This document shows, one piece after another, positions 1-64,000 of a stretch of DNA of 64,000 bases. This stretch comes from Propionivibrio limicola (GTDB lineage Bacteria; Pseudomonadota; Gammaproteobacteria; Burkholderiales; Rhodocyclaceae). Each line of letters starts with the position of its first letter. The first letter of the stretch is position 1. The position numbers and the translations under genes were made by a program. The stretch lies in the NCBI RefSeq assembly GCF_009469695.1, contig NZ_SSSR01000002.1:62001-126000 (forward strand). The letters run 5' to 3'. The notes under the pieces are model-generated. The model made no database searches and was not told the origin of the DNA. It saw only the letters and a program-made list of their open reading frames with translations.

Positions 1-364
1 CGCAGACGACGTAGTCGAAGCCCATGTGCTCAAGCTCCTTCAGCACCTTTTCGACGCCTTCTTCGGTCAGCGCGTCCTTGTCGCGTGTCTGCGAAGCGGG
101 CAGCACGTACAGGTTGTCGTTGCCGCAGTGCTTGTCCTTGATCAGCGCCTGCGTCAGCGTGGCTTCGCCGTGGAGGACGTTGACCAGGTCGTAGACGACG
201 CGGCGTTCGCAGCCCATGATCAGGTCGAGGTTGCGCAGACCGATATCGAAATCGATGACGGCCGTCTTGAAGCCGCGCAGGGCCAGGCCGGAGGAGAAGC
301 TGGCGCTGGTGGTGGTCTTGCCAACGCCACCCTTGCCGGAAGTTACGACGACGATTCGTGTCAC
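1..364 (-). CDS. minD: Septum site-determining ATPase MinD (partial, C-terminus beyond left edge)
   Basis: This is the N-terminal ~121 residues of the membrane-associated ATPase that recruits MinC and keeps the Z ring away from the poles. The translation begins MTRIVVVTSGKGGVGKTTT, with the deviant Walker A motif (KGGVGKT) of the ParA/MinD family. It is followed by a VIDFDIGLRNLD stretch, where MinD proteins carry the switch I/Walker A' region. I chose the GTG at 362-364 because the family signature starts straight after it; no ATG fits. It lies 86 bp downstream of minC on the same strand, the usual minC-minD(-minE) order, so minE is expected just off the window. The gene is cut by the edge, not broken. 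Confidence 0.96.
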   Translation of the reverse strand, partial: MTRIVVVTSGKGGVGKTTTSASFSSGLALRGFKTAVIDFDIGLRNLDLIMGCERRVVYDLVNVLHGEATLTQALIKDKHCGNDNLYVLPASQTRDKDALTEEGVEKVLKELEHMGFDYVVC

Positions 365-450
365 GAACGTTTCTCCGTTGAAAAAAACGTGATTTTACCT
401 GTTGCCGGAATTTTTTACCGGATCGCTTGATGCCATGCGGCAACGGGTGC

Positions 451-1233
451 TCAGTCTGTCCGCAAGGCGACGATGGACAGGTTGCTGCCTTTGCCCGGCT
501 CTTCAGAGAGCTGGATCTGTACCGGTTGTCCGGCCAGTTGGTCCGGGATGCCGGCCTCGAACGTGCGATACACGCCGGCGATCGACACCAGTTCTGCCTC
601 GAAGCGGGTGGTGAAGATGCGTGCCGTCGTCGCGCCGCTGGCGCCGGCCAGCGCCCGCCCGCGCAGCGGAGCGTAGACGTGGATGCTGCCGTCGGCGATG
701 ACTTCCGCCCCGGCATTGACGGCCGCCAGGACGACGAGATCGCCGCCGCGTGCGTAAGCCTGTTGGCCCGAGCGCAGTGGCCGGTCGATGATCAGCGTCG
801 GCACAAAGGCGGGGGCGGGCGGCTGTGGTGCCGCGACGGCTTCCGGGGCCGCTGGTTGAGGGGGCGGGGGGGCAGGTTCGGTGCGTTCTTCCACCGTGCG
901 GGTCGGGCGTTTGAACGCGGCGAGGCTCGGCAAGCCGGCGCCGGCGGCGTTCGTGCGCAATGCCTCGCTTCCGCCGCGCACGCCAATCACGCGCAGCCCG
1001 TGCCCGTCGAGGATCGCCTTGAGCGCGGCCCAGTCGGCGGAGATCTCCTCGGGATCAATCGAATCGAGTTCGATGACCGCCGCATCGCCATCGAAGAACT
1101 CGTCGTCGCCGAACAGTTCCGTGGCCGCCTTGGCGACTTGCCGTGCCTGCAGCGAATGCAGCGTGACGCTGACGACCGGAAGGGTGGTCCCCTTGAATTC
1201 GATCAGTTGGATTTTTTTGTTGTTTCGTGCCAT
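451..1233 (-). CDS. minC: Septum site-determining protein MinC
   Basis: MinC inhibits FtsZ polymerisation and is delivered to the membrane by MinD. The 260-residue product has a MinC_N-type domain (about residues 5-105), a proline/alanine-rich linker (about 115-150) and a C-terminal right-handed beta-helix domain (about 155-260) with the short repeating motifs [15 protein letters not shown] and [13 protein letters not shown], which in the family bind MinD and drive dimerisation. The length is slightly above the usual 230-250 because of the linker. It is directly upstream of minD and probably co-transcribed with it. No strong Shine-Dalgarno is visible before the ATG. Confidence 0.95.
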
Positions 1234-1338
1234 GAGTCGGGAGAAATGAAGCGGTATGCGACGAATGCGTCGGGGCGGAACAGTCTAGCCGAGTCCGCAC
1301 AGAAAATGAACGAAGCCGCCGGCGGGCGGCAGGACGTC

Positions 1339-2493
1339 TTACGGCCAGGCACGGGCGCCCCAGATCATGCGCCGGGCGATGAAGTGGCGCAGCGGCGGTA
1401 CGAGGTCGAGTGCGAGCAGGCCCAGTCCGCGCACGGCGTTGAGCGGCGGGATGTCGTTGGAGAAAAGATGCACGATGCCGTGCGTGAACGCCGCGCTGCC
1501 GAGGCGATCCGTTTGGCGGCGGCGAGCGTAGGCGGCGAGCGGCTCCGTGTGGCCCGGATCGTCGCCACCGTGTGCGAGCAGCGTTTCGGCCAGTTCCCAC
1601 GCGTCGCGCAGGCCGAGGTTGAAGCCCTGTCCGGAAACCGGGTGCAGCGTTTGTGCCGTGTTGCCGAGCCAGACCTGGCGTGGCTCGGTGAGCTGTTTGC
1701 GCAGGCGCAGGGCGAGCGGGAAGCTGGCGCGCGGGCCGGTGGCGGTCAGCCGGAGTTGGCCGCTGAACTGGCGGTTGAGCACGGCGAGGAACGCCGCGTC
1801 GTCAAGCGCGAGAATTTCGCGGGCCTTGGCCGGCGGAACGGTGAAGACGACGGCGTAGCCCTTTTCCAGAGGCAGCAGCGCCAGCGGGCCGTCGGGCGTA
1901 AAGCGTTCCCATGCCTGGTGCGAGTGGGGGGTGTCCGGGGTGACTTCGCAAACGATGGCGTGTTGTCCGTAGTCGCGCACGGTAATGTTCGGATCGTCGG
2001 CCGGTGTGCCCTCGGCATGCACCACGAGCTTGGCCGTGATTCGTTCCTTGCCGTTCGGGCCGGCGATGGTTGCCGTCGCATGTGTTGCGCAAGTCTCAAT
2101 GGTCTCGACAACGCTGGATGAAAGCAATGTTTCGCTAACGAGACCGATGTCGAGGGCGTCGGCCAGGTCGCGGTAGCGCAGCACGTAGCCGAGCGCCGGG
2201 ATGGCATAGTCGCGGGCGTCGATCAGCGTGCGGCCGAAGCCGCCGCGCTGCGAGACGTGGATGGTACGGATCGGCGTGGCGGCCGACGCATTCCAGGCGT
2301 CCAGCCGTTCGAGCAGTTGCCGGCTGCCGTGCGCCAGGGCGAGGGCGCGCGGATCCTTGACCCAGGCGCCGTGCGGCTGGCGGTCGATGAGCGTGATGCG
2401 AAACGGGCTGGGAGCGTCGCGGTTTCCGCCGAGTGCCCGCGCCAGGGCCATGCCCACCGGTCCGGCGCCGATGATCAGGATGTCGGTTTTCAT
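1339..2493 (-). CDS. ubiH: UbiH/Coq6-family FAD-dependent ubiquinone hydroxylase
   Basis: This 384-aa flavoprotein monooxygenase belongs to the family that hydroxylates the aromatic ring in ubiquinone biosynthesis. It has an N-terminal FAD-binding GxGxxG (IIGAGPVGMALARALGG, about residues 5-21) and the C-terminal signature GNTAQTLHPVSGQGFNLGLRD (about 275-295), diagnostic of UbiH/UbiF/VisC-type enzymes. I set the start at the ATG at 2491-2493, because MKTDILIIGAG is the usual N-terminus and the earlier in-frame ATG overlaps pepP. It sits 13 bp after pepP, matching the common pepP-ubiH arrangement. Which ring position it modifies (UbiH, UbiF, UbiI or a broader-specificity UbiM-like enzyme) cannot be settled from sequence alone. 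Confidence 0.85.
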   Translation of the reverse strand: MKTDILIIGAGPVGMALARALGGNRDAPSPFRITLIDRQPHGAWVKDPRALALAHGSRQLLERLDAWNASAATPIRTIHVSQRGGFGRTLIDARDYAIPALGYVLRYRDLADALDIGLVSETLLSSSVVETIETCATHATATIAGPNGKERITAKLVVHAEGTPADDPNITVRDYGQHAIVCEVTPDTPHSHQAWERFTPDGPLALLPLEKGYAVVFTVPPAKAREILALDDAAFLAVLNRQFSGQLRLTATGPRASFPLALRLRKQLTEPRQVWLGNTAQTLHPVSGQGFNLGLRDAWELAETLLAHGGDDPGHTEPLAAYARRRQTDRLGSAAFTHGIVHLFSNDIPPLNAVRGLGLLALDLVPPLRHFIARRMIWGARAWP

Positions 2494-2506
2494 GACGGCT
2501 CCGGGT

Positions 2507-3805
2507 TTAGTCACGGCGCATCACTTCCTCGATCTCGGCGACCGTTTTCGGTGCGCTGGTGTAGACGTCGGCGCCGGTCTCGGTAACGAAGACGTCGTCC
2601 TCGATGCGGATGCCGATGCCGTGCAAATGCTCGGGTACGCCGGCGCCGGGGCGGATGTAGAGGCCGGGTTCGACGGTCAGCGCCATGCCGGTTTCGAGCG
2701 TGATCCAGTCCTCGCCGGCCTTGTAGTCGCCGGCGTCATGCACGTCGAGGCCGAGCCAGTGGCCGGTGCGGTGCATGTACCATGGCTTGTAGGCTTCGCT
2801 TTCGATCAGGCCGTCGATGCCGCCGGCGAGTAGGCCGAGATCGATCATGCCTTGCACGAGCACGCGCGAGGCCGCGTCGTGATAGGCGGAAAACGGCGCG
2901 CCGGGCCTGATTGCGGCGATGGCGGCGGCTTGCGCGGCGAGGACGATTTCGTAAGCGTCGCGTTGCGGGCCGGTGAAGGTTCCGTTGACTGGGAAGGTGC
3001 GCGTGATGTCGGCGGCGTAGCCGTCGAGCTCGCAGCCGGCGTCGATCAGCACCAGCGTATGGTCGGCGAGCAGCTTGTCGTTCTCGACGTAATGCAGGAC
3101 GCAGGCGTTGGCGCCGCCGGCGACGATCGGCGCGTAGGCGTGGCCGTCGGCGCCGCGCTTTCTGAATTCGTAGGAGAGTTCTGCTTCGAGCTCGTATTCG
3201 GCGAGGCCGGGGCGGCTGGCGCGCATGGCGCGGGCGTGGCCGGCCGAAGTGATGGCGGCGGCGCGGCGCATGAGGTCGATTTCGTGCGTGTCCTTGATCA
3301 GGCGCATGCGGTCGAGCGGTTCGCGCAGGTCGCGGATTTGCGCCGGGGCGCGCTTGCCGGCGCGTGTCTGGGCCCGGACGGCGTTGAGCGCGGCGACGAT
3401 CTTTGCGTCCCAGTCGGCGTCGTGGCCAAGCGCGTGCCAGAGAGCGTCGCGGTTGGCGATGAGATCGGGAAGCCGCTGCTCGAGTTCGGCGAAGGTGTGC
3501 GTCTCGTCAAAGCCGAAAGCGTCGCGCGCTGCTTGTGGTCCGTAGCGGAAGCCGTCCCAGATTTCGCGTTCTTCGTTCTTCTCGCGGCAGAAGAGAACCG
3601 AGCGCGTCTCCTTGCCACCGATCAGTACGAGAACGGCTTCGGGTTCCGGGAAACCGGTCAGGTACCAGAAGTAGCTGTCGAAGCGGTACGGGTGGTGCGT
3701 GTCGCGGTTGCGCACGCGCTCGGGCGCCGTCGGGATGATGGCGACGCCGTCGCCGATTTTTTCGAGCAGCGCGCGGCGACGCGATGAGTAGGGTTCGTGT
3801 TTCAT
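2507..3805 (-). CDS. pepP: Xaa-Pro aminopeptidase P
   Basis: PepP is a cytoplasmic dinuclear-metal peptidase that removes N-terminal residues preceding proline. The 432-aa protein has the aminopeptidase P N-terminal domain (about 1-135) and a pita-bread M24 catalytic domain. Visible ligand segments are DAGCELDGYAADITR (two Asp), a His in the RTGHWLGLDVHD region, and Glu residues in TVEPGL and IRIEDD. E. coli PepP is 441 aa, so the length fits. The start is the ATG at 3803-3805, which overlaps the murU stop by 4 bp, suggesting translational coupling. A longer upstream reading frame is only the shadow of murU. Confidence 0.93.
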   Translation of the reverse strand: MKHEPYSSRRRALLEKIGDGVAIIPTAPERVRNRDTHHPYRFDSYFWYLTGFPEPEAVLVLIGGKETRSVLFCREKNEEREIWDGFRYGPQAARDAFGFDETHTFAELEQRLPDLIANRDALWHALGHDADWDAKIVAALNAVRAQTRAGKRAPAQIRDLREPLDRMRLIKDTHEIDLMRRAAAITSAGHARAMRASRPGLAEYELEAELSYEFRKRGADGHAYAPIVAGGANACVLHYVENDKLLADHTLVLIDAGCELDGYAADITRTFPVNGTFTGPQRDAYEIVLAAQAAAIAAIRPGAPFSAYHDAASRVLVQGMIDLGLLAGGIDGLIESEAYKPWYMHRTGHWLGLDVHDAGDYKAGEDWITLETGMALTVEPGLYIRPGAGVPEHLHGIGIRIEDDVFVTETGADVYTSAPKTVAEIEEVMRRD

Positions 3806-4482
3806 GCGGTTTGCCTCAGTTCGCAATCGAGCGCGGCAAGGCGTTCGGGGGTGCCGACGTCGACCCAGCGGCCGGCGTGGTGTTCGCCGGTGATCGTGCC
3901 TAGCGCGATGCCGGCGTCGAGCAGCGGGCGCAGTTTCATGGCCGCGCCGGGCGGCACGCTGGCGAAAAACGCCGGCGAGAAAACGCCGGTACCCGCGTAA
4001 GTGTAGGCTGGTCCGAGGTTGTCGCTGGCGAAATGCACTCTTCCGTTGTCGAGGCAAAAGTCGCCGTGCGGATGCTGCGGCGGGTTGTCGACGAACACCA
4101 GATGGGCGCGGCGATCCTGCAATGCCAATGCCCGCCGGAAATCCCAGTCGCACCAGACGTCGCCATTGACGAGGAGGAAGGGCGCATCGCCGAGCAGCGG
4201 CAGGGCGTTGGCGATGCCGCCGGCGGTTTCGAGCGCGCCGGGCGGCTCCGGCGAGTAGCGGATGGACAGATCGAACTGGCGGCCGTCGCCGAGCGCGGCT
4301 TCGATCTGCGCGCCGAGGTGGGCGTGGTTGATGACGACCTCGCGAAAACCGCACGCGGCCAGCCGTTCGAGGTGCCAGACGATCAGTGGCTTGCCGCCGG
4401 CTACGAGCAGCGGCTTCGGCGTCGTGTCGGTGAGCGGACGCATGCGTTCGCCGCGCCCGGCGGCGAGGATCATGGCTTTCAT
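3802..4482 (-). CDS. murU: N-acetylmuramate-1-phosphate uridylyltransferase MurU
   Basis: This 226-aa nucleotidyltransferase has the N-terminal signature MKAMILAAGRGERMRPLT, followed by TPKPLL and the metal-binding NGDVWCDWD segment. MurU converts MurNAc-alpha-1-P plus UTP into UDP-MurNAc in the cell-wall recycling route that bypasses de novo synthesis (the fosfomycin-resistance shunt). The assignment over other sugar-1-P nucleotidyltransferases rests on the short length and on the amgK gene directly upstream, with stop and start sharing one base (TGATG at 4480-4484). This amgK-murU pair opposite lptD is also found in pseudomonads and other betaproteobacteria. Confidence 0.9.
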   Translation of the reverse strand: MKAMILAAGRGERMRPLTDTTPKPLLVAGGKPLIVWHLERLAACGFREVVINHAHLGAQIEAALGDGRQFDLSIRYSPEPPGALETAGGIANALPLLGDAPFLLVNGDVWCDWDFRRALALQDRRAHLVFVDNPPQHPHGDFCLDNGRVHFASDNLGPAYTYAGTGVFSPAFFASVPPGAAMKLRPLLDAGIALGTITGEHHAGRWVDVGTPERLAALDCELRQTA

Positions 4483-5513
4483 CAGAACGTCAGTCCGGTC
4501 TGCACTTGCCGGTTTTCGAGCTGGTCGAGCAGGTGGGCGAGCGGCTTGAGTTCGTTGTAGCGTTCGGCGGTGCGGCGCAGGTAGGCCATGACGCGCGGCA
4601 TGTCTTTCAGGTAGCCGTCCTTGCCGTCACGGTGGAAGAGGCGGGCGAAGATGCCGAGCACCTTGATCTGGCGCTGCGCGCCCATCCACTCGTAGTCGCG
4701 GTAGAAGGTGTGAAAGTCGCTGTCGACCGGCAGCCCGGCCTTGCGCGCCATTTCCCAGTAGCGGATGACGAAATCCATTTCCTGCTCTTCTTCCCAGCGG
4801 ATGTAGGCGTCGCGGTAGAGCGAGGCGAGGTCGTAGGTGATCGGGCCGTAAACCGCGTCCTGGAAGTCGAGAATGCCGGGGTTGGCGGGGAAACTGTTTG
4901 CGTCGGCGCCGTCGACGACCATCAGGTTGCGCGAGTGATAGTCGCGGTGGACGAAGACCTTCGGCTGCGCGAGGTTGTTGGCGAGCAACTTGTCGAAGAC
5001 AGTGCGCAGGGCAGCGTTTTGCTTGTCGTCGAGGGCGATGTCGAGGTGTTTGGCGATGTACCAGTCCGGGAAAAGGTTCAATTCGCGGCTGAGCAACGCG
5101 TGGTCATAGTCGGGCAGGAGGCCCGGGCGGCTGCTGTGCTGGATATGCACGAGCGCCGTGTTGGCGTCGCGGTAGAGCGACGGCGCGGTTTGCTCGTTGA
5201 GTGCGCTCAGGTACGTGGTGTTGCCGAGGTCGGATAACAGCAGGAAGCCCTGGCCGAGGTCTTCGGCGAAAACTTCGGGGACATGCACGCCGGCCTGACG
5301 GAACAGCTTGGCGACCTTCAGGAAGGGGCGGCAGTCCTCGTGTTGCGGCGGCGCATCCATGACGATGCGGGTTTCGCCGTTGTCGAGCGTGACGCGGAAA
5401 TAACGCCGGAAACTGGCGTCGGCCGACGCCGGTTCGATCGGGATTTCCTGTTCGGGATGTTTGCTGGAATAGATGTGGTTGAGCCAGTTGCGCAACAGGA
5501 TGGTACGCGGCAT
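4482..5513 (-). CDS. amgK: Anomeric N-acetylmuramate/N-acetylglucosamine kinase AmgK
   Basis: This is a 343-aa member of the aminoglycoside phosphotransferase (APH) fold family. It shows the catalytic loop FVHRDYHSRNLMV (about residues 190-202) and the metal-binding GILDFQDAVYGP (about 213-224). In this context it is AmgK, which phosphorylates recycled MurNAc at the anomeric carbon and hands MurNAc-1-P to MurU, encoded immediately downstream with a 1-nt stop/start overlap. It is divergent from lptD, with about 140 bp between the starts. A generic APH-family kinase would be the alternative, but the pairing with murU makes the specific call likely. Confidence 0.9.
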   Translation of the reverse strand: MPRTILLRNWLNHIYSSKHPEQEIPIEPASADASFRRYFRVTLDNGETRIVMDAPPQHEDCRPFLKVAKLFRQAGVHVPEVFAEDLGQGFLLLSDLGNTTYLSALNEQTAPSLYRDANTALVHIQHSSRPGLLPDYDHALLSRELNLFPDWYIAKHLDIALDDKQNAALRTVFDKLLANNLAQPKVFVHRDYHSRNLMVVDGADANSFPANPGILDFQDAVYGPITYDLASLYRDAYIRWEEEQEMDFVIRYWEMARKAGLPVDSDFHTFYRDYEWMGAQRQIKVLGIFARLFHRDGKDGYLKDMPRVMAYLRRTAERYNELKPLAHLLDQLENRQVQTGLTF

Positions 5514-5541
5514 GCCGCTTCTCCTTGATCTGTGACGAAGA

Positions 5542-5550
5542 TGCTAGAAT
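5542..5550 (+). promoter_or_regulatory. Candidate extended -10 promoter for the lptD operon
   Basis: The sequence TGCTAGAAT fits an extended -10 element (TG-n-TATAAT, 5 of 6 in the hexamer). It lies about 100 bp upstream of the lptD start, in the divergent amgK-lptD gap. No convincing -35 hexamer lies 16-18 bp upstream, which is typical of extended -10 promoters. It would drive lptD-surA-pdxA-rsmA. Inference from pattern only. Confidence 0.4.
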
Positions 5551-5652
5551 GCGGCGATTTTATCATTCGTCTTGCCGGGTGCCGCGCCCGTGGCTTTTTG
5601 GTGCGATCAGCTCTGGCGTTTCGGCAACGATCAAAGAAACAATAATTCTCGG

Positions 5653-8517
5653 ATGAACCTGCCTGTCCGGCGCAAACCCCTCGCCCTGTTTTTCTTCTAC
5701 GGCTTTGCCAGCGCATTGCTGGGCAGCTTCGCGGACCCTTCGTTCGCGCAGCCGGCCGTGCCCCTGCGCGTCGATCCGGCGCTTCTCGGTTTGCCGCCGC
5801 TCAAAGCGGCCACGCCGGAAAAAGCTTCCGCGGTGACCGTCAAACCAGTCGAGCCGGGTGTTGTCGAGATGCGTCCGGTGCCGAGCGATGTTCAAGCCGC
5901 GCCGAGGGAGCGCCCGTCCCGTCCGGAAGCGCCGCGCAAGGATGCCGCCCCGGACAACCGGGCCTCGTCGCAACAGATTCCGGCGCGGACCGTGGTTGCG
6001 CCGCCGAAATCGCCGGAAGCCGCGCCTGTCGCTCCGGCCGTGCCGGTTACGGCTCAGGCCGTCGCTGTCGTGGCATCGGTCCCGGTGGTGCGGGACGGCG
6101 ATCCGGAGCCGGCGATCAGCCTGCGCGGGTCGAGCAATCTCTCGCCGTTGCCGAAGGAGGGCGAAGAACCCCGACCGGTGTTCATCAATGCGCAGCGCAT
6201 GAACGGTATCGTCGATCGCGAGTTTGTCGCCGAGGGCGATGCCGAGTTGCGCAAGGCGGGTACGGTCGTTACCTCCGACAAGATGACGTACTGGCCGATC
6301 GACGACGAAGTCGAGGCGGTGGGCAATGCGCGTCTTGAGCAGGAGGGCAACGTCGTCACCGGCCCGAAGATGCGGATGCGGCTCGAGGAACAGGTCGGCT
6401 ATTTCGAAGAACCGTCTTACACGATCAAGCGCTTGGGCGCGGTGGGCTCCCCATCGGCGGAACAGGCGCTGGCGGATCGTCTCAGCATGCCGCACAGTCT
6501 GGACAGCCGCGATGCGGAGACTAATGACTTCTGGAGCTCGGGTTTTGCCGCTCCGCAATCCGTCTTTACGGATTTGACGAAGCGCCAGCAAACGATGACC
6601 GAGGGCCGCGGCATGGCCGACCGCATCGACTTCGAAGGCGAAAACCAGATTCGCATGACGAACGCCTCGTACACGACATGCGCGCCGGGCAATGACGACT
6701 GGTATGCGAAGGCGCGTGACCTCAAGCTCGACTACGATCACGAAGTCGGTGAAGGCAAGGACGGCACCGTCTACTTCATGGATACGCCGATCTTCTACAC
6801 GCCATGGCTGTCGTTCTCGCTCAACAACCAGCGCAAGTCAGGTTTCCTGCGGCCGACCATCGGCTTGAACAGCGACAACGGTTTCGAGTACGCCCAGCCC
6901 TATTACTGGAACATCGCGCCGAACATGGACGCGACGATCACGCCGCGGTTGATGACGAAACGCGGCGTGCAGCTGAGCAACGAATTCCGCTACCTGAACA
7001 CGGCGTATGGCGGCAGTTACTCCGGCATTTTTCAGGCCGAGGTGTTGCCGAACGACCGCGAGGAGGATGGCGAAAACAGGTACGGTTTCTTCCTGCGCCA
7101 CAAGCAGACGACGGCCAACGGCTTTACCGGCGAGATCAATTACAACAAGGTGTCGGATGACACCTATCTCACCGACCTGTCGAGCCGGATCGGCAGTTCG
7201 TCGCAGACCCAGTTGCTGCAACAGGGAACGCTCACCTACGGCGGTGGCGGTTGGTGGAATTCGACGATCAACTTCCAGCAGTACCAGACGCTGCAGCCCG
7301 ATTCCGAGACGACCGTGCTCGAGCAGTACCGGATGCTGCCGCAGATCACGTTCAATGCGCGCAAGCCCGACTACAACTTGGCCGACCTCAGTTTCCTCGG
7401 GCAATACACGGTATTTACGAAGCAAGAGCAATGGGTCAATGGCGCAAAGGTTTCGGATCCCGACGGCGATCGCCTGGTGCTCTATCCGCAGCTGGCCCTG
7501 CCGTATGTCACGCCGGGTTGGTATGTGACGCCGAAAGTCGGCGTGAATTACCGGCACTACTCGTTGACCAATCAGGCGTCCTCCATCGCCGACACGCAAA
7601 GCGTGACGCTGCCGATTTTCAGCATCGATTCTGCCATGACCTTCGAGCGCGGCAGCAACTGGTTCGGGCGTGACTACACGCAGACGCTGGAGCCGCGCCT
7701 TTATTACGTCTACATCCCTTATAAAGACCAGAGCCAGATCCCGATCTTCGATTCGGCACAGGCCGATTTCAACTTCGCCCAGATATTCTCGGAAAACCAG
7801 TTCTCCGGCTGGGACCGCATCAACGACGCCAATCAGATCACGGCCGCTCTGACCAGCCGCCTGATCGAGCCGGCGAGCGGCAACGAGATTGTCCGCGCCA
7901 TGATCGGCCAGCGCTTCTATTTCACGAAGCCACGCGTCGGTCTGACGTCGGTGCTGACGACGGATGAGGAAAATTGGGATCGCTCCGACTTTCTGGCGGC
8001 TTTCAGCGGCCAGATCCTGCCCCGCATCTTTGCCGACACGGCCCTGCAGTATTCGCCGAGTGACAGCGAATTCCAGCGTTATTCGCTGGGCGTGCGCTAC
8101 CAGCCCGAGCCGGGCAAGGCGCTGAATGCGGCTTATCGATATAACGCGGATTCGAGCGCTCCCGTCAATCAGGTCGATTTCTCGGGACAATGGCCGATCA
8201 ACGGGCGCTGGTACGGTGTCGGGCGTCTCAACTATTCGTTCAAGGATGACGGGACTGTGTTGTCATCGGGGAGCGACAGCGGACGCATTATCGAGTCGAT
8301 CGCCGGCCTGGAATACAACGGCGGTTGCTGGGTGTTGCGTACGGTTGTGCGACGTCAGGCGCTGACCAGTAGCGACGCATCGACGTCCTTCTTCGTCCAG
8401 CTCGAACTCAACGATTTCTCGCGCATCGGTTCGAATCCGGTCAATCTCCTCAAACGCAGTATCCAGGGCTATGGACTGATCAATCAGACCGGCGCCGATC
8501 CCTTTTTTGGTGAATAA
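5653..8517 (+). CDS. lptD: LPS-assembly outer membrane protein LptD
   Basis: LptD is the beta-barrel of the LptDE translocon that inserts lipopolysaccharide into the outer leaflet. The 954-aa product has a signal peptide (about 1-33), then an unusually long Pro/Ala-rich stretch (about 34-165), an OstA/LptA-like jellyroll (from about 172, PVFINAQRMNG) and the LptD barrel to the C-terminus. I find only two cysteines: C343 (YTTCAPG) and C892 (NGGCWVLR). They match one Cys of each of the two interdomain disulfides of E. coli LptD. The start at 5653 is chosen because the signal peptide begins there. surA follows after a short gap, the standard order. Confidence 0.96.
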   Translation: MNLPVRRKPLALFFFYGFASALLGSFADPSFAQPAVPLRVDPALLGLPPLKAATPEKASAVTVKPVEPGVVEMRPVPSDVQAAPRERPSRPEAPRKDAAPDNRASSQQIPARTVVAPPKSPEAAPVAPAVPVTAQAVAVVASVPVVRDGDPEPAISLRGSSNLSPLPKEGEEPRPVFINAQRMNGIVDREFVAEGDAELRKAGTVVTSDKMTYWPIDDEVEAVGNARLEQEGNVVTGPKMRMRLEEQVGYFEEPSYTIKRLGAVGSPSAEQALADRLSMPHSLDSRDAETNDFWSSGFAAPQSVFTDLTKRQQTMTEGRGMADRIDFEGENQIRMTNASYTTCAPGNDDWYAKARDLKLDYDHEVGEGKDGTVYFMDTPIFYTPWLSFSLNNQRKSGFLRPTIGLNSDNGFEYAQPYYWNIAPNMDATITPRLMTKRGVQLSNEFRYLNTAYGGSYSGIFQAEVLPNDREEDGENRYGFFLRHKQTTANGFTGEINYNKVSDDTYLTDLSSRIGSSSQTQLLQQGTLTYGGGGWWNSTINFQQYQTLQPDSETTVLEQYRMLPQITFNARKPDYNLADLSFLGQYTVFTKQEQWVNGAKVSDPDGDRLVLYPQLALPYVTPGWYVTPKVGVNYRHYSLTNQASSIADTQSVTLPIFSIDSAMTFERGSNWFGRDYTQTLEPRLYYVYIPYKDQSQIPIFDSAQADFNFAQIFSENQFSGWDRINDANQITAALTSRLIEPASGNEIVRAMIGQRFYFTKPRVGLTSVLTTDEENWDRSDFLAAFSGQILPRIFADTALQYSPSDSEFQRYSLGVRYQPEPGKALNAAYRYNADSSAPVNQVDFSGQWPINGRWYGVGRLNYSFKDDGTVLSSGSDSGRIIESIAGLEYNGGCWVLRTVVRRQALTSSDASTSFFVQLELNDFSRIGSNPVNLLKRSIQGYGLINQTGADPFFGE

Positions 8518-8529
8518 AGGATGTTCCCC

Positions 8530-9840
8530 ATGAAGAAACTGTCGTTGTGTGGCTTGCTGGCATTCATTTGCCTTGCAGGTGCCGTCTCTGCGCAGCCGGT
8601 CCGGCGCCAGGCCGAGCCCGTTCCCGCCGACCGCATCGTCGCCGTCGTCAATGACGAGGTGATCACCCTCTACGAACTGCGGACGCGCCTCGATATGGCG
8701 ATCGGCCAGTTGAAGCGGCAGGGGACGGCGCAGCCGCCGCGCGATGTGCTCGAGCAGCAAATGCTCGAACGCCTGATCATTGACAAGGTGCAGCTGCAAC
8801 AGGCGCGTGAGATCGGTCTGCGCGTGGACGATGCGCAACTGGAGCAGGCCATCCAGCGCATCGCGGCGGCCAACAAGATGACGCCGGCACAGTTTCGCGA
8901 GGCGTTGCAGAAAGATGGCGTCCAGTACGAGAGATTCCGTGAGGAAATCCGCGCCGAAATCACCATCGCCCGGTTGCGCGAGCGCGAGGTGGAAAACAAG
9001 ATTGCCATCTCCGAAGGTGAGATCGACAACTATCTGAGCGATGAAGCATCGAAGGTTGGCGGGAAGGAGGAGTACGAAGTGGCCCACATCCTGTTGCGCG
9101 CTCCCGAATCGGCAACGTCCGACCAGCTTCAGAAACTCAAGGCCAAGGCCGATCAGATCATTGCCCGGCTGGAGAAGGGCGAGGATTTCGCCAAGCTCGC
9201 CGCGGCCTATTCGGATGCCCCCGATGGTTTGCAGGGCGGCAACTTGAGCGCCCGTCCGCTTGAGCGTTTGCCGTCGGTTTTTGCCGACGTCGTGGTCAAG
9301 CTGAAACCGGGCGAAGTGGCGCCGGTGCAGCGCAGCCCGAACGGCTTTCACATCGTCAAACTGGTGGGCAAGCGTGGCGGGAGCGCCCTGCCGGCCGTGC
9401 AGCAGACACATGCGCGCCACATCCTGATCCGGGTCAACGAGTTGGTGTCGGAAACCGAGGCACAGCACAAGCTGGAGGGATTGCTCGACCGGATCCGGCA
9501 CGGCGGCAATTTCGCCGAATTGGCCAAGCTTCATTCGCAGGACGGATCGGCCTCGAAGGGCGGCGATCTCGGCTGGATTTATCCCGGCGACACGGTGCCC
9601 GAATTCGAGCGGGCAATGAATCAGTTGTCGCCCGGTCAGGTCAGCCAGCCGGTCAAGTCGCCGTTCGGCTATCACCTGATCGAAGTGCTCGAGCGCCGCG
9701 TCCAGGACGCGTCGGCCGAACGTCAGCGTGTCGCCGCGCGGCAGATCCTGCGCGAACGCAAGCTCGACGAAGCCTATCAGGACTGGTTGCGTCAGGCGCG
9801 TGATCGCGCCTACGTCGAAATTCGCCTTGTCGAGCCTTGA
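8530..9840 (+). CDS. surA: Periplasmic chaperone and peptidyl-prolyl isomerase SurA
   Basis: SurA escorts outer-membrane proteins, including LptD, through the periplasm. It has a signal peptide ([21 protein letters not shown], here split as [10 protein letters not shown] then [11 protein letters not shown]), an N-terminal chaperone domain starting [13 protein letters not shown], and two parvulin (PPIC) domains: about residues 180-280, opening [11 protein letters not shown], and about 290-390, opening [11 protein letters not shown] prefer the ATG at 8530, because AAAGG lies about 8 nt upstream. An in-frame ATG at 8521 abuts that same AAAGG, too close for a Shine-Dalgarno. It is 12 bp from the lptD stop and runs straight into pdxA. 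Confidence 0.95.
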
Positions 9841-9841
9841 T

Positions 9842-10843
9842 ATGAACGCCTTGCCCGTTATTGCCGTCACCTCGGGAGAGCCGGCCGGCATCGGCCCCGA
9901 ACTCTGCCTGCGTCTGGCCGAGAGGCCGCTGGGCGGCGGCGCACCGGCGGCGCGTCTCGTCGTGCTGGCCGATCGTGAACTGCTCGCCGAGCGGGCGCGG
10001 GCGCTCGGTGTCTCCGTCGTTCTGCGTGACTGGTCGCCCGGGAATGCGCCCCTTCCGGGTGTGCTCGATGTGATCCACGTCCCGCTGGCCCGGCCTTCGT
10101 CGCCGGGGCGTCTCGACGCGGCCAATTCGCCTTATGTCCTGCAACTGCTCGACCGGGCGCTGGCAGGCTGCCGTTCCGGCGAGTTTGCCGCGATGGTCAC
10201 CGCTCCGGTGCATAAGGGCGTGATCAACGATGCCGGCATCGCGTTTACCGGGCACACCGAATATCTCGCCGAAAAAACCGCGACGCCGCGCGTGGTCATG
10301 ATGCTGGCCGGCGGCAATCTGCGCGTGGCGCTCGCCACGACGCACCTGCCGCTACGCGACGTGCCGGATGCCATCACACCGGCGCTGCTCGAAGAGGTGC
10401 TGCGCATCCTGCATGCCGACATGGGCCGCAAATACGGCTTTGCCCATCCGCGCATCCTGGTTGCCGGACTCAATCCGCATGCCGGCGAGGGCGGCTATCT
10501 CGGGCGCGAGGAAATCGAGGTCATCACGCCGGTGCTCGACCGCCTGCGCGGCGAAGGCATGGCGCTGATCGGTCCGCTGCCGGCCGATACGATGTTCACG
10601 CCGCCGATGCTGGCGCAGGGAGATTGCGTCCTGGCCATGTACCACGATCAGGGGCTGACCGCGCTGAAATACGCGACGTTCGGTCACGGCATCAATGTAA
10701 CGCTCGGCTTGCCGATCATCCGCACCTCGGTTGATCACGGTACCGCGCTGGAGCTGGCGGGGACGGGGCGGGCCGATCCGGGCAGCCTGTTCGTCGCTGT
10801 CGAACAAGCCATCGAAATGGCGCAACGCGCCGGAAACTGTTGA
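9842..10843 (+). CDS. pdxA: 4-hydroxythreonine-4-phosphate dehydrogenase PdxA
   Basis: PdxA is an NAD-dependent oxidoreductase of the DXP-dependent pyridoxal-5'-phosphate pathway. The 333-aa product has the family N-terminus [16 protein letters not shown], metal-binding histidines in the GHTEYLA and MYHDQG segments, and the C-terminal [21 protein letters not shown]-type signature (two parts: HGINVTLG and RTSVDHGTA). The length matches the family (about 330). The start is the ATG one base after the surA stop. Its place between surA and rsmA is the conserved operon order of many proteobacteria. Confidence 0.96.
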
Positions 10844-10846
10844 TCC

Positions 10847-11632
10847 ATGAGCAAGCATATTGCCCGCAAGCGCTTCGGCCAGAATTTCCTGATTGACATG
10901 CAGGTCATCAGCGACATCGTCAATGCGGTAGCACCGCGCCGCGACGATCTCGTCGTCGAGATCGGCCCCGGCCTCGGTGCGCTGACCGATCCGCTACTCA
11001 AGAAACTCGACCATCTGCACGTCGTCGAGATCGACCGTGACATCATTGCCCGGTTGCGCCAGCGCTATCCCGCCGAAAAACTGACGATTCACGAGGGCGA
11101 CGCGCTGGCGTTCGACTTTGGCGCGCTGGCCGATGGTGCCGGGCAGAAGCTGCATGTCGTCGGCAACCTGCCGTACAACATTTCGACACCACTGCTTTTC
11201 CATCTGGCGGCCTTCGCCGAACGCGTTTTCGACATGCATTTCATGCTGCAGAAGGAAGTCGTCGAGCGCATGGTCGCCGCGCCGGGGACGGCCGATTTTG
11301 GCCGCCTGTCGGTGATGCTGCAGTATCGTTTCGTGATGGACTGGCTGCTCGATGTGCCGCCGGAGTCGTTCGACCCGGCGCCGAAAGTCGATTCGGCCGT
11401 TGTGCGCCTGATTCCCCGCCCGCCGGCAGAGTTGCAGGTCGCCGACGAGGCGCTGTTTTCCAAACTGGTCGCCGCCGCCTTTGCCCAGCGCCGCAAGATG
11501 TTGCGCAACAACCTCAAGGGGATCGTCGATGATGCGATGTTCGAGCAGGTCGGTATCGCGCCGACGGCGCGGGCGGAGGAGCTGTCGGTCGATGATTACG
11601 TGCGGATCGCCAACGCGCTGCACGCGTCCTGA
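10847..11632 (+). CDS. rsmA: 16S rRNA (adenine1518/1519-N6)-dimethyltransferase RsmA (KsgA)
   Basis: RsmA dimethylates two adjacent adenines in the 3' hairpin of 16S rRNA late in 30S assembly. The 261-aa protein has the SAM-binding motif [15 protein letters not shown] (about residues 32-46), the acidic VVEIDRD, and the catalytic NLPYNIS motif IV (about 107-113). C-terminal [13 protein letters not shown] is also characteristic. It begins 3 bp after pdxA, so it is in the same transcript. Length equals the usual 260-275 aa. Confidence 0.97.
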
Positions 11633-11661
11633 ATGAATGCCAACTGTTCGAGGAGAACCCG

Positions 11662-12513
11662 ATGACGCAATCTACCGCTAATCAGAAACCCGTGTGGTTC
11701 ATCACGGGATGTTCGACCGGCTTCGGTTACGACCTGGCGCGTCACGTGCTTGAGTCCGGCTATCCGACCGTCGTCACGGCGCGCAAAACGGAAGACCTGA
11801 AAAAGTTCGAGGGCATCGGCAATGCGCTGATGCTGCCGCTCGACGTGACCGATCCGGCGCAGGTCGCCGCCGCCGTCAACGCCGCACGCGAGCATTTCGG
11901 GCGGATCGACGTACTCGTCAACAACGCCGGCGTGGGCTACCTCGGCGCCGTTGAGGAAAGCGAGGAAGAGCAGGTGCGCTGGATGTTCGAGGTCAACGTG
12001 TTCGGTCTTGGGCGGATGGTGCAGGCGGTTCTGCCGGAAATGCGGGAGCGGCGCAGCGGGTTCATCGTCAATATTTCGTCCGTCGGTGGCATCAGCCCGT
12101 TCCCGACGCTTGGCTATTACTGCGCCTCAAAATTTGCCGTCGAAGGCTTGAGCGGTTCGCTGGCGCTGGAAGTCGAGCCCTTCGGCGTCAAGGTCATGCT
12201 CGTCGAGCCGAGCGGTTTCCGTACCGACTGGGCCGGTCGTTCGGCCCGCGAAAGTGCAGTGCGCATCGCCGACTACGCGGCGACGGCCGGTGCCAAGCGC
12301 GATCAGTTGCGTGAGTTCTCCGGGCGTCAGCCGGGCGACCCGGCGCGGGCGGCGAAAGCCATCGTGCAGGCCGTCGAATCGGCCAACCCACCGCGTCATC
12401 TGTTGCTCGGCAATGCCGCCTACGATCTGGCGACAGCGCGGCTCGATACCATGCGCAAGGATTTCGTGGCGTGGGAGAGCGTTGCCCGGGGGGCAGATTT
12501 TCCGAAGGCTTGA
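11662..12513 (+). CDS. SDR-family oxidoreductase
   Basis: This is a 283-aa classical short-chain dehydrogenase/reductase. It has the Rossmann motif TGCSTGFG (about residues 15-22), NNAGVGYLG (about 91-99), the catalytic Ser in NISSVGG (about 142) and Tyr-x-x-x-Lys in YYCASK (about 155-159). The substrate is not predictable. Close relatives annotated as 3-oxoacyl-ACP or retinol-type reductases carry the same TGCSTGFG variant. A good ribosome binding site (GAGGAGA) precedes the ATG. It is 29 bp after rsmA, so it may ride on that operon or be independent. A repeat element lies downstream. Confidence 0.85.
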   Translation: MTQSTANQKPVWFITGCSTGFGYDLARHVLESGYPTVVTARKTEDLKKFEGIGNALMLPLDVTDPAQVAAAVNAAREHFGRIDVLVNNAGVGYLGAVEESEEEQVRWMFEVNVFGLGRMVQAVLPEMRERRSGFIVNISSVGGISPFPTLGYYCASKFAVEGLSGSLALEVEPFGVKVMLVEPSGFRTDWAGRSARESAVRIADYAATAGAKRDQLREFSGRQPGDPARAAKAIVQAVESANPPRHLLLGNAAYDLATARLDTMRKDFVAWESVARGADFPKA

Positions 12514-12560
12514 TGGTTTTTCAGCCTACGTGTTGTCCGATAACGTTAGTTAGCCAACGA

Positions 12561-12626
12561 AAAACGCGAACCACCAAGGCGCCAAGAGGGCACCAAGCTA
12601 ACCCCCCGGTTTTCTTGGTGGGTGAA
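12561..12626. repeat. Palindromic ACCACCAAG-type repeat, copy A
   Basis: The intergenic sequence contains AAAACGCGAACCACCAAG followed by further CCAAG blocks (GCGCCAAG, GCACCAAG). A short gap is followed by the inverted TTTCTTGGTGGGTGAA, so CCACCAAG pairs with CTTGGTGG. The left arm matches the reverse complement of the right arm of the element at 47312-47411. The elements are therefore dispersed copies of one family, this one with a shortened right arm. It sits between the convergent SDR and xthA genes. No gene is visible in 12514-12663. Confidence 0.7.
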
Positions 12627-12663
12627 GCATTTATCCATGCACTTCAGCATGATTGACAGTAGT

Positions 12664-13431
12664 TCAGCCGGTGATTTCAACAGTTACCGGTGCGTGATCG
12701 GAAGGCCGTTCCAATTTGCGCATCGCGCGGTCGATGCCTGCGGCGACGCATTTTTCGGCGAGCGGCGCTGACAACAGAATGTGGTCGATGCGCAGGCCGT
12801 TGTTTTTCTGGAAACCCAGCATCCGGTAATCCCACCAGGAGAAGCTCTTTTCCGGCTGGTCGAACAGCCGGAAGCTGTCTTTGAGCCCCAGGTCGAGCAA
12901 GCGGCGAAACGCGGCGCGTTCGGCGTCGGAACAAAGAATCTGTCCGGCCCACGCCGCCGGGTCGTAGACGTCGCGATCGTCCGGTGCGATGTTGAAGTCA
13001 CCGGCCAGAACCAGTTGCGGCGTCGCGGCCAGTTGTTCGGCAACCCAAGTATTGAGCGCCTGCAGCCATTCCAGTTTGTAGGCGTACTTGTCGCTGCCGA
13101 CGGCCTGTCCGTTGGGGACGTAGGCGCAGATGACGCGAACACCCTTGACTGTCGCCGCGATCAGGCGCTTTTGCGGGTCGGGAAAATGCGGGTTGCCGCA
13201 GGCGACGTCGTCGAGTCCCAGACGGGACAGCAGGGCAACGCCGTTGTAGGTTTTCTGGCCGGAATAGGCGACCGCATAGCCAGCCGCCTCGATTTCGGCA
13301 CGCGGAAAGTTCGCGTCCTCAAGTTTCGTTTCCTGCAGGCAGACGACGTCGGGCTGCCGTTCTGTCAGCCAGTCGAGCAGCTGCGGCAGGCGGACCTTCA
13401 GCGAGTTCACGTTCCAGGCGGCAATTCTCAT
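12664..13431 (-). CDS. xthA: Exodeoxyribonuclease III (Xth/ExoA-type AP endonuclease)
   Basis: This is a 255-aa exonuclease III-family enzyme that cleaves at abasic sites in base-excision repair. It shows MRIAAWNVNSLKVRLPQLL at the N-terminus, LQETKLED (catalytic Glu, about residue 34), AGDFNIAPDDRD (about 148-159) and the C-terminal SDHAPV (catalytic His/Asp). The start is the ATG at 13429-13431, which overlaps the stop of the upstream gene by 4 bp (ATGA). A much longer reading frame through that point is not real, because it reads through the neighbour in the wrong frame. Confidence 0.95.
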   Translation of the reverse strand: MRIAAWNVNSLKVRLPQLLDWLTERQPDVVCLQETKLEDANFPRAEIEAAGYAVAYSGQKTYNGVALLSRLGLDDVACGNPHFPDPQKRLIAATVKGVRVICAYVPNGQAVGSDKYAYKLEWLQALNTWVAEQLAATPQLVLAGDFNIAPDDRDVYDPAAWAGQILCSDAERAAFRRLLDLGLKDSFRLFDQPEKSFSWWDYRMLGFQKNNGLRIDHILLSAPLAEKCVAAGIDRAMRKLERPSDHAPVTVEITG

Positions 13432-13952
13432 CGGGCAAAGGCACCTGAGGGTTTGGCGCCGTAAGGCGCCGATTTCGGATAGCCGGCCAGATCGAGCAGA
13501 TTGTTCCAGGCACCCGATTCGAAACCGACGAAACTTTGCTGGCCGACCTTGAGCGTCGGGAATTTCGCAGCATTTCTCTGATCTTTCAGGAGTTCCGCCG
13601 CTTCTTCCTTGTTCTTGACCATCTTTTCCGAGAACGGAATGCCTCGTCCGTTGAGCAGGCCACGCGCGTCGGCGCAGGCTTCGGTGCAGTTGGCCGCCGT
13701 GTATAGCGTGACCGGATACTTTTCTGCCGCGATGCGGACAGCATAGGGGATTGCTTTGTCGTCGCTTGGCGGTTTGCCCTCCCGCGTCGCGATGGCCTTG
13801 GCGCCAGCCGGAGGCGGCTGGTCCGAGAAGACGGTCTTGCCGCCCGGATCCACCCAGCGGTAGGTCGTCTGGGCGTTGGCAGTCGTTGCGGCAAGGGTCA
13901 GCACCGAGGTCAGCAGGGCGAACTGAAACAAGGTCGAACGAAGTGGACGCAT
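13428..13952 (-). CDS. Exported DUF4124 and glutaredoxin-like protein
   Basis: This 174-aa protein has a signal peptide (about 1-28, cleavage near ANAQT), a DUF4124 module (TYRWVDPGGKTVFSDQPPP, about 30-50) and a thioredoxin/glutaredoxin-like domain (about 75-165). The DUF4124 signature is common in secreted betaproteobacterial proteins. The expected redox site reads NCTEAC, that is Cys-x3-Cys rather than the standard Cys-x2-Cys. The last four bases overlap the xthA start. The protein is presumably periplasmic; substrate and function are unknown, and redox activity is only inferred from the fold. Confidence 0.75.
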   Translation of the reverse strand: MRPLRSTLFQFALLTSVLTLAATTANAQTTYRWVDPGGKTVFSDQPPPAGAKAIATREGKPPSDDKAIPYAVRIAAEKYPVTLYTAANCTEACADARGLLNGRGIPFSEKMVKNKEEAAELLKDQRNAAKFPTLKVGQQSFVGFESGAWNNLLDLAGYPKSAPYGAKPSGAFAR

Positions 13953-13967
13953 GCTTTCTTCTCCGGA

Positions 13968-16034
13968 TTATTCCGCCGGGATCATACCACTGTGCCTTAA
14001 CAGCGCATCGACCTGCGGGTCGCGGCCGCGGAAGGCGCGGAAGTTCTCCAGTGCCGGGCGGGCGCCGCCAGCGGAAATGATTTCGTCGAGGAATCGCTGG
14101 CCGACCAGCGGGTCGAACGGGTTGCCGGCCTCCTCGAACGCGGCGTAGCAGTCGGCGGAAAGCACTTCGGCCCACTTGTAGCTGAAATAGCCGGCCGCGT
14201 AGCCGCCAGCGAAGATGTGCGAGAAGCTGTTCGGGAAACGGTGCCATTCGGGAAGCTGGATGACCGCGACTTCGCGGCGCACTTCGTTGAGCAGGTCGAG
14301 CACGCTGCGGCTACCGTTCGGGTCGAATTCGGCATGCAAGCGCAGGTCGAACAACGAGAATTCGAGCTGACGCACGTTCTGCAAGCCGCTGTGGAAATTC
14401 CTGGCGGCGAGCATCTTGTCGAACAGCGCGCGCGGCAGTTTTTCGCCAGTATCGACGTGGGAAGTCATTTCCTGCAGCACGTCCCATTCCCAGCAGTAGT
14501 TTTCCATGAACTGCGAGGGCAGCTCGACGGCGTCCCATTCGACGCCGTGGATACCGGAGACGCCGAGTTCCTCGATGCGCGTCAGCAGGTGGTGGAGGCC
14601 GTGGCCGGTTTCGTGGAAGAGTGTGGTGACTTCGTCATGCGTGAAGGTCGTGGGCTTGCCACCGACCGGGCGCGAGAAATTGCAGTTGAGGTAGGCAACC
14701 GGCTTTTGAAGTTCGCTGCCGAGTCGGCGGCGTGAGATCGCTTCGTCCATCCAGGCGCCACCACGCTTGGTTTCGCGGGCGTAGAGATCAAGGTAAAACT
14801 GGCCGATTAGTTCGCCGGCCGTCGATTCGATACGGAAGAAGCGCACGTCCTCGTGCCAGACCGGCGCGCTGTCCGCCTTGAGGCGCACGCCGAACAGCGT
14901 TTTGACGACGTGGAAGAGGCCGGCGAGCACCTTGTCTTCGGTGAAGTACTGCTTCACTTCCTGCTCTGAGAAGGCGTAGCGGGCCTGCAGCAGCTTTTCC
15001 GCGGCGTAGGTGGCATCCCACGGTTCCAGCGTCTCCAGCGCCAGTTCCTGGCGGGCGAATTCGCGCAGTTCGGCGATGTCTTTTTGGGCGAACGGTTTGG
15101 CCTTGATGGCGAGGTCGCCAAGGAAGCCCATGACTTGCTCGACCGATTCGGCCATTTTCGGCACCAGCGAGACTTCGGCGAAGTTGGCGTAGCCGAGCAG
15201 TTGCGCTTCTTCGCGGCGCAGTTCGAGAATGCGACGGATCAACGGCGTGTTGTCGAGTTCGGCCGGGCCGAATTCCGAGGCGCGCGTGGCGTTGGCGCGG
15301 TACATGGCGGCGCGTAGGCGGTGGCTGTCGGCGTACTGCATTACCGGCAGGTAGGACGGCATGTGCAGGGTGAATTTCCAGCCTTGCAAGCCGTCTTTCT
15401 CGGCCGCTTCGCGGGCGGCCTGCACGACGTCGGGCGGCAGGCCGGCGAGTTCGGCTTCGTCGGTAACGAGTTCGCTGTAGGCGTTGGTCGCATCGAGCAG
15501 GTTCTCGGAGAACTTGGCCGAGAGCGAGGCGAGTTCTTCCTGAATGGCCTGGAAACGCGGTTTTTTATCTTCCGGCAGCTCGGCGCCGGAGAGGCGGAAA
15601 TCGCGCACTTCGTTGTCGATGATCTTGCGCTGGGCTGTATTCAACGTCGCGTATTCGGTGCTCTCGCGGATCGCCTTGTATTTGGCGAACAGCTGCAGGT
15701 TCTGGCCGAGTTCGGCGTAAAAGCGACTGACTTCCGGCAGCACCTCGTTGTACGCCTCGCGCCACTCTGGAATGTCGTTGACTGAATGCAGATGACCGAC
15801 GATGCCCCAGGCGCGCGAGAGTTGCTCGATGCTGTCGGAAAGTGGCGCGGCGAAGTCGTTCCAGGTGGCGGGCACGGCGTCGCCGGCCAGTACTTCAAGC
15901 TGTTGGCGGTTGTCGGCGAGCAGCTGGCTGATGGCCGGTTTGACGTGCGCCGGGGCGACGGTGTCGAAGCGGGGCAGGCCGGAGAAATCGAGCAGCGGGT
16001 TGGCGGCGAGGGCGTGGTCGGTCATCGTGGGCAT
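13968..16034 (-). CDS. prlC: Oligopeptidase A (M3 metallopeptidase)
   Basis: PrlC/OpdA is a cytoplasmic zinc peptidase that degrades signal peptides and other short peptides. At 688 aa it fits the family (E. coli 680). The zinc site is HETGHGLHH (HExxH, about residue 470), with the third ligand Glu about 25 residues on in the GVEWDAVELPSQFME segment. The C-terminal FSHIFAGGYAAGYFSYKW is typical of M3A enzymes. An alternative ATG three codons downstream (16025) is possible. It ends 15 bp upstream of the DUF4124 gene, so prlC, that gene and xthA probably form one operon. Confidence 0.95.
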   Translation of the reverse strand: MPTMTDHALAANPLLDFSGLPRFDTVAPAHVKPAISQLLADNRQQLEVLAGDAVPATWNDFAAPLSDSIEQLSRAWGIVGHLHSVNDIPEWREAYNEVLPEVSRFYAELGQNLQLFAKYKAIRESTEYATLNTAQRKIIDNEVRDFRLSGAELPEDKKPRFQAIQEELASLSAKFSENLLDATNAYSELVTDEAELAGLPPDVVQAAREAAEKDGLQGWKFTLHMPSYLPVMQYADSHRLRAAMYRANATRASEFGPAELDNTPLIRRILELRREEAQLLGYANFAEVSLVPKMAESVEQVMGFLGDLAIKAKPFAQKDIAELREFARQELALETLEPWDATYAAEKLLQARYAFSEQEVKQYFTEDKVLAGLFHVVKTLFGVRLKADSAPVWHEDVRFFRIESTAGELIGQFYLDLYARETKRGGAWMDEAISRRRLGSELQKPVAYLNCNFSRPVGGKPTTFTHDEVTTLFHETGHGLHHLLTRIEELGVSGIHGVEWDAVELPSQFMENYCWEWDVLQEMTSHVDTGEKLPRALFDKMLAARNFHSGLQNVRQLEFSLFDLRLHAEFDPNGSRSVLDLLNEVRREVAVIQLPEWHRFPNSFSHIFAGGYAAGYFSYKWAEVLSADCYAAFEEAGNPFDPLVGQRFLDEIISAGGARPALENFRAFRGRDPQVDALLRHSGMIPAE

Positions 16035-16047
16035 TCCAGAAATAAAA

Positions 16048-16068
16048 CGGGCGGCTTGAAGCCGCCCG
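16048..16068 (-). terminator. Rho-independent terminator of purC
   Basis: A perfect 8-bp GC-rich stem (CGGGCGGC / GCCGCCCG, loop TTGAA) is followed on the minus strand by TTTTATTT. It lies 52 bp downstream of the purC stop and just ahead of the prlC start. Confidence 0.8.
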
Positions 16069-16119
16069 GTGTTTGCGTTGTTGCTTGCTTTGTTACGTTA
16101 CGCAGCGGCTATGTACGAA

Positions 16120-17058
16120 TCAAATGACCAGCTTCTTGCCGGTAAGTTGCTCGTAGGCTTCCATGTACTTGGCGCTCGTGCGCTCGATGACGTCGGCCGG
16201 CAGTTTCGGGCCGGGGGCCTTCTTGTTCCAGTCGAGCGTTTCGAGGTGGTCGCGCACGTATTGCTTGTCGTAGGACGGCGGGTTGCTGCCGAGCTGGTAG
16301 GAGTCGGCCGGCCAGAAGCGCGACGAATCGGGCGTCAGCGCCTCGTCGATCAGGTGCAGCGTGCCGGCGGCATCGATGCCGAATTCGAACTTGGTGTCGG
16401 CGATGATGATCTGGCGCGTCAGCGCGTAATCGGCGGCGGCGGTGTACAGGGCAATCGCCGCATCGCGCGCCTGCGTGGCAATCTCGGCGCCGGTCTTGCC
16501 GGTGCCTTTCAGGGCGTCGGCGAGCACGGCCTCGCAGTTGATCTTGGCCTGTTCGAACGAGATGTTCTCGTCGTGGTCGCCCATTTCGGCCTTGGTTGCC
16601 GGCGTGAAAATCGGTTCGGGCAGTTTGGCAGCGAGTTGCAGGCCGGCCGGCAGCTTGATGCCGCAGACGGCGCCGGTTTGCTGGTAATCCTTCCAGCCGG
16701 AACCGATCAGGTAGCCGCGCACGACGGCTTCGATCGGCAGCGGCTTCAGACGCTTGACGACGAGGCCGCGGCCGCGTACCTGCTCACGCTCGTCTTCAGC
16801 GACGACGCTTTCCGGATCGATGCCGGTCAGCTGGTTCGGCAGGATGTGACCGAGCTTTTCGAACCAGAAGTTGGCCAGTTGGGTGAGCACCGTGCCCTTG
16901 CCCGGAATCGGATCGGGCAGAACGACGTCGAAAGCCGACAGGCGATCGCTGGTGACGATCAGCAGCTTGTCGTCGTCGATGGCGTAGATGTCGCGCACCT
17001 TGCCGCGCCCGAGCAGGGGCAGGCTCTTGATGGAGGATTCGAACAGGGCTTGAGTCAT
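16120..17058 (-). CDS. purC: Phosphoribosylaminoimidazole-succinocarboxamide synthase PurC (long form)
   Basis: PurC joins CAIR and aspartate with ATP to give SAICAR in purine synthesis. Signatures include [19 protein letters not shown] (about residues 17-35), [19 protein letters not shown] split here as [10 protein letters not shown] and DPIPGKG, and [15 protein letters not shown]. At 312 aa it is the long form seen in yeast and many betaproteobacteria rather than the 237-aa E. coli type. It has its own terminator. Confidence 0.96.
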
Positions 17059-17110
17059 GGTTTTGATCCGAAAAGAAAAAATTCTGGAGACGGCGGATTA
17101 TAAGCCAGTT

Positions 17111-18442
17111 TCACAGCGGGTTTAGCGACTCGCCGGCCTCTTCCGCCAGTGTCTTCCGCATGCGTGAGAGGCCGAACATGGTCAGCCCGGCGATGATCGG
17201 TATCGACACCGCTGTCACGACCTCCGGGGAGAGTGCCGGGTAAACGTGCGCAATTCCCTCGCTTATGTAATGCACCAGCTGCGACGAGTAATAGGTGATC
17301 GCGGCTACAGAGAGTCCTTCGACCGTTTCCTGCAGGCGAAGTTGCAATTTCGCCCGGCGGTTCATCTGCCGTAACAGTTCCTGGTTTTGCGATTGCAGTT
17401 CGATGTCCACGCGCGTTCGCAACAACTGACTGTTGCGGGCGATACGGCTGGATAGGTCAGCTTGGCGGTCAGCCATGGCGGCGCAGGTGTTCATGGCCGG
17501 CAGGAAGCGGCGTTGCATGAACTCGAGCAACAAGGGGTAGCCTGGAATGCGAACCTCGCGCATCTCTTCAATGCGCTGTGCGACGAGATCGTGGTAAGCC
17601 CGCGAGGCGGTGAAGCGGAAGGTCGTGCGCGCGACGGAATGCTCGACTTCGGCGGCCATATTTGAAAGATCGGCAAGAATGGTTCGCTCGTCCGCCGCGG
17701 TTTTGACCTGGCCGATCCTGTCCATCAGGTCGGCGAGGCGTTTTTCCGCTTGTCTCAACCAGTGGCCGACCTCGATGGCGACCGGCAGGCCGAGCAGGGC
17801 CAGCATGCGATAGGTCTCGATTTCGAATAGGCGCTGGATGGCGCGACTGGGTTGGCGACCGGTCATCGATTCGTCGAGTACGAGAAAGCGGGAGAAACCG
17901 TTGTCGATCATGAAATCGGTAAACACCCAGCCGGCGCCGTTGGCGATGCGCGATACAACCATCTGTCTGCCGGAGGTGGGTGAGAGTCCGGCGATGACCG
18001 ATTCGGGCGGCATGTCGGCCGTCGAGCGGAATTCGATGTTGGTGGCGACGATCAGCTTGCCGGAAATGCTCGATATCCAGCCCGGGAAAACCGGGTCGAG
18101 CGCCGTTGCGTCCGGATCCAGCCGTTCGCCGAACTCAAGCGGGCGAATGAAGGTGTAGCTGGAATACTCGCTGTGCATGGCCCAGCGCACCATGAAGCTG
18201 CCGACGTCGATCAGCATGTGCATGGCCGAGTTCTCGAGAAACTTGCAGGTGCTCGTCTGGCAAAGGCGTAGCACGTTCTCGCGCTCCCCTTGCGCCGAGG
18301 AGGGCTCTTCATGATGGAAGGCGAGATAGGTGATCAGGACCGGGCTGGTCAGCGGAATCGGCGCCCGCGCATGGAATTCCCTGTTCAGGTGCTCGCGCAG
18401 CGGGTGTTCCTCAAGGTCGGTCAGGTTGAAACTGGCGTGCAT
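17111..18442 (-). CDS. DUF3422 family membrane-anchored protein
   Basis: This 443-aa protein matches the DUF3422 family known from proteobacteria; its function is not established. The N-terminal part (HPLREHLNREFHARAP, about residues 13-28) is the most recognisable segment. Residues about 230-370 are rich in charged helices likely to form coiled coils. Two hydrophobic segments near the C-terminus (about 375-395, AAITYYSSQLVHYI; and 405-430, VVTAVSIPIIAGLTMFGL) suggest a membrane hairpin. It lies between purC and fba with a terminator on the fba side, so it is probably its own unit. Confidence 0.8.
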   Translation of the reverse strand: MHASFNLTDLEEHPLREHLNREFHARAPIPLTSPVLITYLAFHHEEPSSAQGERENVLRLCQTSTCKFLENSAMHMLIDVGSFMVRWAMHSEYSSYTFIRPLEFGERLDPDATALDPVFPGWISSISGKLIVATNIEFRSTADMPPESVIAGLSPTSGRQMVVSRIANGAGWVFTDFMIDNGFSRFLVLDESMTGRQPSRAIQRLFEIETYRMLALLGLPVAIEVGHWLRQAEKRLADLMDRIGQVKTAADERTILADLSNMAAEVEHSVARTTFRFTASRAYHDLVAQRIEEMREVRIPGYPLLLEFMQRRFLPAMNTCAAMADRQADLSSRIARNSQLLRTRVDIELQSQNQELLRQMNRRAKLQLRLQETVEGLSVAAITYYSSQLVHYISEGIAHVYPALSPEVVTAVSIPIIAGLTMFGLSRMRKTLAEEAGESLNPL

Positions 18443-18463
18443 GGCTGCTCCAGAAACTAAAAA

Positions 18464-18496
18464 ACCGCGATACCGGAAAGTCCGGAGTATCGCGGT
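18464..18496 (-). terminator. Rho-independent terminator of fba
   Basis: ACCGCGATAC pairs with GTATCGCGGT, with a further CCGG/CCGG pairing inside. On the minus strand the stem is followed by TTTTTTAG. It lies 25 bp downstream of the fba stop. Confidence 0.85.
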
Positions 18497-18521
18497 AATT
18501 TATTGCGATCTAGCTAAATGG

Positions 18522-19586
18522 TCAGCGGATCGTCTGCGTTAGTTCCCCGTTTTTGTAACGCTCTGCCATTTTGTCGAGCGTGATCGGCTTGATCTTGCTC
18601 GCCTGGCCGGCGGCGCCGAAGGCTTCGAGGCGGGCGACGACGATCTTACGGGCGGCTTCGCGCGCCGGCTTCAGGTATTCGCGCGGGTCGAACTTGGTCG
18701 GGTTCTGCACAAGGAAGCGGCGGATGGCGGCGGTCATGGCGAGACGGATGTCAGTGTCGATATTGACCTTGCGCACGCCGTGCTTGATGCCGGTGACGAT
18801 TTCCTCGACCGGCACGCCGTAGGTTTCCTTCATGTCGCCGCCGAATTCGCGGATTTCGGCGAGCAGTTCCTGCGGCACCGACGATGAGCCGTGCATGACG
18901 AGGTGGCAGTTCGGAATGCGCGCGTGGATTTCCTTGATGCGGTCGATGGCGAGGATGTCGCCGGTCGGCTTCTTGGTGAACTTGTAGGCGCCGTGCGAGG
19001 TGCCGATGGCGATGGCCAGCGCGTCGCATTGGGTGGCCTTGACGAAGTCGGCGGCCTGCTCGACGTCGGTCAGCAGTTGCTCGCGTGTCATGTGGCCGTC
19101 GGCGCCGTGGCCGTCTTCCTTGTCGCCCTTCATCGTTTCGAGCGAGCCGAGCACGCCGAGTTCGGCTTCGACCGAGACGCCGATGGCGTGCGAGAATTCG
19201 ACGACCTTCTTGGTCGTTTCAACGTTGTATTCGTAGGAGGCGACCGACTTGCCGTCGGCTTCAAGCGAGCCGTCCATCATCACCGAGGTGAAACCGGAGC
19301 GGATGGCGCCCATGCAGATGGCCGGCGATTGGCCGTGGTCCTGGTGCATGACGATCGGCACGTTCGGGTAGGCTTCGAGCGCGGCGAGAATCTGGTGGCG
19401 CAGGAACGGCTCGCCGGCATATTTGCGGGCGCCAGCCGAGGCTTGCAGGATGACCGGGGCGTCGAGTTCGGCGGCCGCGTCAACGATGGCCCACACCTGT
19501 TCCATGTTATTCACGTTGAAGGCGGGCAGCCCGTAGCTGTATTCGGCCGCGTGGTCGAGGAGTTGGCGAAGCGAAACGAGTGGCAT
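18522..19586 (-). CDS. fba: Class II fructose-bisphosphate aldolase
   Basis: This is a zinc-dependent aldolase interconverting fructose-1,6-bisphosphate with DHAP and glyceraldehyde-3-P. The 354-aa protein has the zinc-binding MHQDHGQSP (about residue 83), DGSLEADGK (about 108-116), [10 protein letters not shown] (zinc His, about 197) and MHGSSSVP (about 230). Length and motifs fit the Calvin-cycle subtype of class II enzymes used by many betaproteobacteria for glycolysis and gluconeogenesis; no RuBisCO is seen here. An AGGAG sequence precedes the ATG. It is the last gene of the gap-pgk-pyk-fba series. Confidence 0.95.
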
Positions 19587-19782
19587 GGAGTTCTCCTTCT
19601 GATAATCGTTATTTGGCTGTGCGTAGGTCAGGTGCGTTGAGTCTGATGCGCTCGATGCGCCGTTAACTGGTCTCCAGCGTGGCTGCCCGAGCGGCCCCCT
19701 GAGGGACTTTCATTTTAGCGCGAATGCATGCGCGGGCGGGAACTTCTGCGCCGCGCCGCTTATGCGATGTCCATGCAACTGG

Positions 19783-21216
19783 TTACTCGATGTGCTGGCC
19801 GCTGATGCGAACGATGGTCAGCGTGTTCGTGCCACCCGACTGCCCCATTTTGTCGCCGTAAGACAGGACGATGAGATCGCCTTTTTCGACGATCTCGGCC
19901 GCTTTCAGGCGTTTTTCGACGTCCCGGCAAAGAATGTCGCGGTCAGGGTTCAGGTTGTCGGTTGGCAAGGGGACTACGCCTCGGTAGAGCGTCATTTTTG
20001 TCAGTGTTTTGGCTTCGTGCGTCAGGGCGAAAATCGGGATGCCACAGTTGAGACGGCTCATCCAGAGGGCTGTTGAGCCCGTCGTGGTCAGTGCGGCGAC
20101 CGCCTTGGCTTTCGTGTGGTAGGCGGTGTACAACGCCGACATGGCGATCGACTGGTCGACGCGGGTAAACACGCGGTCGAGGAAGAGATGATCCAGTGCA
20201 GGGTGAATCGATTTTTCCGCTTCGAGACAGATGCGGTTCATCGATTCGACGGTTTCTACCGGGTATTTCCCGGCGGCGGTTTCAGCGGAGAGCATGACCG
20301 CATCGGTGCCATCAAGCACCGCGTTGGCGACGTCGGAGACTTCGGCGCGCGTCGGTACGGGGGCGTGAATCATCGACTCCATCATCTGGGTCGCGGTGAT
20401 AGTCAGCTTGTTCTTCTCGCGGGCCAGCCGGATCATGCGTTTTTGCAAGGCGGGAACGGCGGCGTCACCGACTTCGACAGCCAGGTCGCCGCGGGCGACC
20501 ATGAGGCCGTCTGATGCGTCGAGGATTTCGTCGAGGGCGGCAATTGCCTCGACACGCTCGATCTTGGCGATGATCTGCGCGCTGCCGCCGGTGGCGTACA
20601 TCAACTGTCGTGCCATATACATGTCGGCAGCGCTTTTCGGAAACGAAACGGCCAGAAAATCGGCGCCGATGTGTGCCGCCGTCTTGATGTCGTCCATGTC
20701 TTTGCCGGTCAGCGCCGGCGCCGAGAGTCCGCCGCCCTGGCGGTTGATGCCCTTGTTGTTCGACAACGGTCCACCTTGGCGAACCGTGGTGAAAATTTCG
20801 TAGTCCCGGACGTCGTCGACATCGAGAACAATCCGTCCGTCGTCGAGCAGCAGAACCGTTCCGGGGCCGACGTCCGAGGTCAGATTCTTGTAGTCGAGGC
20901 CGACGCGCTCCTGGTTTCCGAGTTCGCAGCGGGCGTCGAGAATGAATTTGTCGCCGGTGGCCAGGGTGATTTTTCCATGCTCGAATTTTCCGATACGGAT
21001 TTTCGGCCCCTGCAGGTCGGCCAGAATGCCAACCGGATGTCCAGTTCTTGCCGCGATTTCGCGCAAGGTGGTGGCTGTTTGAACATGGTCTTCGGCGGTG
21101 CCGTGCGAGAAGTTGAGGCGAAAGACATTGACGCCGGCGAGGATCAGGCGTTCGAGGATTTCCGGGTCCCGTGAGGCGGGGCCCAGCGTGGCGACGATTT
21201 TTGTATGGCGAATCAT
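19783..21216 (-). CDS. pyk: Pyruvate kinase
   Basis: Pyruvate kinase makes ATP and pyruvate from phosphoenolpyruvate in the last step of glycolysis. The 477-aa product starts RHTKIVATLGPASRDPE and contains NFSHG, LQGPKIRIG, the active-site signature IAKIERVEA and AVMLSAETAAGKYP. The length is that of single-chain bacterial enzymes. It is 196 bp upstream of fba; I see no clean hairpin in that gap. It follows the unrecognised 260-aa gene, which ends in its own terminator. Confidence 0.96.
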   Translation of the reverse strand: MIRHTKIVATLGPASRDPEILERLILAGVNVFRLNFSHGTAEDHVQTATTLREIAARTGHPVGILADLQGPKIRIGKFEHGKITLATGDKFILDARCELGNQERVGLDYKNLTSDVGPGTVLLLDDGRIVLDVDDVRDYEIFTTVRQGGPLSNNKGINRQGGGLSAPALTGKDMDDIKTAAHIGADFLAVSFPKSAADMYMARQLMYATGGSAQIIAKIERVEAIAALDEILDASDGLMVARGDLAVEVGDAAVPALQKRMIRLAREKNKLTITATQMMESMIHAPVPTRAEVSDVANAVLDGTDAVMLSAETAAGKYPVETVESMNRICLEAEKSIHPALDHLFLDRVFTRVDQSIAMSALYTAYHTKAKAVAALTTTGSTALWMSRLNCGIPIFALTHEAKTLTKMTLYRGVVPLPTDNLNPDRDILCRDVEKRLKAAEIVEKGDLIVLSYGDKMGQSGGTNTLTIVRISGQHIE

Positions 21217-21365
21217 GGGGTTCTTTGCGTGTTGTGGAGAGGCTGTCGCACGTATCGTGCGGTGAAACGGTTACTTGCTCAAGTCAAAAGGATTGCATCG
21301 ATAAGACAAGAATGCAAATCGAAAAATCCCGAAGGAACGACCGTCTTTTTTGATGCTGGAAAACA

Positions 21366-21395
21366 AAACGGGACAGTTGAGGAACTGTCCCGTTT
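21366..21395 (-). terminator. Rho-independent terminator of the 260-aa hypothetical gene
   Basis: A perfect 13-bp stem (AAACGGGACAGTT / AACTGTCCCGTTT) with a 4-nt loop is followed on the minus strand by TTGTTTT. It lies 28 bp past the stop at 21423 and is the cleanest terminator in the window. Confidence 0.9.
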
Positions 21396-21422
21396 CAAGA
21401 GCGAGGCGGATTGGCGTGCGGG

Positions 21423-22205
21423 TTAGCTGTTGGCGGATCGCCACCACGGGTTGTGTTGGTCGCGCAAAACGCTGTGTGAAAGCATTGGATAGAACGCCAG
21501 TTCTCCGTCGTTTCCGACATAGAACCCCTTCTTGACCATCCGATAGGGGAAATCCAATGCGTGGACGCGGTGCACCATCTTGCTGTCCTTGGTGGTCGGC
21601 TCGTCGCCGGTTATTGGACTGAGCACCATGAGGGCTTCGCGCAGATGATGGATGAACGGATAGGGCAGGTCGTTAACCTGGCCGTTCTCGGGGTCGGTCG
21701 CGAGTTCGCCGAGCTCCAGTTCGACAAAAAATAGACCGGGGAAGCGAATGAACTTGGTGGGCTTGGAGGTCACGCTCTCGAAGAACAGCCGGGGTTTGAG
21801 GTTGCTGACCACTAGGCTGTTTACGGGTACCAGATCCTGATACATATGCAGGCTTGGGGTGTCGTCGGCCGGCATTTCGCCGCGCTCAAGTCCGAGCGTG
21901 TGACCGTAAGCCGTGGTCAGATAAAGCTTGCCCAGAGCGCTGATCGGGAGGTGTTCAAGGACGCGATAGACCGCAATGTAAACAGAGTGCTTTGGCGTGC
22001 CGTCTTCCGCCGGGACGCAGCGCGCGATCGCTTCGTCGATTTCGAAATAGTCGCTGCGGAAGTTGGGATCGACTTCAAAGAACAGGCATTGCCCCTTCGA
22101 TTTGTAGTCGCTGCCGGTGGCATAGTATTGCCCGAATTTCTCGGGCGGGAGGTTGGAGGCAATCAGTGCTTCGGGAATCAGAGAGAAATAAAGATGTACG
22201 GTCAT
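21423..22205 (-). CDS. Conserved-looking hypothetical protein in the glycolytic cluster
   Basis: I do not recognise this 260-aa protein. It has no signal peptide, transmembrane segment or classical nucleotide-binding motif. It is acidic, with several aromatic/proline-rich stretches (RFPGLFFVELELGEL, NDLPYPFIHHLREAL), and ends in HNPWWRSANS. Codon use and base composition resemble the neighbours, and a strong terminator follows, so it is very likely a real gene. It lies between pgk (upstream) and pyk (downstream) on the same strand but in its own gaps. A role linked to carbon metabolism is suggested only by position. Confidence 0.7.
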   Translation of the reverse strand: MTVHLYFSLIPEALIASNLPPEKFGQYYATGSDYKSKGQCLFFEVDPNFRSDYFEIDEAIARCVPAEDGTPKHSVYIAVYRVLEHLPISALGKLYLTTAYGHTLGLERGEMPADDTPSLHMYQDLVPVNSLVVSNLKPRLFFESVTSKPTKFIRFPGLFFVELELGELATDPENGQVNDLPYPFIHHLREALMVLSPITGDEPTTKDSKMVHRVHALDFPYRMVKKGFYVGNDGELAFYPMLSHSVLRDQHNPWWRSANS

Positions 22206-22401
22206 GATGACAAAACCTTCCCACTGTTAAGTTTGTTAATCCCTGCGTTTATGATGGATCGGGAACGGGGTGCCTCAAACGTTGCCGATAGGTAGGTGAA
22301 AAACCTGTTGCGATTATAGTGCGGAGCCTCCGGGGTGTCATTGGAACAAAAGGTGGTAAAGGCGGTAAAGGCGGGGTCGGAAACCGCGTGGGGAAAAGCC
22401 A

Positions 22402-22438
22402 TATCGGCCATCGGGGACTCAAATCGCGATGGCCGATA
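22402..22438 (-). terminator. Hairpin downstream of pgk
   Basis: A perfect 12-bp inverted repeat (TATCGGCCATCG / CGATGGCCGATA, 13-nt loop) begins 15 bp after the pgk stop. On the minus strand it is followed by a moderately T-rich GGCTTTTCCCC. It is probably a terminator or a 3'-end stabilising stem. Confidence 0.65.
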
Positions 22439-22452
22439 CATGCCGGATGGCG

Positions 22453-23622
22453 TCAGTTCGCGAAACGCGATTCCAGGATGTCTACGGCCGGCAAGCGCTT
22501 GCCTTCGAGGAACTCAAGGAAGGCGCCGCCCGCGGTCGAGATGTAGCCGACCTTGTCTTCGATCTTGAAGACGTTGATGGCGGAAACGGTGTCGCCGCCA
22601 CCGGCGAGGGTGAAGGCCTTCGAGTTGGCAATGGCCTGTGCCAGCTCCTTCGTGCCGTTGGCGAAAGCGTCCATTTCAAACACGCCGACCGGGCCGTTCC
22701 AGACTACGGTGCCTGCCTTGGCGATGATTTCCGCCAGCGCTTTGGCCGATTGCGGGCCGATGTCGAGGATCAGGTCATCATCGGCAACGTCGTCGATGCT
22801 CTTGATCGTCGCCGGAGCCGCTGCGGAAAACTCCTTGGCGCAGACGACGTCGGTCGGCAGCGGTACGTTGACCTTGGCCATGACGCGTTTTGCTTGTTCC
22901 ACGAGGTCCGGTTCGGCGAGCGACTTGCCAATTTTCTTGCCGGTGGCCAGCAGGAAGGTGTTGGCGATGCCGCCGCCGACGACCAGTTGATCAACCTTTT
23001 CCGACAGGCTTTCGAGGACCGAGAGCTTGGTCGACACTTTCGATCCCCCGACAATGGCGACGAGCGGGCGTGCCGGCTGGGCGAGTGCCTTGGTCAGCGC
23101 TTCGAGTTCGGAGGCGACACAGGGGCCGGCGCAGGCGATTCCGGCGTATTTGCCGATACCGTATGTTGTGGCTTCGGCGCGGTGGGCAGTGCCGAAAGCG
23201 TCCATGACCCAGATGTCGCAGAGCGCGGCCATTTTTTGCGACAAGGCGTCATCGCATTTTTTCTCGCCTTTGTTGCAACGGCTGTTTTCCAGCAGGACGA
23301 CTTCGCCGGGTTTGACGTCAAAGCCGCCGTCAACCCAGTTCTGCACCAGTTTCACGTCCTTGCCGAGCAGTTCGCTCATGCGTTTGGCTACGGGGGCGAG
23401 CGAATCCTCCGGCTTGAACTCGCCTTCGGTCGGCCGGCCAAGGTGCGATGTGACCATGACCGCGGCGTTGTTTGAGAGGGCGTACTGGATCCCCGGCAGC
23501 GCGGCCTTGATGCGCGTGTCGTCGGTGATGGCGAGCGAATCGTCCTGCGGTACGTTCAGGTCGGCGCGAATAAAGACACGTTTTCCGGAAACGTCGAGAT
23601 CGGTAAGTTTTTTGAAAGTCAT
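22453..23622 (-). CDS. pgk: Phosphoglycerate kinase
   Basis: Pgk transfers the acyl phosphate of 1,3-bisphosphoglycerate to ADP. The 389-aa protein shows [14 protein letters not shown] (about residues 14-27), TSHLGRP (about 60-66), [22 protein letters not shown] and the C-terminal nucleotide-binding GGGDTVSAI. Length matches the family (387-395). It lies 68 bp downstream of gap, with the gap terminator in between. Confidence 0.97.
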
Positions 23623-23657
23623 TTCGTTCGTCGAAACAGAGAGCGTGGAAACAAAAA

Positions 23658-23678
23658 AAGGGTGCCAAAGGCACCCTT
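23658..23678 (-). terminator. Rho-independent terminator of gap
   Basis: The stem AAGGGTGCC / GGCACCCTT with a 3-nt loop is followed on the minus strand by a run of T (complement of AAAAAAA at 23653-23659). It lies 12 bp past the gap stop, so read-through into pgk must be partial or pgk has its own promoter. Confidence 0.85.
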
Positions 23679-23690
23679 GGGGTCAGAGGC

Positions 23691-25076
<1,386 letters not shown>

Positions 25077-26711
25077 ATGACGATTACTTCTTCGCCCGCG
25101 TGGGCTGCCATCGAAGCCCAGCGACATTCCCTGCAAGCTGTTTACCTGCGGGAGTTGTTTGCGCAAAATCCCGAACGTGTTCGTTCGTTGTCGCTATCGT
25201 TCGATGGTCTCCATTACGATTTTTCAAAGCAGCGCTTGACCGCTGAAACGGTCCAATCGTTGTCGGCGCTGGCATCGGCGGCCGGCGTGCGCGAAGCCAT
25301 TGAACGGATGTTTGCCGGCGAGCGCATCAATGTCAGTGAAGACCGTTCCGTTTTGCATGTGGCTTTGCGGAAAACGGATGGTGCGTTCCCGGCTGAGCCG
25401 TTTGACGTGATGCCCGAGGTGCTCGAAACCCGGCAACGGATGGCCGAGTTTGCTGAACAGGTGCGTGAGGGGCGTTGTCTCGGGCATCACGGCATGCCGA
25501 TTCGCTCCGTGGTGAATATCGGTATTGGCGGCTCCGATCTCGGGCCGAAGATGGCCAATCAGGCGCTGCGCTCCATTGCGCATCCGGCGCTGTCCGTGCA
25601 TTACGTTTCAAACCTCGATGGCGCTCAACTGGCTCCATTGCTGCAGACGCTCGATCCGCGGACGACACTGTTCATTGTGGCGAGCAAAACCTTCACCACG
25701 CAGGAAACGATGCTCAATGCCAACACGGCGCGCGATTGGTTGCGGGCTAATCTCGGCGAGGAGGTGGTGCTGCAAAACCATTTTGTCGCCGTCTCCAGCC
25801 GGCCGGAGCGCGCCGTTGAGTTCGGCGTTCGCGCGGATCGCGTTTTTCCGCTCTGGGACTGGGTGGGGGGGCGGTTTTCCTTGTGGTCGGCCGTTGGTCT
25901 GGCGCTTATGATTGCGATCGGCCCCCATGCCTTCGGCGAGTTATTGGCCGGCGCGGAGCGGATGGATGAACACTTCCGTACCGCACCGTTCGAGCGCAAC
26001 CTGCCGGTAATGATGGCGCTGATCGGTATCTGGAATACGAATTTCCTGGGGGCGACAACGCACGCCGTGTTGCCGTACAACGAATCGCTCAAGTATTTCC
26101 CTCCTTTCCTGCAGCAGCTTGAAATGGAGAGCAATGGCAAATCGGTGGGGGCTGGGGGCGAATCGATCGACTGTTCGACGTCGCCGATTGTCTGGGGGGG
26201 GCTTGGCAATAACGGCCAGCACGCCTTCTTTCAACTTTTGCATCAGGGCGGCCGGTTGGTGCCATGCGACTTCATTGTCGCGGTGCGTTCCGACTACCCC
26301 TTGCCCGGGCACCAAGAAGCCTTGTTGGCCAACTGTTTTGCCCAGAGTGCGGCACTGGCCTTTGGCAAGAACGAGGACGAGGTCAGGGCCGGTATGGAGA
26401 AGGAGAAACTCGCGCCGGAGGAAATCGAGCGCCTTCTGCCGCACCGGATTTTCAAGGGCAACCAACCTTCGTCAACCCTGCTGCTGACGAGCCTGACTCC
26501 GCGCACGCTGGGTTCGCTGATTGCGCTCTATGAGCACAAAGTGTTTGTGCAGGGCGTGATCTGGGGGATCAATTCCTTCGATCAGTGGGGCGTCGAGTTG
26601 GGCAAGGCCATGGCCAGCCGCATTTTGCCCGCGATTCACGATCCGGCGCTGGCTGCGGATTTTGATGCTTCGACGCAGAGCCTGCTGGCGTTTTGCCGCG
26701 AGCATCTTTGA
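25077..26711 (+). CDS. pgi: Glucose-6-phosphate isomerase
   Basis: Pgi interconverts glucose-6-P and fructose-6-P, here linking the glycolytic genes on one side to the glycogen genes on the other. The 544-aa protein has VVNIGIGGSDLGPKMA (about residues 143-158), the PGI signature around VGGRFSLWSAVGL (about 263-275), and GVIWGINSFDQWGVELGK near the C-terminus with the catalytic lysine. The start at 25077 has AAGGTG upstream, and MTITSSPAW aligns with the family N-terminus. It is the first gene of a plus-strand run pgi-pgm-glgC-glgA. Confidence 0.96.
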   Translation: MTITSSPAWAAIEAQRHSLQAVYLRELFAQNPERVRSLSLSFDGLHYDFSKQRLTAETVQSLSALASAAGVREAIERMFAGERINVSEDRSVLHVALRKTDGAFPAEPFDVMPEVLETRQRMAEFAEQVREGRCLGHHGMPIRSVVNIGIGGSDLGPKMANQALRSIAHPALSVHYVSNLDGAQLAPLLQTLDPRTTLFIVASKTFTTQETMLNANTARDWLRANLGEEVVLQNHFVAVSSRPERAVEFGVRADRVFPLWDWVGGRFSLWSAVGLALMIAIGPHAFGELLAGAERMDEHFRTAPFERNLPVMMALIGIWNTNFLGATTHAVLPYNESLKYFPPFLQQLEMESNGKSVGAGGESIDCSTSPIVWGGLGNNGQHAFFQLLHQGGRLVPCDFIVAVRSDYPLPGHQEALLANCFAQSAALAFGKNEDEVRAGMEKEKLAPEEIERLLPHRIFKGNQPSSTLLLTSLTPRTLGSLIALYEHKVFVQGVIWGINSFDQWGVELGKAMASRILPAIHDPALAADFDASTQSLLAFCREHL

Positions 26712-26788
26712 TGATGTTTTGACCATCGGAATCGTTTGAGATTTTCCATGGGCGGACAAGGCGCATGAGCGCCCCGCTCACAGACTAG

Positions 26789-28435
<1,647 letters not shown>

Positions 28436-28511
28436 AAGAATTCTTTGAACGGGCCGCCGGAAAAAAGTCATCGCGGCGGTCGTGGCAGTTGTCGATAAGG
28501 GAGAGAACAAG

Positions 28512-29783
28512 ATGTTGGAGAGACGCACTTTTCAGTTGCCCGGTCGGGCAGTAGCGCTGGTGCTCGCCGGGGGGCGTGGTAGCCGGCTGTATGAATTGAC
28601 TGATCGCCGGGCCAAGCCTGCCGTGTATTTCGGTGGCAAGTTCCGTATTGTGGATTTCGCGATGTCCAACTGCGTGAATTCGGGCATCCGCCGAATTGGT
28701 GTCGTTACCCAGTACAAATCGCACAGCCTGTTGCGTCACGTCCAGCGTGGCTGGAGTTTCCTGCGGGGCGAAGTTAACGAGTTCGTTGATCTGTTGCCGG
28801 CGCAGCAGCGCGTTGACGAGGAATCGTGGTACCGCGGTACGGCAGACGCGGTTTACCAGAACATTGACATTATCGAAAACTACTCGCCGTCGCCCGAGTA
28901 TGTGGTGATTCTGGCGGGCGACCACGTGTACAAGATGAACTATGCGGCGATGCTCGTCGATCACGTTGAAAGCGGCGCTGAGTGCACCATCGCCTGCATC
29001 GAGGTGCCACGAAAGGATGCGACCGGTTTTGGCGTCATGGCCGTCGATGCGAGCAATCGGATTACCGAGTTCGTCGAAAAGCCCGCCGATCCACCGTGTG
29101 TTTCGGGCAAGCCTGATCGCTCGTTGTGCAGCATGGGCATTTACATCTTCAATGCACAGTATCTGTACAACGAATTGCAGCGCGACCTTTCCGATCCGGC
29201 GTCAAGCCACGATTTCGGCAAGGACATCATTCCGCAAGCCGTGCGCAACGGCGTCGCCATGGCGCATTCGTTTGATCGCAGCTGCGTGCATGCGCCCGAC
29301 GAGGCGCCGGGCAAGGAGCACTATTGGCGTGACGTCGGAACTGTCGATGCGTATTGGGAGGCGAATATCGACTTGACGGCAACTGATCCTGCCCTGAATC
29401 TCTATGATCGAAGCTGGCCGATCTGGACCTACCAGGCGCAATTGCCGCCGGCAAAATTCGTGCACAACCATCTCGACCGGCGTGGCATCGCGATCGAATC
29501 AACGGTCGCCGGCGGTTGCATCGTCTCGGGCGAATTGAACCGGTCCTTGTTGTTCTCGGCCTGTCGTGTGCATTCGTATTCCCAAGTCAATTGGTCCGTG
29601 TTGTTACCCGATGTCGATGTCGGCCGGGGAGCGCGGTTGAACCGCTGCATCATCGATCACGGCGTCAGTATCCCGGCCGGGATGGTGATCGGCGAAGACC
29701 CGGTTGAAGATGCGCGGCGTTTCCGGCGTACCGATAATGGCGTAACGCTGGTGACGCGCCGCATGATCGAACGCTTGTCCTGA
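28512..29783 (+). CDS. glgC: Glucose-1-phosphate adenylyltransferase
   Basis: GlgC makes ADP-glucose from glucose-1-P and ATP, the committed and allosterically controlled step of glycogen synthesis. The 423-aa protein has [20 protein letters not shown] (residues about 17-36), [12 protein letters not shown], the sugar-binding VEKP segment and SMGIYIF. The C-terminal left-handed helix domain contains [18 protein letters not shown] chose the ATG at 28512, because a few upstream in-frame codons lack homology. Length fits the E. coli-type enzyme (431). It is followed 16 bp later by glgA. Confidence 0.96.
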
Positions 29784-29799
29784 ATTTTTTGCTGACTGA

Positions 29800-31242
29800 A
29801 TGATGCGCATACTTCACGTTGCTTCCGAAATCTACCCGCTGGTGAAAACAGGCGGCCTGGCCGATGTACTGGGCTCCTTGCCGCCGGCGCTCGTCAAACG
29901 CGGACTCGATGTACGGATCTTGCTGCCAGGGTTACCCGGCATTCTTAACGGAATGACGGGGCTCAAGCCGGTGATGCGGATTGGCCCGGTGTTCGGTGCG
30001 GCGACGGTCAACCTCCTTGCTGGTCGCTTGCCCGACAGCGGGCTGGAAGCTTACGTCATCGATGCGCCGTTTCTGTACCGGCGCGACGGGAATCCCTATG
30101 TCGGCCCGGATGGCCATGACTGGTCGGACAACCATCGTCGTTTTGGTCTGCTCGGATGGGTGGCGGCACATCTTGCCGCAGGCGAACTGGACGAGAACTG
30201 GATGCCGGAAGTCGTTCATGCACACGACTGGCATGCCGGCCTGGCGGCCGTCTATATCGCCCAGAACCCGGGGTTGCAGACGAAAACCGTTTTCACTATC
30301 CACAACCTCGCCTTTCGCGGGATTTTCCCGATTGAGAGTCATCTTGACCTCGGCTTGCCGACGCGCAAATTGACGCCGCGGGGCATCGAATTCCACGGGA
30401 AATTGTCGTTCATGAAGGGCGGGTTGATCTTCTCCGACAAGATCACGACGGTGAGTCCGACCTATGCGCGCGAAATCTGCACGCCGGAATTCGGGTGCGG
30501 GCTTGAAGGCGTGTTGCGCGATCGTTCTGCCGATCTCTCCGGGATCCTGAATGGCGTCGATTACGCGGTGTGGAACCCGGACGATCCAGCGATTGCCCGT
30601 CGCTACAGCGTTGATGATCTTGCCGGAAAGAGCGACTGCAAGCGTGCCTTGCAAGCCCAGTTCGGGCTGTCGACCGAGGCGCGAGGTCCGCTGTTCGCCG
30701 TGGTCAGTCGCCTGACGTCGCAGAAAGGCATGGACCTCTTGTTGGCGGCGCTCCCCGATCTCCTGCGCGATGGAGGTCAGTTGGCCGTCCTAGGAACGGG
30801 CGAGGGCGATCTCGAAGCGGGTTTCCGCTACGCGGCGTCTTCGAATCCGGGGAGCGTGGCGGTCTATATCGGCTATGACGAAGAACTGTCCCATCGCTTC
30901 ATGGCCGGTGCGGACGTGTTGCTGGTTCCCTCGCGCTTCGAACCGTGCGGCCTGACCCAGCTTTATGCCTTGCGTTATGGAACGTTGCCTCTGGTACGGC
31001 GCGTGGGCGGACTGGCGGATACCGTTGTCGATGTGACGCCGGAAAATCTTGCGGCCGACCGGGCGACCGGCTTCGTTTTCGACGATGCGGCGCGTCATGC
31101 GCTCGGCGCGCGTCTGACCGAGGTGTGTGCGTTCTATCATGACCGCGATGCATGGCGCCAGGTCCAGCGGCGCGGCATGATGCAGGATTTTTCCTGGGAT
31201 GGTTCCGCCGCAAATTACGAGGCGCTTTATCGATCGTTGTGA
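29800..31242 (+). CDS. glgA: Glycogen synthase (ADP-glucose, GT5)
   Basis: GlgA extends alpha-1,4-glucan chains from ADP-glucose. The 480-aa GT-B enzyme begins [27 protein letters not shown] is the ADP-glucose-binding motif. It has HAHDWHAGL (about residues 143-151) and the C-terminal [18 protein letters not shown] (catalytic Glu region, about 374-391). Two ATGs in tandem (29800, 29803) are both possible starts. It closes the pgi-pgm-glgC-glgA run and is followed by a strong hairpin. Confidence 0.96.
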
Positions 31243-31264
31243 TTCATGCTGCAACAAAGCGGCC

Positions 31265-31319
31265 AAGGCCCCGCAAACTGATGTTCCTCTCGTAACGGAG
31301 CATCAGTTTTCGGGGCCTT
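31265..31319 (+). terminator. Long hairpin after glgA
   Basis: AAGGCCCCGcAAACTGATG pairs with CATCAGTTTtCGGGGCCTT: 18 of 19 positions pair, with one internal mismatch and a 17-nt loop. It starts 22 bp after the glgA stop. There is no pure T-tract (TTCTGACAAC follows), so termination is likely but may be Rho-assisted. The rest of the gap up to 31469 shows nothing I can identify. Confidence 0.7.
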
Positions 31320-31469
31320 CTGACAACGGGGGCAAGAGAAGTGCCGGTCAATAATCCCTGACTGGCGCAGGGCGCTGGCAAAACGCAGCGGGTCTGTTCG
31401 GGGGGAAGGGGGCGGCTTGGCCTGCCAACCCCTCCGCGTGGGCTTTTGGCGACGGAGGTGCTTGATCGC

Positions 31470-31823
31470 TTACTGAGCAGCGTTCAGACGAGCCTCGATA
31501 TCCTTCTCGGCTTCGATCCAGTCGCGTACAGGATCGCTCAGGAAATTGTGGCTTTCGGCGCGGAAATAGGCGGCTTCCGCAATCATGCGATAGCGCTGCT
31601 CGTCCGTGATGGCGGGTCCGTTTGCCGTGCTTTTGGCCGCTTTTGTTGCGGTTTTGGTGGTGGTTGTTTTGGCTTTTTTCGCGGCGGGAGCCGTTTTGGC
31701 CACAGCGGCTTTTTTGATCGGCTCGGGCTTTTCTGCGGCGGCGGTCGTGGCCTTCGTGGCCGGTTTTTTCGTCGTTGCTTTTGTGGTCGCTTGCGGGGTC
31801 GTCTTGGTGTTCGTCTCAGCCAT
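31470..31823 (-). CDS. DUF2934 protein with Lys/Ala/Thr-rich histone-like N-terminal tail
   Basis: This is a 117-aa protein. Residues about 1-70 are a low-complexity basic tail built of KATTKKPATKATT- and KTATKAAKS-like units, similar in composition to histone H1 and AlgP tails. Residues about 72-112 form a DUF2934 domain (ITDEQRYRMIAEAAYFRAE, then DPVRDWIEAEKDIEARL). The start is the ATG at 31821-31823, preceded by a near-perfect AGGAGGTAG; a longer frame to 31865 has no such support. It lies inside the glycogen locus, downstream of malQ. The function of DUF2934 is unknown; the tail suggests nucleic acid or polyanion binding, which is inference only. Confidence 0.8.
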   Translation of the reverse strand: MAETNTKTTPQATTKATTKKPATKATTAAAEKPEPIKKAAVAKTAPAAKKAKTTTTKTATKAAKSTANGPAITDEQRYRMIAEAAYFRAESHNFLSDPVRDWIEAEKDIEARLNAAQ

Positions 31824-31958
31824 GATGCTACCTCCTGGTTGGAAAGCTTGATTTAACAATGGCAACGTTTTAATTGTACTACTTCAAATGCATGCAGGCG
31901 CCGTTGTGGCGCTGAATTGGCCTGCATGAGGCCTATATGACAGCGATTTGTTGCATAT

Positions 31959-33512
31959 TCATCGACTCCCGGTGGCGTCGGTACGCCGCTTCGGGGAGCG
32001 GCCATGCAAGTGCGCGAGTTCCGCGAGCTGTTCGGCATGCCATGGCGCGACCTGTCCCCAGTGGAAACGCCATTCCCAGTAGCCGTCGGACAACCCCGGC
32101 TGATTCATGCGCGATTCGGTATCGAGCCCGAGCACATCCTGCATCGGAATGATCGACAGCTTGGCGACCGACGCGGAGGCGGCGCGAATCATGTCCCAGT
32201 GGATCGATTCGCCACTACAGCTCAGGTAGCGGCGAACGTAGTCGCGTTCATGCTCGTGCAGGCTGTGCCACCAGCCACAGGTGGTGTCGTTGTCGTGCGT
32301 GCCGGGATAAACGACCGTGTTGCTCTCGAAATTGTGTGGCAGATACGGGTTGTCGGCATGACCGTCGAAAGCGAATTGCAAGATGCGCATGCCGGGCAGC
32401 CCGATCGACTGCCGCAGCGCGGCGACTTTGGGCGTGATGACGCCGAGATCTTCGGCAATGATCTGAGGCCGGCCGCCGTTTTTGCCGAACCTGAGCTGCA
32501 AGGCGTGACGCAGGGCAGTGAACAGCGCCAGGCCGGGGCCGGGCTGCCATTGCCCGCGCTCGGCGGTTTCGGAATCCGCCGGGATTTCCCAGTACGATTC
32601 GAAGCCGCGAAAATGATCGATGCGTACGATGTCGCAGAGCAGCATCGTGCGCCGCATACGTTCGATCCACCAGTGGTAGCCTTCGCTGGCATGCGATGCC
32701 CAGCGGTAGAGCGGGTTGCCCCAGCGCTGTCCGGTGGCGCTGAAATAGTCGGGCGGGACGCCGGCGATGACGCGCGGTTGGCCTTTGGCATCGAGGTCGA
32801 ACAGTTCCTGATGCGCCCAGACGTCCGCGCTGTGTGGCGAGACAAAAATCGGCATGTCGCCGATGATGTCGATGCCGCGTGCATTGGCATAGGTTTTGAG
32901 CGCGAGCCATTGCCGCTGGAAGCACCATTGGCAGAATTTCCAGAAATCGCATTCTTGAGCCAGTGCCTTGGCCGCGTCGCGCAGGGCTTTCGCCTTGCGT
33001 TGTGCCAGGCCAAGCGGCCAGTCTTGCCAGACGCGCCCGTGTCCGCCATGTTTTTGATCCAGGGCCATGAATAATGCGTAGTCTTCAAGCCAGTCGCGCG
33101 ATTCGGTACAGAATTCGTCGAACAGCTTGCGGGCATCATGACGGGCGTCGGCAAAAAAGCGTTCGGCGGCGAGACGCAGGCGTGTCAGTCGGAAATGCCG
33201 GACGACCGGATAATTGACGCGGTGATCACGGAATACGGGGTCCGGCGCGATGTCGCCATCCGTCAGCCAGCCGGCGTCGCGCAGGCGGGTGAGGTCGATC
33301 AGCAGCTCATTGCCGGCGAATGCCGAGGGGCTCATGTAGGGCGAATTCCCGGGGCCGATGCCGCCCAACGGCAGGATCTGCCAGAGGGTTTGTTTGCCGG
33401 CGACCAGCCAGTCTACGAAATCGTAGGCCCCGGTGCCGAGATCGCCGGAACCGTGCGGGCCCGGCAGCGATGTCGGATGCAGCAAGATGCCGCTGTGGCG
33501 TTCAAATGGCAT
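31959..33512 (-). CDS. malQ: 4-alpha-glucanotransferase (amylomaltase, GH77)
   Basis: MalQ disproportionates maltodextrins released from glycogen, lengthening some at the expense of others so that GlgP can use them. The 517-aa protein starts RHSGILLHPTSLPGPHG and has the GH77 signatures FVSPHSADVWAH, the nucleophile region VRIDHFRGF (about residues 296-304), EDLGVITPKV and PGTHDNDTT (about 395-403). The start at 33512 is 4 bp downstream of the glgX stop. It is the last enzyme of the glgP-glgB-glgX-malQ series. Confidence 0.95.
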   Translation of the reverse strand: MPFERHSGILLHPTSLPGPHGSGDLGTGAYDFVDWLVAGKQTLWQILPLGGIGPGNSPYMSPSAFAGNELLIDLTRLRDAGWLTDGDIAPDPVFRDHRVNYPVVRHFRLTRLRLAAERFFADARHDARKLFDEFCTESRDWLEDYALFMALDQKHGGHGRVWQDWPLGLAQRKAKALRDAAKALAQECDFWKFCQWCFQRQWLALKTYANARGIDIIGDMPIFVSPHSADVWAHQELFDLDAKGQPRVIAGVPPDYFSATGQRWGNPLYRWASHASEGYHWWIERMRRTMLLCDIVRIDHFRGFESYWEIPADSETAERGQWQPGPGLALFTALRHALQLRFGKNGGRPQIIAEDLGVITPKVAALRQSIGLPGMRILQFAFDGHADNPYLPHNFESNTVVYPGTHDNDTTCGWWHSLHEHERDYVRRYLSCSGESIHWDMIRAASASVAKLSIIPMQDVLGLDTESRMNQPGLSDGYWEWRFHWGQVAPWHAEQLAELAHLHGRSPKRRTDATGSR

Positions 33513-33516
33513 GTCG

Positions 33517-35550
33517 TTATTCCTTGCAAAGGAGAATGATGCTGCGCGCCGGTGCCGTGCAGTGGCTTCTCCGGTATTCGGTGGAGAAGGCATTTTCTGC
33601 GCTGGTGTCGCAAAGTTGTTGCCAGCGGCCGGTGGGGAGTTTGAAGGAGGTTGGTGTCTCGTCGCGATTGATGAGGATCAACAGCGTGGCGGTTTCCGGC
33701 GACGTTTGGGGTACCTCCGGAGGCGGCGGGGCGAGGATGACGGCCAGTGCGCCGCCCGGCGCATGCCAGTCATGTTCCTTCATCTCGTGCCCGCGTGGGC
33801 TCCACCAGCAGACGTCGCGTTGTGCGTGCCTGTTTGCCGCATGCGTCTCGCCGGTCAGCCAGCGCGTTTGGCGGAGTTGCGGAAAGCGGCGGCGCAGCGT
33901 GATCAGGCCGGCGGTGAAGTCGATCAGCGACTGGTCGGCACGCGACCAGTCCAGCCAGCTAATCGCGTTGTCCTGGCAATAGGCGTTGTTGTTGCCGCCT
34001 TGGCTGCGTCCGAATTCGTCACCGGCCTGCAGCATCGGTACGCCTTGGGCGATGAGGAGCGTCGCCAGCAAGGCGCGCTGGAGCCGGTGGCGACAATCGC
34101 GAACCGCGAGATTGCGGCTATTTCCTTCTACGCCGCAGTTGAACGAGAGGTTGTGGCTGTGTCCGTCGTGGTTGTGTTCCCCGTTGCGTTCGTTGTGCTT
34201 GCGTTCGTAGCAGACGAGATCGCGCAGCGTGAAACCGTCGTGTGCCGTGATGAAGTTGATGCCGGCGTGAGGGGCGCGCCCGTCGCGACGGAATATCTCG
34301 CTGGACCCGGCGAGGCGCTGGGCGAGGGCGCCGATGCCGGCGCGGCGGGTGAGCCAGAAGGCACGGACATCGTCGCGGAAGCGGTCATTCCACTCGCTCC
34401 AGCCGGGGCCGAAGCGACCGAGCCGATAGCCGTCGGGGCCGATATCCCACGGTTCGGCGATCATCTTGATCCGTGTCAGCAGTGGGTCCTGGCGAACGGC
34501 GGTGAGGAAGGCGCTGTCGCGGGTGAGGGTGGCGGCGAGGTCGAAGCGGAAGCCGTCGACATGCATTTCCGACACCCAGTAGCGCAGCGCATCCATGACG
34601 AGTTGCAGCGTACGCGGATGCGCGAGGTTGAGCGTGTTGCCGCAGCCGGTGAAGTTCTCGTAGCGGTCGGGGGCGCCCGGTGGCAGGCGGTAATAGCTGG
34701 CGTTGTCGATGCCGCGCAGCGAAAGGGTGGGGCCGATCTCGTCGGCTTCGGCGGTGTGGTTGAACACCACGTCAAGAATGACCTCAATGCCCTCGGAATG
34801 GAGCGTGCGCACCATGCGGCGAAATTCGTCGGCGATCGTGTCTCCGTCGGTGGCGGCGGCATAGCGCGGCGTCGGGACGAAGAAGGCGAGCGGGTTGTAG
34901 CCCCAATAGTTGGTCAGGCCATTCTTGAGTAGCCGCTCCTCGTCGATGAAATAGGCGACGGGCTGCAGGTTCAGGGCCGTGATGCCGAGCCGCTTGAAAT
35001 GCGCAAGCATCGGCGGCGAGGCGAGACCGGCGTAGGTGCCACGCAATGCGGGTGGTACTTCAGGGTGCAGACGGGTGGCGCCCTTGACGTGGATTTCATA
35101 CAGGACGGTGTCGGCCAGCGGAATGTTTGGCGGCTCGTCGTCACCCCAGTCAAACCCCGCAGCGGGCGCCGGACTGACACGGCATTTCAGGCCGTGACCG
35201 CCGTCTGCGTCGATGTCATAGGAGAGCGTTCCCTCCAGTTCGCGGGCATAGGGGTCGAGCAGCAGTTGTTGCGCTTCAAAACAGTTGCCGGGTTTATCCG
35301 GACCTTGTACGCGGAAGGCGTAGATCAGGCCGGGAGCCGCCGGCAGGTAACCGTGCCAGACCTGATCGGTACAGCGCGGCAGCGGCAGGGCGCGCATCTT
35401 GCCGTCGTCGAACAGGCAGAGTTCGACGCTTGTCGCGTGCGCCGAGAACAGCGCGAAATTGACACCCTGACCGTCCGGAGTGGCTCCGAGCGGCCAGGGA
35501 CAGCCAGGTAGCAGGTGTTGATCTGCGGGGCGCCCGCTCAACGTTCCCAT
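33517..35550 (-). CDS. glgX: Glycogen debranching enzyme GlgX
   Basis: GlgX is an isoamylase-type GH13 enzyme that hydrolyses the alpha-1,6 links of phosphorylase-limit dextrins. The 677-aa protein has an N-terminal CBM48-like domain (about 15-110, beginning [19 protein letters not shown]) and a GH13 barrel with DVVFNHTAE (about 245-253), the nucleophile-containing [11 protein letters not shown] (about 340-350) and [14 protein letters not shown]. The start is the ATG at 35548-35550, overlapping the glgB stop by 13 bp. Upstream in-frame sequence to 35847 is antisense-like shadow of glgB. Confidence 0.94.
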
Positions 35551-37730
35551 TCGAGGTATATCGCCGCCAATGGGGGAAGCGTTAGCGAAATTGACCACTC
35601 GCGGCCATGCGCGGCGATCGGCTCGGCCTCGACCCGGCTGAAGGCGTTGCCGACGTTGCTGCCGCCGTAGTGGGCCGAATCGGTGTTGAGGCTTTCGCGG
35701 TAGAGGCCCGGTCCGGGTACGCCGATTCGGTAATCCTGGCGAACGACCGGCGTGAAGTTGCAGACGCAAATCACGATCCGTGCCGGGTCCTTGCCACGGC
35801 GCATGAAGGCGATGACCGAATTGTCGGAATCGTTGGCCGAAATCCACTCAAAGCCATGGTGGTCGAAGTCGATTTCGTACAGCGCCGGCGTGTCGCGGTA
35901 GAAGGCGTTCAGGTCGCGAATCAGGTGGCGGACGCCGTCATGCTGCGGGAAGTCGAGCAGGTTCCAGTCAAGCGAACCGGCGTCGTTCCATTCGTTCCAC
36001 TGGCCGAACTCGCCGCCCATGAACAGCAGCTTCTTGCCCGGATGCGCCCACATGAAGCCGTAGAGCAAACGCAGGTTGGCGAATTTCTGCCAGTAGTCGC
36101 CGGACATCTTGCTGAGCAGGGAGCCCTTGCCGTGCACCACTTCGTCGTGCGAGAGCGGCAGGACGAAGTTTTCAGTGAAAGCGTAGAGCAGGCCGAACGT
36201 CAGCTGGTTGTGGTGATAGCGGCGGTGGATCGGGTCGTGCGTCATGTAGTCGAGCACGTCGTGCATCCAGCCCATGTTCCACTTGTAGTGAAAGCCGAGA
36301 CCGCCCATCGACGGCGGACGGCTGACGGCTGGCCAAGCGGTGGATTCCTCGGCGTAGGTGGCGGCGCCGGGGCATTCCTGACCGAGTGCCTCGTTCATGC
36401 GCCGCAGAAACTGCACCGCTTCAAGGTTTTCGCGGCCGCCGTGGATGTTCGGAATCCACTCGCCTTCCGACCGGCTGTAATCGCGGTAGAGCATCGAAGC
36501 CACGGCGTCGACGCGCAATCCGTCGATACCGTACTGCTCGATCCAGAACAGGGCGTTGCCGACCAGATAGTTGAATACTTCGTTCCGGCCGAAGTTGTAG
36601 ATCAGCGTGCCCCAGTCCTGATGCATCCCCTCGCGCGGGTCGGCATGTTCGTACAGCGCGTGCCCGTCGAAGCGGCTAAGGCCATGTTCGTCGGTGGGGA
36701 AGTGCGCCGGCACCCAGTCGATGATGACTTCCAGACCGGCGTTGTGACAGGCGGCGACGAACTCGCAGAAGCCTTGCGGCGAGCCGAAGCGCGCGGTAGG
36801 GGCGTAGAGGCCGAGCGGCTGGTAGCCCCAGGAGCCGTCGAAGGGGTGCTCCGAAATCGGCAGCAGTTCGAGGTGCGTAAAGCCGAGGTCGGTGACGTAG
36901 GGGATCAGCGTGTCGGCAAGGCGCTGCCAGTCGGGGAAGCCGCCGTCTTCGGTGCGTTTCCATGAGCCGAGGTGAACTTCGTAGATGGAGACCGGTGCGT
37001 CGAGGCGGCTGCCCCGGTGGGCTTCGTTGCGGCTGACCGTTTTCGGCAGTTCGCAGACGATGGAGGCGGTCGCCGGGCGCAGTTCGGCGGCAAAACCGTA
37101 GGGGTCGGCCTTGTGCGGCAGCACGCGGCCATCCTTGGCGCGGATTTCGTATTTGTAATGAGCACCGGCCTCAACACCGGGGACGAACAGTTCCCAGACG
37201 CCGCATTCGCGACGCAGGCGCATCGGGTGCCGGCGGCCGTCCCAGGTATTGAAGTCGCCGATCACGCTGACGCGCTGTGCGTCGGGCGCCCAGACGGCGA
37301 AGGCCGTGCCCTTGACGCCGTCGATTTCGCGCAGGTGGGCGCCGAGTTTCTGGTACGGGCGCAGGTGCGAGCCTTCGGCGAGCAGCCAGACATCAAGTTC
37401 GCCAAGGACGGTGGCGAAGCGGTAGGGGTCGTCGATCTCCTGGATGCCGCCCGGCCAGGTAATGCGCAGACGGTACTCGAAAGGACGATTGCGGCCGAGG
37501 ATGGATCCCTCGAAAAAGCCAGAGGCTTCGCCGAGGACGTCGATCTTGCGCTGCGGCAGTTCGATCAGGAGGTCGCCGGTTTCGGCGTCGATCACATGCA
37601 CCGCATTGGCGCCGGGTTGCAGGGTGCGTACCCAGAGGCGGTCCTTGGCGTCGACATGCATGCCGAGAACGGCGAACGGGTTGCCGTGCTCGGCACGACA
37701 GAGGGCAATGACTTCCGCTTTATTTAGCAT
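35538..37730 (-). CDS. glgB: 1,4-alpha-glucan branching enzyme GlgB
   Basis: GlgB introduces the alpha-1,6 branches of glycogen. The 730-aa protein has the two N-terminal CBM48 modules of long-form GlgB (about 10-100, and 110-215 opening [20 protein letters not shown]), a GH13 catalytic barrel (DWVPAHFP; the nucleophile in [13 protein letters not shown], about residues 395-407; [15 protein letters not shown]) and a C-terminal beta domain. The true start is the ATG at 37728-37730, overlapping the glgP stop by 11 bp. The 91 codons upstream in frame belong to an alternate frame of glgP. Confidence 0.95.
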
Positions 37731-40206
37731 GTCGGGTCTCCTTGAGAAGCGAAGCCATGTTCCAGGTGTCGACCGCGTAATCGCGGATCGTGCGGTCGGA
37801 GGAGAATTGCCCCATGCCGGCCACGTTGAGAATCGCTTTGCGATGCCATTCGTCGGGCGTGAGGTAAAGACTGTCGACACGCTTTTGCGTGGCGAAATAG
37901 TCGGCGAAGTCGGCGAGCAGCATGTAATGGTCTTCGTAATTGACGAGGCTGTTGAAAAGATCGTGGTAGCGCCGCCTGTCGGCTGGCGAGAAGAAGCCAC
38001 CATCGATCTTGTTCAGCGTCTCGTTGAGAATCGGATCGTTCTGGTAAATGGCGCGCGGATCATACCCGGTTTCGCGCAGCGCTTTGACTTGCGGCGTTGT
38101 GTTGCCGAAGATGAAGATGTTCTCGGCGCCGACCTTGTCGCGGATTTCGATGTTGGCGCCGTCTTCGGTGCCGATGGTGAGCGCGCCGTTGAGCGACAGC
38201 TTCATGTTGCCGGTGCCCGAGGCTTCGGTGCCGGCGGTCGAAATCTGCTCGGAAAGGTTGGCGGCCGGCATGATCAGCTCGGCCACCGAGACGCCGTAGT
38301 TGGGCACGAAAACGACCTTGAGCAGGTCGTGCGTGCGCCGGTCATTGTTGATGACCTGGGCGACATCGTGGATCAGCCGGATGATCTGTTTGGCCATGTG
38401 GTAGGACGAGGCCGCCTTGCCGGCAAAAATCACGCAGCGTGGCGCCATGCCATCAGTAAAGCCATGCAGGATCTGGTCGTAGCGGCTGACGACATGCAGC
38501 ACGTTGAGCAGCTGGCGCTTGTATTCGTGGATGCGTTTGACCTGCACGTCGAACAGGCTGTCCGGTGGCAGGATGATGCTCGTCTCGCGACTGATGTAGT
38601 TGGCCAGCCGTACTTTGTTGGCGCGCTTGACGGCGGCAAAGGCCGTGCGGAAGCCTGTGTCGTTTGCCAGCGGGCGGATTTTCTCCAGCTGATCGAGGTC
38701 GAGGCGCCAGCCGTCGCCGATGTGTTTGTCGAGCAACGCCGACAGGCCGGGGTTGGCCTGCGCCAGCCAGCGGCGCGGGGTGACGCCGTTCGTCTTGTTG
38801 TGGAAGCGTCCCGGATAGAGTTTGGCGAAACCGGAGAAGATGGTTTGCACCATCAGGTCGGAGTGCAGCTGTGAAACCCCATTGACGCGGTGGCTGCCGA
38901 CGATGCACAGGTTGGCCATGCGCACCCGTTTGCTTTCCTCGCGGCCGTCGCCGTCGTCGATCAGCGAGACGCGGCGGATGAGGTCCACATCGCCGGGGAA
39001 GCGTTGTTCGACTTCGGCCAGGAATTCCTGGTTGATGCGGTAGATGATGCGCATGTGGCGCGGCAGCAGGTATTGCAACAGCATCACCGGCCAGGTCTCC
39101 AGCGCTTCCGGCATCAGCGTGTGGTTGGTGTAGGAGAAGATGCGCTTGCATTGCACCCAGGCATCTTGCCATAACATGCCATTGTCGTCGCAGAGAAGGC
39201 GCATCAGTTCGGCGACGGCAATGGCCGGGTGCGTGTCGTTGAGGTGGATCGCCACCTGGTCGGCGAGGTTGCGCAGGGTGCCGTACTCGTCGAGATGGTG
39301 CGTGACGATATCCTGCAACGACGCGGAAACAAAAAAGTATTCCTGGCGCAGGCGCAGTTCGCGGCCGGCGGGTGTGCTGTCGTTCGGGTACAGCACCCAC
39401 GAAATGTTCTCGAACCGGTTCTTGAATTCGGCCGCGCGCGCATAGTCGCCGGAATTGAAGGCGTTGAGGTCGATCTGGGCCGGCGCATCGGCGCGCCACA
39501 GCCGCAGGGTGCTGACGCGCTCGGTGCCGTGGCCGGGGATGACGTAGTCGAAGGCGTGTGCTTCGACGGCTTCGGCGGCGTTCCACTCGGCCCATTCGCC
39601 ATGGTGCTCGGCCGTGCCGCAGAAGCGCACCGTGTAATGCGTGCCGGGACGCGGAAATTCCCATGGCGTCCCATCGACCAGCCAGGAATCAGGGTGCTCG
39701 ACCTGGCCGCCGTTGACGATCGATTGGGCGAACATGCCGTATTCATAACGCATGCCGTAGCCCCACGACGGGAGTTCGAGCGTGGCCATCGAGTCGAGAA
39801 AGCAGGCCGCCAGCCGGCCGAGACCGCCGTTGCCGAGGGCGGCGTCCGGTTCGCATTCGAGAATGTCGGTCAGCGGCGGCGCACCGGCAGCGTTGAAGGC
39901 GGCTTCTGCGGATTTGTGCAGGCCGACGGCGGAAAGCGCATTGTCAAGGGTGCGTCCGATCAGGAATTCCATCGACATGTAATAGATGCGCCGCGCCTTG
40001 TTTTTGCGGTCCTGCTTCTGTGTCTCCACCCAGCGCCGGGCGAGATGTTCGCGCGTGACGAAGGACAGCGCCTTGTAAATCTCTTTGGTGTTGGCTGTTT
40101 CCGGATCGGCGGCGACGCCGTGCAGAAGCTTGTAATCGATTTGCTCGCGGAGGGTGGGGCCAAGGGGGGCTGTGCTGCCCGTGTTTGTCGTTGTGCTGTC
40201 GGACAT
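37720..40206 (-). CDS. glgP: Glycogen/maltodextrin phosphorylase
   Basis: GlgP is a PLP-dependent GT35 phosphorylase that releases glucose-1-P from glycogen chain ends. The 828-aa protein has [16 protein letters not shown] (about residues 75-90), [17 protein letters not shown] (about 130-146) and the PLP-lysine signature [16 protein letters not shown] (about 675-690). Length fits bacterial GlgP/MalP (about 800-830). The start at 40206 follows an AGGAGAATCC ribosome binding site. It is first in the run glgP-glgB-glgX-malQ, in which every junction overlaps or is 4 bp apart. Confidence 0.95.
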
Positions 40207-40503
40207 CTGGCGGATTCTCCTGTTATTCCAGCGGCGCAGACCGGCGGTGTTGTCGTGCGGCGCTGCTAGAGGGGAAGGATTACACAAGTTCTGATGACAG
40301 CCAAGTGCGCGGACGGAATCCGGCCTCGGTTTTCTGGCCCGGAGTATGTAAGGCGCAACGGTGGCCGATGCGGGCGATCAAGCGGCGGCGTTGGACTTGA
40401 GCCAGCCGCCCGCTGATATATAGTGGGCATGAGGGCGCGAGAACAACGCGCGTTAACAACGATGCCGCGGTGAAACAACAGCAACGCGATCCGGAGGTGA
40501 ATC

Positions 40504-42717
40504 ATGCGCCAGCTTTCGGGAACCTGGATGCGCCATTCCGGCGATTTCTGGGGGGGGCTTGCCGCGATGCTGGTGGCCCTCCCGGCCTCGGTCGCGCTGG
40601 GGGTAACGGTCTATTCGGCGGTGTCGCCGCTCTACGCATCGTTTGGCGCGCTCGCCGGGGTGCTGGGGGCGATGGCGCTTGGCATGATCGCTCCGGCTTT
40701 CGGCGGAACCGATCGCCTGATCAGCGCGCCGTGCGCACCGGCCGCCGCCGTGCTGTCGGCCTTTGCCATCGAGATGGTGCGCCAGGGCGTGGCGCCGGCC
40801 AGCATCGTGCTGCTGATGACCGTGCTCGGCATTCTGACCGGTGGGCTTCAGGTGCTGATCGGCTTTCTCGGCATCGGCCGGCTCATCAAATACATTCCCT
40901 ATCCGGTGGTCAGCGGCTACCTGAGCGGCGTCGGTCTCATCATCATCGGCAGCCAGATCCCGAAATTCGCCGGTGCCCCGGCCGATTCGGGCTGGTTCGA
41001 GGTGCTGATTACGCCGATGCAATGGGATTGGCGCGGTCTGGTCATCGGCGGTGTGACGGTTGTGGTGATGTTGTTCGCCGGACGTTATATCAAGCGCGTG
41101 CCTGCCACCGTGCTTGGCATTGCAGCGGGATGTCTGGCCTACGCGGGGATCGCCGTTGGCGATCCGGCCTTGCTGACGCTGAAAGACAACGATCTGGTCA
41201 TCGGCCCGCTCGGTGCGACCGGCAAGGGCTATGTGGCGCTGATTACCGACCGCTGGGACCAGATCGGCGAATTGAAACTGTCGCAGGTGGGCGCGCTGGT
41301 CGGCAGCGCGCTGACGCTGGCCGCGTTGCTGTCGATCGATACGCTGAAAACCTGTGTCGTGCTCGATCAACAGACGCGCACCCGTCACGACTCCGACCGC
41401 GAGCTTTCGGCGCAAGGGCTGGCCAACGTTGTGGCGTCATCCATCGGCGGCATGCCCGGCTCGGGGATGATGGGGCCGACCATGGTCAATCTGTCGAGCG
41501 GTGCGCAGACGCGCATTTCCGGTGTGATCGAGGGGGCGCTGACGGTGGTGGCGGCGCTGCTCTTGGGGAGCTATATCGCCTGGGTGCCGGTGGCCACGCT
41601 GAGTGGCGTGCTGATCGTGATCGGTATCCGCATGATCGATACCGACCCCTTGCGTTTCCTCGAGTCCACGTCGACGGCGCTCGATTTTTCGGTTGTCCTG
41701 GCCGTGGTGGCGGTCGCGCTGTCGGTCGGGCTGATCTGGGCGTCGGGAGTCGGCGTCGTGCTGGCGATCCTCCTTTTCCTGCGCGAGCAGGTGGGGGGGA
41801 ACGTCCTGCGTCGCAAGAGCTTCGTCAGCGAGCGTTCGTCGACGTGGTACAGGCCCGAGAACGAGATGCGGATTTTGGAGGCGAAGGGGCATTCGGCGGT
41901 TATCTTCGAACTGCAGGGCAGCCTGTTCTTCGGCACGGCGCAGCAGCTGTACCGGACGCTGGAGGAAGAAACGCGGACGGCGGAATTCGTGATCATCGAT
42001 TTGCAGCGCGTGCAGTCGGTGGATGTGACGGCGGCGCACATCGTGTGCCTGCTGCGCGATGCGCTTGCCGAGCGCCATGTCCCGCTGCTGATCTCCTCCG
42101 TGCGCGAGCTGTTGCCGAATGGGCGAAATCTTCGCGAGTTTCTGGAGCTGGCCGGCCTCGAACCAGCGGAGGGTGTCGTGATTTTTTTGCCTACCCTGCA
42201 GGCGGCGATCGAGTGGGTCGAGGATCGGTTGGTCGGTGGCGTGGTGGAGGCGGAAGCGACGGACTTGCCGCCGCTGGAATTGCACGAAATCGAGCTGTTC
42301 AAGGGCAGCAAACCGGATACGCTGGTCGATCTGGAGGCGTGTCTTGAGAAACGTTCGTGGAAGGCCGGCGAGACGATTTTCTCGGTGGGCGACCCGAGCG
42401 ACGATCTCATCCTGATCCGCAAGGGGGAGGTCAAGGTCATGGGCCGGGTCGGGCGCGGTGCCGGGCTCAAGCACATCGCCACGTACGGGCGGGGCGACTT
42501 CCTCGGCGGGTTGTCTTTCCTCGATCACAGCCGGCGCAGCAACGATGCCATCGCCATTACCGACTGCGACATGTACGTGTTGTCGCTGGAGAAATTCAAC
42601 TTCCTGGCCGAAGAGCACAAACGGATCGCCTTCCTGCTGATGAGCAAGCTGGCGCGCATGCTGGCCATCCGCCTGCGGCACACCATCGAGGAATTGACGA
42701 TCCTTCAGGACAACTGA
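40504..42717 (+). CDS. SulP-family transporter fused to STAS and cyclic-nucleotide-binding domains
   Basis: The 737-aa fusion has three parts: a SulP/SLC26-type anion transporter (about residues 1-435, 10 or more hydrophobic segments), a STAS domain (about 450-560, FELQGSLFFGTAQQLYRTL and VIIDLQRVQSVDVTAA) and a Crp-like cyclic-nucleotide-binding domain (about 595-730, WKAGETIFSVGDPSDDLILIRKGEV). In the nucleotide-binding cassette the usual FGExAL...RSA reads FLGGLSFLDHSRRSN, so the ribose-contacting Glu is missing and cAMP binding is doubtful. GGAGGTGAATC precedes the ATG. Substrate (sulfate, bicarbonate or another anion) is unknown. It is divergent from glgP, with 297 bp between that shows no other gene. 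Confidence 0.88.
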   Translation: MRQLSGTWMRHSGDFWGGLAAMLVALPASVALGVTVYSAVSPLYASFGALAGVLGAMALGMIAPAFGGTDRLISAPCAPAAAVLSAFAIEMVRQGVAPASIVLLMTVLGILTGGLQVLIGFLGIGRLIKYIPYPVVSGYLSGVGLIIIGSQIPKFAGAPADSGWFEVLITPMQWDWRGLVIGGVTVVVMLFAGRYIKRVPATVLGIAAGCLAYAGIAVGDPALLTLKDNDLVIGPLGATGKGYVALITDRWDQIGELKLSQVGALVGSALTLAALLSIDTLKTCVVLDQQTRTRHDSDRELSAQGLANVVASSIGGMPGSGMMGPTMVNLSSGAQTRISGVIEGALTVVAALLLGSYIAWVPVATLSGVLIVIGIRMIDTDPLRFLESTSTALDFSVVLAVVAVALSVGLIWASGVGVVLAILLFLREQVGGNVLRRKSFVSERSSTWYRPENEMRILEAKGHSAVIFELQGSLFFGTAQQLYRTLEEETRTAEFVIIDLQRVQSVDVTAAHIVCLLRDALAERHVPLLISSVRELLPNGRNLREFLELAGLEPAEGVVIFLPTLQAAIEWVEDRLVGGVVEAEATDLPPLELHEIELFKGSKPDTLVDLEACLEKRSWKAGETIFSVGDPSDDLILIRKGEVKVMGRVGRGAGLKHIATYGRGDFLGGLSFLDHSRRSNDAIAITDCDMYVLSLEKFNFLAEEHKRIAFLLMSKLARMLAIRLRHTIEELTILQDN

Positions 42718-42733
42718 GCGATTTCTGGCAACG

Positions 42734-43288
42734 TCAGGTTTCGCGCCACTTGATCGAGCAGCCGAGGCTCGGGTATTGCTCCGCCGGGCCTTGGTCGGTC
42801 GTGGCGACGAGGCGCATCGCTTCGAGCAGTTCGCGTCGGGTGCCGGGCTCAGCGGGCTTGATGCCGGCCGAATCGAGGCGGCCCCGGTAACAGAGCGCGA
42901 GGTCGCGGTTGAAACCGAAGAAGTCCGGTGTGCACACGGCGCCGTAGTCGCGGGCCGCCGTCTGCTCCGGATCGTAAAGATAGGGGAACGGGAAATCGAG
43001 ATCCTTGGCCAGCTTCTGCATGTTGGCGAACGAGTCGTTCGGATAGGCGTCGGTGTCGTTGCTCATGATGGCGGCGACTCCGATGCCGAGCGCCTGGATG
43101 TCGCGTACGTCGCGGCACAGGCGGTCGAGGATGGCTTTCACGTAGGGGCAATGGTTGCAGATGAACATGACGAGCAGGCCGTTCGGGCCGCGCACGGATT
43201 CGAGCGTCCGGGACGTGCCGGAGGTGTCGGCAAGTTTGAAAGCCGGGGCGGTCCAGCCAAGGTCGACGGGCGGGGTGCTGACGGGCAT
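42734..43288 (-). CDS. Thioredoxin-fold AhpC/TSA-like protein
   Basis: This 184-aa protein of the peroxiredoxin/thioredoxin-like superfamily starts GWTAPAFKLADTSG and carries FICNHCPYVKA (about residues 42-52), that is Cys-x2-Cys, where redox-active family members have their active site. DPEQTAARDYGAVCTPDFFGF (split: DPEQTAARDYG, VCTPDFFGF) follows. No signal peptide is seen, so it is cytoplasmic. The family is widespread and functionally undefined. AGGAGT lies upstream of the ATG. It is convergent with the SulP gene (16 bp apart) and divergent from rsmE. Confidence 0.82.
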   Translation of the reverse strand: MPVSTPPVDLGWTAPAFKLADTSGTSRTLESVRGPNGLLVMFICNHCPYVKAILDRLCRDVRDIQALGIGVAAIMSNDTDAYPNDSFANMQKLAKDLDFPFPYLYDPEQTAARDYGAVCTPDFFGFNRDLALCYRGRLDSAGIKPAEPGTRRELLEAMRLVATTDQGPAEQYPSLGCSIKWRET

Positions 43289-43352
43289 GGCGCGATACTC
43301 CTGTTGGGCTTGATGAACAGCGGTTGTAACAACGGCGAGCGCCGAAGGAACT

Positions 43353-43358
43353 TATAAT
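43353..43358 (+). promoter_or_regulatory. Consensus -10 hexamer of rsmE, positioned for a leaderless transcript
   Basis: A perfect TATAAT ends 6 bp before the rsmE ATG. If it is the -10, transcription would start at or next to the A of the ATG. No good -35 is present at 16-18 bp. The only purine-rich stretch upstream (GAAGGAA, 43343-43350) is too far from the start to be a normal Shine-Dalgarno. Confidence 0.5.
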
Positions 43359-43364
43359 CCTACT

Positions 43365-44144
43365 ATGACTTCTCCACGCTTCTATTGCCCGGTGCCGATG
43401 GCGACCGGCACCCTTGTCGAGCTGCCCGAAAACGCGGCGCGCCATGCCTGTCGCGTGTTGCGCCTGCGCGAAGGCGACGGGCTCGTTCTGTTTGACAGCA
43501 CTGGCGGCGAGTACGTGGCGCGCATAGCGTCCGTGAACCGCGATCGCGTCAGCGCCGACGTGCTCGAATGGCGCGATGCCGAATGCGAATCACCGATCCG
43601 TCTGACGCTGGTGCAGGCGCTGCAGACCGGCGAGAAGATGGACATGACGGTGCAGAAGGCCGTCGAACTCGGCGTGCAGCGCATCGTTCCCGTCGCGTCG
43701 CGGCGCAGCGTGCTCAAGTTGCAGGGCGAACGCGCCGAGCGGCGGGTCGAGCACTGGCAGGGTGTGGCGACCGCCGCGTGCGAGCAATGCGGCCGCAACC
43801 GGCTGCCGGAGGTGACGGCGATCATGCCGCTCGAACGCTGGCTGGAACGCTTGCCGCAGGACGCCGCACCGAACGGCGAGCGCGTCTTGCGCCTGATGCT
43901 GGTGCCCGGAGCCGAGTTGACACTCGATCAATTGCCGCGCCCGCAGCCAGGCAGCGAAGTGGAGCTGTTGATTGGCGCCGAGGGCGGTTTGGCGCCGGAA
44001 GAGGTAGCAAGGGCAAAAGAGGCCGGGTATCTTGGTTTGCGTCTTGGTCCGCGCATCCTGCGCACGGAGACGGCCGGGCTGGCGGCGCTGGCGGCGATCC
44101 AGTGTCTGTGGGGCGACTTTGGAGGCGACTCCGGAAAGGGGTAG
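43365..44144 (+). CDS. rsmE: 16S rRNA (uracil1498-N3)-methyltransferase RsmE
   Basis: RsmE methylates U1498 of 16S rRNA in the assembled 30S subunit. The 259-aa protein has an N-terminal PUA-like domain (about 1-75, RFYCPVPMATGT, ENAARHACRVLRLREGD) and a C-terminal SPOUT domain with a trefoil knot (LLIGAEGGLAPEEV about residues 205-218; LRLGPRILRTETAGLAAL about 226-243). Length is about 15 longer than E. coli RsmE. It is followed 3 bp later by the polyphosphate phosphotransferase gene. Confidence 0.95.
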   Translation: MTSPRFYCPVPMATGTLVELPENAARHACRVLRLREGDGLVLFDSTGGEYVARIASVNRDRVSADVLEWRDAECESPIRLTLVQALQTGEKMDMTVQKAVELGVQRIVPVASRRSVLKLQGERAERRVEHWQGVATAACEQCGRNRLPEVTAIMPLERWLERLPQDAAPNGERVLRLMLVPGAELTLDQLPRPQPGSEVELLIGAEGGLAPEEVARAKEAGYLGLRLGPRILRTETAGLAALAAIQCLWGDFGGDSGKG

Positions 44145-44147
44145 GTC

Positions 44148-45662
44148 ATGTTTGAATCGGCGGAACTCGGTCACAAGATCGACAAGGAGACTTTCCGGGC
44201 AGAAGAGCCCAAGGTGCGGGCGGCGCTGCTCGAAGCCCAGTTCGAGCTGCAGGAAAAGGCGGATTTTCCCGTCGTCCTGCTGATCAGCGGCGTTGACGGC
44301 GGCGGCAAGAGCGAGACGATCAACCTGCTCTACGAGTGGATGGATCCGCGCTATCTGTCGACGCTGGCCTTTTCCGAGCCGACCGACGAAGAGCGCGAGC
44401 GTCCCTACATGTGGCGCTTCTGGCGCGCCCTGCCGCCGAAGGGGCGGATCGGCATTTTTGCCGGCTCGTGGTACTCGCACCCGATCGCCGAGCGCATCCG
44501 AGGCGACCTCTCGAAAAGCAGCCTCGACCAGCGCATGGATCAGATCAATCGCTTCGAGGCGATGCTGGTCAATGAAGGCGCGCTGGTCATCAAGCTTTGG
44601 TTCCATCTCTCGAAGGAGGGCCAGCGCCAGCGTTTGAAAGCGCTGGAGAAAGATCCGCGCACCGCCTGGCGTGTGACGCCGGAGAGCTGGGCGCGGCTGA
44701 AGACCTACGACCGCTTGCAGGAAGTCGCCGGCCACATCCTGCGCACGACGAATTCGCCGTGGGCGCCGTGGGATGTCGTCGAGGGGACCGACGACCGTTA
44801 CCGTGCACTACGCGTCGGCAAGATCCTGCTCAACGCCCTGCAGAATCGGCTGGCCGACACGCGCGACCAGAATTTCCCGGTGGCGCCGCCGATGGCCCCG
44901 CGCATCGATAACCTTAACGTGCTGACGGCGCTCGATCTGACGCAGAAGCTCGACAAGGATGCGTATGAAGCGCAACTGGCCAAGTGGCAGGGCCGGCTTG
45001 CCGAACTGGTGCGCCATCCGGAATTCAAGAAACATTCGCTGATCCTGGCCTTCGAAGGTTCGGACGCCGCCGGCAAGGGCGGCGGCATCCGTCGTGTGAC
45101 CGAGGCGCTCGATGCGCGCCAGTACCAGATCGTGCCGGTTGCGGCGCCGACCGACGAAGAGCGCGCCCAGCCGTATTTGTGGCGCTTCTGGCGGCACATT
45201 CCGCGCTGCGGGCGGGTGACGATCTTCGACCGGACATGGTACGGGCGCGTGCTCGTCGAGCGCGTCGAAGGTTTCTGTGGCGAAGCCGACTGGCTGCGCG
45301 CCTACACCGAGATCAACGACTTCGAGCACGAACTGCATGAGGACGGCGCCATCGTCGTCAAGTTCTGGCTGCAGATCAGCGACAAGGAGCAGTTGCGCCG
45401 CTTCAAGGAGCGCGAGAAGGTCGAATTCAAGCGCTTCAAGATCACCGAGGATGACTGGCGCAATCGCGGCAAAAGCGAGGCCTATCAGGCTGCCGTCTGC
45501 GACATGGTTGACCGCACCAGTACTGGCACCGCGCCGTGGACGCTGGTCGAGGCCGACGACAAGAACTTCGCGCGCGTGAAAATCCTGCGTACCATCTGCG
45601 AGCGGCTCGAAAGCGTGCTGGCGCCGCAAAAGGCCAAGAACAAGAAGGACTCAAAACAATGA
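44148..45662 (+). CDS. pap: Polyphosphate:AMP phosphotransferase (two-domain PPK2, class II)
   Basis: This enzyme uses polyphosphate to convert AMP to ADP. The 504-aa protein contains two tandem PPK2 P-loop domains. The first (about 1-240) has SGVDGGGKSETINLL, a variant Walker A; the second (about 265-490) has EGSDAAGKGGGIRR and IFDRTWYGRVLVERVEGF. Both have a lid-type RPYMWRFWR / QPYLWRFWR segment. Duplicated PPK2 of about 500 aa is the hallmark of the AMP-specific class II enzyme known as PAP. It is tightly packed after rsmE, and its stop overlaps the argA start by 4 bp. Confidence 0.9.
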   Translation: MFESAELGHKIDKETFRAEEPKVRAALLEAQFELQEKADFPVVLLISGVDGGGKSETINLLYEWMDPRYLSTLAFSEPTDEERERPYMWRFWRALPPKGRIGIFAGSWYSHPIAERIRGDLSKSSLDQRMDQINRFEAMLVNEGALVIKLWFHLSKEGQRQRLKALEKDPRTAWRVTPESWARLKTYDRLQEVAGHILRTTNSPWAPWDVVEGTDDRYRALRVGKILLNALQNRLADTRDQNFPVAPPMAPRIDNLNVLTALDLTQKLDKDAYEAQLAKWQGRLAELVRHPEFKKHSLILAFEGSDAAGKGGGIRRVTEALDARQYQIVPVAAPTDEERAQPYLWRFWRHIPRCGRVTIFDRTWYGRVLVERVEGFCGEADWLRAYTEINDFEHELHEDGAIVVKFWLQISDKEQLRRFKEREKVEFKRFKITEDDWRNRGKSEAYQAAVCDMVDRTSTGTAPWTLVEADDKNFARVKILRTICERLESVLAPQKAKNKKDSKQ

Positions 45663-46981
45663 CGACCGAAGAACTCAGCCCCGCGCATTTCGTGACCCTG
45701 TTCCGGTCGGTGGCGCCCTACGTCAATCTGTTCCGCGGCAAGACGTTCGTCATCGCGTTCGGCGGCAAGGCGATTACCGGACCGTTTGCGCGCACGCTGG
45801 CCTATGACGTGAATCTGCTCGCCGCCCTCGGCGTGCGGCTGGTGCTGGTGCATGGCGCGCGGCCGCAGATCGAGGAAGAATTGCGCGAAAAAGGGCTCGA
45901 ATCGATCATTCTCGACGGCTACCGCGTGACCGATGCGGCAACGCTCGATTGCGTGATCGATGCCGTCGGCAGCGTGTATCTCGAACTCGAAGCGCTGCTC
46001 TCGCAGGGCTTGCCCGATACGCCGATGGCCAACAGCACGATCCGCGTCGTCGCCGGCAACTTCATTACCGCCAGGCCGGTTGGCGTCCTCAACGGCGTCG
46101 ACATGCAGTACGCCGGCCACGTGCGCAAGATCGACGTCGAGGGCGTCCGTGCCCAGTTGAGCATCGGCAACATCGTTCTCCTGTCGTGCATTGGCGTCAG
46201 CCCGACCGGCGAGATCTTCAATCTGGCGATGGAGGAGGTGGCCGAGGCGACGGCGACGACGATCAGTGCCGATAAATTGATCTTCCTCTCCGACAGCCAA
46301 GGGGTGACCGACAAGGAAGGTGGTCTGCTCGACGAACTGACGGCGGATTCCGCCGAGCGCCTGCTGGCGACGCAGGACTGGCTGTCGCCCGATCTGCGGC
46401 GCTACTTGCCGCGCGCCATCCGCGCCAGCCGCTCCGGCGTCGGCCGCGTGCACCTGATCGGCTACGATGAGGACGGCACGCTGCTGCGCGAACTATTTTC
46501 CCGCGATGGCGTCGGAACGATCATTACGCGCGAGTCGCTCGAAATCCTGCGCGATGCGCGGCCGGACGACATCGCCGGTCTGGTGGCGCTGATCGAGCCA
46601 TTGGAGGAGGAGGGGACGCTGGTGCGTCGTTCGCGCGAACTGCTCGAACGCGAGATTTCGCACTTCTCGGTGGTCGAGCACGACGGCATGATCGTCGGTT
46701 GCGCGGCGCTCTATCCCTACGGCGAGGATCAGGCCGAGCTGGCTTGCTTGGCGGTGCATCCGCAGTTCCGGCGCTGGGGTTATGGCGAGCAATTGATGAA
46801 GCGCATCGAAACGCGGGCCAGGATGGCCGGGATCAAGCGCCTGTTCGTGCTGACGACGGTGACGTCGCACTGGTTCCGCGAACGCGGATTCGTCGAGCAG
46901 CCGCTGGAAGCGTTGCCGTCCGAGAAGCGGCTCGTCTATAACCTGCAGCGGCGCTCGAAGATTTTTACCAAGATGTTGTAA
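45659..46981 (+). CDS. argA: N-acetylglutamate synthase ArgA
   Basis: ArgA acetylates glutamate with acetyl-CoA, the first step of arginine synthesis. The 440-aa protein has an amino-acid-kinase-like domain (about 20-285; [24 protein letters not shown]) that binds the arginine regulator in the family, and a GNAT acetyltransferase domain (about 295-435; [19 protein letters not shown]). The two-domain structure separates it from ArgB kinase. The start at 45659 overlaps the pap stop (ATGA), implying translational coupling. Confidence 0.94.
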
Positions 46982-47033
46982 TGATTGGTTTTTTCTGCCT
47001 GCCAAGGCGATACTTTTTTACGGAGTCAATTCA

Positions 47034-47306
47034 ATGGCAAGAATGGTCAATTGCGTCAAACTAGGTCGCGAGGCAGAGGGCCTCGACTTTCCCCCTTACC
47101 CCGGTGAACTCGGCAAACGGATTTTCGAGAACGTGTCGAAGGAAGCGTGGCAGCAGTGGATTCGCCTGCAAACGATGATCATCAACGAGAACCGCCTCAA
47201 CCTGGCCGACGCCGGCCATCGCAAGTACCTCGCCGAACAGGTCGAAAAACATTTCTTCGGCGATGGCGCCGATGAAGTGCAAGGCTACGTGCCGCCGCGC
47301 TTCTGA
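47034..47306 (+). CDS. yggX: Fe(2+)-trafficking / oxidative damage protection protein YggX
   Basis: This small 90-aa cytoplasmic protein is of the YggX family, which is implicated in protecting Fe-S clusters from oxidation. It begins [18 protein letters not shown], with the conserved Cys at about residue 7, followed by [20 protein letters not shown] and [12 protein letters not shown], all family signatures. The length is exactly typical. ACGGAGTC precedes the ATG. It stands 52 bp after argA and may be co-transcribed with it. Confidence 0.95.
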
Positions 47307-47311
47307 GGCAG

Positions 47312-47411
47312 GAAAAACTTTCACCACCAAGTCACCAAGATGCACCAAGGAAAACCTCCCGAATTTCTTGGTGTAACTTTGTGCCCTTGGTGACTTGGTG
47401 GTTCGCTTTTT
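47312..47411. repeat. Palindromic ACCACCAAG-type repeat, copy B
   Basis: The left arm (47312-47350) has AAAAACTTTCACCACCAAG followed by TCACCAAG and GCACCAAGG. The right arm (47368-47411) is the inverted counterpart: CTTGGTG, then CCTTGGTGACTTGGTGGTT and a terminal GCTTTTT. The complete ~100-bp palindrome fills the gap between yggX and the OlsB-like gene, which converge on it. It could act as a bidirectional terminator. It is related to the element at 12561-12626. Confidence 0.75.
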
Positions 47412-47419
47412 GTGGTTCT

Positions 47420-48202
47420 TCAGCCAACCGGTTGGCCGATGAAGTGCTTTGAATAGCGGCCGGACAGGTGCGACATCGGCAGCAGGATCGGCAGGTCGGC
47501 GGTGTTGAAGTCGGGGTCCCAGGCCGGTTCGCCGCAGATGTAGGCGCCGGCGCGCAGGTAGCCCTTGATCAGCGGAGGCGTTTCGGCGTCGAGGTCGGAG
47601 CGTAGCGCACCCAGCGGCAGCGGACAGCGCGGGAAAACGCGGTATTCGATCGGACTCAGGTAATCCTGCAGGTTGTTGAACAGGCTGGCGGCGATGTGGC
47701 CGCCGTCGGCCATGCTGATGCTGGCGCAGCCGACGAGGTAGTCATAGCCGTGCTGTGTCATGAATTGCGCCAGCCCGGACCAGAGCAGCGCGATGGTGGC
47801 GCCGGTGCGGAAATCGGGATGCACGCACGAGCGGCCGATTTCAACCATGCGCGGGCGCAGGTGTTGCAGGCGGGTGAGATCGAATTCGCTTTCCGAGTAA
47901 TAGCAGCCGATGGCCTTGGCGTTCTCCGGCGTCAGGATGCGGTAGGTGCCGACGACTTCGCCGGTGTCGTCGCAACGCACGACCAGGTGTTGGCAGAAGG
48001 GGTCGAAAATGTCGGCGTCGATGCCGGGCGTGCGCGTTGTCAGCCGTGCGCCCAGTTCGTCGGCAAAGACCTGATAACGGAGTTTTTGGGCGGCGCGGAT
48101 TTCGTGCTCGTGGCTGGCGATGCCAACCGAGAGGGACGGGCGCGCGGCGCGCCGATGCTGCAAGGTGCCAGCGGTCTGCGGGGTGATCGTCTGCGTGGTC
48201 AT
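47420..48202 (-). CDS. OlsB-like GNAT-fold N-acyltransferase (ornithine lipid type)
   Basis: This 260-aa protein resembles the ornithine N-acyltransferase (OlsB) / autoinducer-synthase-like GNAT family, which moves a 3-hydroxyacyl group from ACP onto an amino acid. Visible features: RAAQKLRYQVFADELGARL (about residues 37-55), VVGTYRILTPENA (about 83-95), EIGRSCVHPDFRTGATIALLW (split: EIGRSCVHPDFR, TGATIALLW) and CASISMADGG. In OlsB organisms the product, lyso-ornithine lipid, becomes a phosphorus-free membrane lipid. AGGAGGACACG precedes the ATG, and an 11-bp-phased repeat lies upstream. No olsA is seen nearby, so an unrelated N-acyl amino acid synthase is the alternative. Confidence 0.7.
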   Translation of the reverse strand: MTTQTITPQTAGTLQHRRAARPSLSVGIASHEHEIRAAQKLRYQVFADELGARLTTRTPGIDADIFDPFCQHLVVRCDDTGEVVGTYRILTPENAKAIGCYYSESEFDLTRLQHLRPRMVEIGRSCVHPDFRTGATIALLWSGLAQFMTQHGYDYLVGCASISMADGGHIAASLFNNLQDYLSPIEYRVFPRCPLPLGALRSDLDAETPPLIKGYLRAGAYICGEPAWDPDFNTADLPILLPMSHLSGRYSKHFIGQPVG

Positions 48203-48233
48203 CGTGTCCTCCTGACAAGTTTTTATGCAGGAG

Positions 48234-48278
48234 ACGATACGCAGCGGGCATTACCGGGGTGTTGCGGCCGGATTACGT
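48234..48278 (-). promoter_or_regulatory. Pho-box-like 11-bp-phased array with -10, upstream of the OlsB-like gene
   Basis: On the minus strand three units, ACGTAATCCGG, CCGCAACACCC and CGGTAATGCCC, follow each other with exact 11-bp spacing of the core GTAAT/GCAAC/GTAAT. The third unit matches 5 of 7 core positions of the E. coli Pho-box half-site CTGTCAT. Six bases after it comes TATCGT (48234-48239, 4 of 6 with a -10). The same 6-bp spacing is used at the E. coli pstS promoter as I recall it. Candidate only. Confidence 0.4.
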
Positions 48279-48306
48279 TTTTGTGTTGTCCGGCGTGGAA
48301 AAAATG

Positions 48307-48340
48307 AAAAAAGGATTCACCCGGAGGCGAATCCTTTTTT
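48307..48340 (-). terminator. Rho-independent terminator of phoU
   Basis: AAAAAAGGATTC pairs with GAATCCTTTTTT over a 10-nt loop. It is bidirectional in form; on the minus strand it lies 24 bp beyond the phoU stop. It separates phoU from the OlsB-like gene, so the two are transcribed separately. Confidence 0.85.
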
Positions 48341-48364
48341 GAAGCGGCAGGGTCTGGCGGGCGT

Positions 48365-49081
48365 TCAGGCGTCCTGGCCGAGCTTGGCGAGAATTTCCTC
48401 GGTCGACTCGTGGCGGACGTTGATACCCTTGACCATGTAGATGACGTAGTCGGCGATGTTGCAGGCGTGGTCGCCGATGCGTTCGACGGCCTTGGCGATC
48501 GAAATGATGTCGAGCGAGCGCGAAATGGTGCGCGGGTCTTCCATCATGTAGGTGATCAGTTGCCGGTTCATCGCCTTGTATTCGGCATTGACCTGATCGT
48601 CGAGGCGCATCGCTTCGGCGGCCTGATTCACGTCGAGGCGGGCAAAACCGTCGAGTGCCAGACGCAGCATGGTCAGGGCTTTTTCGGCCATGCCGCGCAA
48701 ATCGATCTGCGGAATGATCTTCGAGCCGTTTTCCTGGTGCAGGCCGATGGCGAGACGGGCAATCTTCTGCGCCTTGTCGCCGACGCGCTCGACGTCGGAA
48801 ATCGTCTTCAGTACGGAAACGATCATGCGCAGGTCGATGGCGGTTGGCTGGCGCTTGGCGATGATCTGGTTGCACAGGGCGTCGATATCCACTTCGAGCT
48901 CGTTGATGCGCTGATCGTCGCGCACGACGGCCTCCAGTTCGGCGATGTTGCCGCTGTACATGGCGTCGATGGCTTTGCGCACCTGTTGTTCGGCCAGTCC
49001 GCCCATCTGCAGGACGCGCGTGCGCAGGCTTTCCAGTTCGATGTCGAAGTTCTTGGAAGTGTGGTCGGTGGTTCCGCTCAT
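48365..49081 (-). CDS. phoU: Phosphate signalling regulator PhoU
   Basis: PhoU damps PhoR/PhoB signalling and phosphate uptake through the Pst transporter. The 238-aa protein is made of two PhoU three-helix bundles: about 15-110 (SLRTRVLQMGGLAEQQV; the metal-binding ERVGDKAQKIARL near 90-102) and about 120-225 (ERIGDHACNIADYVIYM). The start is the ATG at 49079-49081; a nine-codon upstream extension lacks family residues. Unusually, no pst, phoB or phoR gene is in view. A tandem repeat resembling a Pho box lies 57 bp upstream. Confidence 0.95.
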   Translation of the reverse strand: MSGTTDHTSKNFDIELESLRTRVLQMGGLAEQQVRKAIDAMYSGNIAELEAVVRDDQRINELEVDIDALCNQIIAKRQPTAIDLRMIVSVLKTISDVERVGDKAQKIARLAIGLHQENGSKIIPQIDLRGMAEKALTMLRLALDGFARLDVNQAAEAMRLDDQVNAEYKAMNRQLITYMMEDPRTISRSLDIISIAKAVERIGDHACNIADYVIYMVKGINVRHESTEEILAKLGQDA

Positions 49082-49138
49082 TCGTTTGGCTCCAGTCGGG
49101 CTATGCATGGGAGTTTTAATCCTCCGAGCTTAGGTGAT

Positions 49139-49160
49139 GAATGTTGCAGGAATGTTTCAG
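49139..49160 (-). promoter_or_regulatory. Tandem 11-bp Pho-box-like repeat upstream of phoU
   Basis: Read on the minus strand, CTGAAACATTC and CTGCAACATTC are adjacent direct repeats identical at 10 of 11 positions. The 7+4 layout and CTG start match the PhoB half-site architecture (CTGTCAT plus four A/T-rich bases). Its 5' end overlaps the rpiA stop codon. Six bases further is TAAGCT, a poor -10. Confidence 0.5.
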
Positions 49161-49819
49161 TCGGCGGTAAACGTTTTGACGCCCGACTCCATGCCGAGCA
49201 GGCAGACATCGGCCGGACGGCGGGCGAACAGGCCGTTGGTGACGACGCCGACGATCTGGTTGATGCGGCTTTCGAGATCGACCGGATCGACGATCTGCAG
49301 ACCCTTGACGTCGAGGATGACGTTGCCGTTGTCGGTGACAAAGCCTTCGCGCAGCACCGGCGTGCCGCCGAGTTTGGCCAGTTCGCGGGCAACGTAGGCC
49401 TGTGCCATCGGGATCACTTCGACCGGCAGCGGGAAGCGACCGAGCACGTCGACGAGCTTCGAGCCATCGGCGATGCAGACGAATTTCTGCGCGACGGCAG
49501 CGATGATTTTCTCGCGCGTCAGCGCACCTCCGCCGCCCTTGATCATGTGCATTTCGGCGGTGATTTCGTCGGCGCCGTCGATATACACCGGGATGTCGGA
49601 GACCTCGTTGAGGTCGAAGACCTTGATGCCGTGACCGAGCAGGCGGGTGCGCGTGTCCTCGGAACTGGCGACGGCGCCGGGGATGCGATCCTTGATCTCG
49701 GCCAGCGCGTCGATGAAGAGCCGCGCTGTCGAGCCGGTGCCGACGCCGACGATTTTTCCTTCGACGACGTAGTCGAGCGCGGCGCGCGCCACCAACTGCT
49801 TGAGTTCATCCTGGGTCAT
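49157..49819 (-). CDS. rpiA: Ribose-5-phosphate isomerase A
   Basis: RpiA interconverts ribose-5-P and ribulose-5-P in the pentose phosphate pathway. The 220-aa protein has [16 protein letters not shown] (about residues 23-38), the catalytic DGADEI (about 84-89), [12 protein letters not shown] (about 97-108) and the C-terminal [19 protein letters not shown]. Length matches E. coli RpiA (219). The start is the ATG at 49817-49819. It is divergent from the PlcP-like gene. Confidence 0.96.
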
Positions 49820-49931
49820 GGCTTGGGTTCCTGTTGTGCTGTTGCGGTTTGTGCAGTGTGTTCGGTCGCGCATTTTAACGAATTGGCCGGGTGAGGCGTT
49901 GTTTTCCTCGCTTCCCGAAACTGTCGTCAAA

Positions 49932-49975
49932 TCGAAACCAGCGCGAAATCATCACGAAATCGGCGCGTAACAGTC
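49932..49975 (+). promoter_or_regulatory. Four 11-bp direct repeats upstream of the PlcP-like gene
   Basis: Four consecutive units are TCGAAACCAGC, GCGAAATCATC, ACGAAATCGGC and GCGTAACAGTC. Five positions (C2, G3, A5, A6, C11) are the same in all four. CTGTCGTCAAA (49921-49931) directly precedes them in the same phase and resembles a Pho-box half-site. Winged-helix response regulators of the PhoB/OmpR family bind 11-bp-phased direct repeats. The array ends only 11 nt before the first ATG of the gene, so how it would place RNA polymerase is unclear. Confidence 0.45.
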
Positions 49976-49985
49976 GGCGGACAAG

Positions 49986-50822
49986 ATGGGCGCCATGCCT
50001 ACCGTACGTTCAATCTTTCTTTCCGATATCCACCTGGGTACGCGCGCCTGCCAGGCCGATCGCCTGCTTGAATTCCTGCGCTCCTACTCGGCGGATAACG
50101 TTTTCCTGATCGGCGACATCGTCGATTTCTGGGCGATGCGCCGCAACATCGTGTGGACGCCGGGCCAGAACACCGTCGTGCAGAAGATTCTCCGGCGGGC
50201 GCGGCGTGGCGAGCGCGTCGTGTTCATTCCGGGCAACCACGACGAAGCGCTGCGCGATTATCTCGGCATTACCTTCGGCGACATCGCCGTGATGGGCGAA
50301 CACACGCACACGCTCGCCGACGGCCGCCGCTTCCTGCTCGTGCACGGCGACGAATTCGATCAGGTGACGCGCCACCACAAGTGGATCGCCCTGTTCGGTG
50401 ACGTCATGTACGACGTGCTGGTGCGGCTCAATGCGCTGGTGTCCTTCGTCCGCCGCCGTCTCGGGATGCATTGCTACTGGTCGCTCGCCGGCTACGCCAA
50501 GCGTCGCGTCAAGAAGGCGCTGCAGTTCATTTTCGATTTCGAGAACACCGCCCTGCACGCGGCGCGTCAGCGCGGGCTGGACGGCATCATCTGCGGCCAC
50601 ATCCACAGCGCCGTCATCCGCGAGGCGGACGGCCTGGCCTACGTCAATTGCGGCGACTGGGTCGATAGCTGTACGGCGATCGTCGAACATTGGGATGGGA
50701 CGCTCGAACTGATTACGTGGGGTGGGAATGCCGGGGATAGTGTGCCGGAAGAAATACCTGTGCCGGCGGTCGAGTTTCCGATCGCCACGAATGCGAAAGT
50801 TTCTCAAGAGGAGTTGGTTTGA
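49986..50822 (+). CDS. PlcP/LpxH-type metallophosphoesterase (probable phospholipase C)
   Basis: This 278-aa calcineurin-like phosphoesterase has FLSDIHLGTRACQADRLLEF (about residues 11-30), LIGDIVDFW (about 41-49), IPGNHDEALRDY (about 84-95), VHGDEFD (about 119-125) and ICGHIHSA (about 200-207): a full dinuclear metal site. It is often labelled UDP-2,3-diacylglucosamine diphosphatase. However, the LGTRACQA variant, the length above canonical LpxH (about 240) and the downstream GT4 gene fit PlcP, which in rhizobia and marine bacteria cleaves phospholipids to diacylglycerol under phosphate starvation. ATG at 49995 is an alternative start. Its stop shares one base with the next gene's ATG. Confidence 0.75.
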   Translation: MGAMPTVRSIFLSDIHLGTRACQADRLLEFLRSYSADNVFLIGDIVDFWAMRRNIVWTPGQNTVVQKILRRARRGERVVFIPGNHDEALRDYLGITFGDIAVMGEHTHTLADGRRFLLVHGDEFDQVTRHHKWIALFGDVMYDVLVRLNALVSFVRRRLGMHCYWSLAGYAKRRVKKALQFIFDFENTALHAARQRGLDGIICGHIHSAVIREADGLAYVNCGDWVDSCTAIVEHWDGTLELITWGGNAGDSVPEEIPVPAVEFPIATNAKVSQEELV

Positions 50823-52012
50823 TGCGGGTTGCAATGGTTTCCGATGTTTACTTCCCACGGATCAATGGTGTGTCGACGGCCATCCGGACGTATCGCGAGT
50901 CGCTGCGTGCGCAGGGCGTCGAGGTCCGCCTGATTGCGCCGGATTACGGTACCGAGTGTCACGAGGATTGGATTGCCCGCGTGCCGGGGCGGCGCGTGCC
51001 GTTTGATCCGGAAGACAGGCTGGTTCGTTGGGGGGCGATGCATCGGGCGGTTGAAGAAGTGGTCAAATCCGGCTGCGATCTCATTCACGTGCAAACGCCG
51101 TTCGCCGCCCATTACGCCGGGACTGCTGCTGCCAAACGCTACGATGTGCCGGTGATCGCCACCTACCACACGCTGTTCGAAGAGTATCTGGCCCATTACG
51201 CGAAGTTTGTTCCGGCCTCATGGCTGCGCGGGTTGGCGCGCAATTTTTCCCGCCGCCAGTGTAATGAACTCGACGCGGTGATCGTTCCGTCGAAAGCGAT
51301 CTGGGAACGGCTGGCCGAGTATTACGTGGCGACGCCGATGCACATTCTGCCGACCGGCGTTTCGATCGGCGAGGCGGCTCCGGATGCCCGCGCGTCGTTC
51401 CGCGCCCGTCACCACATCGCGCCTGAGCGGCCGGTGGCGCTTTACGTCGGGCGCGTGGCGCACGAGAAAAACATCGATTTCCTGCTCGACGTTGCCGACC
51501 TGATGCGCGAGTCGGTGCCGGAAATGCTGCTCGTCATCGCCGGCGAAGGACCGGCCTTGCCGCATCTGCAGCGCTCGGTCGTCGAGCGCGGGCTGCAGCA
51601 AAGCGTTTCCTTCATCGGCTATCTCGATCGCCAAACCGAACTGCCGGCGTGCTATGCGGCTGCCGATGCCTTCGTTTTCGCCTCGCGCACGGAGACGCAG
51701 GGGCTGGTGCTGCTCGAAGCGATGGCGTGCGGCCTGCCGGTCGTGGCGCTGGCCGAAATGGGGACGGCCGACATCCTCGGTGCGCAGCGCGGCGCGCTGG
51801 TGCCGGACGACAATCCTTACGCCTTCTCGCTGGCGCTCACCCGCCTCTTGCGCGATTCCGCGTTGCACCAGCGTCTCTCCAGCGAGGCCCGCGACTATGC
51901 GCGCGAGTGGTCGAGCGACGCGCTGGCCGCCCGCATGGCAGGCCTTTATCGCCAGATTCTTTCCGCCCATCTGGATCGGCGCGTGCGCGACTTCAAACTG
52001 TCGCCGTTGTAG
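50822..52012 (+). CDS. GT4-family glycosyltransferase, Agt-like
   Basis: This 396-aa GT-B glycosyltransferase of CAZy family GT4 has an N-terminal acceptor domain opening VAMVSDVYFPRINGVSTAI (about residues 3-21), a C-terminal donor domain opening PVALYVGRVAHEKNIDFLL (about 203-221), and the nucleotide-sugar motif ASRTETQGLVLLEAMACGLP (about 292-311), with the E-x7-E signature. The ATG at 50822 shares a base with the upstream stop; a TTG one codon earlier is unlikely. Relatives include diacylglycerol glucosyl/glucuronosyltransferases (Agt) and mannosyltransferases. The PlcP-like partner suggests a diacylglycerol acceptor and a phosphorus-free glycolipid product. Confidence 0.78.
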   Translation: MRVAMVSDVYFPRINGVSTAIRTYRESLRAQGVEVRLIAPDYGTECHEDWIARVPGRRVPFDPEDRLVRWGAMHRAVEEVVKSGCDLIHVQTPFAAHYAGTAAAKRYDVPVIATYHTLFEEYLAHYAKFVPASWLRGLARNFSRRQCNELDAVIVPSKAIWERLAEYYVATPMHILPTGVSIGEAAPDARASFRARHHIAPERPVALYVGRVAHEKNIDFLLDVADLMRESVPEMLLVIAGEGPALPHLQRSVVERGLQQSVSFIGYLDRQTELPACYAAADAFVFASRTETQGLVLLEAMACGLPVVALAEMGTADILGAQRGALVPDDNPYAFSLALTRLLRDSALHQRLSSEARDYAREWSSDALAARMAGLYRQILSAHLDRRVRDFKLSPL

Positions 52013-52017
52013 GGGAA

Positions 52018-52037
52018 AGCCGGCTTGGTGGCCGGCT
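52018..52037 (+). terminator. Small GC-rich hairpin between the GT4 gene and dgkA
   Basis: AGCCGGC and GCCGGCT pair over a 6-nt loop starting 6 bp after the GT4 stop, with only GTTCC behind it. It is a weak or partial terminator. A TATACT at 52066-52071 could be a separate -10 for dgkA. Confidence 0.45.
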
Positions 52038-52104
52038 GTTCCGCTCCGTTAAATCCGTTCGTCGTTATACTTGCCGGCCTGTCGCGTCTGGCGAGGAGAA
52101 AAGT

Positions 52105-52488
52105 GTGTCCGAGGAAAGTCCCTTCAAAGGCAAGACCGGCTTGCGCCGGGTGTGGAATGCCTTCAATTACTCGCTGGCCGGTTTGCGCGCCGCCTTCACC
52201 TGCGAGGACGCGTTTCGCCAGGAAGTGTGGCTGGCGGTGATTCTGATTCCGGCGGCGTTCTGGCTGCCGGTCAGTTGGGGCGGACGGGCGCTGATGATCG
52301 CCAGCGTGTTGCTCGTGCTGATCGTCGAATTGCTCAATTCCGCCATCGAAGCGGCGGTCGATCGCGTCTCGCTCGACCGGCATCATCTGTCCAAGCGCGC
52401 CAAGGATATCGGTAGTGCTGCGGTGTTGATCGCGCTGGTCAATGTGGCCGCGGTGTGGGCCTGTGTGCTGCTTGAGGGAGTAAGGTAG
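52105..52488 (+). CDS. dgkA: Diacylglycerol kinase DgkA
   Basis: DgkA is a small trimeric inner-membrane kinase turning diacylglycerol into phosphatidic acid. The 127-aa protein has three hydrophobic segments (about 38-53, 57-73, 103-122) and the family signature VELLNSAIEAAVDRVS (about residues 73-88). The start is GTG at 52105, because GAGGAGA lies 6-12 bp upstream and the N-terminus SEESPFKGKTGLRRVWNAF then aligns with family members; no ATG is available. In this locus it would return diacylglycerol to phospholipid synthesis, the reverse branch of the PlcP/GT4 route. Confidence 0.93.
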   Translation: MSEESPFKGKTGLRRVWNAFNYSLAGLRAAFTCEDAFRQEVWLAVILIPAAFWLPVSWGGRALMIASVLLVLIVELLNSAIEAAVDRVSLDRHHLSKRAKDIGSAAVLIALVNVAAVWACVLLEGVR

Positions 52489-52496
52489 CGCGCTCT

Positions 52497-52949
52497 TCAG
52501 TTTTCCGGCCGGGCCGGGCACGGGTTGCTGTGACAAATGCAGGTGCCGCCGTGCGGGGCGTGCTGCAGGTTGCGCAAGATGGCGCAGTCGGCCGTGCTTT
52601 GTTCGGCGCCACTGCAGGTATTGCGCAGCGCGTGCAGTTGTTCCTCCAGTCGGTGCAGCGTTTCGATCTGCTGGTGGATGCGGACGATGTGCTCGTCGAT
52701 CAGGCGGTTGACGCGGTCGCAGCCTTGTTCCGGCGTTTGCTGGTACGCGCACAGCAAACGGATATCCGGCAGCCCCATGCCGAGCGAGCGGCAATGGCGG
52801 ATGAAACTCAGGCGCCGCAAGTGCGCCTCGTCGTACGTCCGGTAGCCGTTCGGCTCGCGTGCCGGTCGGTCGAGCAACGCCTTGCGCTCGTAAAAGCGGA
52901 TGGTTTCGATGTCGCATTCGGTGCGGCGGGCCAATTCGCCAATTCTCAT
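52497..52949 (-). CDS. MerR-family heavy-metal regulator, CadR/PbrR type
   Basis: This 150-aa metal-sensing activator has the N-terminal winged helix-turn-helix MRIGELARRTECDIETIRFYE, a dimerisation helix (about 75-110) and Cys77, Cys112 and Cys122, the three-Cys layout of Cd(II)/Pb(II) sensors. A His/Cys-rich tail (HGGTCICHSNPC) is also seen in that group. Spacing between the last two sensor cysteines is one residue longer than in the CadR/PbrR sequences I remember. The start is the ATG at 52947-52949. It diverges from the metal ATPase and is convergent with dgkA, 8 bp apart. Confidence 0.88.
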   Translation of the reverse strand: MRIGELARRTECDIETIRFYERKALLDRPAREPNGYRTYDEAHLRRLSFIRHCRSLGMGLPDIRLLCAYQQTPEQGCDRVNRLIDEHIVRIHQQIETLHRLEEQLHALRNTCSGAEQSTADCAILRNLQHAPHGGTCICHSNPCPARPEN

Positions 52950-52981
52950 GGTTGATTCCTGAACGGGATGTTTGTCGTCTA

Positions 52982-53012
52982 TTGACTCTGTAGTGGCTAC
53001 AGACTGTCTAAT
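52982..53012 (+). promoter_or_regulatory. MerR-type promoter/operator of the P-type ATPase gene
   Basis: TTGACT (52982-52987) and TCTAAT (53007-53012) are separated by 19 bp, the over-long spacer typical of MerR-controlled promoters. The spacer contains the perfect dyad CTGTAG-tgg-CTACAG (52988-53002). Bound regulator would untwist the spacer when metal is present. A GGAGGAAAG ribosome binding site follows before the ATG at 53040. Confidence 0.85.
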
Positions 53013-53039
53013 GATGGCATCGGTTCCGGAGGAAAGACC

Positions 53040-55319
53040 ATGCGTGCGCACGATACGGATTCATCTAAAGATTCGCCTTCATCCTGCTGTTGTGGCAGCC
53101 GCTGTAGTTCGCAACCGTCGCCCCCCGGCGATTCCGCTGATGGTGGGCCGGATAAGTTGGATAAGCCGCTACCCGCCGACGCGCGGCGTTGGCGCTGCCG
53201 CATCGACAACATGGATTGCCCGACCGAAGAACGGCTGATTCGCGGGCGGCTGGCGTCGATGCCGGGAATCGTTCGTCTCGACTTCAATTTGCTTGACCGG
53301 GAACTGACGGTCTTGCACCGGCTTGACGAGGTGCAGCCGGTTGTCGACGCGCTGCTGTCGATCGGCATGGCACCGCGCGTGCTCGATGGTGTGTCGGCAC
53401 CACCGCCCCTGCCAACGCTTGCCGGGCGGCAAAAGCTGTTGCTGGCTTTGAGCGGGGCGGCGGCTACGGCGGCCGAAGCGTGGGCGTGGGTCTTCGGCGA
53501 GGAAACGGCCTGGCCGGTGATCGCCCTGGCTGCCTTCTCGATTCTCTGCACCGGCCTGCCGACCGTTCGCAAAGGCTGGATCGCCCTGCGTCATTTCACG
53601 TTGAACATTTACTTCCTGATGACGCTGGCTGTGGCCGGGGCGCTGATTATTGGCCGCTGGCCGGAGGCGGCGATGGTCTTGTTCCTCTTCGCCGTGGCCG
53701 AAGCGATCGAAGGACTGGCGCTTGATCGCGCCCGGGCCGCGATCAAGTCGCTGACGGCGATGGCGCCGGAAACGGCGGAGGTGGTCGTCGATGGGAGGTG
53801 GCAGGTGCGTCCGATCTCCGATGTTGCGGTCGGCGCACGCATCCGTCTGCGCGCCGGCGCTCGCGTGCCGCTCGACGCTCGCGTCGACAGCGGCCATGTC
53901 GTGCTCGATCAGTCGCCGGTGACCGGCGAAAGCGTCCCGGTCGAGAAAATCGCCGGCGAAACGGTCTATGCCGGCTGTCTCATTGTCGATGGCAGCGGCG
54001 AGGCGACAGTTCTGGCCGACGTCGGGCACAGCACCCTGGCGCGCATTGCCGCCGCCATTCAGGAGGCGCAGGCGCAGCGGGCGCCGACCCAGCGCTTCGT
54101 CGACCGGTTCGCTCATTTCTATACGCCGGCCGTCGTGTTGCTGGCGATCGCGGTGGCCGTCCTCGGCCCCTGGGTGTCCGGGGGGAGTTGGCGGGAGTGG
54201 TTCTATCAGGCGCTCGTCATGCTGGTCATCGCTTGCCCCTGCGCGCTTGTCGTGTCCACGCCCGTGACGGTGGTGAGCGGACTGGCGGCGGCCGCACGGC
54301 GCGGCATTCTCATCAAGGGCGGCGTTTTCCTTGAAAGCGGGCGGCTGATGAAAGCGGTGGCGTTCGACAAGACCGGCACGCTGACGAAGGGGGCGCCGGT
54401 ACTGGTCGATGTCGTGTTGTCGGGAAACGCCGTCGATTCATTGACCCGTCGTGATGCGCTACGTATCGCCGCGAGTCTGGCCGATCACAGCACGCATCCG
54501 GTGGCGCAGGCCATTCTGGCCGGATGGCGGCTTCAGGCGGGTGGGGATGAACTGCTTCCCGTCGAGCGCTTCGAAGTTGTGCCCGGGCGTGGCGTTGCGG
54601 GGTACATCGACGGCGTGCGTTGGCAGCTTGGCAATCAGGTGGCGGTGTTGTTGTCGGCAGTGGAATCGTTGCAAGCCAGCGGGAATACGGTGGCCGTTCT
54701 TGCTTCTGCTGTCGGGGATGAGGTTCTTTTCGCCGTCGCCGATACGGTACGGGCCGAAAGTGCCGAGGCCGTTGCCGCGCTCAAGGCGCAGGGGGTTCAT
54801 CCGGTGGTATTGACCGGTGACAACGAGGTGGTCGGGAAGTCGATCGCCCGCCCGCTCGGGATCGACGACATCCGGGCCGGGCTATTGCCGGAAGATAAGC
54901 ACGCTGCCGTGGCTGAGCTGCATGCCCGCTACGGTTTTGTCGGCATGGTCGGGGATGGCATCAACGACGCGCCGGCGCTGGCGCGGGCCGATATCGGGAT
55001 TGCCATGGGCGCGGCCGGGACGGCGACCGCCTTGGAAACGGCGGATGTGGCGATCATGGACGATGACTTGCGCAAGGTGGCCGAGTTCATCGGTCTGAGT
55101 CAGCAGACGTGCCGTGTCCTCGCGCAGAACATCGTTCTGGCGCTCGGCATCAAGGCCGTCTTTCTGGCGCTTGCGGCGGGCGGCGTGGCGACCCTGTGGA
55201 TGGCGGTCTTCGCCGACGTCGGGGCGAGTTTGCTGGTCGTCTTCAACGGACTGCGACTGGCGCGTTCTCAGGCCGGGCCTGAACGGACAAAACGCCTCAA
55301 ATCTTCTGCAGCAAGGTGA
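53040..55319 (+). CDS. zntA: Zn/Cd/Pb-exporting P1B-type ATPase (ZntA/CadA type)
   Basis: This 759-aa heavy-metal efflux pump of the inner membrane has an N-terminal Cys-rich stretch (CCCGSRC, about residues 16-22) and a heavy-metal domain with the MDCPTEE metal site (about 59-65), the ZntA-style replacement of GMTCxxC. It also has the membrane CPC motif (ACPCALVV), the phosphorylated Asp in DKTGTLTKG (about 443-451), HP-containing STHPVAQ and MVGDGINDAPALARAD. It is controlled by the divergent MerR gene. The 3' end overlaps the convergent GGDEF gene by 23 bp. Metal choice among Zn, Cd and Pb is not decided by sequence; the regulator points to Cd/Pb. Confidence 0.92.
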   Translation: MRAHDTDSSKDSPSSCCCGSRCSSQPSPPGDSADGGPDKLDKPLPADARRWRCRIDNMDCPTEERLIRGRLASMPGIVRLDFNLLDRELTVLHRLDEVQPVVDALLSIGMAPRVLDGVSAPPPLPTLAGRQKLLLALSGAAATAAEAWAWVFGEETAWPVIALAAFSILCTGLPTVRKGWIALRHFTLNIYFLMTLAVAGALIIGRWPEAAMVLFLFAVAEAIEGLALDRARAAIKSLTAMAPETAEVVVDGRWQVRPISDVAVGARIRLRAGARVPLDARVDSGHVVLDQSPVTGESVPVEKIAGETVYAGCLIVDGSGEATVLADVGHSTLARIAAAIQEAQAQRAPTQRFVDRFAHFYTPAVVLLAIAVAVLGPWVSGGSWREWFYQALVMLVIACPCALVVSTPVTVVSGLAAAARRGILIKGGVFLESGRLMKAVAFDKTGTLTKGAPVLVDVVLSGNAVDSLTRRDALRIAASLADHSTHPVAQAILAGWRLQAGGDELLPVERFEVVPGRGVAGYIDGVRWQLGNQVAVLLSAVESLQASGNTVAVLASAVGDEVLFAVADTVRAESAEAVAALKAQGVHPVVLTGDNEVVGKSIARPLGIDDIRAGLLPEDKHAAVAELHARYGFVGMVGDGINDAPALARADIGIAMGAAGTATALETADVAIMDDDLRKVAEFIGLSQQTCRVLAQNIVLALGIKAVFLALAAGGVATLWMAVFADVGASLLVVFNGLRLARSQAGPERTKRLKSSAAR

Positions 55320-56976
55320 AACAGTTGTCGTTCTTGACGGAACAATCGGCGGCCTCGACGCGGTTGCGGCCGCTCCGTTTGGCGTTCAGCAGCGCAAAGT
55401 CGGCCGCTTCGGTCAGTGCTTGCGCCGTGTCGAACATCGGGAAGGAGGCGATGCCGGCGCTGAATGTTGCGTTGAGCGCACCGCTTGCGTGGGCGTGCGG
55501 CAGCGAGGCGAAATCGGCGCGGATGCGGTCGATGACGTTCAGCGCCTGATCGGGGGAAATGTCCGGCAAGGCGAGGATGAATTCCTCACCGCCGTAACGA
55601 CCGATCAGGTCGGTAGCCCGCAGTCGTCCCTTCAGCAACCAGGCCAGTCCGCGAATGACCTGATCGCCGACCGGGTGGCCGTAGGTGTCGTTGATCGACT
55701 TGAAGTGGTCGATGTCGATCATCGCAACCGTCAGCGAATGCGCCGGTGTCAGGGCGGCCAGCATCGTCTTGAGCCGGGATTTGGCCGCTGTGTGGTTGAG
55801 CAGGCCGGTCAGCCCGTCGAGGCGGGAGGAGCGTTGCGTTTCGCGGAAGCGCTCGATCTTGGTCTTGACGACGGCGGCCAGCAGCACCGGGTTGAAAGGC
55901 TTGCTCAGGAACTGGTCGCCGCCCAGACGCAGTGCTTCGACCTGTCGCCCAATGTCCGATTCGCCGGAGAGATAAACGATCGGTAGCGCTGTGTAGGCCG
56001 CCATCTGGCGCAGCACGCGAGTTGCCTCGACGCCGTTGAAACGCGGCATGTGCATGTCCATCAGGATCAGGTCGGGGCGATAGGATTGCAACTCTTCGAG
56101 CAGCGTGCCCGGATTGCGGATGGCATGGCTGTCGATGCCGTGTTCGGACAACGTGCGCTGGATCAGGGCGACGGCAACGCGGGAGTCCTCGACAAGAAGA
56201 ACGCGGTATTTTTCCTGCTCATGGCTTTGCACGAGGTCGAGCACGCAGTTGAGCACGCGCGAACAACCGTCCTCCATCGGTACCGTCAGATCGATGCCGG
56301 AACGCATCAGGGTGACGATGGTTTCGATATCCTGTGGTGCGTCGAGGTAGATCAACTGGCTTGCCGGATGGTGCGACCGCATGGCGGCGATGCAGGCATG
56401 CTGCGTCTTCAGGTCCGGGGCGGTGGTGGACGGAATGAAGAGGACGGCCAAGGGATGCGTGTCGCCGGTCGGATTTTCATCCCAGGCGTGTTTTTGTGTC
56501 TGGAATCCGAAGAAATCAATTTGCCGGCAAAGCGCGCTGGCCATTTTCCCCTTTTCCGGGGTGACAACGATTTTGATGTGGCGTGGCCGGATCCAGTCGA
56601 TCTCTCGCTTTTCTGTCGTTTGCTCTTCGGTACGGCGTTCGTGGGTCGTCAGCCGTGAGGTGGCGACAGCACCAAGCAGCGTGTCGACCTGACGTTGTAA
56701 AGCGACGATGTCCTGCGCGTCGATGGGATGGGTTTCCGCGCAGCCAAGATGGGTCAGCGCTGCGTTTTCCAATCCCTCGCAGAGGCGGACCAGTCCGGGG
56801 AGCCGCATGCGGCTGAAGTGCTCGGCCAGGCTATTGACGGCGACCGTGAATTCGATGAAATGCTCGAACGATCCGTGTGAAACGTAGTTGCCCCAGCGCG
56901 TTTGCAATACGTAAACGCGGTCGTTGATGACATTCGGAGGAAGCATCGCCATATCCCGGTCGTCGATGATAGCCAA
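55297..56976 (-). CDS. Response regulator with GGDEF (diguanylate cyclase) output
   Basis: This 559-aa soluble signalling protein likely makes cyclic di-GMP. The N-terminal ~115 residues are helical and Hpt-like but lack an obvious phospho-His motif. Residues about 130-250 look like a degenerate receiver, opening HIKIVVTPEKGKMASAL, without a clear phospho-Asp. Residues about 258-375 form a full receiver (VLLVEDSRVAV; phospho-Asp in LILMDMHMP; KPFNP). Residues about 390-550 are the GGDEF domain (DGLTGLLNHTAAKSRL, MIDIDHFKSIND, active site RYGGEEF). No RxxD inhibitory site is evident just before GGEEF. Its 3' end overlaps the metal ATPase gene on the other strand. Confidence 0.88.
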   Translation of the reverse strand: MAIIDDRDMAMLPPNVINDRVYVLQTRWGNYVSHGSFEHFIEFTVAVNSLAEHFSRMRLPGLVRLCEGLENAALTHLGCAETHPIDAQDIVALQRQVDTLLGAVATSRLTTHERRTEEQTTEKREIDWIRPRHIKIVVTPEKGKMASALCRQIDFFGFQTQKHAWDENPTGDTHPLAVLFIPSTTAPDLKTQHACIAAMRSHHPASQLIYLDAPQDIETIVTLMRSGIDLTVPMEDGCSRVLNCVLDLVQSHEQEKYRVLLVEDSRVAVALIQRTLSEHGIDSHAIRNPGTLLEELQSYRPDLILMDMHMPRFNGVEATRVLRQMAAYTALPIVYLSGESDIGRQVEALRLGGDQFLSKPFNPVLLAAVVKTKIERFRETQRSSRLDGLTGLLNHTAAKSRLKTMLAALTPAHSLTVAMIDIDHFKSINDTYGHPVGDQVIRGLAWLLKGRLRATDLIGRYGGEEFILALPDISPDQALNVIDRIRADFASLPHAHASGALNATFSAGIASFPMFDTAQALTEAADFALLNAKRSGRNRVEAADCSVKNDNCFTLLQKI

Positions 56977-57392
56977 TTATTATGCTCAAACGTTTTGTCA
57001 TGGACAATCATTTTTTTGATGACCTTTGGGAGTTGCTCGGGCATCCAAAGAACAGGCGGCGCATTCTTCTGCGGAAGAACGGGAGCTGATGCCGAATCTT
57101 CCGCCTGGACGATGCCGATCCAAACGTCGAATCCGGGGCTGAGTGGGGTGTGGCGAAACCGCGCAAACAAGGATGGCTGGCTGCTTTCTACCCGGCGGCA
57201 AAGCGTTGCCTTTCTTGCCTTGGTGTCGCGGTTAAAGTAGCATTGTCGGCTGGTGTCAAGGCGGTTTTTGCGCGCCTGCTCTGAAACTCCGAACGAAAAC
57301 TGGTGCGTCAGTTGGTTCAGTCTGACGGTTTTCGATTGGGAAGCTCAAATAAAGTTCCGAACAAGTTCCATATTCCTGAAAGGTAATCGTCT
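56977..57392. other. Intergenic region upstream of scpA
   Basis: These 416 bp lie between the divergent GGDEF and scpA genes. I see no convincing coding region; small open frames here have no family motifs and run into neighbours. It must hold the promoters of both genes. I could not fix a -35/-10 pair with normal spacing. CCTGAAAGGTAATCGTCT just before the scpA ATG supplies its ribosome binding site (GAAAGG). Confidence 0.5.
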
Positions 57393-59558
57393 ATGTCCAA
57401 CGAGAATAGCCCTGCGTTTCCTGATTCCTCCAATCTGGACGCCTGGAAAAAAGCCGCATCCAAATCCGCTCCTGGCGGTGACGTCGACGCCCTGAACTGG
57501 GTTACGTCGGAAGGTATCGTCGTCAAGCCCCTTTACACCAAGCAGGACGTCAAGGATCTGTCCAATATCGACACGCTTCCAGGCTTGCCGCCTTACATCC
57601 GCGGCCCGCAGGCGACCATGTACGCCGTGCGTCCATGGACGATTCGCCAGTACGCCGGTTTCTCCACCGCTGAAGAATCCAATGCCTTCTATCGCAAGGC
57701 GCTGGCTGCTGGCGGTCAGGGCGTTTCGGTGGCGTTTGACCTCGCAACGCACCGTGGCTATGACTCGGACAATCCTCGCGTCGTTGGCGACGTCGGCAAG
57801 GCCGGCGTGGCGATCGATTCCGTCGAAGACATGAAGATCCTGTTCGACGGCATCCCGCTCGACAAGATTTCCGTTTCGATGACCATGAACGGCGCCGTGT
57901 TGCCGGTTCTGGCCGGCTACATCGTTGCCGCCGAAGAACAGGGCGTGAAGCAGGACCAACTGTCCGGCACGATCCAGAACGACATCCTCAAGGAGTTCAT
58001 GGTTCGTAACACGTACATCTACCCGCCGAAGCCGTCGATGAAGATCATCTCGGACATCTTCGGGTACACCGCGCAACACATGCCGAAGTTCAACTCGATC
58101 TCGATCTCTGGCTACCACATCTCCGAAGCGGGCGCGAACCAGGCCATCGAACTGGCCTTCACGCTGGCCGACGGTAAGGAATACGTCCGCACCGGTATCG
58201 AATCGGGCCTCGACGTTGACGCTTTTGCCGGTCGCCTGTCGTTCTTCTGGGCCGTCGGCATGAACTTCTATCTCGAAATCGCCAAGATGCGTGCCGGCCG
58301 TATGCTGTGGCATCGCATCATGAGCGAATTCGGCGCCAAGAGCCCGAAGTCGATGATGCTGCGCACGCACAGCCAGACCTCCGGCTGGTCGCTGACCGAG
58401 CAGGATCCGTACAACAACGTGATCCGTACCACGATCGAAGCCATGGCCGCTGTTTTCGGCGGCACCCAGTCGCTGCATACCAACGCGCTCGACGAAGCCA
58501 TTGCGCTGCCGACCGAGTTCTCGGCACGTATCGCCCGTAACACGCAGATCATCATTCAGGAAGAAACCAAGATCTGTAACGTCGTCGATCCGTGGGCCGG
58601 TTCCTACATGATGGAAAAGCTGACCCAGGACATGGCCGACAAGGCATGGGCCATCATCCAGGAAATCGACAAGATGGGCGGCATGGTCAAGGCCGTCGAA
58701 TCCGGCTGGGCCAAGATGGAAGTCGAGAAGTGCGCGGCCGAAACGCAAGCCCAGATCGACTCCGGCAAGAAGGTCATCGTTGGCGTCAACAAGTACAAGC
58801 TGGCCAAGGAAGCCGATCTCGATATTCTCGATATCGACAATGTGGCCGTGCGTGAATCGCAGGTCGCCCGCATCAAGCAGATCCGCGCCACTCGCGACAG
58901 CGCGGCTGTTCAGGCCGCTCTCGACGCGCTGACCAAGTGTGCCGAAACCGGCGAAGGCAACCTGCTCGACTTCACCGTCAAGGCCATGCGTCTGCGCGCT
59001 ACCGTTGGTGAAGTTTCCGACGCGCTGGAAAAGGTCTTTGGCCGCTTCCGCGCCAACAACCAGACCATTTCCGGCGTTTATGGAGGCGTTGTGCAAGGAA
59101 TCGAAACTTGGGAAAGCATCAAGGCTGACGTCGAGAAGTTCGCCGCCGAAAATGGCCGTCGTCCGCGCATCATGATCGCCAAGTTGGGTCAGGACGGTCA
59201 CGATCGTGGCGCCAAGGTCGTGGCGACCGCCTACGCCGACCTCGGCTTCGACATCGACGTTGGCCCGCTCTTCCAGACGCCGGAAGAGGCTGCCCGTCAG
59301 GCGATCGAGAACGACGTGCACGCCATCGGCTGCTCGTCGCTCGCTGCCGGTCACAAGACGCTGGTGCCGCAACTGATCGAGTCGCTGAAGGCCCAGGGCG
59401 CGAACGATATCATCGTCTTCGCTGGCGGCGTCATCCCGGCGCAGGACTACGACGCGCTGTACGCGGCTGGTGCCAAGGCTGTTTTCGGTCCGGGTACCCG
59501 TATCGAAGATTCCGCTCGCAAAGTTCTGGAAGAAATCAACAAGGCCGTTAAAGCCTAA
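57393..59558 (+). CDS. scpA: Methylmalonyl-CoA mutase (single-subunit)
   Basis: This adenosylcobalamin enzyme interconverts succinyl-CoA and (R)-methylmalonyl-CoA. The 721-aa protein has the substrate-binding TIM barrel (about 30-560; [38 protein letters not shown]) and a C-terminal B12-binding domain (about 585-720), with the DGHDRG motif supplying the axial His (about residue 607). The size is that of homodimeric or catalytic-subunit mutases. It is followed by a terminator and then by its chaperone meaB. It serves propionate formation or propionyl-CoA use; no epimerase or carboxylase is in view. Confidence 0.96.
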
Positions 59559-59582
59559 TCCGGGCTGGCTGTTGTAGGTCTC

Positions 59583-59619
59583 AATTCGCCGCACCGTGCG
59601 CAAGCAGGTGCGGCGAATT
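59583..59619 (+). terminator. Rho-independent terminator of scpA
   Basis: AATTCGCCGCACC and GGTGCGGCGAATT form a perfect 13-bp stem with an 11-nt loop, followed by TTC. It begins 24 bp after the scpA stop, so meaB expression probably relies on read-through or its own promoter in 59620-59732. Confidence 0.8.
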
Positions 59620-59732
59620 TTCTTGGACGGCGACCTTTTGTTGCCTCTGTTGAACTTAAAGCTGTTTTCGCTGTTATTCACGTTCAGTCCGGATAACGGG
59701 CTGGTTAATTTTCCATTGTCTTTGTTAGAGAG

Positions 59733-60743
59733 ATGTCTATGGATGCGAGCAATACGTCCGCAGATGCGCTCAGCCCTGCCGATCACGAACTGATCGATGG
59801 TGTCCTCGCCAAGCAGCGGCGTGCGCTCGCGAAGACGATCACGCTGATCGAATCAACCCGTGCGGATCACCAGCAACGGGCGCAAAAGGTATTGGCGGCG
59901 TTGCTGCCTCATACGGGGAACGCGATCCGCGTTGGTATATCCGGTGTGCCGGGGGCGGGCAAGTCGACCTTCATTGAAGCCCTTGGCAACTGGCTGATCG
60001 ATCGCGGCCATAAATTGGCGGTGTTGGCCGTCGATCCTTCCTCCTCGGTGTCCGGAGGTTCAATTCTGGGCGATAAAACACGCATGGAGTCGTTGTGTCA
60101 GCGTGTGGAAGCGTTCATTCGTCCCAGTCCGTCAGCCGGTTCGCTTGGCGGCGTGGCCGAGAAAACGCGCGAAGCCATGCTCGCCTGCGAGGCGGCTGGT
60201 TACGATGTCATCATCGTAGAAACGGTGGGTGTCGGTCAGAGCGAAACGACCGTTGCCGGCATGGTCGATATTTTTACGCTGGTGCAGTTGCCGAATGCCG
60301 GCGATGACCTGCAGGCGATCAAGAAGGGTATCGTGGAGATTGCCGACCTCGTTGCGATCAACAAGGTTGATATCGATCCGCAGGCCGCCGCCGTTTCACG
60401 GGCGCAGTGGAAGCAGGCGCTGCACATGTTGCGCCCGACATCACCCAACTGGCGTCCTCCGGTTGTCGGTGTCAGTGCGTTGAAGCACGAAGGCATTGCC
60501 GATTTCTGGAAAGAGGTCGAGAGCTACCGTGAAGTCATGACGCGTACCGGCGAGCTTGAGAGCAAGCGCCGCAAACAATCGCTCGATTGGATGTGGAGCC
60601 TGATCGAGTCCGGTTTGCACTATTTCTTCAAAAGCCACCCGGATGTGCATGCCAACTTGCCAAAATTGTCGCGTCAGGTGGCGGAAGGGCAGACAACACC
60701 GGGGGCCGCTGCGCAGAAGTTGCTGGGATTCTTGAAAGCGTAG
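59733..60743 (+). CDS. meaB: Methylmalonyl-CoA mutase-associated GTPase MeaB
   Basis: MeaB (ArgK/YgfD family) is a G3E GTPase that gates cofactor loading and protects methylmalonyl-CoA mutase. The 336-aa protein has Walker A GVPGAGKST (about residues 71-79), LAVDPSSSVSGGSILGDKTRM (split: AVDPSSSVSGG, ILGDKTRM), ETVGVGQSE (about 163-171) and the guanine-specificity motif NKVD (about 210-213). A second ATG two codons in (59739) is possible. Position right after scpA supports the pairing. Confidence 0.95.
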   Translation: MSMDASNTSADALSPADHELIDGVLAKQRRALAKTITLIESTRADHQQRAQKVLAALLPHTGNAIRVGISGVPGAGKSTFIEALGNWLIDRGHKLAVLAVDPSSSVSGGSILGDKTRMESLCQRVEAFIRPSPSAGSLGGVAEKTREAMLACEAAGYDVIIVETVGVGQSETTVAGMVDIFTLVQLPNAGDDLQAIKKGIVEIADLVAINKVDIDPQAAAVSRAQWKQALHMLRPTSPNWRPPVVGVSALKHEGIADFWKEVESYREVMTRTGELESKRRKQSLDWMWSLIESGLHYFFKSHPDVHANLPKLSRQVAEGQTTPGAAAQKLLGFLKA

Positions 60744-60753
60744 TTTTCTGGAA

Positions 60754-60772
60754 GGGCGCCCAAGGCGCCCTG
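60754..60772 (+). terminator. Probable terminator after meaB
   Basis: AGGGCGCC and GGCGCCCT pair with a 3-nt loop, 10 bp after the meaB stop, followed by a mixed CTCTTTGTC tract. It lies between meaB and the convergent hsdR. Confidence 0.65.
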
Positions 60773-60840
60773 TCCCTCTTTGTCAAAACCAATCTTGATG
60801 GTTGCCGGTTTGCTGTCCTGTCCAGCAAGCCAACGTTGCC

Positions 60841-63800
60841 TCATCCCCACGCCTCCCCGAGCGCTTCGGCCTGCTGCAGCACCACGTTCACCGCTTCTTC
60901 CTGCTGGTCCGGCGGGTACTTGTACTTACGCAGGATGCGCTTGACCATGAGGCGCAATTTGGCGCGCACGCTTTCGCGCTGTGACCAGTCGACGGAAAGG
61001 TTCTGGCGCAGGTTTTCGGTCAGTTCGTGGGCGATTTTGGCGAGTGTCGCGTCGCCAAGTTCCTTGACCGAGGCTTCGTTGGCCGCCAGCGCGTCGTAAA
61101 AGGCGAGTTCGTCGTCGTTGAGGCCGAGTTGTTCGCCGCGCTCGGCCGCTGCCTTGAACTTCTTCGCCATGTCGCACAGCTCTTCCATGACCTGCGCCGT
61201 TTCGATGCTGCGGTTCTGGTAGCGCTTCATCACGTTGGCGAGCAGTTCGCTGAATTTCTTCTCCTGCATGACGTTACTGGCAAAGCGCGTCTTGATCTCG
61301 CCTTCGAGCAGGCGTTCGAGCAGTTCGACGGCCAGATTGCGCTCCGGCAGGTGGCGGATTTCGGCGAGGAATTCTTCGTCGAGGATGCCGATGTTTGGCT
61401 TGTCGAGACCGACGGCGTCGAAGATGTCGACAACGTCTTCCGAAACCACGGCCGAGCCGATGATCTGGCGGATGGCAAGTTCACGTTCTTCGTCGGTACG
61501 TTTTTTCGCGGTCAGGTCGCGCTTGGTGAGCAGCACCTTGATCGCCTGGAAGAAAGCGACTTCCTCGCGCACGGCCTTGGCGTCGTCGAGCGTGCAGCAC
61601 AGCGTGAACGCCTTGCTCATGGCCAGCGCCGTATCGGCGAAGCGTTTCTTGCCGTCCTTGAGGCCGAGCACATGGTTGGCGGCCTTGGCGAGGAGTTTGT
61701 GGCCGGCGCTCAGGTAATCGCCGTAATCGAAGCCGTGCAGCAGGCCGCGCAGGATGTCGAGTTTTTCTTCGAGGATGGCATAGGCTTCGCGAGCATCGAC
61801 GGTCGGGCGGCCCCGCCCGTTGCTGGCGGTGTATTCCCTGAGCGCCTGTTTCAGGTCGTTGGCGATGCCGATATAGTCGACAACGAGGCCGCCTTCCTTG
61901 TCCTTGAAGACGCGATTGACGCGGGCGATGGCCTGCATCAGGTTGTGCCCCTTCATCGGCTTGTCGACGTACAGGGTGTGCACGCAAGGCGCGTCGAAGC
62001 CGGTGAGCCACATGTCGCGCACGATGACGATCCTGAGCGGGTCAGCCGGGTCTTTGAAGCGTTTTTCCAGCCGTTTTTTGATCGGCTTGCTGGTGATGTG
62101 CGGGCGCAGCAGCGCCTTGTCGCTGGCCGAGCCGGTCATCACGATCTTGATGGCGCCCTGTTCCGGATCGGCGTCGTGCCAGTCAGGGCGCAGTCTGACG
62201 ATCTCGTTGTAGAGATGCACGCAAATCTCGCGGCTCATGGCGACGACCATCGCCTTACCGGGCATGGCGTCGCAGCGGGCCGCGTAGTGGGCGACGAGAT
62301 CGGCGGCGACCTGCTGGATACGTGGTGCAGCGCCGACGATCTGTTCGAGCGCCGCCCAGCGGCTCTTGAGCCGCGATTGTTCATTCTCCTCTTCATCCTC
62401 GGCGAGTTCGTCGACTTCCGCGTCGACGTGCGGCAGTTCCTCTTCCTTCAGGCCAAGTTTGGCGAGACGCGACTCGTAGTAGATCGCCACCGTCGCGCCG
62501 TCTTCCCGCGCCTGCTGCATGTCGTAGACGTGGATGTAGTCGCCGAAGACGGCGCGGGTGTCGCGGTCGGCCGAGGAAACCGGCGTGCCGGTGAAGGCGA
62601 CGAAGGTGGCATTCGGCAGCGCGTCGCGCAGGTGCTGGGCATAGCCGACCTGGTAGGTTGCGCTCGGCTCGGCGGCCATCAGGCTATGCGCGTCATTGGC
62701 ACTCACCTTGGGCTTGAAGGTCTTGAGCTTCGCCTCGAAGCCGTATTGCGTGCGGTGCGCTTCGTCGGCAATGACCACGATGTTGTGCCGGTCGGACAGC
62801 ACCGGGAAAGTGTCTTCATCCTCGCCCGGCATGAATTTCTGGATCGTGGCGAAGACGATGCCGCCCGAGGGACGGTTGGCGAGTTTCGCCCGTAAATCGC
62901 CGCGCGTTTCGGCTTGCACTGGCTGTTCGCGCAACAGGTCCTGCGAGAGCGAGAAGACGCCGAAAAGCTGCCCGTCGAGGTCGTTGCGGTCGGTGATGAC
63001 GACGATGGTCGGGTTCTCCATCGCCGCTTCGCGCATGACGCGGGCGGCAAAGCAGGTCATCGTGATGCTTTTGCCGCTGCCCTGCGTGTGCCAGACGACG
63101 CCGCCCTTCTGCGAGCCGCCGGGGCGGGAGGCCTCGACCACCTGCTGGATCGCCGCCCGTACCGCGTGGAACTGGTGGTAGCCTGCGATCTTCTTGACGA
63201 GGCCGCCGTCGTCCTCGAACAGCACGAAGAAGCGCAGATAGTCGAGCAACATCGGCGGCGCAAGCACGCCGCGCACCATCGTTTCCAGTTCGTCGAACTT
63301 GCCAAGCGGATCGAGCGTCACGCCGTCGATGGTGCGCCACTGCATGAAGCGTTCGGAGTTGGCCGAGAGCGACCCCAGGCGCGCCTCGGTGCCATCGGAA
63401 ACGACGAGGATCTCGTTGTACAGGAAAAGGTCGGGAATCTGCTCCTTGTACGTCTGGATCTGGTCATAGGCTTTCCAGATGTCGGCGTTTTCATCGGCGG
63501 GGTTTTTGAGTTCGAGCACGACGAGCGGCAGACCGTTCACGAACAGGACGATGTCCGGCCGGCGCGTATGCTTCGGCCCCTTGATCGAAAACTGGTTAAC
63601 GGCCAGCCAGTCGTTGGCCGTCACGTCCGCCCAGTCGATCAAGCGCACGAAGTCACCCCGCGTTTCCCCCTCTTTCTGGTACTCGACCGGCACGCCGTTG
63701 ACCAGCAAGCGGTGGAATTGCTGGTTGGCGGTCAGCAGCGCGGGTATGCCGAGGTCGGCGACCTGCTTTACCGCGTCCTCGCGGGCGGCGAGCGGAATCG

Positions 63801-63972
63801 ACGGATTCAGCCGGGCGACCGCCTCGCGCAAGCGCGCCAGCAACAGCACCTGCTGGAAGTTCTCGCGCCACGGATCAGCCGAGTCGGGGGCGATGTCGTA
63901 GCCACTAACGTGCCGGTAGCCGGTTTCCACCAGCCAGCTCAAGGCGTCTTGTTCGAGTTGGTCTTCGGTCAC
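60841..63972 (-). CDS. hsdR: Type I restriction endonuclease subunit R (HsdR)
   Basis: HsdR is the motor/nuclease subunit of a type I restriction-modification complex. The 1043-aa protein has the PD-(D/E)xK nuclease at the N-terminal end ([20 protein letters not shown], about residues 159-178), Walker A HTQGSGKS (about 298-305), the DEAH box of SF2 helicases ([11 protein letters not shown], about 405-415) and a C-terminal helical domain ending [17 protein letters not shown] chose the GTG at 63970-63972, because GGGAGGTGAAA directly precedes it and it overlaps the upstream stop (GTGA). A TTG five codons earlier lacks a ribosome binding site. Partner hsdM/hsdS must lie beyond the window. Confidence 0.93.
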
Positions 63973-64000
63973 TCTTTCACCTCCCAATACCCGCCCTTGT
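63969..64000 (-). CDS. 3' end of the gene upstream of hsdR (partial)
   Basis: The last codons read ...KGGYWEVKE and a TGA that overlaps the hsdR GTG by 4 bp. Only ten codons are visible, so the product cannot be named. By position it is probably another gene of the type I restriction operon, such as hsdS, or an accessory gene within it. Confidence 0.5.
   Translation of the reverse strand, partial: KGGYWEVKE

Follow-up and report, generated by a model that had tools for sequence, protein, structure and literature searches.

A predicted phospholipid-to-glycolipid and ornithine-lipid remodelling locus beside phoU in Propionivibrio limicola

The window analysed here is a 64,000-nucleotide stretch of the Propionivibrio limicola genome (contig NZ_SSSR01000002.1, positions 62,001 to 126,000). 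An earlier sequence-only reading placed five genes of one candidate lipid-remodelling locus within 5 kb of this DNA: an olsB-like gene, phoU, a metallophosphoesterase gene, a GT4 glycosyltransferase gene and dgkA. All five frames are open and lie where that reading had put them. The features discussed below are as follows.

44148-45662, plus strand: PAP, polyphosphate:AMP phosphotransferase (TIGR03708, above cut-off)
47316-47411, no strand assigned: long hairpin or inverted repeat in the yggX/olsB gap, at one edge of the relocated olsB
47420-48202, minus strand: olsB-like gene, ornithine N-alpha-acyltransferase of the GNAT type (PF13444)
48307-48340, minus strand: terminator-like hairpin in the phoU/olsB gap (15 pairs and a T-run)
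48365-49108, minus strand: phoU, phosphate signalling protein (TIGR02135)
49143-49160, minus strand: weak Pho-box-like site upstream of phoU (9/14 consensus positions)
49157-49816, minus strand: rpiA, ribose-5-phosphate isomerase A, upstream of phoU (TIGR00021, above cut-off)
49986-50822, plus strand: plcP, metallophosphoesterase gene, whose product is predicted to release diacylglycerol as an intracellular phospholipase C (PlcP identity, LpxH scores)
50822-52012, plus strand: GTa, GT4 glycosyltransferase with diacylglycerol as its predicted acceptor (family models, tree, motif)
52105-52488, plus strand: dgkA, diacylglycerol kinase (PF01219; GTG start)

The five genes do not form a single array but two divergent units, olsB and phoU-rpiA on the minus strand and plcP-GTa-dgkA on the plus strand. 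The sequence-only reading had phoU followed by the phosphoesterase gene; rpiA, which lies between them on the minus strand, had been omitted. The shared stop/start base that it described is present: the GTa start overlaps the plcP stop by one base (TGATG), and dgkA starts 92 bp past GTa. Because the 15-pair hairpin with its T-run separates phoU from olsB, these two genes are probably not co-transcribed, and a joint phoU-olsB unit was set aside as unlikely. The terminator scan as a whole gave seven terminator-like sites (6.2 in shuffled sequences), and the six others have 5-8 pairs. An Rfam search of positions 43000-56000 returned nothing reaching gathering scores.

The phosphoesterase shows 48% identity over 236-260 amino acids to the PlcP proteins of Sinorhizobium meliloti (probably SMc00171, going by gene order) and Pseudomonas aeruginosa, which are themselves 47% identical. 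A scan of named genomes with P. aeruginosa PlcP gave 80 loci, all but two titled Pseudomonas and none P. aeruginosa, and served only as a source of references. On the two LpxH models the window protein scores 45.6 and 41.6 bits (cut-offs 134 and 190.35), and the reference PlcPs are likewise weak (38-55 bits). The genome encodes a separate LpxH that scores 252 and 230 bits, above both cut-offs (134 and 190), and is 25% identical to the window protein; it has the motif GNRD where the phosphoesterase has GNHD. In a PlcP tree of 64 rows, a very long branch sets LpxH apart, one LpxH being the sole outgroup. The phosphoesterase can be classified as a PlcP orthologue, as the sequence-only reading proposed, with predicted phospholipase C activity; an LpxH role was rejected on the scores and the separate LpxH in the genome.

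The best NCBIfam models for GTa are an alpha-monoglucosyl-diacylglycerol synthase (151 bits) and a GlcNAc-phosphatidylglycerol synthase (145 bits), the next scoring 102, all under their equivalog cut-offs. The same two models lead narrowly for the reference Agt1 (60 and 51 bits, next 48). With lipid glycosyltransferase models as its best full-length matches, GTa may be regarded in a broad sense as a diacylglycerol glycosyltransferase of family GT4. It had been called Agt-like, which does not hold: it is 32% identical to Agt1, and GTa, Agt1 and Agt2-like proteins form separate starred clades in the glycosyltransferase tree (all trees here are quick trees with SH-aLRT as the sole support measure). 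The motif E-x7-E occurs in 33/33 GTa sequences and D-x7-E in 16/16 Agt1 sequences, counts that omit the long-branch row L187_6730 and two duplicate Pseudomonas rows. The Agt2-like clade is named through a Pseudomonas gene, L159, the P. aeruginosa protein itself not being a row of the tree; L159 has 79% identity to a P. aeruginosa gene situated between plcR and a DegV gene, presumably PA0842 from its position adjoining plcR. The tree clades and the motif difference from Agt1 rule out orthology to Agt1 or Agt2, and GTa is best placed in a third GT4 clade; of the sequences compared, none that belongs to this clade has been characterised. An Agt1 orthologue is encoded elsewhere in the genome, on contig C4, whereas the search for one of Agt2 was negative.

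DgkA matches PF01219 with 119.7 bits (cut-off 22.3) and so falls among the prokaryotic diacylglycerol kinases; an NCBIfam search with it gave no match. The polyphosphate enzyme to which the sequence-only reading attached significance is present as PAP. However, the order PAP-NAGS-yggX beside phoU-rpiA-plcP is kept in the relatives L210, L213 and L218, all without olsB there, so its proximity amounts to background synteny. PAP is probably a conserved neighbour and not part of the module, and its relevance to the lipid locus was set aside.

The two best NCBIfam models for the GNAT protein are both OlsB models (173.8 and 171.4 bits). Because these scores do not reach the cut-offs (320 and 350) of models tagged BRUA and RHOCB, probably for Brucella and Rhodobacter, the wording "OlsB-like" is used. 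The protein is 72% identical over 254 columns to the OlsB of family genome G158 (L219), in which olsA adjoins olsB. An olsA-like gene lies within 500 bp of olsB in 59 of 60 stretches with olsB far from plcP and in 7 of 34 with olsB near it. A solved-structure search with OlsB gave no useful relative. With OlsB as the best models and olsA as the usual neighbour of its orthologues, the assignment to OlsB made in the sequence-only reading is plausible. A search for olsA elsewhere in the genome located an OlsA-like acyltransferase on contig C56 (124 and 118 bits, cut-off 300). Members of the genus that have no olsB still carry this gene; since G293 and G323 retain it but give no olsB or plcP matches, the OlsA-like protein may do something else. 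In P. limicola the old site next to olsA lacks olsB: within this genus olsB has left that site and now lies by phoU-rpiA-plcP. The OlsB tree joins the window to G257 in a starred pair with olsB near plcP, within a clade in which it is mostly far.

PhoU scores 214.6 bits on TIGR02135 (cut-off 130) and 250.6 bits on another PhoU model, below its cut-off of 342. No second two-domain PhoU was found in the genome; a further single PhoU-domain match (24.8 bits) is on contig C11, which also carries pst, and phoB is on contig C12. The search for Pho boxes used the published consensus and also a matrix, trained on 12 sites upstream of pstS in relatives; the matrix is weak in that only 5/15 of its own pstS-type regions exceed the 99th background percentile. 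The best sites before plcP, olsB, dgkA and phoU in the window match 8-9 of 14 positions, which is ordinary for background, and the 9/14 site upstream of phoU is not significant by matrix score (p = 0.052 against background). Sites at the phoB and pstS genes of the same genome match 12/14 and 10/14 positions; upstream of phoU in L210 and L213 the matches are 12/14 and 11/14. The sequence-only reading pointed to PhoB induction of such lipid genes in rhizobia and marine bacteria; neither the consensus nor the matrix search found a Pho box in the window from which to read PhoB control, and direct control is left without Pho-box support there. The lipid genes might instead be expressed constitutively and serve resistance to stress or the ordinary composition of the membrane, not a response to phosphate starvation. 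The lack of a convincing Pho box at plcP, olsB and dgkA in the window is consistent with this, as is the constitutive production of ornithine lipids described, in the part of the source consulted, for Burkholderia sensu stricto (PMC7814305). However, phoU adjoins the lipid genes, the gene set lies beside pst-phoU-phoBR in some relatives, and the divergent olsB/plcP gap holds Pho-box-like sites in L184 (13/14) and L183 (12/14), neither of which passes the stricter matrix. Constitutive expression is on balance unlikely, while being the strongest of the alternatives.

Conservation of the locus was examined in genomes of the family and the order. In the family, plcP and olsB lie within 10 kb of each other in 35 of the 125 genomes with listed matches for both, in all four relative orientations; 9 of 156 OlsB-positive genomes, having no listed match, are omitted. 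Because the two genes are on different contigs in 60/125 and more than 10 kb apart on one contig in 30/125, clustering is frequent but not universal. In single-contig family genomes they are close in 5/24 (0.13 expected). The order sample has them close in 13 of 57 genomes with both genes (two of the 13 are also in the family sample), and in 4/9 of its single-contig genomes (0.06 expected). Related genomes are not independent trials in these counts. The OlsB tree calls for at least 11 changes between positions near to and far from plcP, at least six of them forced by starred branches.

The stretches that were mapped were chosen rather than random: some were the best PlcP matches, others were mostly or partly olsB-near and others mostly olsB-far, so the OlsB fraction among the PlcP stretches is inflated. 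The 61 fetched PlcP stretches include GTa in 36, Agt2-like genes in 36, DgkA in 27, PstS in 17, PstB in 15 and PhoU in 8. Gene-family names were assigned by eye and single representatives of some families were checked; those of PstB, PstC, PstS (two kinds), PhoB, PhoR, Ppk, PhoU and DgkA passed the family cut-off, and those of Ppx and OlsA-like fell under it. In family genome G288 (L185), olsB-olsA-plcP-GTa-dgkA lie on one strand beside pstSCAB-phoU. The plcP-olsB clusters repeatedly contain GTa, dgkA and Agt2-like genes and, more rarely, pst; the exact arrangement of the window is not conserved. Because the clustering recurs across relatives, the two phosphorus-free routes and DgkA, already grouped in the sequence-only reading, form a recurrent gene set, in some genomes together with pst, phoU or phoB. 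That relatives repeatedly gather the same genes, in some cases beside phosphate-uptake genes, suggests that the lipid enzymes work together.

A narrower explanation is that only plcP-GTa-dgkA is a lipid-remodelling locus and that olsB and phoU are chance neighbours here. A relocated gene has to land somewhere, olsB is divergent from plcP with a terminator-like hairpin between olsB and phoU, and in L210, L213 and L218 olsB is not beside phoU-rpiA. Against this, the closeness of plcP and olsB is repeated far above chance in both family and order, and the 60 olsB stretches without plcP hold, in addition to olsA in 59, dgkA in 18 and Agt2-like genes in 16; the narrower explanation is improbable. 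A role for the phosphoesterase as another UDP-2,3-diacylglucosamine hydrolase, with the GT4 enzyme acting on lipopolysaccharide or exopolysaccharide, is very improbable: most annotated homologues are labelled "UDP-2,3-diacylglucosamine diphosphatase" in public annotation, LpxH models give weak matches (42-46 bits) and LpxH 5k8k (E-value: 4e-5) is the only solved structure matched below 0.001, but these scores reach at most about a third of the LpxH cut-offs, the reference PlcPs score as weakly, a genuine LpxH is present, plcP in the mapped stretches is repeatedly accompanied by dgkA and olsB and in some of them by pst genes, and no lipopolysaccharide family was recognised among its most recurrent neighbours, many families there being unassigned.

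The favoured interpretation, held with good confidence, is that the locus is a module for remodelling phospholipid into glycolipid and ornithine lipid, an expanded variant of the plcP-agt locus. It builds on the gene content, orthology, clade structure and repeated clustering observed here and on the observed absence of olsB from the old olsA site. The enzymes probably replace membrane lipids that contain phosphate with lipids based on sugar and ornithine; their activities, the lipids produced and induction at low phosphate are predicted. The proposed model is as follows. The plcP-GTa-dgkA unit would convert a phosphorus-containing membrane lipid to a sugar lipid. PlcP would cleave phospholipid to diacylglycerol and a phosphate ester, and GTa would add a sugar to the diacylglycerol, which the Agt1 orthologue may likewise glycosylate. 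Surplus diacylglycerol would be converted by DgkA to phosphatidate and returned to normal phospholipid synthesis. On the minus strand, olsB would act together with the OlsA-like acyltransferase to start a second phosphorus-free lipid, ornithine lipid, and PhoU would act in Pst/PhoBR sensing. A broader proposal, to which we give about equal credence and doubt, is that the set (plcP, GTa, dgkA, agt1/agt2 and olsB with or without olsA) has been repeatedly assembled by rearrangement in the family and order, in some genomes beside pst-phoU-phoBR, with dgkA as a return valve for diacylglycerol and a GTa glycolipid differing from the products of Agt1 and Agt2; the window would be one such assembly, made by olsB leaving olsA within the genus.

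Lipid remodelling under phosphate scarcity has been studied, in the literature seen in part, in marine Alphaproteobacteria, rhizobia, Pseudomonas and methanotrophs. A recurrent cluster uniting both phosphorus-free routes with diacylglycerol kinase would be a simple genomic marker of such remodelling in another large group of bacteria, and the locus points to a GT4 clade without a characterised member and to a testable role of DgkA in diacylglycerol flux. Among the open-licence papers listed, no title or abstract opening describes such clustering.

The closest known system is the plcP-agt1 locus of P. aeruginosa (PA3219-PA3218), which serves low-phosphate lipid renovation (PMC8528852). According to the parts of that report consulted, plcP and agt1 are apparently an operon, MGDG synthesis requires both plcP and agt1 and GADG synthesis requires agt2, and loss of plcP lowers GADG but does not abolish it (PMC8528852). 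As there, a GT4 gene directly follows plcP and the PlcPs are 48% identical; unlike there (agt2 being PA0842), the window GT4 is of the third clade, 32% identical to Agt1 and with E-x7-E, dgkA and olsB are added, and no orthologue of Agt2 was detected in the genome. In type Ia methanotrophs, plcP lies beside "another putative DAG glycosyltransferase" rather than agt, compared by the authors with a Bacillus subtilis enzyme and known here by description (PMC9239053). A non-Agt partner of plcP is therefore not new as such; the sections consulted mention no olsB or dgkA beside the methanotroph plcP (PMC9239053). The S. meliloti PlcP shares 48% identity with the window protein; its record has a LuxR-type regulator and an acyl-homoserine-lactone synthase nearby and, in an incomplete gene table, no glycosyltransferase, dgkA or olsB. 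Marine bacteria have six types of plcP context (PMC4796936), in which glycosyltransferases likewise adjoin plcP, sometimes with Pho boxes; the partners named in the portion consulted are btaAB, agt and other glycosyltransferases, and not olsB or dgkA.

The OlsB itself resembles that of the olsBA pair of relatives and other Proteobacteria (72% identity to the G158 protein), but the window olsB stands apart from the olsA-like gene, at the plcP/phoU locus. In P. putida BIRD-1, low phosphate raises the levels of PlcP, DagK, OlsA and OlsB, proteins that the authors describe as PHO-dependent; those named as missing from the phoBR mutant, in the text consulted, include PlcP and OlsAB and not DagK (PMC5082522). 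The same functions are thus raised jointly there as are encoded in the window, the kind of DagK being unspecified in the text consulted (PMC5082522). By locus tags olsAB (0974-0975) of BIRD-1 is far from plcP (1390) (PMC5082522), whereas in the window the genes are neighbours, the GT4 gene included.

The genes that the sequence-only reading assigned to a phosphate-sparing lipid remodelling locus are all present in the window of the Propionivibrio limicola genome (3.1 Mb in 56 contigs), and that observation is sound. The reading overlooked rpiA, however, and the layout is not a single compact array:

47420-48202, minus strand: olsB, OlsB-type acyltransferase gene
48365-49108, minus strand: phoU
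49157-49816, minus strand: rpiA
49986-50822, plus strand: plcP
50822-52012, plus strand: GT4 glycosyltransferase gene (the A of TGATG is common to the plcP stop and the GT4 start)
52105-52488, plus strand: dgkA (GTG start)
52497-52949, minus strand: CadR/PbrR-like regulator, after dgkA
53040-55319, plus strand: P-type ATPase

Because the strands differ and a terminator-like hairpin (15 pairs) separates phoU from olsB, the genes form two divergent units and olsB probably has a transcript of its own; the whole terminator scan of the window gives 7 such sites versus 6.2 in shuffles, i.e. no excess. The nearby polyphosphate:AMP phosphotransferase, to which importance had been attached, is judged irrelevant. 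Where the window has the regulator and ATPase genes downstream of dgkA (52497-55319), an Agt2-like glycosyltransferase takes their place in the close relatives L210, L212 and L213.

By sequence comparison, the phosphoesterase is PlcP, as proposed. It is 48% identical to an S. meliloti protein (L011) encoded near quorum-sensing genes, which from its gene order we take to be the characterised SMc00171. It is also 48% identical to a P. aeruginosa protein (L045, from a plasmid record) whose gene lies directly upstream of GT4 and cyclase genes; the two references are 47% identical to each other. L045 is taken as plcP-agt1 because, in PMC8528852, PA3218 is described as the gene after PA3219. Against LpxH models with cut-offs of 134 and 190 bits, the window protein scores only 46 and 42 bits and the two references 38-55 bits, while the genome's own LpxH (L221) exceeds both (252 and 230 bits). 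In the alignment, the motif GNHD is kept in at least 97% of PlcP rows, where L221 reads GNRD. A UDP-diacylglucosamine hydrolase role, which the sequence-only reading had named as the case against itself, is therefore unlikely. Most annotated PlcP homologues among plasmid-collection matches are called UDP-2,3-diacylglucosamine diphosphatase, a name at odds with the far-below-cut-off LpxH scores of the window protein and both references. Because of this label, the pathway probably goes unnoticed where genomes are annotated in this way.

The glycosyltransferase had been called Agt-like (Agt, diacylglycerol glycosyltransferase). In a quick tree built from 88 GT4 proteins three groups are starred, and the window protein falls in a third clade, here named GTa, apart from the Agt1 and Agt2-like groups. 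The Agt1 group contains Agt1 of P. aeruginosa together with, among other members, genes directly after plcP in several other genomes of the order. Six Pseudomonas genes are among the members of the Agt2-like group; one of them, L159, shares 79% identity with a P. aeruginosa gene flanked by plcR and a DegV gene, presumably PA0842 from its position. With one long-branch row and two duplicates left out, the catalytic motif is E-x7-E in 33/33 GTa proteins, D-x7-E in 16/16 Agt1 proteins, and E-x7-E (36/38) or D-x7-E (2/38) in Agt2-like proteins. The separate starred clade and the motif rule out the window protein as an Agt orthologue. The best full-length matches of GTa are lipid glycosyltransferase models which, together with its neighbours, suggest that it may be a diacylglycerol glycosyltransferase. 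Contig C4 encodes an Agt1 orthologue, which shares 77% identity with its counterpart in the congener G257; no Agt2 orthologue turned up in the assembly, which is 98% complete. The P. aeruginosa segments L045 (plcP-agt1) and L313 (plcR-adjacent glycosyltransferase) come from plasmid-labelled records of 96 kb and 847 kb, but look to be of chromosomal origin.

Proximity of plcP and olsB recurs above expectation. Among 199 genomes of the family, plcP has a match in 135 and olsB in 156. In the 125 with listed rows for both, the genes are within 10 kb (near) in 35; in another 30 a single contig carries them more than 10 kb apart, and in 60 they fall on separate contigs. All four relative orientations occur among the near pairs (14, 9, 9 and 3). 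Of 150 genomes of the order, 70 match plcP, 100 olsB and 57 both; the pair is near in 13 of these 57, further apart on a single contig in 12 and split between contigs in 32. Single-contig genomes have near pairs in 5/24 (family; 0.13 expected) and 4/9 (order; 0.06 expected), but the samples share a few genomes and the genomes are related, so they do not count as independent. A tree built from 94 chosen OlsB sequences (34 near plcP, 60 far from it) requires at least 11 near/far changes, which may be gains or losses, at least 6 of them forced by starred branches.

The 61 plcP stretches fetched, a non-random sample that includes the window and a broken copy (L180), encode GTa (36), Agt2-like (36), OlsB (34, inflated by the choice of stretches), DgkA (27), PstS (17), PstB (15), OlsA-like (13), Agt1 (10), PhoU (8), Ppx (6), PhoB (5) and Ppk (5) proteins; representatives were checked. 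The arrangements vary:

L185: olsB-olsA-plcP-GTa-dgkA in the same orientation, next to pstSCAB-phoU
L195 and L300: pst, olsB, GTa, dgkA, Agt2-like and plcP
L183: olsB divergent from plcP-GTa-dgkA-Agt2

The 60 olsB stretches without plcP have an olsA-like gene in 59, dgkA in 18 and an Agt2-like gene in 16. The distance between olsA and olsB is 500 bp or less in 59/60 far stretches and in only 7/34 near ones, so that arrival beside plcP was often accompanied by separation from olsA.

In L214-L216 and L219, olsB is part of a conserved block, where it is followed directly by olsA and a phosphoesterase gene, read as apaH (PF00149). The window genome keeps this block (L222) with an olsA-like gene and without olsB; a candidate olsA thus exists elsewhere in the genome, although olsB is not beside it. 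The block also lacks olsB in three congeners (G257, G293 and G323), and the olsA-like protein has no match in G205 and G347. In G257, olsB lies between yggX and rpiA, with a cytochrome b561 gene between yggX and olsB; dgkA and a remnant of a broken plcP are close by, and phoU was not seen there. The intact plcP-GTa-Agt1 set of G257 is on another contig. The remnant (L180, contig C2, approximately 8017-8334 and neighbours) is at the syntenic place beside dgkA, and GTa was not seen there. The other four congeners in the sample have no match to plcP or olsB. The OlsB proteins of the window and of G257 pair on a starred branch within a 24-row clade (20/24 far); together with the absence of olsB from the olsA block, this makes a move of olsB into the phoU-rpiA-plcP region within the genus the most likely history. 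Against a simple relocation, G293 (L305) and G323 (L306) keep the olsA-like acyltransferase without olsB or plcP matches; because of this retention, the gene may have a second use. A strong imperfect palindrome lies between yggX and olsB in the window (47316-47411; its 17-nt arms pair completely; folding energy -50.1 kcal/mol, z -6.0). The 15-base core was found in 3/313 loci, all of them spanning this site; the palindrome stands at one edge of the relocated olsB and might itself be a small repeat element.

The window shows no Pho box that would speak for direct PhoB control, part of the original proposal. The genome has pst genes and phoB, and a matrix trained on relatives' pstS regions gives a clear Pho box at phoB (12/14) and a weaker one at pstS (10/14, p 0.016). 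This matrix is weak on its own training type (5/15 regions reach the 99th background percentile); it gives no Pho box above background before the window plcP, olsB, dgkA or phoU (p 0.05-0.23), and none at the genes for Agt1 and the OlsA-like protein on other contigs. Among relatives, consensus matches occur in the divergent olsB/plcP gap (L184, 13/14; L183, 12/14) and upstream of phoU (L210, 12/14; L213, 11/14). Matches of 12 or more occur in 6/51 plcP upstream regions versus 26/2440 random stretches; by the stricter matrix, 2/51 plcP and 1/35 olsB upstream regions reach the 99th percentile. As the window sites are at background and few relatives pass the matrix, low-phosphate induction of the window genes is something we only infer.

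The remodelling interpretation is thus largely right in spirit, and needs amending for rpiA, the divergent layout, the GT4 identity, the Pho boxes and the polyphosphate enzyme. No description of a plcP-GT4-dgkA-olsB cluster was found in titles and abstract openings of the open-licence literature, among the matches listed. Both the pairing of plcP with agt and its role at low phosphate are already known (PMC8528852, PMC9239053, PMC4796936), and olsBA is also raised at low phosphate in P. aeruginosa (PMC9804370). At low phosphate, P. putida BIRD-1 increases PlcP, DagK, OlsA and OlsB, called PHO-dependent; of these, PlcP and OlsAB, but not DagK, are listed in the passage on proteins missing from its phoBR mutant (PMC5082522). 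Ornithine lipids of Burkholderia sensu lato are given as constitutive or probably phosphate-induced, depending on the group (PMC7814305). Backed by its recurrence across relatives, the locus is an expanded variant of the known plcP-agt kind. A non-Agt partner for plcP has a precedent too: in type Ia methanotrophs, a glycosyltransferase other than Agt is noted next to plcP (PMC9239053).
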